In this document: piece after piece, positions 1 to 64,000 of the stretch
Layout of the letters: the number at the start of each line of letters is the position of its first letter
How positions within the stretch are numbered: position 1 is the stretch's first letter
NCBI RefSeq assembly: GCF_026210795.1
Contig: NC_089430.1
Location: 3,534,001-3,598,000, forward strand
Direction of reading: 5' to 3'
DNA length: 64,000 nt
Source: Rhizophagus irregularis
Taxonomy: Eukaryota; Glomeromycota; Glomeromycetes; Glomerales; Glomeraceae
The notes under the pieces: model-generated
Told to the model about the DNA's origin: nothing
Database searches by the model: none
The model's input: only the letters and a program-made list of their open reading frames with translations
Translations under genes and position numbers: made by a program

Positions 1-2983
1 GTTATTATTCGCAAAGGTCGCAAACATTTCTCCTCTTGTAACTGAACCAGTATTGAAACAATTGTTTGAATTCTTGGGTGAAGTTACAACAATCAAATTG
101 TACAACAGGTATTAATCATATCTAATTAACTGCAATATATTTCTGTTTATTATTAAAAAAAAAGAAAGAAATTTTTTTAACTTTAGTTAAAACTTGTTTA
201 GTCCTCACGGTGACGGTGTACAAGAATGCACTATAGAATTCAAAGAAGCATCAGCAGCAGTAACGGCCCTTCACCTAACTGGTGTGGAATTAGGTGATCG
301 CACATTGATGGTTTCATCAACTACAGCACCTGCCGGTATACATAATACTTCATATCAACCACCAGTTATACCTCCTTCATTACCCCCTATACCTCCATCA
401 ATATCTCCTCCTAGACCACCACAAACTTCGAAAACTCCACAATCTATTCCTCCTAAACCTATTATTCCTCCTCTAGCTCTTCCTCCTTTTTCATCTAATT
501 CTCTTGCAGCGATTAGGTCTAATCCGGCTATTTCACCAACTGTTGCTCAATTCGACCCTGCTAAAGCTGAAGAAATTTCTAGAACTGTATATATTGGTAA
601 TATTAACTCTTCGATTTCTGAACCTGAATTGACTCAGTTTTTCTCTGCTTGTGGTCCGGTTGCGTATGTAAAGATGGCGGGCGATCCTGCTCAACCAACT
701 CGGTTTGCATTTTTGGAATTTGCTACTTATGAAGGTGCACAAGCAGCCATGCAAATGAATGGGGTCATGCTTGGAGATCGTCCTTTAAAGTATGTTTATT
801 TTCAAGTCAATAAAATATTGTGTCTATTCTTTTAGGGTTAAATGTTTTTTATCTTAGGGTGAACCATTCAAAAAATGCAATCAACAAGACACCAAAAAAG
901 ACTGATGCTCCGGACGTGCAAGCAACTATGCGTCGTGTCAGGGAGGCTCAATTAAGAATTGCAAACCGATTAAATACTGATGGCACTACTCCCGACAATG
1001 AATCTCCTTCAGCATCTATTCAACAGGATGTAGAAATGCGAGATGCGACATCGCCCACTAAAGAAGTTATATCAGCTCGTAGCCGCTCTAGGTCTATCAG
1101 ACGTAGTAAAACTAGGTCAAGAACAAGAAGTAGAAGTAAAGCTAGAAGACGAAAAACAAGAAGTAGATCAAGGTCTAGAGGTACGTTTTCAATTATCCTA
1201 ATAATTTTTTAATTATTGTAGATAACAGCAACATTTATTAATGTAGATTTTTATTATCGACGACGAAGAAGTCGTTCTAGAGGTTTGACAAATTAATATT
1301 ATTTAAAACAATTATTTTTTTTTGGAATATTTTATTAATTCTTTTATTTAAGTAGGCGATCGATACAGAGAAAGAGATCGTGAAAGAGATAGAGAGAGAG
1401 AGCGCGATATTAGAGAAAGAGATAGAGAAAGGGAACGTGATAGGGAACGAGATCGAGATCGAGATAGGGATCGGGGTAGAGATCGTGATAGAGAACGCGA
1501 TTGGGATCGTGATCGTGATCGTGATCGAGACCGTGATCGGGATAGAATTAGAGATAGGGACAGGGATCGAGATAGGATTCTTGAAAGAGATCGTGATAGA
1601 GATCGTCGTGATAGAGACAGAGAAAGAGATAAAGAAAGAGACGCAAAAGAAAAAGATCGCGATAGGGAAAGAGAAAAGGAAAAAGAACGTGATAGGGAAA
1701 GAGAGAGTGAAAAGGATCGCGATAAGGAAAGAAAGGATCGTGATAAGGAAAGAAAAGATCGTGATAAGGAAATCAACAAGGAGAAAGACCGTGAAAAGGA
1801 GAACAGTAAAGATAAAGATGAAAATGAGAGAGAAAAGGACGGAGAGAGGGAAAAAGATAAAGAAAGAGATCGTGACAGAGATAAGGATCGAGATATAAAA
1901 GAAAAGGAACGGGATAAAGATAAAGATAGAGATAAAGAGCGGGATAGAGACAGGGATAAAGAAAGAGAAAAAGAAAGAGAGAGAGAGAGGGATAGAGAAA
2001 GAGATCGTGACAGAGATAGAGAACGAGATATAAAAGAAAAGGAACGCGATAAAGAAAAAGATAGGGAAAAAGATAAAGAGCGTGATAAAGATAGAGACAG
2101 GGACAAAGATAGAGATCGGGATAAGGAAAAAGATAAAGAGAGAGAGAGAGATCATCGGGAAAGAGATCGAGATAGAGAAAGAGATAAGGATAGAGAAAGA
2201 GATAGAGGTAGAGATAAAGAACGAGAAAGAGATAAGGATAGAGAAAGAGAAAGGGATAGGGATAAAGATAAAGAAAGAGATAAGGATAGAGAAAGAGATA
2301 AGGATAAAGATAAGGATAAGGATAAGGATAGGGATAGAGACAGAGACAGAGACAGAGACAGAGAAAAAGATAAAGATAGAGATAGAGATAGAGATAGAGA
2401 TAGAGATAGAGATAGAGATAGAGACAGAGAAAGAGATAGAGATAAAGAGAAGGAGAGAGAAAGAGATAAAGAGAGGGAGAGAGAACGAAATAAAGATAGG
2501 GATAGAGATAGAGAACGGGAAAGAGAGAGAGAAAGAGATAAAGAGAGGGAGAGAGAAAGAAATAAAGATAGAGAAAGAGAAAGAGATAAAGAGAGAGATA
2601 GGGATAGGGATAGGGATAAAGAGAGAGATAGAGATAAGGATAGAGATCGGGATAAAGAAAGGGAAAAAGAAAAAGATAAAGATAGGGATCGAGATAAAGA
2701 TAAAGATCGAGATAAAGAAAGAGATCGAGATAAAGAAAGAGATAAGGATAGAGATAGAGAGAGAGATAGGGATCGGGATAAAGAAAGAGAAAGGGATAAA
2801 GATAGAGATAGAGAGAGGGATAAGGAAAGAGAAAGAGACAGAGATCTTAGAGATCGGGATAAAGAAAAAGAAAGAGAAAGAGAGAAGGATAGAGAGAGAG
2901 ACAAAGAAAAGGAAAAAGAAAGAGACCGTGATAAGGAACGTCGGTCAAGAAGATCAAGATCACGCTCAATTTCTCGACGGTGA
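1..2983 (+). CDS. SREK1-like two-RRM splicing regulator with giant RD/RE/KD tail (5' partial)
   Basis: Nuclear pre-mRNA splicing regulator by similarity to metazoan SREK1/SFRS12. Inferred exons are 1-108, 202-789, 858-1180, 1247-1282 and 1356-2983, all with GT-AG introns that keep one frame to the TGA at 2981. A first RRM (1-320; [11 protein letters not shown] to [10 protein letters not shown]) is followed by a Pro-rich linker (350-500) and a second RRM (about 575-870; [36 protein letters not shown]). Next comes [15 protein letters not shown], very like the SREK1 post-RRM helix, then an RS region and about 500 residues of R-D/R-E/K-D/K-E dipeptides. The RRM-plus-tail order is the SREK1 order, but the tail is much longer than I recall for animal forms. 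The upstream start lies outside the window. The tail has no ATG, so single-frame gene finders may miss the last exon. Confidence 0.85.
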
Positions 2984-3748
2984 TAATCAAAAAGAAAAAT
3001 GAAATGAAATTTTTCAAACATTATTTGCATTTTTCATTTTTTATTATTATATTTAAAAATATGCATTGTATTAATAAATGCAAATAACGTTAGTATTGAA
3101 ATTATTCTATTTGTAATTAGTAATGGAATTTTTTGTATCAATCTGTAATAATTTAACACAATTTAACGATAATTAATAATAAATAACAGATCCAATTTTT
3201 GGTTCATCTGATTTTGTTATCTAATAATTTTAATAATTTTATTGATTGTACAATTAAATAACTACTAGCTAACTTTTTTTTCCAAAAATTTTCATCAAAA
3301 TACAAAACAAAAAATTGTTAATATTATTATTATAATATCATTTCGAAATGTTTGATAATGTAAAACAGGAATCGCAGGTATATATTGATGATAAACAACA
3401 GCAATAATAACAGGAATAACAGGCTCAACCACATAATTAAGGACAGTCAATTATTTTTTTTTTTGTTTATCTATTGCTCGATCTTTCGTCTTGTATAATT
3501 TAAAACCATCATATTTGAGATCTGGAGAAAAATTGCTTTAGAGTTAGTAAACCGTGCGAACCGAAATCACAAAAGATAGGGGTGGCATTAAAATCTAATA
3601 ATAAGATTTTAGATAGATACAAAAAATAAATTGCCCGAAAAAGGAATTTTCTATCAATCGAAACTTCCATAATTATCTGATATATACCAATTCAATATTA
3701 ATGAAAGAAATTACTAAACCAATCAATTGTAAATTTCAAGATTTCCAG
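2984..3748. other. AT-rich intergenic DNA
   Basis: This stretch lies between the convergent ends of the SREK1-like gene and RPA49. It is A+T rich, and I see no open frame, RNA gene or clear repeat in it. It should hold both 3' UTRs and poly(A) sites. Confidence 0.6.
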
Positions 3749-5592
3749 TTAAAAGTTATTTTTTTTCCGAGATCCTCTTTTATGTTCAGGAAGTTTGAGA
3801 GGCGCAGTCAATACAGCACGTTTGGCACCATACTCTTTGGTAATTCCTAGTTCAGTCATTTCTTTCTTACTCAAGGTACGAATTGAACAACCAATACCTT
3901 TGAATAAAACATTGAGTCTAAATAAAAATTTAAGTTAATATATAAATTAATTTAAAATATACAATATCTATTATAAATAAATTACTTGGTTGTTGTAATG
4001 CCTAAATCTTCACTTATTGGCTCAGGATTCACATAATTATCATCAAGCTTCAAGCATAGAACCAACATATAACAGATTAATTTCTGATCGTTCTTCAAAG
4101 TAAACTTGAAACTAATTTCCAAATAAAAAATTATTTAAATTGAACTAAGACCCGATTAATATAATAAAAAATCTACTTACTTTTCATTTCCCCCAAATTT
4201 TGTAAAAGTACGATCAACGAAGCGCTCATATAATTTGTCTAAAATGATATTTGGAGGATTCCTCAATCCCTCAGCCATAAGTTTACGGTTTCGAACATTA
4301 CCAAAAGCATGTGACCGAAAAGCCATCATGTAATTTATATACATGAGCATTTTAATACGTCTATGGTTTACTTTTCTGACCGTTAATGAAGGAATGAGAC
4401 GTGATTTAACGTAATTTGAGTTCCTATTAAAAAAAAATGAAATTAGATTATTTATAATAAATCAACTGCATAGCATAATACGTACGAATATGGTAAAAGT
4501 GTTAATCTATCTTTTTCGGTCTTTGCTTTAAGTAAATCTTGAATATCAATTGCGTCATATTCTGCAGGAGTGACGATATCCTCCAATTTATAAATCTTAG
4601 ATGGATCCGTTGTAATTGCATCGTATGTAGGAATAATGCCGCTCTCCTCTTTCATAACTTCTTGTCCCTCTACCATTATACAAATATAAAGCATTCGAAT
4701 ATTATTGAGAAACAATGAACATCGAGTTATAAACACATTAATAATATACACTACCAATAGCTCTTGTCTTGACCTTTTCATCGACTTCAGTTGCAATCTT
4801 ATCAAGGTCTCGTACTTGCGACGCGTCAATTTCTCCTCTCTCTCGCGTGACAATCTTTAACCGAGCTTTCTTTGATCCAAACTCTTTATTAAGAGCCGTC
4901 TTTGCTGTATAATACTAATTAAAATTAGCACATTGATAATTAATTAATAATGTAAATCTTAGAATAAATATAAAAAATATGAAAAGTTATCGTAATTCAA
5001 TCCTACATCTTGGATCAGTTCTGACTCTTTAGGCTGCTCGGTCCTTAAGCGCTTCAGAACAGGGGTTATTTCTATTTCACTTGCATCTCGAAAGGTCACC
5101 GTATTTGAATGTTTATCATATATAGCGATAAGGTATCTTTGACACAAATATTTGTTATAAGATCAAAACTGTTTAAATTTTAATTATTTCACCTAAATAA
5201 ATCACTTACTCATTCATTTTAATTGGTTGAACAGTCGATTCAAGTGAAACAGCTTCGTTTTCTCCAACAATGTTTATATGGCCATTAGCTGCTCTTTCAT
5301 AAGCATGATATAAAAGCTCTTTTGGTGCCGGAGAAAGCCCAGTAAACTTTCCTATGAAAGGAAATAAAGTAAAAAAACAAAATGTAAATTAAAATCGTTA
5401 GGGTGCATTGAAATTTAAAAAACAATTACCTATAAAAGGAGTTTGTTCCGAAGACTTGTCATTTTCTAAAATGACTTTGAGCTTACGTTTTTCTCCTAAA
5501 AATTGGAATTAAATACTGACTTGTCATATAACTAAATAGCTTGTAAAAATACCTTTATTTGAAGTTCTTTCATTGATTTCGTCAGTTTCCAT
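3749..5592 (-). CDS. RPA49: RNA polymerase I subunit RPA49 (PAF53/POLR1E-like)
   Basis: Subunit of nucleolar RNA polymerase I; with RPA34 it forms the TFIIE/TFIIF-like module that aids initiation and elongation on rDNA. The start is the ATG at 5592-5590 (METDEINERTSNK), and about seven exons follow. The N-terminal dimerisation part reads TPFIGKFTGLSPAPKELLYHAY and then RYLIAIYDKHSNTVTFRDA. The middle has YYTAKTALNKEFGSKKARLK and the family hallmark IYKLEDIVTPAEYDAI (around 4540-4620). The C-terminal winged-helix part runs through KNDQKLICYMLVLCLKLDDNY to a basic end (HKRGSRKKNNF, stop at 3749-3751). Domain order and size fit the family. It is divergent from the COX23-like gene with only 123 bp between start codons. 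Confidence 0.85.
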
Positions 5593-5715
5593 TCTGTAAG
5601 TTAACACTCACCCAATAAATTGCATTCGGATTAATTAAGGATCGACACAGTATTTCAGTCTGGCAATTCTATAAGGTGTCAGCACACTCTTTTATTAATA
5701 AAGCTCAAAAAAAAA
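5593..5715. promoter_or_regulatory. short divergent promoter RPA49 / COX23-like
   Basis: Only 123 bp separate the two start codons on opposite strands, so the promoters and 5' UTRs of both genes must lie here or inside the genes. No TATA box or known operator is obvious. That it acts bidirectionally is inferred from the layout. Confidence 0.5.
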
Positions 5716-5998
5716 ATGAATGAAACACAAAATCATGACATTAGCAAAAGTTTCAGAGAAAAAAATTCTTCAAAATTTTTAGATCCTTGTCAAAAAGAAA
5801 GCTTAAATTCAATGGAATGTTTGGATAGAAATAATTATGATAAAGGAAAGTGTAAAGATTTATTTATCCTGTATCGTGAATGTAAAAAAAAATGGGTAAG
5901 TTTTTATATACCTTATATATGTTTAATTTTTTTCCATATAAAATTTATTTTTTTCCTTACAGTTGGAAAAACGTCGAGAATTGCGAAGAAAAGGGTAA
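5716..5998 (+). CDS. twin CX9C mitochondrial protein, COX23/CHCHD7-like
   Basis: Small CHCH-fold protein, probably of the mitochondrial intermembrane space, where the family supports cytochrome c oxidase assembly and is imported by Mia40. Two exons, 5716-5895 and 5963-5998, give about 71 residues ending at the TAA at 5996. The twin motif is explicit: C-QKESLNSME-C and C-KDLFILYRE-C, each with exactly nine residues between the cysteines, followed by a basic tail (KKKWLEKRRELRRKG). If the intron at 5896 is ignored the frame runs on to a false 95-residue product. COX23 versus the closely related CHCHD7 cannot be separated here. Confidence 0.8.
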
Positions 5999-6280
5999 CA
6001 TAATTAATTCTTTAACGTTTGTAAAATCAACAAATGAAATCTTTAATTACAAAAATCATATTTAAAATTTACTATTACTCCTCTTTGTGTTATAAATAAT
6101 ATATTCAAAATTTATTATTTTGCTTTGAAATAAAGAAAATGATCATAATCTATAAGTATATTTCTTGAATGTTAGTTAACACGATCCAGCGCGAAATTAC
6201 CTTTGTACTTCAGACCAATGAGGTTCTATAGATAACTGGTTAAACGTATAATAATTTGGTTGAAAACTACCTGTAAGGTT

Positions 6281-7979
6281 TTAATCATCATATCGACGCC
6301 CTCTATCAATCCTGTCTCGTCGATATTCTTTGCTGTTTCTTCTACGTCCATAATCTTCATAATCTCGATCCTGGTAATCATCCCGTCGGTAATCTTTGTC
6401 CTTATGTTTTTCCCTACGATGATTACGAGGATATGGTTCATGTCTACTATATGAATCCCGTCGATGATCTCCTCGATGTGAATCCCGGGACGAATATGCT
6501 CGCATTTGCTGAATGAGGCTTACCAATGAGATTGACAAAGAAGACAAACACAAAACGAAAAAATATTAAATATTTTTGTAAGTTGCGCATCAAATCCTTA
6601 CCTTCCATTCATGAAGAGTTTCACGAATCTGCTTATAACCTGTATGTTGCTTCCCTTGTAAATGAGCATCCATACGGTTGGATGTATCATTTGTAACTAA
6701 AAAAGCTCCGCATACTTCACAAACTAACATTCTTCTTTCTTGTTTAAATAATGGGTTTGAGTCATCGCTCTGTGTTATTCAAATCAGAAAGGAGGGACCG
6801 GATTGGTTTTCATGGAATTGATTTAAAATGAAAAAGGTTAGTGAACAGGGAGAAGAAACGAAATGTGAAAATCTACCGATTATATGTCTCTCCTGGATAT
6901 AACTTTCACTGTGTAATCAAATCGGGTAAAAAGCTTCAGATAAAAGAAAGTAAAAATATTGTTTGCGAATTGTTCCAATGATGGCGAAAAAAAATGCTAT
7001 GGAAAAGTTAGCTTTTGGGGACGCTCTCATGAGAACGTATATATTATCCATTTAGATTTCATAAACCACATGCTATACGTTAGAGTTACCTCGGGGTATC
7101 AAGTCTGTTTGCCAAGTCCCATGTACGATTTCTCTTTCCTCGCTTGTCCTGTAAAATATGTTGATATCAACTCACTATACTTACGTTCTTTAAGAAATCC
7201 AAGTCTTTTTGAAGTGTTTCTACTTCTTTGGTTAAAATCTGAGCTTCTTGTACACGTCCTTCTTCCCCTGCCTCCTCAATCTTAATAATAATAATTAATT
7301 AATTAGAATATATTGCTCGATATCATCAATAGTTATAATAATAAATTACCTTCACTAATAATTCTTTAATCTTTTCGTCCAGAATTATCATTTTCTCTTC
7401 CTTTTCATCTTTATTTGGATTCAAGAGCTAATTTCATACAATATGATAATTTAAAAGAAAATGCAAAAATAATTGAAATGTGATTGAAAAGTGAAATTTA
7501 TTTACGTACTGTGTCGTCTGGACGAACGTTTAATCGATCATTTCCTTTCCTAATTTTTTTGTCCAAATCATTGCACAATGATTGCAAATAATCGTAAAAT
7601 TTAATTTCATAACCATATTTTGTACGATCTGGTGCTTCTTGATATCTAAAGAAAAACGAATGAAAACTATGAAAAACGATAAAAATGTATTTTTCAAATA
7701 TGAACACATACTGTTTCCTTAACTTTTCATCGTGAACTTTGGTACAAGGTCCTATATAATAAGCATATAGAAGTTGGAATGACAAATCCCAATATTCAAA
7801 TAAAACAGATATAATACCTTATGACACCTACCAAGGTCAGACTTTGTATTGGTGAATAGAGAATTGGGACAAAATTTAACTAAAAAGTGTTTACAAACAG
7901 AATCATCCCAGAAGTTGTGTTTATTAGATCTCTCAAAGGGAGCCATCAGCTCCTCAAGTAATTGGCGTTGGTAATCCAT
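6281..7979 (-). CDS. LUC7: LUC7-like U1 snRNP protein
   Basis: U1 snRNP-associated factor that helps select 5' splice sites. The start is the ATG at 7979 (MDYQRQLLEELMAPFERS). Exon 1 (7832-7979) joins the exon ending near 7710 to give SDLGPCTKVHDEKLRKQ, completing the first CCCH zinc finger (VCKHFLVKFCPNSLF through the C and H of CTKVH). A coiled coil follows (LLNPNKDEKEEKMIILDEKIKELLVKIEEAGEEGRVQEAQILTKE, split over 7430-7160). Then comes the second zinc finger of C2H2 type (VCEVCGAFLV ... DAHLQGKQHTGY, 6600-6770). A larger intron of about 400 bp lies between the two. The last exon (6281-6512) is an RD/RS/RR-rich tail as in metazoan LUC7L proteins, ending RRYDD. It is divergent from PEX5. 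Confidence 0.85.
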
Positions 7980-8160
7980 TAACGATAGCGTTTCTTTGAA
8001 TGCGAGAAGATTAATTTATGCTATGTTTGAACAGTTTGAACTTGTTACGTCACTCAAATATGTAATGTTGAGTAACAGTATTATGTAATTAAAAAGTTCA
8101 GCTTGAATTAGAACGATTCATCTTAAAACAAATTTATAACAATTTGATAGATCACTAAGA
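7980..8160. promoter_or_regulatory. short divergent promoter LUC7 / PEX5
   Basis: 181 bp lie between the opposing start codons of LUC7 (7979, minus) and PEX5 (8161, plus). It is A+T rich with no motif I can name. The shared-promoter role is inferred from the arrangement. Confidence 0.45.
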
Positions 8161-10332
8161 ATGGCGTTTCAAAGTATGATTACCGGAGCTGAATGCTCCA
8201 CAGGTTCTAACTCAATGTCTCAAATAATGAAGCAATTCACTGACGACCGTTCGTTGCAAAAGGTGGTTTATTTTTTTCCTAAAAAATCAAATTGCAATTT
8301 GAATCTAACTTGTATTTTTGGGTAAAAATTAAGGATACATTAATATCGAGCTCAGAAAGAATTGATCCTAGCTCAGTAAGTTGTAGGCAATTTTTTTTCA
8401 TTTTATTTTTTTTTCTTTTTTCGCTTCGTAATTCGATTTGCGTACTGCTAAATAGTTTCGCACAGCTAGACCCGGTACTAGTTCTCAAGAAAATAAGGTT
8501 GGTTAAATCCTTTTATTAATTTTATTTAAACTTATAATTAATTTGCTGTTTGAAATTTTCTTTTTAGCTTGCTGAAGACTTTTTTAATCAGCAAGAACAT
8601 GCACGTTTACAAGGTCCTATAGCACCATATCAAGGTATTTTATAAAAAAAAACACCATATTTCTCAATTCATTTCTTTTACCTAATTCTTGAAAATTCTT
8701 AGAGTGGACAGCGGAATTTAAAAATATATCGGATCATTCACAGTTATGGAAACTTGGATCTGCCGAAGAAGCAGAGATGGAAGAAGCATTTACAAGAATG
8801 AATGTTCATTGTACAGTTATGATTATTTTTATTAAAGAATGCTATTCAGAATTGTTTAAATAGTAATTAATTCATCATCATAACTTTATTAGCTAAATGG
8901 AATAGTGAATTTTTACATGGACCAGACTTTCCAGTCAGTCAAATCACTGAGATGCCACCGGAATTTGAGGAGGCATTTCAAAAGAATTTTGATTGGGCTA
9001 ACGAATATGTATTAAAACATGATAAAGGGAAAAACAAGGAAAAAATAGTAGAACTAGATTATCATTCTTGGGAAGAACAATTCGCCGCCGTGCAACATGA
9101 AGTGGAAAATGAAAATTTTAAGTTAGATAATGATCTTCAATTATTCGAAGATGTTTGGTCAAAGTCAAATTTTCGAGAACAATCAGATGACGATGAACAT
9201 TTAGACCCAAAAGTCTGGGAAAGTGAATTTGGCGATTATATATTTGAACCTAATAATCCTTATTTAAAACACGCAAATCCTTTTCAAGAAGGAATGAGAT
9301 TAATGGAAGAAGGTGGTTCATTATCCGAAGCTGCTTTGGCATTTGAAGCTGCAGTTCAAAAAGACGAAAAGATATCAGACGCATGGATGTGGTTGGGTAA
9401 CACACAAGCTCAAAATGAAAAAGAGGAAGCAGCTATTAGAGCATTGCAAAAAGCTGTAGAGGTTAATGGTAATAATCTCACTGCCCTAATGGTAAGTTAA
9501 AATTCGTAATTAGATTTCGTTTCGAGTTAATGTAATACTTTCTATTTGTTTAGAGTCTAGCAGTAAGTTACACAAATGAAGGTTGTGATCATCAAGCTTA
9601 TCTTACGCTTGAGCGATGGTTAATTGCTAAATATCCTAATATTGCAATATCTAATGCACCAATGCACGGAGTGAATACACATTCACGTGTAACAGATCTT
9701 TTCTTGCAAGCAGCTCGTAGCGCTCCAGAAGGTCAAGGAATGGATCCTGATGTACAAGTTGGATTGGGGGTATTATTTTATGGTAGTGGTGAATACGAAA
9801 AGGCTGTTGATTGCTTTGTTACAGCTTTAAATACAAGAAAAGATGTAAGAAAATTTAAATTTTTGTGGATTTTATCAATTATTAAGTTAAAAATCTTATT
9901 TCAAATTCAAATGAAACAGGATTATCTTTTATGGAATCGTTTAGGGGCTACATTGGCGAATTCGGGACGTCCCGAAGATGCAATTGAAGCTTATCATAAG
10001 GCTTTAGATCTTAAACCAACGTTTGTACGAGCAAGATATAATTTAGGAGTAAGCTGTTTAAACATAGGATGTTATCGTGAAGCAGCGGAACATTTACTTG
10101 GCGCATTGAGTATGCATCAAACTGGTTTAAACGGTGACAGTGGTGTTAATACTAGTAATAGCCTTCGCGAAACACTCAATAGGACATTTTTAATGATGGT
10201 ATGAATTTAATAATTGTTATATTTTATATATATAATTTATTAACTAAAAATTTTTAGGAACGAAAAGATTTGGCTGATAAAATTCGTTCTGGATCAGACG
10301 TAAATCAATTCCGCGAAGAGTTCGAATTTTAA
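8161..10332 (+). CDS. PEX5: peroxisomal targeting signal receptor PEX5
   Basis: Cycling receptor that binds C-terminal PTS1 signals through TPRs and docks on Pex13/Pex14. The start at 8161 gives MAFQSMITGAECSTGSN with the family's conserved N-terminal Cys (residue 12), the site of monoubiquitination in known Pex5 proteins. WxxxF/Y pentapeptides appear in order: WTAEF (8704), WNSEF (8899), WANEY (8994), WEEQF (9069) and WESEF (9219). TPRs run from about 9290 to 10180 (SEAALAFEAAVQKD, AWMWLGNTQAQNEKE, LLWNRLGATLANSGRPEDAI, FVRARYNLGVSCLNIG), and the protein ends FREEFEF with TAA at 10330. The exon junctions between 8262 and 8560 are uncertain: RPGTSSQENK (8466-8496) joins LAEDFFNQQ in frame, but I could not match its upstream phase to exon 1. 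The rest of the gene is clear. Confidence 0.92.
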
Positions 10333-12065
10333 GATTAACTGCTGAAAATGTTACTTTTGGAATTTAAAAAAGTTCCGAGTTCTGATAGTATTACATTGAT
10401 GCACCAAAAAATTAATAATCTGTTGATAATTCGCATATTATAACAATGGAAAGTAAATTAATGAGATCATAGATCATGGAATCTGCCATAATATAAATAC
10501 TATAAATTGTATAAAATCTGCTGTTATCTATCATCTGGGTATTTAACATAATTCTAATGAAACTTAAAATTTACAAATAAATTATCAATTAGCAAGAAAA
10601 AAGTTTGTTCTGATTAATAAGATTATTAAGATAAATATAAATTTGGCCAATATACTTTTAAAAATAGAATTTCTTTTAAAAATGAATGACAGATTAGTAT
10701 ATTAATAAAAAAATAGAGAAAATAGAAAATAAATATAGAGTATTGCAAAAAAAATTTATATTTAAAGAATTGTCAGAAATCACATTAAAGTATCATTAAA
10801 ATATATTAATAATTTTAATAATATATAATAATATTCAAATAATAGCTATCTTTTTGTTAATAAGCCATTTTTTTGAAAAAAAAAAGCCATTTATATTTTA
10901 AATTAACAAAAAAAAAAAATTTTTAAATAGTTTTTAGAAAAAGTTTTTTTTTAAGATTTTTAAAAAAGTAAGTACAAATAATGGCCATTATTATCTAACT
11001 ACTTTGTTTAACCAAAATTATGCAGATCATCATATGTTGATATAATATAAGAAATATACTGTAAAGAATTTTATATATGATTTTTACTTTAAGTTTAAGG
11101 GTAATTTATCTTATAAGTAAGTAGAATCCTGTTATTTTATAATATTACTAGAAGTATTATTAAATATTAAATAGTTTTTATAAATAGAAAATAAGGTTAT
11201 TTATTAAAATTAAGAAATTCAGTAAATTAATGAAATAACAAAAGGGTAAAACTTAATGAAACTATATTAAAGTCTTATTAAAAAACTAATGAAATCAAAA
11301 TTTAAATATTTAGCCAAATTCCAAATAAATTTAGGCAGAAAATCTAATAGTAAAGTTTAGATTAACCTAAGGTATTTGTGAATTAATGGACATGTAAGAT
11401 GAGACTAAAGTTTAATTCTTACTATTTGAATGCTAGTTAGTGATTTTAGTGATAAATAACCATTGTAAAGAATAATTTTACATTACTTTTAGACTTACTG
11501 TTCTGGTAATTATTATTATATTATTAGAGATTTAATTGTACTATTAATACTAGATAATTGCAAACTGTAGTGAACTTAATGTTAAATTAGATTAGATTTA
11601 ATTCAGTACTATAATGTGTACCTGATATAAAAAAGTCTTCTGATAACCATTTGAAGATCAGTCTATATTAAGGAATTTACATTCACTGGTTTTACTAATA
11701 CAAATATAATTAAAATTTCTAAAAATAAATAAATAAATAAAGAAAATAAAAAGTTTTTAATAAAAGAAAATAAGGAATATTAATTATAAAACTTTTGCAA
11801 AAATATAGTAATAAATTAGCTAATAAAAAATTGACTAATTAAATAAAATTTAAGAATTTCAAATTAAAAATAAATTTACTTTATAAATAAATAAAATTAT
11901 TTGTATTTAAATTATAAGTTAAAATATATTTTTTTACATAAATTATAATAAAAAAAAAATTTTAAATTAGCTAATTAAAATTTAATTAATCTTTTAATAT
12001 TAAATAACATTTTGAGAAATAACTATAAATTTTATAACATTTCCTTTATTTGATTCCAGTTTGAC
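10333..12065. other. AT-rich gene-free DNA
   Basis: There is no open frame of note. The sequence is very A+T rich with many poly-A/T runs. It contains one recognisable relic of repeat family A near 11040-11130, listed separately. Confidence 0.6.
11040..11130 (-). repeat. relic of small repeat family A
   Basis: The stretch from about 11055 to the AAGTAAG...ATCCTG end near 11130 matches the reverse complement of 45799-45880, including the TTTTATATATGATTTTTAC core and the terminal TTATAAGTAAG. It is one end of a family also seen at 22100-22318, 45799-46005 and 63075-63155. Confidence 0.55.
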
Positions 12066-12703
12066 TAGAGTTCCAAATGGGTCAGATCAAATCAGATTAA
12101 TTGATAAATCTGACCTGAAATTTTTTTTTAGATTAGGTCAGGTCAGGTTATATCAGATTATCTGTTTGACCTGACCTAAACTGAAACCTGAAAATTTTCG
12201 GATTTTTATTAAAATATCAAAAAAAAATAGTGCAAAACATTTTTTTTTTGAAATAATGCAATTCACTTTTTTATATTAAAATCGTATTAAAAGGTAAATC
12301 GCAATACCGCAACTAACTTTTTTTATATAAAACCAATATAAAAAAAAAATGAATTCTAATACTGCAATTTACTTTTTATATATAAAATCAATATAAAAAA
12401 GTGAATACTGATACTGCAATTTACTTTTTATATATAAAATCAATATAAAAATAAATTCTGTTACTGCAATTCACTTTTTATATATAGAATTAATATAAAA
12501 AAGTGAATCCCAATATTACAACTCACTTTTATTAATATAAAAAATGAATTATAATACCATAACTCACTTATATTATATAAAATTATAGTTTCAGCCTTTC
12601 AGGTCAACAGGTCATTTAGGTTATATTTATGTTACAACCTGAACTGATGCTGAAATGCAATTGCTAAACCTGACCTAATAAATTCAGGTCAACCTGTTAG
12701 GTT
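12066..12703. mobile_element. GGTCAGGT-ended hAT-like MITE, older copy
   Basis: It begins TAGAGTTCCAAATGGGTCAG, clearly related to the TAGTGTTCTGAACGGGTCAG end of the better-preserved element at 58887-59816. Both ends are packed with GGTCAGGT / ACCTGACC motifs in opposite orientation, and the middle is a tandem array. The right end is not clean: another element beginning TAGGGATGCC abuts it at 12704. No transposase is present. Confidence 0.5.
12255..12590. repeat. tandem array of roughly 60-bp units
   Basis: About five imperfect units share ACTGCAATTTACTTTTTATA then ATAAAATCAATATAAAAAAG. The array sits inside the hAT-like element at 12066-12703 and resembles in layout, but not in sequence, the array inside 58887-59816. 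Confidence 0.6.
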
Positions 12704-13097
12704 TAGGGATGCCAATGGTCAGTTCAGTTTGATTTCAGGTTTAAACCTGTGATTTTCAGCTAAAATCGAACTGACTGCAAAACTGAATGATAAAACCAAA
12801 TTGCAAAACTGATCGCAAAATTACTGCAAAATTGAATGAACTAATGTTAGAAAGTGTTAATTATAATTTTATTTGATAATATTTCTTAAAATTATAATTT
12901 TTTTTACGATAATAATATCAATTTTGCAATTTTTTTCAGTGAAATAAAAAATTACGTGATCGACGTGTAAAAAATTTTCTTATTATTTCAAAAATAAGAA
13001 TACTATATAGAGATCCTGGGCAAAACCGAAATATTTAGTCATTTGACTAAACCGAAATAGTTTAGACATTTAAAATTCATATGGGCCGATCCTTGGA
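12704..13097. mobile_element. small inverted-repeat element beginning TAGGGATGCC
   Basis: The start TAGGGATGCCAATGGTCAGT resembles, reversed, the sequence ending at 21818 (TTTTGGTATCCTTA). Both contain runs built from GAACTGA / AACTGA / ACCAAACTG and a nearby GTCATTTGACTAAACCGAAA-like block. The right border near 13097 (GGCCGATCCTTGG) is tentative. Confidence 0.35.
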
Positions 13098-13270
13098 ATC
13101 TAATTTTTTTACACAAAAATAATTTTATTAAAGCAAATATAAATTATCATTTATATAAGAATAATAAATTTATACTAGATAATGCAAAAAAAACTAATTA
13201 ATTATATAATTTTTAATTTTTTTTTAATATAAGATATCATTAAAATATAAAAGATCAAATATAACTCTCA

Positions 13271-13927
13271 TGACAAAATCATTGATAATTCTTCATAGAA
13301 ATAAGCTATACAAATAAATTTACATTCATTTGAAAGAGAAAATCGAGATCTATCTAATGAATCTAAAATCAAGTAAATTGAATCACTAGTTGTTCAGTAA
13401 TCACGTTCAGTATATTTATTGAATTTTATCTAAATTTGATCATTAATTACTTCACATGTAGTGATTCAATTTGAATGATCTTTGCTCCCTAAGGTGATGC
13501 CAACTTTTATCTTTAAAATAAATTTAAAATAATTCGTTTAATTTATGTAGATGTTTAGGAATTATCAATTATATTATTAATATAAAATTTTATAAGTTTG
13601 ATAAAATCTGATATAAAAAAATTTATTAAATACCTGTAGATGCAAGCTACACGAATGAAATTATATTCATTTGAAAGAGAAAATTGAGGTCTATCTAATA
13701 AGCCTAAAATTGAATGAATTGAATCACTGGATTGTGAATAATTATGTCTAATATATTTATTTTTAATTTTTAAATTTGATTTGACTTTGATCGTTAATTA
13801 CGCCTCATCCAGTGATCCAATTTTCCTGATCTTTGATTCTTACGATAGAGCAAATTCTCAGCTTTCAAATGAATGTAAAATGATGACGTTAGCATATCTC
13901 CAGGAATAATAATGCATGATTTTGTCA
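13271..13927. mobile_element. inverted-repeat element with internal direct duplication
   Basis: The outer ends TGACAAAATCAT (13271) and ATGATTTTGTCA (ending 13927) are inverted copies, and TTACATTCATTTGAAAG recurs inverted near 13880. Internally, a block of about 190 bp starting ATTCATTTGAAAGAGAAAAT occurs twice in direct orientation (about 13327-13512 and 13666-13850). There is no coding capacity. Confidence 0.5.
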
Positions 13928-13930
13928 CCT

Positions 13931-14799
13931 GCATAAAGTCCGATCTGAAAATTTTATTTCTTACCAAAAAATGCTTTTATAAGAGAATCCCAAATTCTTT
14001 TACTTTATTTAAAAGATTTTATTTGCCATTTAAGGATTTTAATAGAATAAATCTAATAAAATAATTTTAAAAGATAAAAAACAAATATATAATTAGTTAT
14101 TTTGAAAAAAAAGAATATCTTATTATTCATTTTACAACTATTTTACATCATAATTATTTTTTATTTGCATGTATTTTTTACAAAGAAAAAACAATAAATT
14201 AAAGCTAAAAATTATGAAAAAATATGTCTTATCTATGTATATAAAATATTAAGTTTTTTCTTTTACTTACCACTTAAAAATAACTGCTATATTTGCTTAT
14301 AAACTTTTTTGTCATATTTAATAAAAGTGAATAGAAAAATGATGGAAAAGTGATGGGCAGTGATGGGGAAAAAGAAGTGGTTATTACCGTTATTTTTGAA
14401 TATTGATTAAAAAATTTTTTTTTATTTTTTATTAAATCTGAGTTACGTAAATATGTAACACATATTTAATTTAGATTTGTGTAATGTTAATCTTACTAAA
14501 ATATTAAATTTTATAAAAATCTTAATTTAGACTAATTCCAAAAATCGGCACATATGTAAAAGACGAAATGGCGAAATTCAATATTCCATAGTATTTCCAT
14601 GGATTGTTTATAGATTTCCATGGATTTTTAATTATAATAATTACTTATAAAAAAAAAAATAATAAATTTATATTAAAATATAATATTTTTTAAAAGAATT
14701 TATAAAACTATTTTATATATAATATAATTTAATATATTTTTATAATAAAATTATAATTTTATATAATTAAAATTTAAACTTAAAGATACTTTAAAATTT
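13931..14799. other. AT-rich gene-free DNA before the LINE
   Basis: Only A+T-rich sequence with short homopolymers. I see no ORF, RNA gene or clear repeat. Confidence 0.5.
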
Positions 14800-15176
14800 T
14801 ATTTTTTTTGAAAAACCTTTAGCTGGTCTAAACGGAAGAAAAAAACAAAGTAACAAAAAACAAAAACTACTTGAAATGACAAACAAAAACACGAAAAATA
14901 CGCGCAAAACAAAGACATGCAGGAAAGGGAAAGTTCCAACAAATTCAAAATTCCCCCAAGAACACTCAGAAGGACAACGACGTGTCTCACACACAAGACA
15001 CGAACATTAGACGCGTACAACAAGGGCAGGACGAACATAATTACAACAGCGCCACTAACACATTTAACTTAACATTTATGGACATAATATTAACGACTTT
15101 GTCCCTGACGATTTCGGCTCAATGTTTTAATGGAACTATCGTACAAACGAAAGGAAACGGCACATTGAGGGCATAT

Positions 15177-15454
15177 CACAGGTAAAAAAATGGTCTATCC
15201 TACACATATTCTACACATATCTTACATATATCGGTACCAAAATGTGAAAACATACACAAATAATACACATATCATATACATATCGGGTACTTGATATATA
15301 TAGTATACCTATCAATGGCACTCGATATACGTACGATATATATATTAGTACCCGATATGTGTATGATATGTGTATTATTTATGTATGATTTTCTACATTT
15401 TGAGTACCCAATATGTGTAAGATATGTGTAGGATAAATCATTTTTTTACCAGTG
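15177..15454. mobile_element. 278-bp CACWG-ended MITE (EnSpm/CACTA-like) inside the LINE
   Basis: Terminal inverted repeats start CACAGGTAAAAAAATGG on the left and, read inward from the right, CACTGGTAAAAAAATGA; the similarity continues through TATCCTACACATAT. It is flanked by TAT (15174-15176 and 15455-15457), a 3-bp target duplication as known for CACTA elements. It has no ORF. The superfamily call rests on the CAC-type end and the 3-bp duplication only. Confidence 0.6.
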
Positions 15455-15514
15455 TATGCGAAACCAACAGAAACAGGAAAAACGGAGAATTTTAGAATAA
15501 GCAAAACCCAGAAT

Positions 15515-15990
15515 ATATCTCATTCTGGACCAACAAGGACAACAAGATTAAAGGATCCGGAGTTTGTATTATAATTAATAAGAAATGGGAAAAACACCTA
15601 GGAAAGGTTAATAGAATAGGTGCCTATTACATAGAAGCTCGTTTACTTTTTAAGAATTGTACACTCGTAGTGAGTGTAGTGTACATGCCGCCATCAGACA
15701 CAGAGATGCAAAACGAATTGACCAATCACATTAAAAACGAGTTTATGAATCACAGTAAAAAAAATAGATATTACATTTTGATAGGAGACTTGAACTCGTA
15801 TTTTGACAAATCAATGGATTACAGTGGCCCATCCAAACTCGCTAAAAAAACTTCAAGCATCATCACATGGCTAGACGACGCTTTCTTCATGGACACATTC
15901 AGAAAATTAAATCAAAAAAAAAAGCTTTACATGGACAAACAATACTACATCAACCAGAATCGATTATATCTGGGCGGATCTGAAGCTTGA
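15515..15990 (+). pseudogene. LINE endonuclease domain fragment
   Basis: The frame reads YISFWTNKDNKIKGSGVCII ... LVVSVVYMPPSDTEM ... YYILIGDLNSYFDKSMDYSG. VVYMPP and ILIGDLNS match the conserved core of exonuclease-endonuclease-phosphatase domains of LINEs, the latter carrying the catalytic Asp and Asn. The C-terminal SDH motif is shifted out of this frame: SDHNITL is readable near 16040. It would nick target DNA to prime reverse transcription. Frameshifts near 15500 and 15960 break it. Confidence 0.7.
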
Positions 15991-16425
15991 AGCTAAACTA
16001 AAAAAGAGCCACATATACCAATCAGCCGATATCACAGATAGCGACCATAATATTACACTCGCGGAAATCTCTTTCACAGATATAATAGTCACTAATAACA
16101 AAGGTGGTAGAAGAGCTGAGAAAAACACAAGACGCATTATATATGATTATGAAAACACCACAAATGAACAATGGAACAAATACAAAAATTACCTCAAGAG
16201 CCTCTGAGGAAGTTTTAAAGCCTTTGAATATATAGAAATCCACGGATGAAATAAAACACCTTAAATGAATTATGGGACATTATATGTAACTGTATACAAC
16301 AGATCTCGCTCAAGCACATCCCACACAAAAAAGTAGGAGGCACCAAAACTAACCTCAATAGAAACTATAAAGAAATAGAAGACTCCTCAAAAGAACGTAA
16401 AGACCTCCTATACATAAGAAGCATA

Positions 16426-18172
16426 ATGAGGAAACTATACAAGAACGAGTTGAGAGGAACAGAGTTAGTCAAGGCGTCAGAAGGGATCAAATCGTTCAAC
16501 CAACGCTACGGAACTAATATTTTCCAGCTAACAGAAGACACGGATTGGTATACGTGGAAATGTGAAACTAGGAATTGGTTGAAGGTAGTCAGAAGAGTGA
16601 TTAAATTGAAAGATAAAGCTTGCAAAGAAGCAACAATAAAGAGAAGAATTGAGGAAAGGAACAACATGATCACTACAGATCAACGGAAAATGATCAATAG
16701 TATACTAGACAAGACTTACTCCAGAATCAACCTGGACAGGATCCGCATAGCCACAGACACACAGGAGGAAATCCTCTTGAATTCTAAAGAAGAAGTCCAA
16801 GCAGAGGCCATTAACGCATTCTCATCGATATTCCGTTCGAGAAATCATAAATTTGAGAACTCTACGAACAATGGAGGGACGTATATGAGCCACGCAGTGG
16901 ACAATCGACCTGCAAGTTTATGATCATTTGGATGATATGCCGACAGAACAAGAATGGAACGAGATGCTAAACACAATGAATGACAAATCAGCCCCGGGTA
17001 TATCAAACATCAGCTACAAATTAATAAAGAAAGCAGGTGCTGAAGTGAATGAATTATTCAGGCGATACACAGGCTTGTGTTATTACCTGCAAGACATACC
17101 AGTAAAATGGAAGATATCCCAGCTGTATCCGATCCCTAAGACATACGATTGGGATTATAACTTCTAAGCAAATTGAGACCAATCGCAACGTATCGCAAAT
17201 GCGCGGTCAAAATTATTACAAAGCGTCTCGGTAGTATTCTCAGCAGACATGCAATCTTGAAAGGACCAAATTACGCAGGCTTACCGGGCGAATCAACATC
17301 AACTCCACTAACAATAATAAACAGTATTTTAGAGGATGCCTGTGAAGAAAATAAAACACTATGGATTGTGTCTCAGGATATGGCGAAAGCATTCGACAGT
17401 GTCGAAATGATCCCCCTGCAAAAAGCTTTGGAAAGGATTAAACTGTCATGTACCATTATTAACTTCATTATAAACATATACAGGAACCGTAAGATGAGAA
17501 TTATCACGGCATACGGTTTAACAGACGCTTTCACTGCGCAGGACGGTATCGATTAAGGCGAGATAATATCCCCCCTGGTATGGAGGATTTTCTACGACCC
17601 TTTGCTTCACAGAATATAAGAAGACAAATCGTTAAGCTATACAATGGAATTGGAATGGCCGATTAACATAATCTGCAATGAGAAACGGAGTATAAAGATA
17701 CGAACTGCCACTTCAGCATACGCAGACGACACACAATGGATAGCTAAAAGTAAAGTCGAAGCAACAAAATATCACTAATTGCCGACGAATTCTTTAACAT
17801 TGACGATATTAAGATAAATGGAGGCAAATCCGAAATCATAGTTGTAAATCCGGAAGACAATAACGAAAACGAAAGGTTCATAGAAATAGGGAAAAACAAA
17901 GACAAAGTGTTTGCTAATAAAGGTTCAGATTCAATACGAATTTTGGGAGTGTAGTTCAAGGCAGATAAAGGAGATAAACATGTAGAATCGATAGTGAAAA
18001 AAGAAATTTTGACAATATTAGAGGTCATTAGACGCAAACACATAACCCACGCACAGACAATATACATTATAAATACCGTGTTACTCCCAAGGTTCGAATA
18101 AAGATTAAAAACCACAATCTGGGAGGATAAGAAGTACGAAGAAACCTTCAGACCAGTCATGAAGGTAGTCAA
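16426..18172 (+). pseudogene. LINE reverse transcriptase, broken
   Basis: Conserved RT blocks are recognisable: SAPGISNISYKLIKKAG (16988-17040), [19 protein letters not shown] (17172-17230), [11 protein letters not shown] (17279), the first catalytic-Asp block [11 protein letters not shown] (17370-17403), and YADD at 17719-17730. Stops at 17165-17167 and 17554-17556 and a frameshift before YADD separate them. The following frame (18159-18728) is a thumb/connection region with no domain I can name; it continues in phase beyond the insertion at 18708-19089. Confidence 0.75.
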
Positions 18173-18707
18173 ACATAAAGCGCGGCTCCCTACTAGTTGT
18201 CACGATAATATTCTCCTACATTTTGCACAAGGCAAGTTAAAAAACCTATGGAGAAACCAAATAGCTGCGCAGATTACGGAATTTCTGGTAGCTCTAAATT
18301 CACAAACGAAACAAGCAGACATGCTCAAAATGAGATTAAAAAAAGCACAATTAACATTGAACATAATGTCGTGTATCTTAACAATCGACCCCGACGTCAC
18401 AGTCTCGAATAAGATGTTGAACAATCATGCGTACAACGTGGCAAGGAAAGCACATGACTATCTGTTTAAATTCTATCCATTAACGGAGAGTGAAGAATGG
18501 AACATACCAATAATCAGTTCAAATGTGAGGGACTTCATATACCAACAAGCGCCAGAACTGCAGAAAAAAGATAAGGAACTCATTATAAGAAAAGCAGCAG
18601 CGCTCTCTGTACACGGAATTTTGCAACTCCTGAATTATGACGCGTCGAACACAGTCACATGGCAACAAATATGCGACTTTAATAGGAGACAAGCAAGAGG
18701 TAGGACT

Positions 18708-19089
18708 AAAGATGTAGTATGTAATTGATAATTACTACCTTGTGTTGTAATAGTAAGGGTTGCAACCTATTACTACTTTTAAAGTTAAAGTGTTGTAATA
18801 TTACAACACTTATGATTGTTCAAAAATTTCCTTTTTGAAAAATAAAAATTACAAAAATAAGTTTTTATAGAACAAATATCATCATAAAAGAAATAATTAA
18901 TATATAATAATACATATTTATATAATTGGAAATAATTACAACACTATATAATAATTACAATACTAGTAGTAATTATAATACTATATAATAATTATAATAT
19001 TGTGTTGTAATTACAACAAAAGTGTTGTATGTATGTTGTAATAGTTGCAACCTGATAACCTTCTAAAAATAATTACATATTACATCTTT
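18708..19089. mobile_element. 382-bp Mutator-type MITE with 10-bp target duplication inside the LINE
   Basis: The ends AAAGATGTAGTATGTAATT (left) and AAAGATGTAATATGTAATT (right, inverted) match at 18 of 19 bases. Both flanks carry AGGTAGGACT (18698-18707 and 19090-19099), a perfect 10-bp duplication. That length is typical of Mutator-like elements (9-11 bp). Removing the element plus one duplication gives an uninterrupted LINE frame across the junction. The interior is made of TGTTGTAATA / TTGCAACC motifs in both orientations. Confidence 0.8.
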
Positions 19090-19334
19090 AGGTAGGACTC
19101 TGAAATGGTTCGACACGTTATTAGGCCTAGTACAACAGTCACCTCAACTTAAAGACCTGCTGTAAGATAAGTGTGGAGTCCCTCTAACTCAGAAAGCGAA
19201 GTACAGGGAATTGGACAGAGGAATCTCAATTAACATTCAAGCAATTAAGATGACAAAAAAAGTTCCATCCATAGATGGCAGAAAAAAGGAGTTTGTGTAT
19301 ACACAGCAGGACCACACGTTAGTAATAGGGCAGA

Positions 19335-20396
19335 TTGACAAAAAGGGCCGGTCAGGAAGATATACAATGCAGCATTGGGCTATTAATGCTGACAACCAGA
19401 AAAGATGACAACGGAGTAATAATTATACGACGTTGCAGTGGCTGCGCGTCAAGTGATAAAGGGATTGACAAAGGAGGTCGCGGCTGCTATTTGAGCGGGA
19501 ACCGTCCAGACCCAGCTTGCATAAATAGGATCTCTAATTGCCAAAACACTCCCAACACTAAAAGTATCAAAGATATTCTGGAAATTAGAAATCACCTTGA
19601 GAGACAATATATCCCAGAACGGATACCTGGCTTCATACAGATATATGACTATGATACGGCTCTCATTCAAAACACGTTATCGAATAAGGAAGCCGTAATA
19701 CAACACATAGCGCTATTGCATCATTTAAGGTCAATATTCAATTCATCTGACATGATTAACATATATACTGATGGTTCATTGACAACTCGGTTTAATGCGA
19801 ACTTAAACACCTTTACAAAACATATGGGCACAGGTTGGGTGATACTGAATGATAAAGAGGAGGTGATACTGGAATGCAGCAGCTCAATTACAGAATAGCC
19901 TTCATCCACACGCGCAGAATTAGGAGCCATCCTATCAGCCATACTTGTCTTGCAAACAAGACAGAGAGTAAACATTTTTACAGATTCTCAAGCTGCAATA
20001 GACAGTATTAATCACACTAGAATAAATCTGACAAATGGAAAAAATAGGATTCGAGTATGGTGTAAAAGTAATAACCACAGTATAGTCAGCAGCATAATTA
20101 ATCTTGTTGATAGCAAACACTTAGAGTTAAAATTAACAAAAGTTAAAGGACACTCAGGAGTCAAAGGTAATGAAGAAGCTGACAGAGTGGCCAAGAATGA
20201 TACAGAAAGACTAACTTGCATTACAATTAATGACTCACAACAAATGGATTTAAAATATGACGTATATTGGAATGGTAAAAGAGTTGACAGACACATTAGG
20301 AAATTTATAGATAATATATGTGAGTCCACACTAGAGGCAGCATGGTCTTTCAACCGCGCACACAGAACAACTTTTCAAAACACAACGTGTGTATAA
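19335..20396 (+). pseudogene. LINE RNase H domain
   Basis: Type I RNase H motifs appear in order: MINIYTDGSLTT (catalytic Asp, about 19757), STRAELGAILSAIL (Glu, about 19908), VNIFTDSQAAIDSI (Asp, about 19970) and KGHSGVKGNEEADRVAK (His...Asp, about 20148-20205). A TAG at 19896-19898 interrupts the domain just before the Glu motif. A related fragment lies at 46499-46791. The domain would remove RNA from the RNA:DNA hybrid during second-strand synthesis. Confidence 0.8.
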
Positions 20397-20519
20397 AAGT
20401 CACAGGGCATTATTTAAAAAAAACACAGGACTTAATGTACACATCGCAATAAATGACAGATTTATTAAGCACTTGAAACTGACAAATAATCTACTACCAA
20501 CTTTAGAGATTATGAAAGA

Positions 20520-21145
20520 AAGAGATACGACTTATATGGGGATGTAAAGTGTAGAATGTGCTTGAAGAAAATGAAGATGATGATCACATAATCTATTGTC
20601 AACAACTTAGAGATAAATGGTTAGTGGTGGCTAACAACACCAGGTATAAATGTGATCAAATGCTTAAAGACTTGCTTTCACAAGAGAAATACCTCCAACT
20701 AAATCAAGAGGACACACAACAATTACTTTTGTGGAATAGAAAATTTTTTGTTCATACAACAGATTCAAATCAAGAGTTACCTATTCCCCATGCACAATTA
20801 ATGATAAAGAATTTCTTTCCAAAAGAAAAATATAGAGAAATCAAGCTTATTGTTAAGTCAGAAAAAGCTACACTAACAATTACTACCCTCCTTTTAGAAA
20901 TATTTGTTAATGAATTTTATAGAATTATTTGGCAACCACGATGCAACTTAATAACAGAATGGGAACGCATAAAAGGAATCAAGAAGCAAGACTTAAGGAA
21001 GAAAATACCAGCACATCAACGTATTATATATGAACGAACCCCAACTCAACAAATAGATGGTGCTACATATGACTTAAAGGAAGGAAAATTCTTAAACATA
21101 GTGAATAATGGTCAATTGCTCTTGGAAAAACTAGACAATATATAG
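20520..21145 (+). pseudogene. LINE C-terminal zinc-motif region
   Basis: CRMC (around 20550) and, one frame over, DDDHIIYC (20576-20600) together make a C-x2-C...H-x4-C pattern like the zf-RVT motif that ends many fungal LINE proteins; a frameshift lies between them. The remaining frame (to 21145) contains RIIWQPRCNLITEWER, which matches ELIWLPRCNATNA in the second LINE at 57970-58010. This supports a shared C-terminal domain. Confidence 0.6.
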
Positions 21146-21475
21146 ATCAATTTATCGAGAGAAGGAAATAGGGTGATTTGGAAGGTATATAATAATATCA
21201 AAATGTACAAATACAAATATAATTCTTCTTTTTGTTTAGAGGGTAGTGAAAGCACATACTGAAGCCATATGATAATAATGATCCTATATAATCTGATAGC
21301 TACTATAGGAGGATATAGGTGAATTTTATATTGGTGATGGTAGGGCACAGGAGCAATCTATAGGATGGAGAACTGGTTCAGAGTTTTAATAGATTAGTTA
21401 TACACTTAGCAGACAATCCTGTAATTTCATATAACTAATAAACTCATGAATTGCACTACCTTGCAAAAAAAAAAT

Positions 21476-23724
21476 TTAAACTTAAAAAATATTACTATAT
21501 AGTTTAGTCAATGACGAAACTGAAACTAGTTGGTGACGAAACTGAAATTTTTGGCAAAAAGAGTTTAGCCAGGTATCACTAATACTATATATATAAATAA
21601 ACACAAAATCATAATTTTTAATAGTATTCTTAATATAATTAATAAAAGAAACATTTTTTTCTTTTGGAATATATGATTAACTGATCAGTTTTTTTATCAG
21701 GTTTTTTATATATAAAACTGATGGTTAACCGGTTGGTCTTGAACTGAAACCAAACTGTAATCGAACTGATAAAAACTGGTTATAATTGGTTATAACTGAT
21801 GAACTTTTGGTATCCTTAGTCAGGTTACCTGAATTTGATCAATCTGTTCAGAACTTTAAATTTGAGCTTTTAAAGTATGAGGTTATGTGATTGCTATAAA
21901 AATTAAAACTCAAAAAAATACATAACAGTTATAATATTAATTAATCTTACTAAATAGATTATGGAACTATAGAACATTGGATTTAGACTACCCTACTAGA
22001 AAAACTACTGGTTAAATTACTCAGATAATATTCTATAAACTAGAATTTTTAATAAAGAAAAAAATAAGAATGATTTCAATTTATAGCGAACGCTACCTCT
22101 CTTCTTAAGATATATTACCAGTAGAAATTTCACTTTCATATGAAACCTTACCTTAAGATTTGCTTAAATTCTATTGGTTAATTGACTAAAAAGAAAAAAA
22201 ATCATAACAATATAACATAAAATTTCCTTTTATAGTAGGATCTTTAAAGAGTTTTATATGTATATCTTACTTTAGGCCACAGGGTGATCTATCTTAATAG
22301 TAAGTTGGGTTTTACTATAGTACTAGAAGATAGTCAGTTTGCTATCCTTTCCGAACCCATAATTTGATTAATCGATTTTCTTCTCGTCATGTTTTATAAA
22401 ATTTGATAAAGAATCGGTTATAATTAATATGTACTTTAAAATTTAACGAAATTTTGACAAATGAAGTCAATTTTTCTCTTGAAAATTAAAATTTTATGAA
22501 ATTTTTTTTTAATTTGAAAATTTCGGTTAAAATTGAAACCCTGTTCGGATTTAAGATAGAGGATCGAGTACGAAAATTCCTGTATTTATTATCATTTTAA
22601 TGCTTTATTTAAATGATCCTGTTCAATCTATACTTGTACCTACTGGATGCAAAATATTCAAGATTGTTCAAAAGAAAAGTAGAAAAAAGTTGATTATGTA
22701 CTACAAATCTTAAGCTATTGTAAATGCATTTATTGGTACAGAAAATATACAGAAGTCAGCTTCAATGAAAAATATACTGGTGTTTGATAAAGATACTTCT
22801 TTTCTAAATAGAATAAATATTGTAATCAACCACTAAAAAGTGAATAGCAACAGAAGCAAAACTAAGATGTTGATCATAAGATTTTACAGAATACTAATCA
22901 AAAGTCAAACAAGAAGCAGAAGAAGGCTAAAATATTTAGAAATAACAAAGGCAAAGTTTTAGATAGTATTGACAAAAAAAAATTAACTATATTGGCAAAA
23001 ATTAGATCAATGCTAAGAAGGCTGATTTTAGAATTAGTGTTTAACAAAGTTTTTTTTGGAATTTGTAATGTGGCTTCATTATTAACTTATATCCTTTTTT
23101 TCATTTATATTTATTTTACCCTAGAATTTGTTATTTCACTTCTCTGTATTTTTTTTTCTAAATTTTGTTCTATAGTGTAATTAATAAGTTTAGTGGAACA
23201 CTTACTGGTGTAAATTGAAAGGAGAGAATCTCTTTAAGAAAGAGATGTTTTATACAATTACCTTACTCTTCCAGCCAGAGTTCTCATTTAACAATATATA
23301 TGTAAAGTCTTAGTCTTAAAATGACAAGAAGTATAATACTTAATAATGTTAGGATAGTTTTTGCTCTCTGTTTTTTGTATCTATTGAAGATAAGAAATAT
23401 TCAAATTTCGCTTTTTTTTTTAAATTTAATTTACATAAATTTCCCTATTGTTATTTAAAATCTTTTTTATTTGTTAACCAAAATTAATTTTTTAAAAGAA
23501 TTTATATTTTTCAAACTATTTAATATATTTTTTAACTGATTATATTTTTATGTTTATTTAACTTTTAGAATTATTTAAATTGTATTGATATGTAGTGATT
23601 AAACAAAACCAATTTTTTAATTTATAAATTATTACTTAATTACTAAGGATCAACTGTGATACACTCTTGGATAATAATATTATAATAATTACATAACATT
23701 TTTCAAATTAACTCTTTAATAATC
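21476..23724. other. AT-rich gene-free DNA with element fragments
   Basis: There is a fragment related to the TAGGGATGCC element ending at 21818 and a family A copy at 22100-22318. Around 22850-22990 there is a Lys/Asn-rich stretch that resembles 41130-41230. The stretch at 22992-23178 is open but hydrophobic and AT-driven, and I do not regard it as a gene. Confidence 0.5.
22100..22318 (-). repeat. repeat family A copy
   Basis: It matches the reverse complement of 45799-45995: TTCTATTGGTTAATTG, AATTTCCTTTTATAGTAGGA, TTACTTTAGGCC and GGGTGATCTATCTTAA appear in the same order. The end near 22318 (AGTAAGTTGGGTTTT) is diverged from the AGTAAGCGGAGTCCT consensus. Confidence 0.6.
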
Positions 23725-24486
23725 ATGGAACAATTCGAATTAAAAACTGACAGAAAGCCAAAATTGTCAGATAACATTTTAGAGCTTAAGGTGATTTTTT
23801 TGCTGCTATGGACATATGTTGCTTTATTATTTAACGAATCTAAAACTCTTAACAGTTTATGCAAAGGCAACAAGAAAGAGCTTTACGTGAGAAATTAGAA
23901 AGAGAACGATCTAAAGCCCTTGGTGAAGCTCAATGGGTTGCTTTTTACGATGAGCTTGACGTTGGAAAACCGTAAGTCCAATAAATGTAACTTGCCAATT
24001 ATTTCATCTATTTAAAGACTTTTCTTTATTATTATTAAAGTAAGTTCAATGTGGAGTATTTACCAAGTTATCTATCTTTTACGAAATCTGAAGTAAAAAA
24101 TGGACGTTTGTCTTTTGGACGTTTCAAATCAGGTTATCGGGTAAGATAATTATAATTAATAAGAATTATATTATAGGTATTAGATTTAGATTTTAATTAA
24201 CCTGATTACTTCGAGTTAGAAAGCACCGACTGTAAAAATAATAGATGAACAAAACGAAACATTATCAAATTCTACTAAATACACGCGTAGTAACAACATA
24301 CAGGTTAGAAAGCGAAAATATGAAAATATTCAAAGTATAACTTTGGACAAAAACTCGAGGAAAAAAGACGAACTAGAATTAGACGAAGTTGATAGTAACT
24401 ACGAGTTAGAAGAGGGAGAAATTCCACAAAAGATTGCGAAAGTTAAAAATGAAATTAATAGAAAATTTCTGAAACCACCAGAGTAA
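23725..24486 (+). CDS. unrecognised small nuclear-type protein, 4 exons
   Basis: I do not recognise this family. Exons inferred from GT-AG sites are 23725-23790, 23856 to about 23970, about 24041-24140 and about 24221-24486. The protein starts MEQFELKTDRKPKLSDNILE, then has a charged helix (MQRQQERALREKLERERSK), a compact conserved-looking core (EAQWVAFYDELDVGKPKFNV, then LPSYLSF and GRLSFGRFKSGYR), and ends in a Lys/Glu-rich tail with RKRKYE and YELEEGEIPQKIAKVK. The splices join the core in frame, which argues for a real gene. The basic patches suggest nuclear residence (inference). It is convergent with the SLF2-like gene. Confidence 0.6.
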
Positions 24487-24659
24487 TTTATATTAGAAAC
24501 TAAGTCTTATGTCAGTTCGAGAAATTCATAAACCATTCCACGAGTTTATCTATATAAATGAAAAAGAATATTAAAATTAGAAAAGAAAATAGTATAACAC
24601 TTATAATTAATGATAATATGTTAGGAATTAATTTAATAAAATACCTCAAATGATTGAAA

Positions 24660-27600
24660 CTATCGGTTTTCCTCTTTGTCCACGTCCATTTGATTATTCT
24701 TATAAGAAAGTATACTCGTTTGAACTTTCCCGCGTCGATGACTGGTTACGTAATAAAGCCGCATATAAAGTCTTTGAATCAAGTCTTTAGCCTGAAAAAT
24801 AAGTATGTATATTAAGGCACAAACCATACAATATTCCTAAAACCTTGAGCAGCACATTTATGACCTTTACCTTTGTTCGTTCCATGAATGCGGCTCGCAT
24901 GTCCACTATTTAAACAAGTAAAATGAATAATTAGAATAAATTGATGTAACTTAGTATATTTATATAAATAATATTACCTATTCTTCCATGTAAATGGGTT
25001 AACTTGTTGACAATTTCTTCGATTGTATCCTATCATCAAAAAATGTATATATACTAAATTTTATTTATAATAATGCTGCAAGGGGGATAAGAATATAAGT
25101 GATTACCTTCGCATTTCTCAACTGTGATTCATCGTCTAAAGCATAATCAAGAAATAAAACATAATTATATAAATCAGTGTAATTAGTTTCGTCTCTAATT
25201 TTAAAAACGGTCAGACTATCCCGGAAAAGATCCGGAAGAGAATTGATAATCTCAGGTTCTATTACATCAAGCTGTGAATTAAGTCCATAATAAATAATTT
25301 TTCCTTAATGTGATTTCAAAAAAAAAAAGAAAATAGTAATAATAATAACAAAAATTTACTATGGAAAACGTTGACTTGAGACCAAACAAGAATCGAAATG
25401 CTAAAAAACGTCTTAATAAACGTCCGCGATTAGAAATCGGTAAATTCTCTAATATGGACGCTTTGAATTGCGTTATTGAGCCGCATGAAAATTCAACATC
25501 ATCACATATCAGCTTGGTCTTTATGTTTTTTTTTTTAAAAAAAACAGAAATAAAAAAAATAAAATAAATATAGGTCAAATTTTAATAGAGAACAAAAATT
25601 CGTAACTTACTTGTTCTTTCCATTGGTCTTCTTCAAACATCTCTAAAAGCAAATCTAATAGCTGTTCAATTTCGCTGGATAATGACAAAAGTCGTTTATC
25701 TAATGGCAATCGAAGAAAAACAATGACAGCAGATCTTATTTCTTCAGGACTTGAAAACGTGATTAACCTAAAATATAGAATAAATTCAGCGTAATTATTC
25801 ATGTTTTTTATTCATATACCAATTATTTCACCCTGACCTGTTATAAATCATAGGTACAAGTATTTTCAACAATTGTCTTACATTATCGATATAAGAGAAT
25901 TTAGGAGGAGCTTCTATTTAAAAAAAAAATACTTGATCTAAGTTAATCTTTGTTTAAATAATTAGTAAATAACAATAAGTAAATGTTAATACCGAATAGA
26001 GGAATTTGCATAATAATCTGTTCCAGGCAATATCGTGAACTAATCATTTGATTTGATGCACCCAATGTAGTTAATATATTGTATATTTCCATAAAAGAAA
26101 CATTTATGTCATTAGGTTCATTTTCCAGGTTAGAACTATAAATTCCCTGTATTATAAACAATAATTAACATTAAATTGAAGAGAAAAATAAACCGCCATT
26201 ATAATGTAACAATTACTTTAACTTCCGCAATATTTTTTAATGTGTTAAAAGATGCTTCTGAAATTATTTTGTCTTCTCCATAGCTTGCTGAAACAAAGAG
26301 TTAAGTATGTTTAATTCAATAAAAGGAATCTTATATGCATATAAAAGAAATATTCACCTAAACGAAGAAGCCAAATGATGACCTCAGTTGGTAATTGCCA
26401 ACCAATCTCAAATTGACGAGCAATCCAATTGTTACAAAGTATATCTTTGAGATTTTCTTTATCTGTAATTAAATACGTGATTGATTATAAAGATGAAGTA
26501 CGTAAAAGAAATGATTTAAAATATTTGAAGTACCAGAATACACTTTTAATAATAAATCAAATGTTGGATCGTTATTTAGAACTGCTGTCTGTAAATTAGG
26601 AATTTGCAGATTCTACCATAATAAATTTACATCAATATAAAAAATTTGAGAAGAAATATAAAATCATTTCAGTATATTTACAGAATTTAAGGTTCCGAAA
26701 AATTCTATTTGATGTCCTTGATCAAACTTATCAGTCTCTTCAAGTATCTAGTATGTCAAATAAATATTATCAAACTAAGATACTGGTAAATAATAAATTG
26801 ATTGTATAAAATTTCACAAGTTAACCTGCTGCAGATGTTCAAACTTTTCATCTTCGTTTAATATTGCAGCAGATATTTTTAATCGATCGTAATGGTCATA
26901 CGGATCTTCAAGTACATCTAACATCTAAAAGAAAAATAATTAAATAAAATTCACAAATAAATCACATTTTTAAGAAGTGACATTCACATCATCCTCAAGC
27001 AATTTTTCTAGGTCATTAATATTGTAGCCTGCTTTATCTCTTATCTTTTTTTCTCGAAGAAGTACTGGTAACGAATTTTGGTATGATGGTTTTAAAGGAT
27101 AATTTTCTTTTGAAGAGGGAGACAATGAATCATCATATATCGGAATGTCACCCTTTGTTGGAACAGCGTTAACTGTCGGAACAAATCCTTCTTGAAAAAT
27201 AACACGCCGAGAACGTGTGCTTCGTCGCAAGTTGCTTTTTGTATTCTTAGAACTAAGTACAAAAAAAAAAAATTCATAAAGATAATTGCAATTATATTCA
27301 ACCCTTAACAAAAACACACCTTTTTTCTGATTTCGATAACATTTGATCGACTTCATCATATTCAATAACCTAGTATCAACCGATAATTTATTATAATAAA
27401 CTCTTATATTAAAAGTATTTTAATACGGATAATTTAGCTTACGTCAGGAACGCTCTTCGAAACATCATCATCATCATCACTACTTATTGTAATTGTTTCA
27501 TTTTGATTATTAACATGGAGGTTTTTAAGTGGAGAATCAGGAGTTGCATTAAAACTTTTATATTGAGATTCAGTTGCATTGTGACTTTTCGGGGTTTTTC

Positions 27601-27913
27601 GCTTTGTACTTTTTTTTGAAGGTGGTGTACTGTTGTATGGATAATTCTCATTATCATGTTTTTTAGCAGAGGATTCCGAGTTTCTAACAAAAAAAAACCA
27701 TTTTAGTTTTAGTAACCTTTTTCGTATTATCCAAACTAACTTACGTATTATTATTTTGCGACGGAGGGAAAAAATTCGTGATTGGAGGTGTACTGTTCGA
27801 AAGAAAAGAAATAATATAACTTTGATAAATTTCAAAGTACGGGTTAAAAGCCGCGTTTATAAATGGACCACTTACCGAAAAGGTTTACGTGCTGGTGTTT
27901 TTTGCCTGACCAT
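24660..27913 (-). CDS. probable SLF2/Nse6-like CANIN-domain protein
   Basis: The start is at 27913 (MVRQKTPARKPFR) and the stop at 24660-24662. The protein is spread over roughly fifteen short exons. The N-terminal third is disordered and Ser/Asn-rich, with an acidic SUMO-interaction-like patch (ETITISSDDDDDVSK, about 27440-27500) and RSTRSRRVIF. The rest is helical: LPVLLREKKIRDKAGYNI, then ILNEDEKFEHLQQ, WIARQFEIGWQLPTEVIIWLL and RLPLDKRLLSLSSEIEQLLD. It closes with AKDLIQRLYMRLYYV. This layout resembles SLF2 (FAM178), which tethers the SMC5/6 complex and shares the CANIN domain with yeast Nse6. I recognise it by overall pattern, not by a diagnostic motif, so the function is tentative. It is divergent from WDR24. 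Confidence 0.5.
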
Positions 27914-28228
27914 TTTTTAATTTATTTAAAGAAGCGAAGGTAGTATCTTGGTTTACAGTGATTAATTATTCTTAAAACTGATACAAATTCGCGTCTCGAC
28001 TTTCGAGTTATTTGATTTATAGTCGTAACTGCGTATCTGCGTATTTATTGTACACAGTTTACTTGACGATCATACCAAGGGAACATCTAAAGGGTCCATT
28101 TTTACTAAATTTAGAAATTGAAATATATATATTGCACTCATCATTTTTTACTACCTATTCTGATTTTGGCAAGAAAACTTGCTCCGTCTTTGGCATATAA
28201 TTATATAATTACTACAATAATTTGAACA

Positions 28229-31200
28229 ATGTCGGATCGTTCAAAAACGGTCGTAGGACGTTTTTTTGACCGTCCCTCGACTCCTCCTTCTTGGCCCAAT
28301 TTTGGTCAAACACCAGAGACTGATTTAACAAACCACCTTTTTACATTAACAACAAGCCATGTTTGGAGTGACACAAATCGTTCTTCTAACGAAAAACAAC
28401 TATCGGGAAATGTACAGAGAATTTTAAAACTAAAACATAACCTAAATAGCTCTTTGACCGCTTTATCGGCTTCTCCAGATCATAATCAAGTAGTTGTAGC
28501 AGGTCGCGAGGGTAGTAAAGTTTTTCTTTAGATATATTTATTGTTAATAAACACTCGTTAACCTAATTATTCATTAATAGTTCTTAAAGTATTGAACGTC
28601 TCTGAAAGAGAAATTACCGAAGAATTTAATCTTAAGAATAGGCATCTCAATAAATATAGCAATGATGTAAAGTGGGGAAATACTTGTAAGTTTATTGGCA
28701 TTACTAAACTTATTTTTTTGAAATACATTTTAATTCAAATTCCGTTAGCTAGCTTGATCCAGGAATTAAGAGTAATTATACTGGTTGCTTTTTAGCCACA
28801 AAAAATAAAATCGCAACGGCGGCAACTAATGGATCAATCGCAATTTTGGATGTAGGAAATGGTCGTACCAAAATAGGTAAATAATCTATATAAAAATATT
28901 TTATTATATTTAATTATGCATTTATTCCTAAAGACTCTTCATTAGATCGAAAAATAGATGAACATTCACGTGCTGTGAATAGGATATGTTTTAATCCCAC
29001 AAATGGATCAATCCTTTTAAGCGCATCGCAAGATTGTACAATGAAGTTGTGGGTGAGTAATTTAGCAATGTAACAAAGAGCTTTTTTTCTTGAACCACTT
29101 ACAAATACAAGTTTTCATTATCAGGACTTAAGAGAACCGGATTCCGCAAGATTTACTTTTGAAGGCAAATGTGAGAATGTTCGGGATGTCCAATTTAATT
29201 CAATAAATCAATATGATTTTGCTGCAGCATTCGAAAATGGAGCTATTCAGGTTAGCGAATAAATATTTTTCTATTTACTATATACCGTGATTAATTAAGA
29301 CAACTTTATTAATATTTTTAAAGAAATGGGACATAAGAAAACCAACGATACATGAAAGAAAACTTAATGCACATCTAGGATCTGTTCTTGCTTTAGATTG
29401 GCATTCTGATGGAAGAACTATTGCTAGCGGAGGGCGCGACAAATTGATTAAAGTATGAAATAGATTATTTTTCTATTCGCTTAATTATTTAAATTTATAT
29501 TTTTTTTTCATATTAACTACGTAGATATGGGATATGAACTCAGACAATAGGAGACCAAGAGACGTTATTCACAGCATGACAAGCATAGCTCGCGTCCAAT
29601 GGCGACCCGATCATCCTAATGAAATTGCTTCATGTGCATTATTAAGTGACAGTCGAATTTTTATTTGGAATATAAGGAGGCCTTTTATTGCAAGTTATTA
29701 TTTTGAAGAGCATGAAGATGTTCCAACAGGTATCAAAATATTTTTTTTTTATAACTTTACTTTACATATCTTAATTAAAGTCAATTAAAATCTAGGATTT
29801 TTGTGGCATAATTCGGACGTATTATGGTCTTGTTCGAAAGATAAGTTCTTTATTCAACAAGATATAAACTGTTCTTATCGTCCATTGAGTTTGCTTAGTA
29901 AATGTAGTATTGGATGGAGCGTATATGATAAGATTGCGTTTTCAATTGAAAAATATGATGATTTAATCGCAGAAGATCAGTAAATATCCTTTTTGACAAG
30001 AACTCTTCTTATTATAAAACTTTATTTATTAACCATTATTTAGATCTAGATCGATACCACCCTCAAGTAATCAATTTAGAATTATACAAAGGAGAACATC
30101 ACCTAATATTATCGAAACTCGTAATGAAGTACGTCAATTTCTTTAATTAGAGTAATTATACCGTAAAACTTTTATAATTAATTAATTTTATAAAATTAAA
30201 AGTTTCAACAAAAGACTGGTATCGCCTCTCTTCCCACTTTCGATCACAAAGCTTTTTCGTATCTTGCTGAAAATTACATTATTTCAAATCACGATATTTG
30301 GTCTGCGTGTGAACATAATGCCAAGGTAAATCTCCGGCGTTGGCATATAGTGTCTATTTATGCTAAATATTAATTTGTAACATTTCATTATGAAGATTGC
30401 ATGGGATGTTCAAAGATTCAGAACTGCACAAACTTGGAAAATAATACAGCTTTTATATGGAATTTTGGAACCTGTGGATAATAATGCTCATAAGGGTATT
30501 TAAATTTTACTAAACTGTTTTAAATTCAGGTGATATTTAACAAGCTATCATTTATAAAATTCTAGATAAAGAAAGTGCAAATAGTTTGTTAAATGATTCG
30601 TCCCCCACTAATCCATCTAAATCTTCGAATGAAACAAAAGAATCGGATTCAATAAAGGATTTAAATACTGTAACAGAAAAGCATAACGAGTCCCTTGATG
30701 TAAGTCTATTAATTGATTGCTTGTAATTTGGCAATTATTCTTATCTAGCTCCTCTAAATAGGATGAGGTTTATTCATTTTATGACGATGACGATGATGAT
30801 GAATTTGGTCAAGTAGAAGAACGGGGTAAAGATTCGGAGTTTCAACAACCACGGCGAACTACGATTAAAATGAAGAGTGATATTGTTCAGTCAACATATA
30901 ATTCAACATTATGTCGGAACTGGGATAAAGAATCAATCATGATGCAGTTATTTGATTATTATGCAGAACAAGTTAAGATTTTATTATAATTTTTAAAAAA
31001 TCAATTTAGTAATGAATGACTTACAAGCATCGTTTTCAGGGTGATGTACAGATGTGTGTTACTTTAATACTAGTGCTTGGTGATATGATTAAAATAAGCC
31101 AAGAGAGGGTAGAACAATGGTTTTTTTCTTATATTGGTAGATATACGAAGCCATTTTATTCATTTCGAATGTTAATGGTTAAATTGATATTAATAAATAA

Positions 31201-31697
31201 ATTTTCTCCTAGAACTATTGCATAGGTTTCAACTCTGGTGTGCAGCTACGCATATTATTTCATCTTGCAGAGTTCCTTCTGTTGAAATGATGAATCAGGT
31301 TTGAATTATTATAATAATTGTCAAACTTACTATTTAAGGCTAATTGGAATAATAATATACAACAGCAATCCACAACAATATATACAACATGTAATAATTG
31401 TTTCAGACCAATACTTAACTCTAGAAGTGGATATTGGATATGTGATAAATGTCGGAAGATGCTAAATCCTTGCTCAATATGGTTCGTAAAATTTTTTCCA
31501 AAGAATGTATGGTTTTTTTTTTCAAAATTAATGTATTAAATTCTTTTGATTAAAGTCACAATACAGTGAAAGGGTTATATACTTGGTGTCAAGGTTGCAG
31601 TCATGGAGGGCATCTTTTTCATATGAAAGAATGGTTTTCGGCAAATAATGAATGTCCAACTGGATGTGGACATAACTGTTCGGTTGCCATTGAGTAA
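28229..31697 (+). CDS. WDR24 / SEA (GATOR2) complex subunit
   Basis: Component of GATOR2 (SEACAT), which relieves GATOR1 inhibition of TORC1 at the vacuole/lysosome. The start MSDRSKTVVGRFFDRPS is followed by WD40 repeats over exons to about 29980: LTALSASPDHNQVVVAG, ILLSASQDCTMKLWD, FAAAFENGAIQKWDIRKP, LDWHSDGRTIASGGRDKLIK and IASCALLSDSRIFIWNIRRP. A helical middle (about 30200-31300) is broken by an acidic linker (DDDDDDEFGQVEE). It ends in a RING-like zinc domain, CNNCFRPIL ... CDKC, then CHNTVKGLYTWCQGCSHGGH and ECPTGCGHNC, with TAA at 31695. The last exon junction uses GTTCGT at 31480 and restores the CSIC-H motif. Domain order matches WDR24. Confidence 0.87.
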
Positions 31698-31831
31698 GAT
31701 GATTATAAAAATTTACAATGTACTAATAACTTAACGCAAATATATCTATCATATGTGTTATACTATGATCTTATTAAACAATTGATGTTACATTGTATAA
31801 CATAATAAATTTATTTATATAATGTTCCGTA

Positions 31832-33952
31832 TTATTTGGCAATACCAACAATTGGTTTTTTCCTCTCTACTTGGTACGGAATTGATCCTTTTTTGGAATG
31901 TTTTCGTAAATTTTCTTCTTTTCGCCGCTGAGCCTGCAACATAATACGTTTTGTATTTTGTGCGTTCTTAATTACCTTTGGAACATTACGATGTCTTTGT
32001 ATTTTTTATGATTAGATTATTATTATGAGTATTAATTTATTATAAATAAAAAAGAACAACAAAAATATTTTTACCTTGAAATTCTTTTAATCTCCGGAAG
32101 GTATTTATATCGATCTATAAGCTTCTCTTGATATTCAATGTGAGCACGTTCTCTATAGTCCTTCTAATAAACATCGCACATATTACAAATATGAATAAAA
32201 AAATTTGATAGATAGTTTTATTTTTATTATTTTTATGTAATATTTCATTACCGGTCCAAGTTTTTCGGATGCTTTAGCCTTCCATAGTCGAATACTACCA
32301 TCATCAGAACCAGAAAGAACATATTTTGAATCCATGCTGTATTTAACGCAAAAAATGCGTTGCATTCGTTTGGTATGGTATATATCTCGACTGTGTCCTT
32401 GACGCGCTGAATAAATCCTCAATGTTCGATCATAAGCGCCAGTGACTATTTCTTCACCTGTTGGAGAATAATCTAGATCTAATCTGTGTTAAAATGGTTT
32501 TATGATAGTAAATTTAATAATTATAATAATTTTATTTTAAATTAAATAACTACTTACACTGCAGATACATGATCTTTGAGAACATTTAATGCACAATCCA
32601 TCTTACGCATGTCAAAAGTATAGCAGTTATGATCTTCATTTGCCTAAAATTTGTTATTAAATGCATATAAATTACTAAATATAAAAATTAAAAAACAAAT
32701 TTTAAAAACAAATAATACCGCTGTAAAATTGAATGCTTCCATTGGATTCCACGCTATAGCATTTGTTCTCATCTATAAAAAAATAATAATGAAAAATAAG
32801 TTAAAATAAATTTATACAAATAATGAATTTCTATTTATAATTAATATCGACCTGCAAAACCGATTTTGTCAAGGGAGAATTCATTCTGAGATCATAAAGA
32901 ATTATGGTTCTGTCTGTACCACAAGTACCAAAAATGTTTGTTTCTGTTTGATTGAATCGGATAGTATTAATTGTATCTACTCCCCAATTAAAAGTTTTGA
33001 TAGGATCTGACCTACAAAATAAAATAATGTAAAATATAAATTAAAATAACTTTTTTTCATGTGAAAAATTAAAAAATTCTTTATCTACCTATTTTCATCC
33101 CATATGTCAACTTGTGATCCGGAAGTGATAAAAATCGGGTCACTACGATGATGATCTATTGCGCTATATTTAAAGAATTGATATTTATTACAATAGATCA
33201 AAAATAAAAAGAGCCTTATATAAATTGCACCTTTATGTAACCTTTTATTCTAACCTGAAAGCAAATTTTCCGACATAAGTATTTAATGGCTAAAGATGTA
33301 AAATAAAAGTGAGATATTGGAAAAATAATCCAATTTGACAAAATATTATTGTAAATAAATCCCAAGGATCAATACTTACTTCGCCCGATTGATCAGGATT
33401 CCAAATCTTCACAGTTTTATCCGTCCCACATGAAAAGTATAAATTATCTTTTGTTAGGCTACAACAAACACCTTTGACAATACTTTTATGTCCAACAACC
33501 TTCCATTTTGTTTCTCGATCGGACAGATCCCATATCCTCAATTCTGATTTAACATTTTATTTACTAAATATGTTATAGAAAAAAGAATTTACAAAAAGTG
33601 AACACATTTACCTCCATCACCGCTTCCCGATATAACAGTTGTTAATTTTTTAGGATGTTTGGCCATACAGTAAACGCCATCAGAATGACCAGACAAGTCA
33701 CCGATAAAGGGCTTCGCAAACATTCGTTCTAATTTTACGGCATTAAGTGCTCTAGTGTACTCACGAGCCTTTTCCAATGGGTGTAATGTAGGGTCATAAT
33801 TACGTTTAATTTTATAAATATCTTGAGGAGTTTTACGTGTATACTCTAAAGTAGACCGAGAAAGAACCTTGACTTTCTATGAATAATTAAATAAACTCGG
33901 TTAGCTTTGTTTATTAAAAAATTTTTGGTTAAAAAAAAGGTCTTGATACCAT
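31832..33952 (-). CDS. SOF1: DCAF13/Sof1, U3 snoRNP WD-repeat protein
   Basis: WD40 protein of the small-subunit processome, needed for 18S rRNA processing; the animal orthologue also serves as a CUL4 adaptor. After the first Met it reads KVKVLSRSTLEYT, matching the family start. The ATG (33952-33950) is directly followed by a GTATCA intron, so exon 1 contributes one codon. Then come LERMFAKPFIGDLSGHSDGV, DGELRIWDLSDRETKWK, CGTDKTVKIWNPDQ, SGSQVDIWDENRSDPIKTFN, FGTCGTDRTIILYDLR, AWNPMEAFNFTAANEDHNCY, DYSPTGEEIVTGAYDRTLRI and SGSDDGSIRLWKAKASEKLG. The C-terminal Sof1 domain (KRISRHRNVPKVIKNAQ, RRKEENLRKHSKKGS) ends IVGIAK. WDR24 lies tail to tail, 134 bp away. Confidence 0.93.
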
Positions 33953-36088
<2,136 letters not shown>

Positions 36089-36104
<16 letters not shown>

Positions 36105-37472
36105 TTAATATTCGTGATTATCGTTTTTGTTAGCTTGGTTTGAGTACTATTTTGTGGTGAACTTTTATTATACATACGAATCCACGGATGATTTAAAACT
36201 TGTTCCATTGACGGACGGTTAATTGGATCCTTTTGTAATAACTGAATTTTATTATTAGAAAATATAATTTAAAATAAACTTATTAGTAAAATAAACTTAT
36301 TAGTAAGCAATAATTAATTAAATTACCATTATAATGATATCTCTCGCTTCTTTTGATACATAATCTGGAATCATCACTTCATCAAGTACTATCCTTTGAA
36401 TTGTTAGTGGAAATCCTATTGATTCAAATGGAGGTACACCGACCAACAATTCATAACATATTATCCCAAGTGCCCATACGTCCACTTTCTCATTATAAGA
36501 CTGACGTTTAACCATCTCAGGTGCTAGATAATCTAATGTTCCACAAATAGTTTTAAGTGATGAACTATATTTGAAGTGGGAATAGTGAGTATTATGAGTA
36601 TTATAACCGTTAGTTTTTAAACTTATATTTAGTTTTACTTGCTTTGTAAAGTCTTGTACATAAGTAGCCCAACCAAAATCTGCTAATTTGAGAACCCCTT
36701 GTTTATCTATTAGTAAATTTTCTGGCTTTAAATCTCGATGAACTATGTGACGTTCATGAACATATTTTAACGACTTTGCTATCTGTGCGATATACTAAAT
36801 TTATAAAATTTAAAAAGACCATTTATAATTGTGTATCACGATTTATTCAATTTATTCAGTTAAGTGTATACCCTTGACGCTTGTTTTTCAACAAATCGCA
36901 TTTGTCTTTTTAGTTGAGCATATAAAGTTCCGAGAGAAGCCCATTCCAAAATCATTACAACTCGTTTTTCATCTTGAAAATATCCGTATAATTTAAGGAT
37001 ATTAGGATGACTGAAATTTTTTATAAAATAAATTAGCTAAATATATTAAATCGAAAAATGAAATGAATATCTTACTTGAGATTTCCTTGAATTTCAACTT
37101 CGCGTTCCAATTGTCGTAGAAGTTTGTCATGCTTTAACTCTTGTTTTAATAATATCTTTAGAGCAACGATATATCCGCTTGATTTATTCGTTGCTAAATG
37201 AACACGTCCGTATTTACCCTTGCCAATTTCATGCCCAACTTTAAAATCCTTCATAGATAATATATGAAAATCAGGTTGCCTTCAAAAAAAATAAGGAAAA
37301 AATGTTACTAAAACATAGTTTAATTTAAATTCTCGGCTTATAAATCTTACTTGGTCAAAAGAAGAGCACGGTTTTCTTTATTATATTCATCTTTAGAAGT
37401 ATCCTGTATATAAGTTAATAAATAGTTTGATAATCGTTAAGAAAAAGGCATTTATTGTAAAAAAAATACCAT
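36089..37472 (-). CDS. Aurora-type Ser/Thr protein kinase
   Basis: Mitotic kinase by family. The kinase domain order is complete: VGHEIGKGKYGRVHLATNK (Gly-loop), IVALKILLKQEL (Lys), the hinge VVMILEWASLGTLYAQL, HIVHRDLKPENLLI, KLADFGWATYV (DFG-W as in Auroras), TICGTLDYLAPEMV (activation loop with T-C-G-T-x-D-Y), VDVWALGIICYELLVGVPPF and NRPSMEQVLNHPWI. The N-terminus is very short. The ATG at 37472-37470 abuts a GTATTT intron, and the next exon starts DTSKDEYNKENRALL, a KEN-box-like sequence suggesting APC/C control (inference). The stop TGA (36091-36089) falls inside the inferred last DPM1 exon. Confidence 0.87.
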
Positions 37473-38722
37473 CTTTTCGATTCTTAAACATTTATCATGC
37501 TATAAAATTTAAAAAACTTGTAGTTTGGAGTTTTATTGGAAAAATTCGCGTGACGTAATCCATTTTTTTTATTGAGATCATCTTAAAAAGTCTTAAGACT
37601 TCATGGCGAATATTAGTAAGACCATCAGTCTTTTAACGGTATCTTTTTTTATGAATTGATATTTTCTTAAAATATTTACTGTTTCAATAAAAAGGCTACA
37701 TATATTATTATTGTAACTAATTTAAAAATAAAAATAAAAAATTTTTATTTAATAATAAAAATTGGCCATAAAACATACCAATCATACCAAATTATAGACT
37801 CTAAAGCCGTATTCGATCACATGATTTTTCATATTACTGTAACTATTTGACGACCAAATTTAGATATCCGCACCTACATTTTTAGGCGGATAGATCCATT
37901 GATAGCAATCCTAGGATTCTGATTCAGATTATTTATATATACTGTATATCATTCTCAATTTTTGGTTTTTTCGCCATTTTGAAAATTTTCTCATAAGCCA
38001 TATCAATTGAATCAATTGAAGAAATTTATTAGGTTAAATTATTATTAAATTTTATAATGTATTTTTTCATTAAATCTAATAAAATTTACTTTAACTATAT
38101 TAAATATCAATAATTTCATCCATTAAAATTCAGAAATTAAGAATAAATCCCTAAATAAAGGATGAATCTGTTAATCCAAATTATCATCTGGGATCCAGAT
38201 TGAATTTGAATGACTCTTTAAAAATAGGATTAGAATATTAAATGAATATCCTTATTCTAGAGATACTTATCCTAGACCTCTAGTAATTTAATTGGGCAAA
38301 AATTGTGTTATTTTGTAGCATAAATTTTTTTTTTGTTAGTAATACTTAGCATTTCTTTAAGCAATCATTCCACCCTACTTTTAAAAATAGATTTTACTAA
38401 TTAAACACATTCCAACCAGTTCCAACATGTGATTGTGAAAAATAACATGATGATGATTTTGACTAACAAAAAAAAACTAAGTTTTCCAGATATTTGTGGA
38501 TTACAAGGTGTGATGATGGTGACAAATAAATCTATTTTTAGAAGTAGGGATGGGATGATTAATCCATTTCTTTATTATATTTATAATAAGAATTTACATA
38601 TATAATATTTATATAAAGTTAAAAATACTTTCTACTAACTCTATATTTCTATAAATACATAACACTATTATCTATTTAAACTATTAAACTAAACTTATTA
38701 AACTATTCTATATATTAACTAA
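37473..38722. other. AT-rich gene-free DNA
   Basis: Upstream of Aurora. It is A+T rich with several short degenerate repeats, and no ORF or RNA gene is visible. Confidence 0.5.
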
Positions 38723-39860
38723 TTTAATTCATGATTCAGATAAGAATGAGTGAGCAATTTTGCGATTCCCAAATGTGGATGTCCTTACATATGTAAATCC
38801 ATCAATTTTCAGCCAAATTGTTTGAAATTTTTACTGAAAAAACTTTAAGATTGGCTCTATCATATTTAAGTATTTAATATAATATTTATAACAGCTCTAA
38901 ATTTAAAAATAATTTACAAAATAGGAGTAATAAAAAATAAAAAAAATTAAAAAGAATTTTTTTACAAATTTTTTAAAAAAATGCTTGGTTTATATTCAGA
39001 ATATATGTTTTTATGGAGTTTAATCTATTTTTAAACTTTTAAAATTAGTATTTAATTTGTGATTCATATAAAAATAAGGAGTAAATCACTAATTAAATTT
39101 GAAAAAAATAAAAAAAACTTGTTTTTGCAATTATCTCGTGATCTAGTAATTCAATTTCAATGAACATTTTTATATTGTGTAGCTCTCCAATTTCTCTATA
39201 TAATAAAAAAAAAGATTGTTGAAATTGGACCAATAGATTGTGAGATAATTGCAAAAAACGAGTTTTTTCAGAGGATAACTGCATTTATCTAATATATTCT
39301 GAAAAAAATCATTTTTGCGATTATCTCACGATCTATTATCCAAATAAAGATCGGTTTTTTTCATTTAAAGATTCTTTTTTTATTTTGTAGAGAGCTTAGA
39401 GAGCTACACAATAAAAAATGTTCACCAAAGTCGAATCATTGGATCATAGGATAATCACAAAAAATGATTTTTTTATTTACTTAAAATTTAATTAGTGATT
39501 TTCTCTATTGGTACATAGAATATGAATTAAATACTAATTTTAAAAGTTTAAAAATAGATTGCACTTCTCTAAAAACATATATTCTGAATATTAATCAAGA
39601 ATTTTTTTTAAAAAAATTCATGAAAAATTTTCTTGATTTATTTTTGATTTCTTATTACACCTATTATGCAATTATTCTTAAACTTTTGAGCTTTATAAAT
39701 ATTACATTAAATATTCAGATATGATAGAGCCAATCTTAAAGTTTTTTCAGTAAAAATTTCAAATGATTTGGCTAAAAATTGATGGATTTATATATGTAAG
39801 GATACCCACATTTAGGATCGCAAAATTACTCACTCATTCTTATCTGAATCACGAATTAAT
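38723..39860. mobile_element. 1.1-kb long-inverted-repeat (foldback) element
   Basis: The left arm from TTAATTCATGATTCAGATAA (38724) is matched inverted by the right arm ending TTATCTGAATCACGAATTAA (39859). Similarity continues almost to the centre near 39290, with GATTGGCTCTATCATAT, ACATATATTCTGAA and CAATTATCTCGTGATCTA recurring in both arms. Each arm is over 500 bp. There is no transposase. Its core CAATTATCTCGTGATCTAGT is also found in the element at 40520-40840. Confidence 0.75.
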
Positions 39861-39951
39861 ATAAATCCTAAATGGAAACTCTTTCTGACAATCATTATGA
39901 CCATTTTTTTCGCAAAATAAAATTTTATTTTTTATAATTTTTAGCTCAAAA

Positions 39952-41240
39952 ATGTCTTTAATGAAAGAATACGATATCAGACTTGACCTGAAAAAGGTCA
40001 TCGAATGCTTTATTAATGAAAAAAGCTTTCTTGAAACATTATATATTGTCCTTCAGAATATGGAAAATACTGACCCAACTAATATTCTTAAATATGTTAA
40101 GCGTATTTTACCTGTTAGAAAATACAACAATACTGAAAACTTTGTTAAAACCAATAGGTAATCTCTCAAGAAACTTGGTCTTAAGAATGACTTTCAACTT
40201 ATCTACCTATTGTATATTTTCGCCAACTTTACTGACGAGTATGAAACCTCTATGAAGAATTACATAAAGAAAATATTTCAAGAACAGGTGGCGCAGTTAA
40301 AGTTAACAGAAGCAACCAATGATACGCCAGTATCAACACAAGCACAGCCAATGGAAACAGAAATTTTTGAAAATATCGAATAGAACTCAATGATCAAAAC
40401 ACCGAACACCAATTAGAAGATGTAATTGCAGAATCTTCAACAAAGAACTCTAGTAAAAGTTATACAAAATTGAATACCAAAGCCATACTTTATATCCTAA
40501 AAAGAAAAGGACATACTATTACCGTATATCGCGGGCCATAGTACTTCCCCCCTATGCATAGTACCCCCTTGAAAAATTTCATAGAATTGTATAGTACCCG
40601 GGGGGATATTTTACAATTATCTCGTGATCTAGTGATCAGATTTGAGCCATCATTTTTTTGTTTGATAGCTCTCATTGAGCTCTTCAAAATAAAAAAAGAT
40701 CGTTCAAATTGGACTGGTAGATCGTGAGATATTCGCAAAAAACAGAATTTTTAGCTTTGTTTAGATCGGGAGGGGTACGAGGTTCAAACCCGATTTTTGC
40801 AAGATCACAAAGAATCTTGTAAGGCCCGCTATATACGGTACATTTGCAGAAATGGCCTGCAGAAACTTAGATGTAAGTAGTGAATGTGACATCTTCCTAA
40901 CTCCACCTGGTAATAGGCAAAAGATTAATTCGACCAAACGTACAGCGTCTGATAGCAAGGCTCAGCCAGCTAAGAAGAAACAATCCACTCCTTCGCAAGC
41001 TCATTACATATTACAAAAATTAGGCAGATTTGGATAAAATCACGAATACCAAGTTGACTTTACAAAAATTTGAAGGTATTTGGAATAGGTACTTCTTGTT
41101 TTAACTGTCTAAAGTTTGTAACTGATCACTAAGAAGTAGTCAAAATCAGAAGCAGAACCAAGACTCAGCTAACAAGGTTAGACCAAATACTACAAATAAC
41201 AAGAATAAGAAGAGTAAACAGGACCTCGCTTACTTCTAAT
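39952..41240 (+). pseudogene. fossil coding sequence of unknown (transposon-like) origin
   Basis: Broken frames read MSLMKEYDIRLDLKKVIECF, IYLLYIFANFTDEYETSMKN, then after the inserted element CRNLDVSSECDIFLTPPGNR and KPRSGKLG-free Lys/Ser/Gln-rich sequence. No domain is recognised. The Lys/Asn-rich tail (41130-41230) resembles 22850-22990, so it is probably part of a repeated element such as a LINE first ORF (weak inference). Confidence 0.35.
40520..40840. mobile_element. 321-bp MITE with G+C-rich ends
   Basis: Its terminal inverted repeats are TACCGTATATCGCGGGCC and TACCGTATATAGCGGGCC (17 of 18 bases). Inside are inverted copies of GTACCCC / GGGGTAC and of CTCGTGATCTAGT / ACTGGTAGATCGTGAG. 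It splits the fossil coding region 39952-41240. I could not define a clear target duplication. Confidence 0.65.
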
Positions 41241-41908
41241 AAAAGTCTCCTCACAAAATTTCAGATTTACTAGTAATCTTACCAACCCTTTCTGTCTCAT
41301 AATTTTACCTTATATATAGTGTGATCTTTTAAAATTATATTGAATTTTACCTTAAATTTTTAAAGACTTAAATTTTCTTTAAAAGTATTTAATTAGTAAA
41401 TAAAGTATTTTACAATAGTTTAAAATTTTTTTAAACATTTATTAATTAATACAAAATTTTATTATTTTTATTACTATAAATAAATTTTAATATAAAAAAA
41501 TACAAAATATAAATTTGCAAATTATTAAAAATCCAGTGATCCAATTTTGATAAATTTTATACCATTAAAATCATCTTATTAAGACAATTCTAATGGTAGT
41601 AAAATCATCTTTCTAGGTTTAATATTGACTGAGATAAGGGTTAATAAATTTTATTAATTAATTAAAAAATTATTAAAAAATTTTCTATGTTAAAATGAAG
41701 TAAAATTAGTTATTTAATATAAAAATAACAAAATTTCTAATCTTAACCAGGGGAAAATTCCTTCCTTGTCATGTGATTAGCACATATGTAACTCTGCTGA
41801 TATAGTCTGATAGTGGCTTTTACCTGAATAAGAAAGTAGAATACAATAATAAAGTTAGTAAAGATATTCGAAAAAAAAAATTTACACGTCTCTAAGTCTA
41901 ACATTAAG
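41241..41908. other. AT-rich gene-free DNA
   Basis: Simple A+T-rich sequence. AAGACGATTCTAATGGTAGTAAAATC-like bits near 41580-41620 resemble part of the hairpin element at 49215-49759, suggesting a decayed relative. Nothing else is seen. Confidence 0.4.
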
Positions 41909-42037
41909 CCTAACCATAATCCCTAACCATAATCCCTAATCCTAACCCTAATCCCAACCCTAACCTAACCCTAACCTAACCTTAACCCTAACCCTAACTC
42001 TAACTCTAACTCTAACTAATCCTAACAATCCTAACCT
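41909..42037. repeat. interstitial telomere-like (CCCTAA)n tract
   Basis: About 130 bp of degenerate CCCTAA/CCTAA/CTCTAA units, including several exact CCCTAACCCTAA steps and a run of CTAACT variants. TTAGGG is the usual fungal telomere repeat. It is flanked by ordinary repeat DNA on both sides, so it is internal rather than a chromosome end in this window. Confidence 0.85.
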
Positions 42038-42311
42038 CCGGTAATCTAATTACAATCTTAATCATAGAAGTTTATATTCTACAAATGTAAATTAGCCTTT
42101 GAAATGTTATCGGCATAGTTTTAGACACTTTCAATATGAAAAAACTGATACAATCAAAATGCAAAGCAAATATTTTTATTTTATTAATACAGTCAACATA
42201 CAATTTGTAATGCATACAATAGATAGCAATTTACATGATCTAATCAATGAATAAATAGCATTTCATCCCATTTGCTAATGTACAATCAACAATACATATA
42301 TTTGAAATAAT

Positions 42312-44941
42312 TTACACATTCTGACTAATGAACTTACACGTTGCCCTATTATGCCCTTTTTCTCCACAATTTTGACAAGTCTTTCGCTTGTCTTTTTCAT
42401 TATTATTACTTCCACTTGCATTGTTATTTGACATTTGATTATTATCATCTAATGGTTGTAAATGTCGTCGTTTTCTAGCATGCTGGTCTTGAATCTCAAC
42501 ACAACTCTTTGCTCTTCCAGCTGGCCTTCCTTTTCTTGTAGTAATTATAGGATTTTTAATGTTAAAATCGATTTCTTCCATATTCTGACCTGATTCTAGA
42601 ATTGCTTGTTTATCTGATATAAATCCATGGCAAATACCTATAAATTCATCATAAGAATTAGTGGCAATTGCAGCGTCAAGTGCTTTTCGCATTAAACCAT
42701 GTGCTTTGCCATATTTTCGTCATGTACAGTTAATTTCTCTTAAATTTTGATTGTAGAATTCAGCACCATGAATTTGTTTAATATAATCAAACTTATACAT
42801 TGAGTATTGATCATTATTCTGTTCTTGATTTGAATTTATACATAGAGTTATAGGTGATTGCTGCCAAATATCATTATTTCCATCAATTATATCATCCTTA
42901 TACCAACGTGATGCAATAAAACCTATATGCCATTTAGCTTGAGTTGAACATCGTAAAATCTTGTAAAAATGGCGACATAGATATTCATGTGTTATAAGAA
43001 GATTACACGTACAACAATGTGATCCATCCACTAACAAAATAACATAATGAGTTTTGGTTCCACAAGATATAACCAATCGCCAAATTTCTAAAATTTGATC
43101 CAAACCAATTTTAGAAATGATATCAGTGAGGTGTACTTTAACAACTTCATAGTTGTCTTCCCTCATTCCTTCATTATAATCAGTATTTGTTTGTTCCTAT
43201 TAAAAAGGCAAATATGTTAATTAATATGAAATATGAATAAACAAACAATTCTCTAAAGAAATAATAATTACCTGTATTATAGAATCAATAATTGCAACAT
43301 CCATCTTAAAACTATCATAATAAAAACACTCTTGCATTTGCTTACAAACTAAAAATACCATTGCAGGCATAAGAAATTCCGAAACAACTTTTTCAATGGA
43401 TTTAAAATATGCTTTAGGAATAGTTGCAAGACCAACTATAGGTATTTGGTCTTTGTATTCTTCTACCCTTGCGTATTCTGATTTCTTGTCAAGTACATAT
43501 TGGATCTCTTTTACTAATGTTAAAAGAGATGAATTTGAACGAACACAATCATGAATTTTGTGATTCAAACTTTCAACTCGTTGAATACTATTTGCACCAG
43601 CTGTAAATTGATTATTTGTATAACATACAGCCCATTTGTATTTTAAAGGATCCAATTGTTTTCTTATATAATTACCAGCTGATGGATATTTTAATTTCAA
43701 ATGCTCCCAACGATTTTCAAAAAGTGTTGAAATCAATGTATTCCTACAATGAAAAAATTCTTCTCGAAATGCTTTAAATTCATCTGATTTCAACTTATTT
43801 CGAAGATTTTTCTTCAAATTAAGGTCAATATGAAATATACATAAACAATGGATAGTATCTGGAAATTCTAAACTTATTGCATTGGCCATTGCTGGGTCAG
43901 AATCAGTAAATACAACTTTCAGTATAAGATCATTAGTACCTTTTTTAATCATACTTAATGCCCAAATGAAACTTTCTTCTGTTTCATCTTCAAGTAATGC
44001 AGTTGCAACAAGTCATGTACGATTACAATTGTCAATAACTGCAAAAAAACAAGCCATCATATTATATTTGTTAGTTCGAGACGTAGTGTCAAAAAATAGA
44101 ACATCATGATAACACGTCCATAAAAATTGTTGATCCAATGTCATCCATAATAATCCACACAATCGTCGTTCAATTCCATCAAATTTAGTTTCTATAAACC
44201 AACGTGAGTCATCTGTTTGTTGTGAATATAAAAATTTCATTAAATCTGAAGCATCAAATTCAATTCTTGATGCTAATTTCTTTTTTGAAGCTTGGATGGC
44301 ATTATATAAATTTTTCTGGTGGATTTTTCTTCCAGGAAACTTTCCTCTTAAAAGCTGACTGATAGTTTGTGTGCCAATTGTTCCATTTTGTACACAAAAA
44401 TCTATAAATTGAATTATATCTCAAGCTTATGATATTTAGCAATATTAGTTGAAGGAGAAGGTATCATTTGATGATTGTGTTCATCAACAACAGTAGTGAA
44501 CAAAATTCTTAAAGAGTTTTTTGGAAGATTTCCATTAACTCTCCACTTACATCCTGTAGCTTTAGACTGGCGATTTCTTTGATCATTTGGATTCAATATC
44601 TTTTTTGGTTGGTAGTTACCTGCACAACAACATTCCCAACTAATTTTTCGTAGGATTTTATTATCATCATTTTCAGTTCTTTTCCGCCAAATACTGAAAC
44701 CTTTTTCCAACGCGTAATCATTTAAAAATTTCTCAGCTTCATCACAAGTTTGAAAAGTTTGTCCTAAAGTCAAGTTTAAAGTTGGATTTTCAATATCATC
44801 TTCAGATGAAGAATCGATAATTAGAAAATTTTGATGTTGTTTGTCGTGTAACAATTCAACATTTGTCAAAGTTTCATTTAAAGAAAAATTGGAAATTTTT
44901 TCGGTCATCTCTATAATGAGGAGTTGTATAACGAGTAACAA
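42312..44941 (-). pseudogene. MULE transposase pseudogene (FAR1 + DDE + SWIM + CCHC knuckle)
   Basis: Mutator-like transposase of the FAR1/FHY3-related type. The N-terminal FAR1-like zinc domain includes AEKFLNDYALEKGFSIWRKR, ISWECCCAG, TGCKWRV and DEHNHQM (44440-44760). The MULE core includes HDVLFFDTTSRTNKYNM, KVVFTDSDPAMANAI, HCLCIFHIDLNLKKNL and QRVESLNHKIHD (43540-44110). A SWIM finger (CTCNLLITHEYLCRHF, about 42970-43020) follows, and the end has TCQNCGEKGHNRATC (CX2CX4HX4C, about 42330-42370). Stops at about 44411, 44013 and 42720 fall where Gln or Trp codons would fit. The product would cut and rejoin DNA at Mutator-type ends, and could be a relative of what moved the 10-bp-duplication MITE at 18708. 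Confidence 0.85.
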
Positions 44942-45061
44942 GGAAAGTTTACAAAAAAGTTTATTGTAACACGTAAGGCAAGGTTTTTATATAATGAGGA
45001 GTTGTACAATGAGTAACAAAGAAAGAAGTTTATTGTAACACGTAAGGCAAGGTTTTTATAT
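44913..45061. repeat. 78-bp tandem duplication upstream of the MULE gene
   Basis: ATAATGAGGAGTTGTA...GTAACA...AAGTTTATTGTAACACGTAAGGCAAGGTTTTTAT occurs at 44913 and again from 44991, with small indels. It is directly upstream of the transposase start, so it may be promoter or subterminal repeat sequence. Confidence 0.75.
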
Positions 45062-45254
45062 GATTACAAATCATACAAATCACATGAAATCAGTATCACG
45101 TGAAGGGAGGAAATTTACCTCCGGTGAAATGTAGTTATTTTCTAAAAATAATATTGAGAAATTACAAAATTTTTAAAAAAATTTATGGACTTATAATTTT
45201 CTCCTTCTTTACCCACCACCACCCTTTTGTTCTAAAGTTCTTTATATAAATTTT

Positions 45255-45515
45255 TGTCATTACGCTATCACATCTAAAATAATTTCTATTTCATCTAAAT
45301 TTGTTTATATTTTAATATTTAAATTTGTTACACCATCACGTTTAAAATTTGTTACACTGTCATGTCTAAATCTTATTGTAATTTTGTTACACTGTCACGT
45401 CTAATTCTTTTTATAATTTCATTACATCGACACGTCTAATTCTTTTTATAATTTTGTTATACTGACACGTCTAATTCTTTTTATAACTTCATTATACCGT
45501 CACATTTAAATTATA
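45255..45515. repeat. tandem repeat, about 34-bp unit
   Basis: Around six units of the form TTACACTGTCACGTCTAATT then CTTTTTATAATTTCG/TTGT. The central units are best conserved and the first ones degenerate. No coding potential. Confidence 0.75.
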
Positions 45516-46793
45516 TTTTTGTGTTATATTTATTTATAAAATTAAAGATCTAATTTATAATATAATCTATAATCAATTTTACCTTATTATATACTGAAAC
45601 CTATACAAATTATTAATTGATTTTACCTTATAAACCAGAAACCTATTTTAACTTTACCTTACATATCCAGAGACCTTTATTTGTTATATATATAATTTTA
45701 TCCTTGACTATTAAGTAACCTAAAATTAAATTTTACTATGAATTTTACCACAGATTTTTGGACACTTATATTAGAAGTAAGCGGGATCCTGAGTAAATAG
45801 GACTCCGCTTACTTATAAGATAGGTCACCCCCAGGCCTAAGGTAAAAATCATATATAAAATTCTTTGTAAATCCTACTATGAAAGGAAATTTTATGTTAC
45901 ATTGTTATGGTTTTTTTCCTTTTTAGCTAATTAACCAATAGAATTTAAGAAAAAAGTAAAGTAAAAACTATTAGTAAAGAGCCAATTTTTTACGGTGACC
46001 TTTATCCCTATGAAAAGTTTTTATACTTAAAATATACTTAAAATTTTATTAAAATATACTTAAAAATTAAATAAGTATTAATTTTAATTTGAGATATACT
46101 TATAATATATCTAAAATGTATCTAAAATACTCTTAAAATATACTTTTAATGTACTTGTTTTTTGCCTAAGTATTTAAATTATATTTAAAATATACTTAAA
46201 CTAAAATTTAAGTACAATAAAAGTGTATTTTTTGCATGTTTAAAATATTCTTAAAATGTGCTTAAATTTCAATTTAAGTATATTTTAAGTATATAAAAAA
46301 TACACTTATATTGTACTTAAATTTTAATTTAAGTATATTTTAAGAATATTTTAAACATGTAAAAAATACACTTATATTGTATTTAAATTTTAGTTTAAGT
46401 ATATTTTAAATATAATTTAAGTATCAGGTAGAAAATTACTGAAACAGTCTAATTCTTTAATTTTACTTAAGATAGATATTCTTTTACAGGAAAAAAAGAT
46501 GGATCTAGTGTTAGTGAAAGTTAAGGGATACAGTAGAGATGTTATGAATGAAATGGTAGATAAATTAGCTAAGAACACAAGTAACAACAGCTATTACTTT
46601 AATAACAGATTTAACTATAGCAATAAGAAAGTCAGATTTTTTTCAATTTTTAAACAGATCTCTATTGAATACAACTTAAGGAAATTTATTAAAACTCTAA
46701 TGAATACTAAAGTGGCAGCAGAATGGTCAATGCTAAAATCAAATAGACATGAAATTCCAATTGATTGGAATATAACTTGGAACTTAATTCATA

Positions 46794-47994
46794 CAGTCAG
46801 AATCATAAATACCCGACCCCTTGCCATTAAAAAAAATTTAAATAAACAATAACTTTATTTTTTTTTATTTTAAAGTACAAGACGAACCCTGATAATTAAT
46901 ACATAGTAAAGTCCCCCCTGACTCTATTAATGCTTCTACCCTCCTTCCCATACTGTTGACAAGATTTTCAGCTAATTGAACTGGTAATTGACCCCACTCT
47001 TTTGTTAATTCTGCCTTTAATTTTCTAGTTGTACTAATTTTTTTTTTTGATATTTTAATTTTTAGAAGTTGCCAAACATTTTCTATAGGATTTTGATCGG
47101 TGCTTGGGGTCATTGTCTTCTTGCAAGATCCAATTTATGCTATCTTCACCAAAAAACTCACAGGCAGAAGGCAAAAGACCTTTCTCATAAATATTACACA
47201 TAAAAATGGCATTCAGGTTCTGCTCAAAGCAAATTAGCTTACCAAATCCTTGAGCAGAAAAACAACCCCAAACATGAACCTTCTGTGGATGCTTGACCAT
47301 ACAGAACACTTTTCGTCTCCCAGCAAACTGCCAGATCTTTCTATTTGACTGGAATAATTGAAAGGTATTTTCATCAGTAAAAATAACTCGTTTCCAATCA
47401 AATTTTTTATGTTTTTTCGCCCACTGCAATCGTTTGACCATATGACCCTCAGAGAGCAAAGGTTTTGAAATTTCTTTTATAAATTTACCTCCAGACTCAT
47501 CAAGACGCCTCCTAATAGTAGTTTTACTGATCTCAACACCTTGTTTATCAAGTTTTTGTTGTATTTCAGCAGCGGTAATATCATGTTTTTTCATTGCCAG
47601 CTTCACAATTCGCTCGTCTTGTGCTTTAGTGGTTTTGCATGATTGGCCTGACTTTGTTCATCAGTTAGGTCCTTATCCTGCTTGTATTTTTTGACCCAAT
47701 AAATTACTGTAGACTTACTACAGTGAATATGAGATGCTATTTTTTCATAACCCCACTTTGGATCTGCTTCATGTTCATGTAAAAAAACAATTTCATATCG
47801 TTTATTAAGAGGAAGAGCCATTTTTTGTGGCGTAAAGTTGTCGATCATCTAACTCCTGATTTATATATTGTACGAACCTATAAATTTACAGATGATCAAG
47901 ATTATCATTGATCTTGAATCCTGGAAATTTTTATGGTAGGTTATCACATGATTTCGGAAAATATTTGGAGGTCGGATTCTTATAATTCTGACTG
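46794..47994 (-). mobile_element. Tc1/mariner element, complete ends, dead transposase
   Basis: The terminal inverted repeats CAGTCAGAATCATAAATACC and CAGTCAGAATTATAAGAATC start at both ends, with TA at 46792-46793 and 47995-47996 as target duplication. It is 1201 bp long and carries one transposase pseudogene on the minus strand. Confidence 0.85.
46865..47848 (-). pseudogene. Tc1-type transposase, frameshifted and internally deleted
   Basis: The N-terminal helix-turn-helix halves read ALPLNKRYEIVFLHEHEADP and KIASHIHCSKSTVIYWVKKY, then (after a frameshift near 47640) ISKTTIRRRLDESGGK. The DDE core shows KRVIFTDENTFQLF (first Asp), HVWGCFSAQGFGKL, LQEDNDPKHRSK (second Asp) and NPIENVWQLLKIK (Glu). 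The second-Asp and Glu motifs are read from overlapping bases in different frames (about 47065-47115), so the roughly 34-residue spacer of the family has been deleted. Catalytically dead. Confidence 0.85.
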
Positions 47995-48001
47995 TAGATA
48001 T

Positions 48002-48613
48002 TGTTAAAATAGAAATGTGGCGCAGTAATTTTATATAGATCAATTTTGTAGATCATTTCGTAGATCTCTTGATTTTTTCGATTTTCTTGATTTTCTTGAT
48101 TTATTTGATAAATCTGATAAATCTGATAAATTTGATTTATTTGATTTATTTATTTTATTAATTTTATTTTTATTTGTTATATTTTATTTATTTGATATAT
48201 TTATTTTATTTTATTTATTTTATTTATTTATTATATTTGTTTTATTTATTTTATCAAATATTCTTAATTTTTATTTTATTATAAATAGTGATAGGATTTT
48301 ACCAAGTAGAAAGGAAGGTCAGTCAGTTAGTTAAGAATTGTATTGTAGTATTCGAGTTATACGAAAAGAGTATTATTTCCAGTAGTATAATTCAAGATAG
48401 TTAATTTCGCAACTAAGAGATTATTTATATTTTTTGTCATATTTAAAATCTTACATTATTTTAATAAAAACCTATTTTCTTTAACTGAACATCCAACATT
48501 ATTTTACGTGATTATTTGTGATCGACTTAAGACTCTCCTATTAAGTTAAACTCCAGTTAACCTGTTAAAACGTTAAAGTTTTTCAGTTGGCTTTAATCGT
48601 TGACAGGATAACA
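48002..48613 (+). repeat. 5' LTR
   Basis: 612 bp, TG...CA ended. It differs from the 3' copy by scattered substitutions and short indels, mostly in the TTTATTTGATAAATCTG-type AT-rich part near its start. It should carry the promoter. Confidence 0.92.
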
Positions 48614-48616
48614 ATT

Positions 48617-48634
48617 TGGTGCGAGTTGGGTGGA
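48617..48634 (+). other. primer binding site
   Basis: TGGTGCGAGTTGGGTGG starts 3 bp after the LTR. TGG pairs with the CCA end of a tRNA, as expected for a minus-strand primer site. I could not assign the tRNA. Confidence 0.65.
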
Positions 48635-48659
48635 AACTAAAGAAAAATAGTAATTGTGA

Positions 48660-51222
48660 ATGAATAAGGAATTTCAGTACTTACAACAGATTTTTCAGCA
48701 TATAGAAGACCATAATCAAGGAAAACAGGATTTAATTGAGGATTTATAGTGTGCAGATTGCTATCCAGAAGATCAGAATTTAGGATTATTGGAGAATCCC
48801 AGATTTAGAGAATTTTGGCAATCCGTTATTTTACCCAGGTATCCAGATAGTGTTTTTACACAAAATACTATATGAATCTTTAGGAAATTACAGCGACAAT
48901 GAGATAGCCAAGAAGTTTACAGATTAATTCAGGAGTTAGTACAAACTATTAGGTATATAGTAATACCAGCATTTGATACATTAGTTAAAACGATACAATT
49001 CTATTGGGAAGTCACAGATCGCTTTAATAATTGGGAAGCATATTATTGAGAACAATCATCAGATACAGCCAGTAATACAAGTAAAATGTCAGGAGAGAAA
49101 AACTAAAAGAAGATAGATAACAATGACAAAAGTTCGGGTAATAATCAACAATTTAGAGGAACTGAACCTACAACAAATATACAAGACAAAGCGTGGCAAA
49201 ACTAACGGAATGAACACAGGTCAAAAAGTGAAAAATCAGGCACCAATCGGTCACCAATCAGGTAGCTGATTGGTGACTGATTGGTGACTGATTGGTAACT
49301 GATTGGCATTTTCGCCAAATACCGTCACCAATCAGGCAGTTTGCTAACTTTTGATCCAGTGATCAGAAAAGAATGAAATATAGCTCATTGGAATCGTCTC
49401 AACAAGACGAATCTAATGGTAGTAAAATTGCATTTCTAGGATTAATACTTGATGAGAAATTTGAGAATTAAGTAAAAAATAAAAATAAAAATGTATCATT
49501 TATATTTTATTTAATTTTTTATTAATTATTAATCCTAGAGATGCGATTTTACTACCATTAGATTCGTCTTGTTGAGACGATTCCAATGAGCTATATTTCA
49601 TTCTTTTCTGATCACTGGATCAAAAGTTAGCAAACTGCCTGATTGGTAACGGTATTTGGCGAAAATGCCAATCAGTCACCAATCGGGCACCAATCAGGTA
49701 CCTGATTAGTGACCGATTGGTGACTGATTGATGCCTGATTTTTCACTTTTCGACCTGTGGAAGAAGAAGAAGAAGCAGAAAGTATAATATCACATAATAC
49801 AGTACTCAAAAATGATGGAGATAGTAGTTTTAATTAATTAGGTATAGCTGATATGACAAATGATCATATTTACGATCCTAGAAAGGATGAGAAAGATAAG
49901 CAAAAGGCTACAACTAGCGGTAGTTCAAATAAATGGAGTACAAAACCATTTTCAACCTATAAACCGTATTCTGGTACTGGATTATCATCAAATCCTAAAT
50001 CATTTGTAACTACAAAGCTGTTTCAGAGTTCATTTGGTTCCCCTAGTATTAAAACATCAACCTTGAGAACTTTTCGACAGAATGACCTTCTTGATTTTTC
50101 TAGTAATAATTTACAAGATGATGAAGAGCCAGAAGAACAAACTCCTATTAATGAAGCTGAACAAAATAAGATCATGTTACAGTTTTTTCAACAGGTCCAA
50201 AAATTTTATGCAAAAGGAGTTGAACCTAGAGAATCCAGACTGGTTGATTTTCCAGTTTTTAAAGGAGGAAATCATGATCCTATCGAATGGATTGAAGCTT
50301 TTAGTAGAGCTTGTGTAACTAATAGAGTCAGCAAAGAACGAGCGATTGTTTTAGTAGCATTCTATCTTAGAAAGACAGCATTAACTTGGTACAATTATCA
50401 AAATATTACTTTTTGAAAGGATGATAATAACCCTCAACGATCATTTACGCACTTATTTAAGGATCATTTCTGTAATCCTTTTAGAATTAGTCAGTGGAAA
50501 CATCAACTGCGAAATAGGAAACAAAAGCAAGGTGAAACAATTGAAAAATATATCGCAGCAATTATAAAATTATGGAAAAGAGTGGATCCTACAGATAGAC
50601 ATTAGATAAAATTCATGAATTTATCGAAAGTTTAAGACCTGAATTTGTTGTACCTGTACAATCCGCTATGCCTCAAATTGTAGAAGAAGCAATGGAAAAA
50701 GCACAAGCATTAGAAACTGCTTTTTCAATGAGAATGGATTTATCAGTCTATTCAATGATGCCAATATATTTACAAAATATGAATGGAGGAATGATTCCCG
50801 CTCAAACTAACTTAGCAATGTATCAACCTGCCTATTCAATAAGTTATTCCCAACCAGAAAGTGTAGAAAAGATAGTTGAACGACAAATCAGTGAAGGAAT
50901 TATTGCAGCATTAAGCCAGATGCGCACAGAAACTAAACCAACCAACCCTACTCCAAATAATAACAATAATAATAATCAAAACAGGAATAATTCAGGATGC
51001 TATGTCTGTGGAAGAACTGGACACATCGCGAAAAACTGTTGTCAAAGAAATAATCAACAAAATAATAATAATCGCAACAATAATAGAAGAGATTTAAGGA
51101 ATGTTGATTGTTACAATTGTAAAAGAAAAGGATATGTCTCTAGGAACTGCAAGTCACCATATCAAATAATGGTAATAATGGAACTAATAACGGTTTCCAA
51201 AATAATGGTCGTTTAAACTACT
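48660..51222 (+). pseudogene. Gag of the Ty3 element, interrupted
   Basis: Starts MNKEFQYLQQIFQHIEDHNQ at 48660; early TAG/TGA codons follow. After the hairpin element, the frame from 49853 contains the retrotransposon Gag core (RLVDFPVFKGGNHDPIEWIE, AFYLRKTALTWYNYQ). A TGA at 50414 and a frameshift near 50605 lead to LDKIHEFIESLRPEFVV. An Asn-rich spacer then precedes two zinc knuckles: CYVCGRTGHIAKNC (canonical CCHC) and CYNCKRKGYVSRNC, in which the His is Tyr. Gag would form the particle and bind RNA. A one-base shift after SPYQ gives an Asn/Gly-rich end with TAA at about 51220, so the true Gag/Pol border is uncertain. Confidence 0.8.
49215..49759. mobile_element. 545-bp hairpin (foldback) element with CACAGGTC ends
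   Basis: The left arm CACAGGTCAAAAAGTGAAAA and the right arm inverted CACAGGTCGAAAAGTGAAAA run nearly to the centre (about 49480), about 250 bp each, with only scattered mismatches. The arms include GATTGGTGACTGATTGGT repeats and ATTTTCGCCAAATACCG. GAA lies before the left end (49212-49214) and after the right end (49760-49762), compatible with a 3-bp duplication and an EnSpm/CACTA-like origin. Gag frame continues across it when it is left out. Confidence 0.75.
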
Positions 51223-54200
51223 AAGCATACCTCTAGAAGGGAGAGTGCGAATTCTAGAAAACCCTCTAACGAAAATAGTGCAAAAAGAGTGAATTGGAAG
51301 GATCCATTAAAAGAAATCAGACCTATTGAAAAGCCAATTCAACTATTAAAAAGACCTACATATGTTCTCAACATTTTATATAATAACTTTGGAATTTATT
51401 TATCGAAATGACTACAGCAAAATAAAATAATGTATAATTTATGGCAAGTAGCAGGAGGAAAAGTAGAAAATCGTGAATCTTCTCTTCAAGCTGTGCTTAG
51501 AGAAACAAAAGAAGAAATAGCGCTAGATATTAAAAAAGATGAATGTGTATTTTTATTTAACAATCCAGCTTTTAATTGTGATATTTATTTAACGAAAGTA
51601 CCTGATTATCAAGAGTTACAGCAAACTGAACTTAAAAAACAAGGAGTTTGGACAATTACTTCTTTCGAACAATTCCAATTTATGGTGAAACATAATGAAT
51701 TAACCTTAACGCTAGTTAATTATTGTACTGATATTCTTAACCAATTAATTAGAGAAGAACCAGCATATCTTAATCAAAAAGAAAGAGCTGAAGAAGCCTT
51801 GTATGGAGAAGCGATTGTATATGGACAACCTATTAATGTTTTAATAGATTCAGGAGCTGTAGGTTGTATTATTTCTAAAAGATTCCTAGATAAAATTAAT
51901 AAAGGAATTGAATTACCTACAAATATTAAAATCATCGATGTAACAGGACAAAAATCATCACCACTAGGAATGGTTCAGCAAGTTCCAGTGCAAATGAGGG
52001 ATATTAAAGTCCATGTCAATATGATAGTCACAAACTCAGCTGAATATAATGTTCTGCTTGGTAATGAATAGTTGAAAAAGGTTAATGCAAACATCGATTA
52101 TAGACAGAATACCATTACCATTAAATATGAAAGAATCTAACAACAAATTCCTGTCACATGTTCACAAAAATTGGACCTAACAAAATATACAGTCATTGAC
52201 CTAGTAGATGAATTAGAATTAGAAGATGAGTTAGAAGACACCATAGCAGTTCCATTTTATAAGGCAAAAATAATCAAAAGTACTTTTCAAATCAATGATC
52301 GGCAATATCATCCAGGGTATTTGGAATATATTAAGCAACAAAGTCATAATAGTACTGGCATAATTAATAGTAAAGGGCTAGGAAAATGCCTATGTAAAAC
52401 CTTAGAAGATCAAGAAGTTTGTAATAATTGTCAAATAGTTCAATAAGACTGGAATATTTATTACGTGATGCAAGAATCAGAAAGTCCAAATGTATCTAAT
52501 ATTCAATTAGAACCAGAAAAAGTTGTACCAATTGGAAAATTAGAGGAAAGTCAATACCAATTACTTCATCAACTATTGGATAAAAACAAAGATCTATTCG
52601 CTAAATCATTACAAACTCCAGAAGGGGAACATATTATTATCACTGAAGAAGTGCCACCTATCAAAAAACGAGTTTATAGGACAGCACCAAAGAAAAATGA
52701 ATTTATTGAGAGTGAAATAAATGTCATGTTAGAACAAGGGCTAATAGAACCTTCAACTAGCCCCTGATCATTTCCAGTACTAGTGGTAGTGAAAAAGAAG
52801 AATGGAAAACTTAGGTTTTGCATTAATTATAAACCTCTTAACGATATTACAAAAAAGGATAATTACCCGCTTCCAAGAATTGATGAATTATTAGATTCTC
52901 TACAAAATGCACAATGGTTCACCACTTTAGATTTAGCATCAGGGTATTGGCAAATAAAAGTAAGAGCAGAAGATCAGGAAAAAACAGCCTTTATCACAAA
53001 ATTTGGAACATACGAATTCAAGGTTATGCCTTTTGGACTTTGCAACGCACCTGCAACATTCCAGTGAACTATGGACAAAGTTTTACATGAGATAAAGGAA
53101 AAGTTCATTTTAGTTTATCATGATGATGTCATTATATATTCAAAAACTTTTAAAGATCATATTCAACATTTGGAAGAAGTCCTAAATAGAATTCGTAAGG
53201 CGAATCTAAGATTAAAAGCAAAAAAATGTCATTTTGCAGTAGCAGAACTTCAATTTTTAAGATATATTGTGAGGAAAAAAGGTGTTAAACCTGATCCAGA
53301 AAAAGTCAATAAAATGGTTAATTACCTGGAGCCTCAAAATATTAGAGAATTACGCAGAATCCTAGGATTATTCTCCTATTATCAACGTTTCATCAAAGAT
53401 TTTGCTAAAGTTGCTGATCCAATGTACAAATTATTAAAAAAGGATGCACCTTACAAATGGATGAATTTACAACAGAAAGCATTTGAGAATTTAAAAGATA
53501 AATTAATAACAGCACCGATCGTACAATACCCAGATTTTTCAAAACCTTTCTTCTTATATACCAATGCTTCAATTATAGGACTAGGCGCAGTACTTGCACA
53601 GAAAACTGATGATCAAGAGTATGTAATTGCGCATGCTAGTCGAACTTTAATACCAGCAGAAAAGAATTATGCCATCACAGAATTGGAATGCCTTGCGATT
53701 GTATGGGCAGTTAAATATTTTTGACATTATCTTTATGAAAGTAAATTTACCATCATCACCAATCATGCAGCACTCAAGTGGTTACTAAATTCAATAACGG
53801 AAAATAATAATAAAAGATTGGAAAGATAGAAGATTGCCTTATCAAAATATAAATATGATATTGTATATCGGAAAGGAACTAAACATGCGAATGCTGATGC
53901 ATTCTCTCATCTTGACTCAACCTCAACTAATAATCACACCAATCCTTTAACTTCACATAATGATCATGGATGAACAACTATATAATGAATTAATCTTATT
54001 TTTAACAACTCTCACTTTTATGGATGGTATAACGGATAAACAGAAAACCCAAATTTGGAAAAACTCAACCCAATATATTTATCAAAACAATATTTTATTT
54101 AGGAAAATAAAGGATGGTATAAGAAAAGTAATTCTATGCGAACAAGTAGAACCCATTTTATATCACTTTCATACAGATATGAGCGGTGCTTATTTAGGAA

Positions 54201-55230
54201 TAGACGCTATAATTGGAAAATCAAAGATCGATATTATTGGCCACAATTAGAAGAAGATGTAAAAGAATATATAAGAACTTGCGATATTTGTCAAAGAAGA
54301 GGACCTACCAATCGGCGAAAAGAACTGATACCAATACTAGTTAAGGGGCCATTTTACAGGATAGGAATTGACATTAAAGGACCATTACCAATCACTAGTA
54401 GCGGAAATAGATATATTATTGTTGCCATGGATTATTTTACAAAATGATCAGAAGCAAGAGCGATATCCAATATTAAAGCAGAAATAGTAGCTAAATTTAT
54501 TTATGAAGAAATTATTTGTAGACATGGAGTTCCACAAGAAATTCTATTAGATAGAGGAACATCATTTATGAATAAATTAATTGATGAATTATGCGAAAAT
54601 TATCAAACTAAACATCGCCTTACCTCAGCTTATAGATCTCAAACAAATGGAATAGTTGAAAGATTTAATCAGACAATTGGTGAATGTATAGCAAAACTAG
54701 TTCAAGATAATAATAAGGAATGGGATCAATTAATTGATGCAGTACTTTTGGTATATCGAACGAAAAAACATAATACTACAGAAAAAACACCATTCTATTT
54801 AACTTATGGACGAGAAGCAACTTTACCAATTGATTTAAAAATTCCATCACAAATATCTCAAAATGAAAAAGATCCAATGCAAAAACAAATTTATCAATTG
54901 ATAGTTGAATTAGAGGAAGAACGAAATGATGTTTCATTAAGAATTGAAAAAGAACAAACGAAGCAAAAACAAGTATATGATCAACAAGGAATCTCAGAAA
55001 AATTAAAAATAGGAGATCAAGTCTTAGTAGAATGAACGTGGCTTAAAAATAATTTCTCAGCAAAATTAGAAAATAAGTGGATAGGACCTTATTTTATTCA
55101 TGAAGTACTTAACGATAATGTTTATAAACTTAGAAATTTAGATGGAAAACTAATTAAAAATGTAATTCATGGGAATAGACTTAAGCAATATCATAAGCGA
55201 AGATTAGAACTGATAGTTATAATTTGAAAA
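51217..55230 (+). pseudogene. Pol polyprotein: Nudix - protease - RT - RNase H - integrase
   Basis: All five domains lie in one frame (two compensating frameshifts between 53960 and 54240) with about a dozen stops. Nudix: 51355-51750. Protease: INVLIDSGAVGCIIS at 51835-51880, ending LLGNE. RT: VVKKKNGKLRFCINYKPLN, TTLDLASGYWQI (first Asp), VMPFGLCNAPATFQ and LVYHDDVIIYS (53113-53145). RNase H: FLYTNASIIGLGAVLAQ, where the usual first catalytic Asp is Asn. Integrase: a degenerate HHCC zinc part ending TCDICQRRG, then IGIDIKGPLP, EILLDRGTSF and TNGIVERFNQT (D, D, E all present), then a WIGPYFIHEVL chromo-like/GPY end. Stops at 51409, 52072, 52765, 53065, 53722, 53827, 54445 and 55033 replace likely Arg, Trp or Gln codons. 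Confidence 0.9.
51355..51756 (+). pseudogene. Nudix hydrolase domain embedded in Ty3 Pol
   Basis: YVLNILYNNFGIYLSK, a TGA at 51409, then NLWQVAGGKVENRESSLQ and RETKEEIAL. The Nudix signature G-x5-E-x7-R-E-U-x-E-E-x-G-U is met at G(51457), E(51475), R-E(51499-51504) and E-E(51511-51516); the late Gly is Ala and one hydrophobic position is Thr. The metal-binding Glu residues are intact. Strands before and after (CVFLFNNPAFNCDIYLTK; GVWTITSFEQF) fit the fold. Family members hydrolyse nucleoside diphosphates linked to another moiety, such as oxidised dNTPs, NADH or mRNA caps; the substrate here cannot be told. It ends where the protease begins, in the same frame. Confidence 0.85.
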
Positions 55231-55270
55231 ATCATACAGAGTTTAAAAATAATTTTATTAAAATAGAAAA

Positions 55271-56015
55271 TTATAATTGTTTATTAATATTATTATCATC
55301 AACATATTCAAGACCATCGGCAACAAATATCTGGTCATAAAAAGTAGTAGAGAAGGAGGAATCGGTCGAATCTTCATCAGGCTTATATTCTATTAAATGC
55401 TCTGGTACTTGAAAAAAATGACTAACAGGAGCGTGCCAAGTAAAAGTAGCTATTTCATAGTCCTTTTTTAGTTGACCTAATTCTTTCCTTAGTTCGACGA
55501 TTTCTTCATCCTGCTGTATAATCTTCTTTTGGGCTTCCCAACATTCTTTTTGGATAATGGCCCACAGTTCATTATGGAATTGCGTTTCTTCTTCTTGTTG
55601 ACAAATTTGCCCAGATTGCAAAATTCCAAACTCTGTCAAAGTTGTAACTTCTTTTTATAAGGATTGAACTTGATCTTGTATTAATAAATGGAAGAATAGA
55701 AACACCAAATTAGTCAAAGACTAAGTGAATAAATCGATAATCCAGAAAAGTTCTACAGGGGGAGTCCATTTAAGACTAAATATCCTAGAGGTACAAGTAT
55801 TCCATCTGCAAGCTGAAAAGAGAAATCAACCGTTCAAGAACTGGATATAAGATCGAAATCCTGTCTGCAAGCTATTCCCGTTTAAAAAACATTTTAAGAA
55901 TCTTGTGTGCAATATTCACCCTTAAGTTGATGAACTTGTAATTTACAAGCAGCCTTTAGTGCCTTAAATCGAGCTTGTGATTTTTTGGAGGAAGTTTTTG
56001 AACGACGGCACGGCA
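55271..56015 (-). pseudogene. antisense accessory ORF of the Ty3 element (coiled coil)
   Basis: On the minus strand between integrase and 3' LTR. The upstream part from 56015 reads MPCRRSKTSSKKSQARFKAL and AACKLQVHQLKGEYCTQDS (basic, nuclear-signal-like). A gap of about 200 bp that looks like an intron or eroded segment follows, then VQSL, a TAA, KEVTTLTEFGILQSGQICQQ and on to 55271. The main part has heptad-like KKIIQQDEEIVELRKELGQL and an acidic end (EYKPDEDSTDSSFSTTFYDQ). I recognise no family. Antisense ORFs at this position are known from some Ty3 lineages of plants; function unknown. Confidence 0.55.
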
Positions 56016-56491
56016 TTTTAATATAAGAGTGTTAAGGGAATTATATGAGTTTTGACAAAAGTGATAGATGCAAAAGATTTTGCGATGAAGTGAAGAAAAG
56101 GAGATAGGAAAAATTAGGTTCTTAAATAAGAAAAAGATACGACGTGAAAAAATACGTTCTAGTTAAAATAACAAAAATGACGCGAAAAATTCAATAATAA
56201 CTGATAATTATTACATGTGGAAATAATTAAGGAGAAGAAAAAGTTATTTTTAGAACAAGGAGAAATGTTTCAAAATAGTAATACACGATTAACTAATTTA
56301 AGGGTAAAATCAATCAAACTAAATTAGTGGAACAATAATGTCATGATCTACTGAAATTAGTAGTTGATCACTAATAATATTAATTAATTAAGTGTGACAA
56401 TAAAATTCTTATTTAAAGACACATTCTATTTTGTTATGTTTCACTTTTCTCATCATGACGCCTTACGAAATTGTGTTATAAGACTTATTAA

Positions 56492-56803
56492 TTGAAGAAA
56501 ACAGTTCTCACGAATTGCGAAATGGATGATAAAACAAAAATTCATGTGACTTACCGATGTTTGTTAAGAGCTCAACGACTAAAACAAAGAATTCCAGCTT
56601 TAGTTTTCGCATATTTTTTAGGACAGCTTATTGAACAAAAGGAACTAACAAAAAAGCAAGTTAAACAAATAGTTTCAGAACATTATTATTGGATTTCTGT
56701 TCGTGTTTATTATATTTTCGAGATAAATCCTATTCAAATTTATTGTACTGTTAATACTACTGTTAATTTAATAAAACCTTTAAGACAAAATAAAATTAAG
56801 TAA
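56492..56803 (+). CDS. sense accessory ORF of the Ty3 element
   Basis: An uninterrupted 103-residue frame between the antisense ORF and the polypurine tract: MKKTVLTNCEMDDKTKIHVT, RCLLRAQRLKQRIPALVFAY, QLIEQKELTKKQVKQIVSEH, then a more hydrophobic end. It is helical and basic with no known domain. Unlike gag and pol it has no stops, but at this length that may be chance. Placement matches an env-like position, yet I see no signal peptide or clear membrane anchor. Confidence 0.4.
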   Translation: MKKTVLTNCEMDDKTKIHVTYRCLLRAQRLKQRIPALVFAYFLGQLIEQKELTKKQVKQIVSEHYYWISVRVYYIFEINPIQIYCTVNTTVNLIKPLRQNKIK

Positions 56804-56844
56804 TTGGTATTGGAAATTTAAAGACTCACAGGAGTTCGTTCTTT

Positions 56845-56857
56845 AAGGAGGGGAAAG
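56845..56857 (+). other. polypurine tract
   Basis: AAGGAGGGGAAAG ends exactly where the 3' LTR begins. It primes plus-strand DNA synthesis in LTR elements. Confidence 0.85.
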
Positions 56858-57481
56858 TGTTAAAATAGAAATGTGGCGCAGTAATTTTATGTAGATCAAT
56901 TTTGTAGATTATTTTGTAGATCTCTTGATTTTTTCGATTTTCTTGATTTTCTTGATTTTCTTGATTTATTTGATAAATCTGATAAATCTGATAAATTTGA
57001 TATATTTGATTTATTTATTTTATAAATTTTATTTATTTTATTTGTTATATTTTATTTATTTGATATATTTATTTTATTTTATTTATTTTATTTATTTATT
57101 ATATTTGTTTTATTTATTTTATCAAATATTCTTGATTTTTATTTTATTATAAATAGTGATAGGATTTTACCAAGTAGAAAAGGAGGGTAGTCAGTTAGTT
57201 AAGAATTGTATTGTAGTATTCGAGTTATACGAAAAGAGTATTATTTCCAGTAGTATAATTCAAGATAGTTAATTTCGCAACCAAGAGATTATCTATATTT
57301 TTCGTTATATTTAAAATCTTACATTATTTTAATAAAAACCTATTTTCTTTAACTAAACATCCAACGGTATTTCACATGATTATTTGTGATCGACTTAAGA
57401 CTCTCCTATTAAGTTAAACTCCAGTTAACCTGTTAAAGCGTTAAAGTTTTTCAGTTGGCTTTAATCGTTGACAGGATAACA
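56858..57481 (+). repeat. 3' LTR
   Basis: 624 bp, TGTTAAAATAG to GGATAACA. It is near-identical to the 5' copy over its last 350 bp, with small length differences in the AT-rich first third. Confidence 0.92.
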
Positions 57482-57485
57482 ATAT

Positions 57486-58370
57486 AAAGGGTTTAATTGT
57501 ATTTCAGTTATAAAACATTGGCACTTAATATTTATTGTTAAACTATTTGCTAAACTTCTTCCTATAGGTACTATTTTACTACAGCGAAAACCAAATCTAT
57601 ACAAAGAGTTTGTTTGTCCAAGATGCAATGCTAACAAAGAAGAAAACAGACACCATTTTATTGAATGTGAGGCCAATAAGAACTTATGGCCTATAATCAA
57701 AAGCAGAATGCAAAATGATATGATTTCCATAATCCAAAAATAGAGTAATATAACAGAGGATACACCTAAGATTATAAATAAGAAATTAAACCAGATACTA
57801 GAAACACAGTATGATAACAAAAAATTTTTTGATTTTTGCTTACTAGCCTTGGAAGCTAAGATTGACACTAATTTTTCCAAAATATCAAAACAAATATTTG
57901 GATTTTCAGAGTCAAAAAACATTTTATTTTTGGCCTCACTTCTGAACTTTTTCATCATTCACTTTAAGGAACTAATTTGGTTGCCTAGATGTAATGCTAC
58001 TAATGCATGAAAAAAGGCTAAAAATATTGGAAAAAAAGACAAATTAAATGAATCTGAAAATATGGATCATTATTTCAAATCCCCTCATCAAGCAATTAAA
58101 ACAGAATAAACAACAATCAAAGAAGAATAATATGACAAATTCACAGGAAGATCAAATGGAGTTTGGTGATACATCATTGGAATTGGACTCAGTACAGCCT
58201 GAAAACTTAAAAAATGAAAATCTCATATTATCAAAATGCTACAAAATGAGAAAAAAAGCTCAAGATCAAATGTGTTTACTAATTAATAACAACTGGTGGT
58301 TTAGTTGGGCTTATAAAAAGACAAAAAATGTTGTGAACAATGTTATAATTGATTTAGCAATAGTATAATT
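57486..58370 (+). pseudogene. C-terminal part of the second LINE protein
   Basis: Resumes in frame after the Ty3 insertion: YKGFNCISVIKHWHLIF, LLPIGTILLQRKPNLYKEFV, then CPRCNANKEENRHHFIEC (C-x2-C-x9-H-x4-C) and NKLNQILETQYDNKKFFDF to ELIWLPRCNATNA. Stops at about 57741 and 58008 break it. The 58048-58368 frame downstream is Lys/Asn-rich and probably the eroded tail of the same protein. Confidence 0.65.
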
Positions 58371-58639
58371 AATCTTAATTTGGAATTATATATAAATTTA
58401 CCAAATTTAAAAGGAAAAAAGGGAGGAAAAAATATATATATATATATAATAATAACAATAATTAATAGATATAATATTAATTATTTTTATTCTATAATCA
58501 ATAGACAACACTAATTATTTTTATTCTATATTTATTCTTATCTATATTTTGATGATTGCATCCTACTGGGTGGATATAGCTTATGATAATTTGTTTGTAT
58601 GATATATAAACTACATATCAATAAAGCATATATAAATCA

Positions 58640-58640
<1 letters not shown>

Positions 58641-58673
<33 letters not shown>

Positions 58674-58676
58674 TAA
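58641..58676. repeat. A-run plus (TA)n microsatellite at the LINE 3' end
   Basis: Poly-A followed by about 12 TA units, immediately after AATAAAGCATATATAAATCA. It is probably the expanded tail of the second LINE. Confidence 0.8.
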
Positions 58677-58886
58677 TTTAAATCTTGAGCAAAAAATAAG
58701 TACATTAAAAGTATATTTTAAGAGTATTTTAGGCATATTTTAGGTATATTATAAGTATACCGTGAATTAAAATTGATACTTATTTTAAGTATATTTTAAT
58801 AAAATTTTAAGTATATTTTAAGTATAAAGACTTTTCATAGGATTATTATAAGTAAGCGGAGTCCTGTTTGATGGGTATATTGGGAT

Positions 58887-59816
58887 TAGTGTTCTGAACG
58901 GGTCAGGTCAGGTCAGGTAATCCGTCTTACCTGACCTGACAAAAAAAATCGGGTCGGGTCAGGTTGGGTAACCTGTCTTATCTGACCCAACCCGTTAACC
59001 CGTTTGACCTGTGTATCAAAAATGACTAAAAAAATAAAAAAAACCTGGGATTTTAATTGAAAACGTCAAACCCGACATTTTTAGTTAAAGAAAAGTTTTT
59101 TTTTAATGAAAAACGTCAAATCTGACATTTTTTAGTTAAAAAAAACAAAAAAACATCAAACTTGACATTTTTTAGTTAAAAAAAAAACAAAAAAACATCA
59201 AACTTGACGTTTTTTTGTTAAAAAAGCAACGTTTCGGCATTTTTTTTAATATAATTTACATGAAAAAATGCTGAAACGTTTTTTCTTAATAATAATGCAA
59301 AAAAAAACATTTTGACATTTTTTTTTTATAATTTTATACGAAAAAACGCCAAAACATTTTTTCTGTAATAATTAATACAAAAAAATGTTTCAGTGTTTTT
59401 TTTTAATAATTTTATATGAAAAAACGCCAAAACGTTTTTCTATAATATAATTAATACAAAAAAATGTTTCGGCATTTTTTTTCTAATAATTTTATATGAA
59501 AAAATGCCAAAACGTTTTTTCTATAATATAATTAATACAAAAAAAACGTTTCGGCATTTTTTTTTCTAATAATTTTATATGAAAAAATGCCAAAACATTT
59601 TTTCTTAATAGTAATGCAAAAAAAAACGTTTTTGGTATTTTTTTTTACATATTTGACCCATCTGACCAGAAATATTATGTCAGGTCAAATGGGTCAACGG
59701 GTCAGGTCAAACTGTGATCTGACCCGAGGTCGGGTCATGAATTTGATGACCCGACCTGAAATTTTCAGGTCAACCCAACGGGTCACCTGAATTAACCTGA
59801 CCCATTCAGAACACTA
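58887..59816. mobile_element. 930-bp hAT-like MITE with GGGTCAGGT arms
   Basis: The ends TAGTGTTCTGAACGGGTCAG and TAGTGTTCTGAATGGGTCAG (inverted) differ at one base. The flanks ATTGGGAT (58879-58886) and ATTGGAAT (59817-59824) fit an 8-bp duplication with one change; TAG-type ends and 8-bp duplications are typical of hAT elements. The middle is an array of roughly 65-bp units alternating AAAAACGCCAAAACGTTTTT and AAATGTTTCGGCATTTTTTT, each itself nearly palindromic. No transposase. Confidence 0.75.
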
Positions 59817-59828
59817 ATTGGAATTATG

Positions 59829-60110
59829 ATCAGATTTTCAGTGAGGTACTCCTACCATATTACTATACTTCATTTGATGGACAGCTTTTTCATTCTAATG
59901 CACCTTGAAGACTTTTGCAAATATAGGCATACTAATATTGACATTCTGACAGTTATTGAAAAGGAGCGAAGGATCAGATTTTAGTGTGCGTACTCCTACC
60001 ATATTACTATACTTCATCTATTTAATAGTTTTCTCATCCTAACGCACTCAAGACTTTTGCAACATCGGGCCCACTAATATCGACGTTCGACAGTTGTCGA
60101 GAAAGTAAAG
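59829..60110. repeat. 144-bp direct duplication
   Basis: ATCAGATTTT...GTACTCCTACCATATTACTATACTTCAT...GACTTTTGCAA...CCCACTAATATCGAC appears at 59829 and 59973, with diverged middle parts. No coding frame. Confidence 0.7.
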
Positions 60111-60366
60111 TTAAAGCTCCGAAGTACTTCAGCCTAGTCTTTTTATCATTGATTCTATTAGGTCCTATGGAGTAGATGCGGACTTCTTTACGAAGTTTAC
60201 TTAGATCTGGATTTATATTAATGTTATTAGGGCGTTTTGGTTAAAAGTTATTTCTTTTTATTGCGGGGAAAATTAAATTTATCCGTAGTTAAGGTTCTTT
60301 CTGCTCTTGATCTACGATTAGTTTTAAAAAAAATTTTACTATAGTAAAATTAAATTATCGTAAGCT

Positions 60367-61050
60367 AGTTGCCTTACCTAAACCTCTTCAAAATTCTACG
60401 ATTAGTTTCTCTAAAATTTTACTATAGTATTATTATCATTTCAGTAAGGTTTTAGCAATTTCAGCACTTATAATAAGTTTCGTTAGTTTTGATTTCTTTT
60501 CTGTAGCTTTCGCCAACTTTTTAATAAGACTTTCATATAGTTTCGGCAAAGTTTTACCATTTCGGCATTTCGCTAATTTACTAAAACCCCTAGTTTCTTC
60601 AGCAACTTTATCTGTACTAGTACAGTAGGTCCTGTAGTTTCTATCACGTAAAAAGAGAGACAACTGCTAAGATAGATTGTTCCTAAACGTGTTTTACTCT
60701 CTAAGCATAATTACCATTTGACAGTGCACATGTAGGGTATTTTATAATATGACAAGTAGTTCGTTAATTAATAATGTTAGGTTTTAGTAATAGACTTTAT
60801 TGTCTGAAGTAAAGTTGCTTGCCGAAACCTAGGGGTTTAGGCAAGATGGCGTTTCGCCAAAAAGCGAAATTCTGCCGAAACTATATTAAAGTTATATTAA
60901 AAAACTGGCGAAACTTTGGAGAAAGGCGAAACTGCCGAAACTTATTATAAATGCCAAAACTGCTGAAACTCTGCCGAAACTATAATAAATCTATAGTAAA
61001 ATTTTGACGAAACTAATCGTAGGATTTTGAAGAGGTTTAGACAAGCAACC
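60367..61050. mobile_element. 0.7-kb foldback element with CGAAACT / AGTTTCG motifs
   Basis: AGTTGCCTTACCTAAACCTC with CTACGATTAGTTTC (left) and GGTTGCTTGTCTAAACCTC with CTACGATTAGTTTC (right, inverted) mark the arms. Inside, TTTCGGCA / TGCCGAAA and TTTCGCCA / TGGCGAAA recur throughout both arms up to the centre near 60700. A short minus frame at 60436-60663 is an artefact of these repeats. Confidence 0.65.
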
Positions 61051-62980
61051 TTAGTCCGAAGCGTAAGCGTAGGACACTTCCATTCTACTCCATACCATGC
61101 ATGTTGGTGTCTGTCCGCACGCGTGTATGGCCAATAAAATCTAAGGATCAGGTGTAACCTTAAATTTGTTTACGTGCATCTTTATGCCTCTGATTTTAAA
61201 AATATCTTTATAAAGTCACATGACTACTGTTTATACGTTAAATTTAAAAATTTTTTTATCCCCGATTTAAATTTTCTTATTTCTTAAAAGTTTTTTATGG
61301 CATTCAAATAATAAATTAATTTTTTTTTTACTCATAATTTTTACATTTTGTATTTTTTTTAATTAAATGTTAACTTTTTATTTTTTTTTTGACAATCAGT
61401 TTTAATAAATTAAAAATTTGCAACACAGTACAAAGTATGAAAGTATGATAATAAAATGACATTTTTTAGTGATACTATTACTTTTTTTAGCATTTTTAGT
61501 GTTATATTTTTAGTGTTCAGTTTAAATTTATGAACATGTAATTTATGATGCTTCGGACACACCAACGGTTACCATTTCCTAGTTATACAAATTGTATTCT
61601 GTTTATTTTCTTTTACTTAATAAATTAGCGAATGTGCTGCAGTTAAAAAAAAAAATAGTTATCTTCAATTCATTTGTCTGTTAAAGTGAGTCAAGCCCTT
61701 CTATAAAGTAAAAGGACAACTATAGTATGATGAGTCTAATATTACTACCAAAACCAGCAAAACAAAAGAAAAAAGTCAATATTTTTTCAAAAAATTCCAG
61801 GTTTTTTCTGAATATTGTAGACTACGAATCAAAAGTTTTATTTTTGCAAGTAAAAATGTAGTTTTTTTAAGTAGTTCAGTAACAAAGTCACTTTTTTGCA
61901 AAATTATTTTTTTGGAAAATTTTTGGGTGTGAGATCTACTAGAAAGAGTTTTAGTTACAAGTATTTATTAATATATACAGAATACAAAAAAGTAAAAAAA
62001 AATAAACAGCTATAGTAATATTAGATATACAGAATATGCCTTATAAAATCATATGTAAATTAAATAATTGGTTAGTCTATTAGCTTAAAATAAATATTAC
62101 TAATAAAGACATTTACAAAAATATCAAATTTTTGAAGTAAAAGAAATATGAATATTATCATTAGTATTAAAGTACAAGTAAAAAATGTGGATAGTATTGT
62201 TAATATTATGATATGAAGTAACAAAAAAGTAAAAAAAATGTATTAGTATTAAAATAATAAGTATTAATAAACAAATATATAAATGTATTATACATAATTA
62301 AAAAATATTGAACAAAAAAATAAAAAAATAAAAAAATAAAACAAAATAAAAAATGAACATGTTATTAGTATTAAGATAAAAAAATGTAGCTAGTATTATT
62401 AGTATTGTTAATATTAAAGTACAAGTAAAAAGAAATAAAAGAAATATGAATAGTATTATTAATATTATAATATAAAATAATAAAGTAGTAAAAAATACTA
62501 GTATTAAAATAACAAATATTTCTATACTTGCAAAGTAATATATGTAAATATATTGTAAATAATTTTAATGTTAAAATATATTGAACAAAAAAATAAAGAA
62601 ATATAAAAACTAAAAAGAGATAAAAAAAAATTAAAAAATATTAGATAAAAGAAGAAAAGGAAAAACAAAAAAATAAATAAGACAAAAAACACATATATAA
62701 TTCAGCCTAATTTTGATTGATCAGAAAAAATGATATTATAAAATTATAGAAATTCTCAACATGAACATGATATAAATAAATTGTGATTGAATTTGTGTTG
62801 ATAATTCTGGTAAAAATTTGTTTTTTTTTGGCCAAATTTTGTTAAATTTATTAAATTTATATTGAACTTGTATTGAATTTGTATTGTTAATTTTTTAATT
62901 TATCACAAGAGGATGATATTTATTAACTATAAAGGTCATATGTAAATTTACTTAACTAAAATATAAATATATATAAATTA
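61051..62980. other. AT-rich gene-free DNA
   Basis: After about 61200 the sequence is nearly all A/T, with repeated AATATTATTAGTATTA-like phrases between 62000 and 62560. I see no ORF or RNA gene. Confidence 0.55.
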
Positions 62981-63065
62981 GCAGTTTAATACCTTAGAAT
63001 TCCAGCAGATTTCTACTAATTAGCAGTTTAATGCCTTAGAATTCCAGCAATTTTCTACTAATTAG
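62981..63065. repeat. 43-bp direct duplication
   Basis: TTAGCAGTTTAATGCCTTAG, AATTCCAGCA and TTTTCTACTAA follow one another twice, with few mismatches, plus a partial third start. Confidence 0.75.
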
Positions 63066-63074
63066 TAATTTAAC

Positions 63075-63155
63075 ACCAATAGAATTTAAGAAAAAAATAA
63101 GGTAAAAACTATTAGTAAAGAGCTAATTTTCTAAGTGACTTTTATTATAAGTAAG
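63075..63155 (+). repeat. family A end with intact element-B target site
   Basis: ACCAATAGAATTTAAGAAAA to GTAAAAACTATTAGTAAAGA matches 45930-45985, then GTGACTTTTATTATAAGTAA runs without interruption to AGCAGGATCCTG. This is the pre-insertion structure of the site split at 46005/58843. Confidence 0.7.
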
Positions 63156-63343
63156 CAGGATCCTGTTACCATCTTATTCCACTTTAGCTGTATCTTATAT
63201 ATGTAATGTGCATGATAATCTGGCATTAATTTCACATAATATAAACTTTAATTACAACATATACAAATTATGAATTTTTGTGATGCAGAATTTTTATTAT
63301 ATAAAGAAACTAATTTCCATTAATTTACATTAATTTATTAAGA

Positions 63344-63819
63344 TAGTGAAATTCAATAAACCAGAGCTATTAGTTCCACTAAAAATATCCAGTTTATTGG
63401 GATATCTAGTATAATGGAAAAATTTTGATATACTAAAAATCTATTATACTGAATTTTTAAAAAATTTTTTATGCTAATAAAACTAATAATTATACACTAT
63501 ATTTTAATTTTTTTATCTTAGTTTTAAGTCATGAAAATGAATATAAAATATTTTTAACTGAATATATAAGTAATATATAACTTCAGCCAGAATTAAGGTT
63601 TTATAATTCTGACCAAAATAAAGATTTACCGCATCACTTGTTAATTATCACGTGATCCTATTTATCGAATCATCTGGTTAGAAAATTGATCCGTTATAGC
63701 GAATATCAAGCTTTTACTAGTAAACTCCGGTATATCGAAACTATTTTAATATATGTGATTTGGTTCCAACAAAAAAGTCCGGTTTAGGCAAATTCGGTTT
63801 ATCGAATTTCATTGTGTAT
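63344..63819. mobile_element. mariner-like inverted-repeat element
   Basis: TAGTGAAATTCAATAAACC (left) and the inverse of GGTTTATCGAATTTCATTGTG (right) are similar ends. The interior has repeated ATATACT / GATATATC / CCGGTATATCGAAA phrases like the 34321 element. The borders are approximate. Confidence 0.45.
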
Positions 63820-64000
63820 GTTGTAAATTTAAATTTACAGTAAAGTGTTATTATACGACCAAACAGGATTATGTTTTTGACATTATTGCATAAAATATTA
63901 TTTAGATTAAATATTACATAATTATATCAAATTTTATAGGTAAAATACCAACTAGCTTATTGAGTGAAACATGATCTTGAATGTCTGAATAATATAATAT

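What the first reader, a model, noticed from the sequence alone, without database searches (positions are those of the whole stretch)
51217..52071. Nudix hydrolase domain built into the Pol polyprotein of a Ty3-type retrotransposon
Seen: a near-complete Nudix box (G at 51457, E at 51475, REtKEE at 51499-51516) lies in the same frame as, and about 80 residues before, the retropepsin DSGA motif, between the Gag zinc knuckles and the protease. Known: retroelements sometimes capture dUTPase to clean the nucleotide pool, and Nudix/MutT enzymes remove oxidised or non-canonical nucleotides or caps. Inference: this lineage acquired a Nudix domain that could protect cDNA synthesis from 8-oxo-dNTPs, decap host RNA or act on NAD-type molecules. 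I am not aware of a described Ty3 family with this layout. Catalytic Glu residues survive in an otherwise decaying copy.
Basis: partly seen in the sequence, partly recalled or inferred. Interest (0 to 1): 0.87.

Follow-up and report, generated by a model that had tools for sequence, protein, structure and literature searches.

The report
Nudix enzyme inside a fungal retrotransposon
A jumping gene of a root-symbiotic fungus carries, at the start of its main enzyme chain, a Nudix-type enzyme domain that selection has kept in related elements and that may clean up faulty DNA building blocks while the element copies itself.

Summary
Confirmed. 51346-51756 is a genuine Nudix domain (Pfam PF00293, 30.6 bits, cut-off 21.1) in one natural frame with the retropepsin, inside a Ty3-type LTR element at 48002-57481. 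It is a family trait: 19 genome matches at 15 places, all on copies of this element. Nudix plus protease also occurs in R. clarus and in unnamed-source proteins (54-61% Nudix identity at the far end), and Gag plus Nudix in R. diaphanus. The six box residues are invariant in five lineages, and dN/dS against one copy is 0.14-0.41. The domain is the first of Pol, directly after a -1 frameshift-type heptamer (T TTA AAC). Sister Ty3 families share that site and a related Pol start but have a linker instead. In five unnamed-source proteins a homologous Nudix appears to follow the RNase H tail, so the module seems to sit in at least two places. Closest by sequence are MutT-type, AtNUDX1 and NUDT15 enzymes. 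My best mechanism, (d)NTP cleaning in the particle during cDNA synthesis, is inferred; the substrate is untested. A 2025 survey (PMC12210691) already lists a NUDIX 'subfamily K', 9 of 14 members with retrotransposon domains, but the parts I read do not describe element, layout or selection.

The parts
48002..48613 (+). 5' LTR (TGTTAAAAT...GGATAACA)
   Evidence: 94.9% identical to the 3' LTR over 626 alignment columns, 20 mismatches, 2 gap openings; exact ends and the ATAT duplicate (47998-48001, 57482-57485) read by eye
48617..48630 (+). putative primer binding site TGGTGCGAGTTGGG
   Evidence: by eye; primer tRNA not identified
48660..51224 (+). gag, broken in this copy (frame changes, stops); starts MNKEFQYLQQ as in P0019; zinc knuckles; stop 51222-51224 in the gag frame of the other copies
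   Evidence: zf-CCHC E 2.1e-5 in 50599-51213; start by eye against P0019
49215..49760 (.). nested MITE-like insertion in gag; three other copies (L002, L005, L007) align on both sides without it
   Evidence: blastn break points (for L006 and L008 only the downstream side aligned) and repeats
51212..51218 (+). T TTA AAC heptamer, three bases before the Gag stop; pol continues in the -1 frame
   Evidence: in 12 of 13 copies examined (not L049), and at the Gag end of 3 of 3 sister-family loci L076-L078
51346..51756 (+). Nudix domain, first domain of Pol; stop at 51409-51411 in this copy; box 51457-51516
   Evidence: PF00293; genome match G000:C2:3585346-3585756; AF2 model of homologue P0027 pLDDT 92.8
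51772..52071 (+). retropepsin-type protease, DSGA at 51847-51858, ending at a stop in this copy
   Evidence: RVP_2 E 4.1e-9, residues 121-217 of ORF 51412-52071
52690..53724 (+). reverse transcriptase and start of RNase H (interrupted in this copy)
   Evidence: RVT_1 E 1.1e-19 and 6.2e-13, RT_RNaseH_2 E 5.4e-32; own-genome RT match
54448..55035 (+). integrase core (part)
   Evidence: rve E 5.3e-6, 27.1 bits, below its cut-off of 32.6
56846..56857 (+). putative polypurine tract AGGAGGGGAAAG
   Evidence: by eye, directly before the 3' LTR
56858..57481 (+). 3' LTR
   Evidence: end by eye

Best explanation
A Ty3-type LTR retrotransposon lineage of Rhizophagus-type arbuscular mycorrhizal fungi carries a MutT/NUDT15-like Nudix domain at the N-terminus of Pol, between a -1 frameshift-type site and the protease, where sister families have a linker. 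Shown: the domain, its place, its spread, its conservation and the selection on it. Inferred: it was gained in this lineage; it is made only as Gag-Nudix-Pol at low frameshift level, packaged in the particle, freed by the protease beside it, and hydrolyses damaged or non-canonical (d)NTPs (8-oxo-dGTP type) around the reverse transcriptase, lowering mutation or stalling during cDNA synthesis, much as dUTPase does in some retroviruses (recalled).
For: Pfam and PDB sequence matches. Natural uninterrupted pol frames with Nudix, PR and RT: 925 aa in the C1 copy and 729 aa in the C30 copy, which stops near the RT end. Of 21 hits, 14 have NUDIX and 10 NUDIX+PR, from R. irregularis, R. clarus, R. diaphanus (NUDIX, no PR call) and unnamed sources. 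Identity to P0001 in four proteins: Nudix 54-77%, PR 60-81%, PR-RT linker 43-66%, RT 81-92%. Six box residues invariant in 5 lineages. dN/dS against the C1 copy 0.14-0.41 in 13 copies; in 11 of 13 no more than 5% of neutral simulations were as low. Heptamer shared with Nudix-less sister families. Sequence relatives MutT-type, AtNUDX1, NUDT15; Foldseek led by NUDT15.
Confidence: 0.5

Rival explanations
1. The Nudix domain acts on host molecules (NAD- or ADP-ribose-type signals, NAD caps) to blunt fungal defence or silencing, rather than on the dNTP pool.
For: Viral Nudix proteins are proposed to counter ADP-ribose signals (PMC9503650, passages). The best PDB profile hit, 4kyx, is named ADP-ribose pyrophosphatase MutT.
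Against: NCBIfam and most top PDB profile hits are MutT/NUDX1/NUDT15 types; low frameshift-level supply fits an enzyme beside RT better than a host-wide effector (inference).
Confidence: 0.2
2. It removes caps or 5' pyrophosphate from the element's own or host RNA (Dcp2/RppH-like), steering genomic RNA from translation into particles.
Against: Weaker in sequence: 5lon, which I take to be K. lactis Dcp2, E 9.6e-10, against 3.1e-19 for 4kyx and 6.2e-19 for NUDX1. Dcp2's other domains were not looked for.
Confidence: 0.13
3. The domain is no longer catalytic and serves as a folded spacer or binding module between Gag and PR.
For: Box position 22 (G in the classical motif, recalled) is A in the R. 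irregularis copies seen; linkers stand here in sister families.
Against: The box glutamates and arginine are invariant in 5 lineages, and P0006, P0009 and P0012 have the G.
Confidence: 0.12
4. Artefact: a single host Nudix gene fragment landed in one dead copy.
For: This copy is broken.
Against: 19 matches at 15 places on copies of the element, other species, selection.
Confidence: 0.02

Closest known systems
Fungal NUDIX 'subfamily K' (PMC12210691, BMC Genomics 2025; passages and section 13 read)
   Same: Canonical PF00293; among fungi only in Diversisporales; 9 of 14 proteins with retrotransposon-related domains. Very likely includes this family (inference).
   Different: The text read gives no element, domain order, frameshift, selection or position data. 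Its table also gives 25% bacteria. Member lists are in supplements that I could not open.
dUTPase captured by some retroviruses (recalled)
   Same: A nucleotide-pool enzyme carried by a reverse-transcribing element.
   Different: Unrelated fold and reaction; here a Nudix at the very start of Pol in a fungal Ty3-type element.
AlkB-type demethylase in orchid Ty3/Gypsy elements (PMC9289625, abstract and passages seen)
   Same: Capture of a host-type enzyme by a Ty3 lineage.
   Different: A separate additional ORF there, m6A demethylase; here fused into the Gag-Pol chain.
MutT / AtNUDX1 / NUDT15 hydrolases
   Same: Nudix box, fold, and TEPEKQGPW-type stretch aligned to EPEKC..W of Nudix hydrolase 1.
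   Different: About 19-24% identity in structure alignments; below the MutT equivalog cut-off; an NDPxFNCDVY-type stretch seen in many of these relatives.
Nudix domains in fungal dsRNA virus proteins (e.g. Lentinula edodes mycovirus HKB; PMC9503650, passages)
   Same: Nudix inside a large viral protein in fungi.
   Different: RNA viruses; 17-19% identity for three mycoviruses listed.

Membership tests
Ty3/Gypsy (Metaviridae) LTR retrotransposon | two LTRs with TG..CA ends and a target-site duplicate | tested here: met
   (ends and duplicate by eye)
Ty3/Gypsy (Metaviridae) LTR retrotransposon | Pol order PR-RT-RNase H-IN | tested here: met
   the rve match (27.1 bits) is below its cut-off of 32.6, the others are above
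Ty3/Gypsy (Metaviridae) LTR retrotransposon | RT placed in the Ty3 clade by a tree with reference elements | not tested
   only Pfam RVT_1 and own-genome RT matches
Nudix superfamily (PF00293) | Nudix box with metal-binding glutamates | tested here: met
Nudix superfamily (PF00293) | Nudix fold | tested here: met
Nudix superfamily (PF00293) | hydrolysis of a nucleoside diphosphate linked to X | not testable with these tools
   -
MutT equivalog (TIGR00586) | score above the curated cut-off 97.9 | tested here: not met
   31.5 bits for P0001, 45.8 for P0009
NUDT15/AtNUDX1 type | closest by fold and profile among solved structures | tested here: inconclusive
   top or near top, but tied with other types
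Fungal NUDIX subfamily K (PMC12210691) | membership of its sequence cluster | not testable with these tools
   member list is in supplements
Fungal NUDIX subfamily K (PMC12210691) | retrotransposon-related domains in the same protein, Diversisporales among fungi | tested here: inconclusive
   10 of 21 hits have NUDIX+PR and the organisms named are Rhizophagus, but other sources are unnamed and the paper's table lists 25% bacteria

The most novel reading that the evidence does not exclude
A Nudix clade with the signature NDPxFNCDVY is a mobile module placed at two or more points of Pol in different retroelements (before PR; after RNase H; perhaps between PR and RT). It would give reverse-transcribing elements their own MutT-type nucleotide sanitiser.
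Probability: 0.35. Interest if true: 0.8.

Novelty: new variant of a known kind. Interest (0 to 1): 0.62.

Why it matters
Captured enzymes show what limits a retroelement in its host. A conserved Nudix at the head of Pol would be a second, independent way, besides dUTPase, for a reverse-transcribing element to guard its nucleotide pool. It makes the question of whether oxidised or non-canonical dNTPs limit cDNA synthesis directly testable with a small enzyme. It also gives a clear with/without comparison of domain capture at a conserved frameshift junction.

Tried and rejected
Chance motif or one-off insertion: rejected. A donor gene still in this genome: none found. Searches with the Nudix (19 of 19 matches) and P0047 (16 of 16) hit only copies of this element. 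P0082 gave 42 matches: 14 on such copies and 28 elsewhere at E 0.002-0.1; at least nine of the 28 lie about 0.4 kb downstream of RT matches, which I read as RNase H tails; the rest were not examined. All run in six frames without introns, so an intron-split donor could be missed. Five of 18 PF00293 matches in the genome (L058, L066, L070, L071, L075) lie outside the family and look unlike it by eye. Donor lineage: the tree puts retroelement Nudix and proteins of unknown context in one group (95/85) apart from 18 other short Nudix proteins, but long branches leave the donor open, and P0070 (F-box + Nudix) lies inside. A third protein search with P0012's Nudix found 5 proteins, itself and four of R. 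clarus. IMG/VR: one search found none; one search gave one weak locus (L084, 40% best segment) not followed up. Papers: eight searches showed no other description of a Nudix-bearing LTR retrotransposon, but I saw only listings, capped (20 of 319, 20 of 60, 7 of 7, 12 of 15, 0 of 0, 10 of 141, 2 of 2, 2 of 2), in one open-access library. PMC6338049 (part 1 of 4 read) and PMC3985635 (one passage) hold nothing of the kind in what I read.

Rows dropped: the tree lost P0025, P0066, P0079, P0091 to my trimming pattern. dN/dS used 14 of 19 loci (L052, L054-L057 left out as short or split). One search listed the best 120 of 152 hits. The box count covers P0003-P0093 only; some of its 'boxes' with one or two changes are plainly not the Nudix stretch. 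The neutral simulation ignores CpG context.
Full report
The observation. The Nudix box GKVENRESSLQAVLRETKEE starts at 51457, with glutamate at 51475 and RETKEE at 51499-51516. The natural ORF 51412-52071 (219 aa, no read-through) scores Pfam NUDIX at E 3.8e-7 (30.6 bits, cut-off 21.1) and RVP_2 at E 4.1e-9. In the PDB by sequence the best match is CTP pyrophosphohydrolase 2rrk, E 2.5e-5. The full domain corresponds to 51346-51756. In this copy an in-frame stop at 51409-51411 separates about its first 21 residues from the rest. The copy is broken elsewhere in gag and pol too.

The element. LTRs lie at 48002-48613 and 56858-57481, 94.9% identical over 626 columns, with an ATAT duplicate, a primer-binding-like TGGTGCGAGTTGGG and a purine tract read by eye. 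Gag has zinc knuckles; Pol has PR, RT, RNase H and an integrase match below its cut-off. The window lies on contig 2 of a 147 Mb genome of 32 contigs with no name. An NCBI protein of Rhizophagus irregularis, P0007, agrees by eye with the window's Nudix-PR residues, so the host is R. irregularis or very close (inference).

A family trait. The own-genome DNA search gave 26 matches, 12 of them covering 757 or more of the 855 query bases at 89-100% identity, the window included. A protein search with the Nudix gave 19 matches at 15 places; all 19 overlap DNA matches. The C1 copy has a natural pol frame of 925 aa without a stop, the C30 copy one of 729 aa that ends near the end of RT. The C1 copy has a stop in gag, and no copy was shown to be intact in full. 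Of 14 family RT places (80% identity or more), 10 have the Nudix just upstream. L013 and L017 are cut off downstream of its place, L014 is interrupted inside it, and L020 was not examined.

Where it sits. In 12 of 13 copies examined a T TTA AAC heptamer stands in the Gag frame just before the Gag stop, and Pol opens in the -1 frame (L049 lacks it). Three loci of other Ty3-type families in this genome (59-63% RT identity) have the same heptamer at the Gag end and a related Pol start (FKLEGASFEGKGAK, FKLGGAPLEGEGAK, FKLSGASAGGVDAK; this family has FKLLSAPLEG.SA in several copies), but then a linker before PR. Five more loci (L033, L034, L036, L037, L038) run from a zinc knuckle to PR with no Nudix by eye. 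None of these eight places appears in the Nudix searches. Whether Nudix was gained here or lost there is not shown; its confinement to one family favours gain. That it is made only in frameshifted Gag-Pol and freed by PR is inference.

Spread and conservation. A search of 5.8 billion proteins with residues 30-300 of one natural Pol found 21 proteins, 14 with NUDIX and 10 with NUDIX and PR. Named organisms are R. irregularis, R. clarus and R. diaphanus (P0017: NUDIX, no PR call); other sources are unnamed. P0006, P0008 and P0012 carry NUDIX, PR, RT and RNase H together. Seven of 21 have no NUDIX call, among them P0013, a gene model that by eye follows the C30 copy but skips most of the Nudix. 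Five lineages align with all six box residues invariant. Against P0001, Nudix identity is 54-77%, PR 60-81%, the PR-RT linker 43-66% and RT 81-92%. In a crude scan of 91 proteins (P0003-P0093), 60 have all six box residues, 17 miss one, 7 miss two and 7 have no box; several of the last three sets are pieces or models without the Nudix stretch.

Selection. Over 14 copies, mean pairwise dN/dS is 0.32 for Nudix (91 pairs), 0.12 for PR (66), 0.26 for the PR-RT linker (45) and 0.39 for the first 44 residues (78). Pairs are not independent. Against the C1 copy, 13 comparisons give 0.14-0.41. Simulations with the observed third-position spectrum give neutral medians of 0.74-0.86; no more than 5% of simulations are as low as observed in 11 of 13 (misses: C19a 10.1%, C5 7.8%). 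The simulation ignores CpG context, where change is about 2-3 fold faster. The Nudix is thus under selection, though less strictly than PR.

Structure and likely substrate. I modelled P0027, an unnamed-source homologue about 52% identical to the R. irregularis domain, with 44 sequences: pLDDT 92.8, pTM 0.86. Foldseek ranks NUDT15 first (E 6.6e-9). VIA-align gives rose NUDX1 16.4, R. rubrum Nudix 16.3, NUDX1 16.0, NUDT15 15.9, MutT 15.8 and K. lactis Dcp2 15.8, all tied. Profiles against PDB sequences favour MutT-type, NUDX1 and NUDT15, with 4kyx, named ADP-ribose pyrophosphatase MutT, first in one and a MutT protein, 4v14, first in the other. TEPEKQGPW aligns with EPEKC..W of Nudix hydrolase 1. 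Best NCBIfam models are MutT-type, all below cut-off. A MutT-like role is the best guess, not a proven one.

A second layout. Among the relatives, P0079, P0082, P0089, P0090 and P0096 begin, by eye, with an RNase H end (..ADYLSRIN.. or ..ADCLSRIN..) followed at once by Nudix. Pfam finds NUDIX above cut-off in all five and no RNase H domain in the short tails. In support, residues 3-58 of P0082 match, at E 0.002, places about 0.4 kb downstream of RT in Ty3-type ORFs of this genome. In the tree of 42 proteins the four such proteins that passed trimming form one group (94/94) beside the rest of a 24-row group (95/85) that holds the N-terminal type. P0066 may show a third place, between PR and RT, by eye only. 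The 24-row group also holds proteins of unknown context and P0070 (F-box + Nudix). One capture with later moves, repeated capture from one donor family, and host domestication all remain open.

Prior knowledge. PMC12210691 (2025; passages and section 13) lists NUDIX 'subfamily K': 14 proteins, nine with 'diverse retrotransposon related domains', among fungi only in Diversisporales, with 25% bacteria in its table; subfamily J is its closest relative. This is very likely the same family, so the fusion was noticed. Element, layout, frameshift junction, selection and second position are not in the text read. PMC9503650 (passages) surveyed 21,191 viral proteomes and calls Nudix very rare in RNA viruses. 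PMC9289625 (abstract and passages) is the nearest precedent I saw for enzyme capture by Ty3 elements. The searches showed no other description, within capped listings of an open-access library.

Verdict. The finding is real, conserved and selected, and more than a curiosity of one copy. It is a new variant of a known kind, accessory-enzyme capture by LTR elements, partly foreshadowed in print. The mechanism is plausible and easy to test.

Noticed in passing
P0079, P0082, P0089, P0090, P0096 (unnamed sources): Nudix of the same group directly after what reads as an RNase H tail: a second layout of Nudix in Pol.
   Followed up: partly
P0066 and P0070: P0066 reads like a post-protease acidic linker then Nudix (possible third layout, by eye); P0070 has an F-box (21.4 bits, cut-off 20.5) then Nudix.
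   Followed up: partly
P0013: NCBI gene model that by eye follows the L005 copy leaves out most of the Nudix as if by an intron, although the genomic frame is open; real splicing is not excluded.
   Followed up: no
window 49215-49760: MITE-like insertion with long inverted repeats and 11-base tandem units; three other copies align on both sides without it.
   Followed up: partly
window 55271-55654 (-), 55956-56162 (-), 56492-56803 (+): Stop-to-stop frames of 127, 68 and 103 aa between integrase and the 3' LTR, two of them antisense; not compared with other copies.
   Followed up: no
loci L039-L053: Relative to the C1 copy the others differ mostly by G-to-A and C-to-T (third positions 0.22-0.23 against 0.04-0.05 the other way), faster at CpG: deamination-like decay; direction not polarised by an outgroup.
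   Followed up: partly
L005 1510-1534, also L007 and L076: A hairpin recurs about 7 bases after the heptamer, also in a Nudix-less sister family; fold energies are no better than shuffles.
   Followed up: partly
window 47055-47657 (-), 42720-44986 (-), 15496-20396 (+): By eye, ORFs like a Tc1/mariner transposase, a MULE-type transposase and a LINE-type endonuclease and RNase H; no database test made.
   Followed up: no
window 1277-3033: Long repetitive region open in several frames on both strands (Arg/Asp/Glu-rich in one frame).
   Followed up: no
L084 (IMG/VR contig): One weak match (40% in the best segment, query residues 47-101) to the RNase H-type Nudix; context not read.
   Followed up: no
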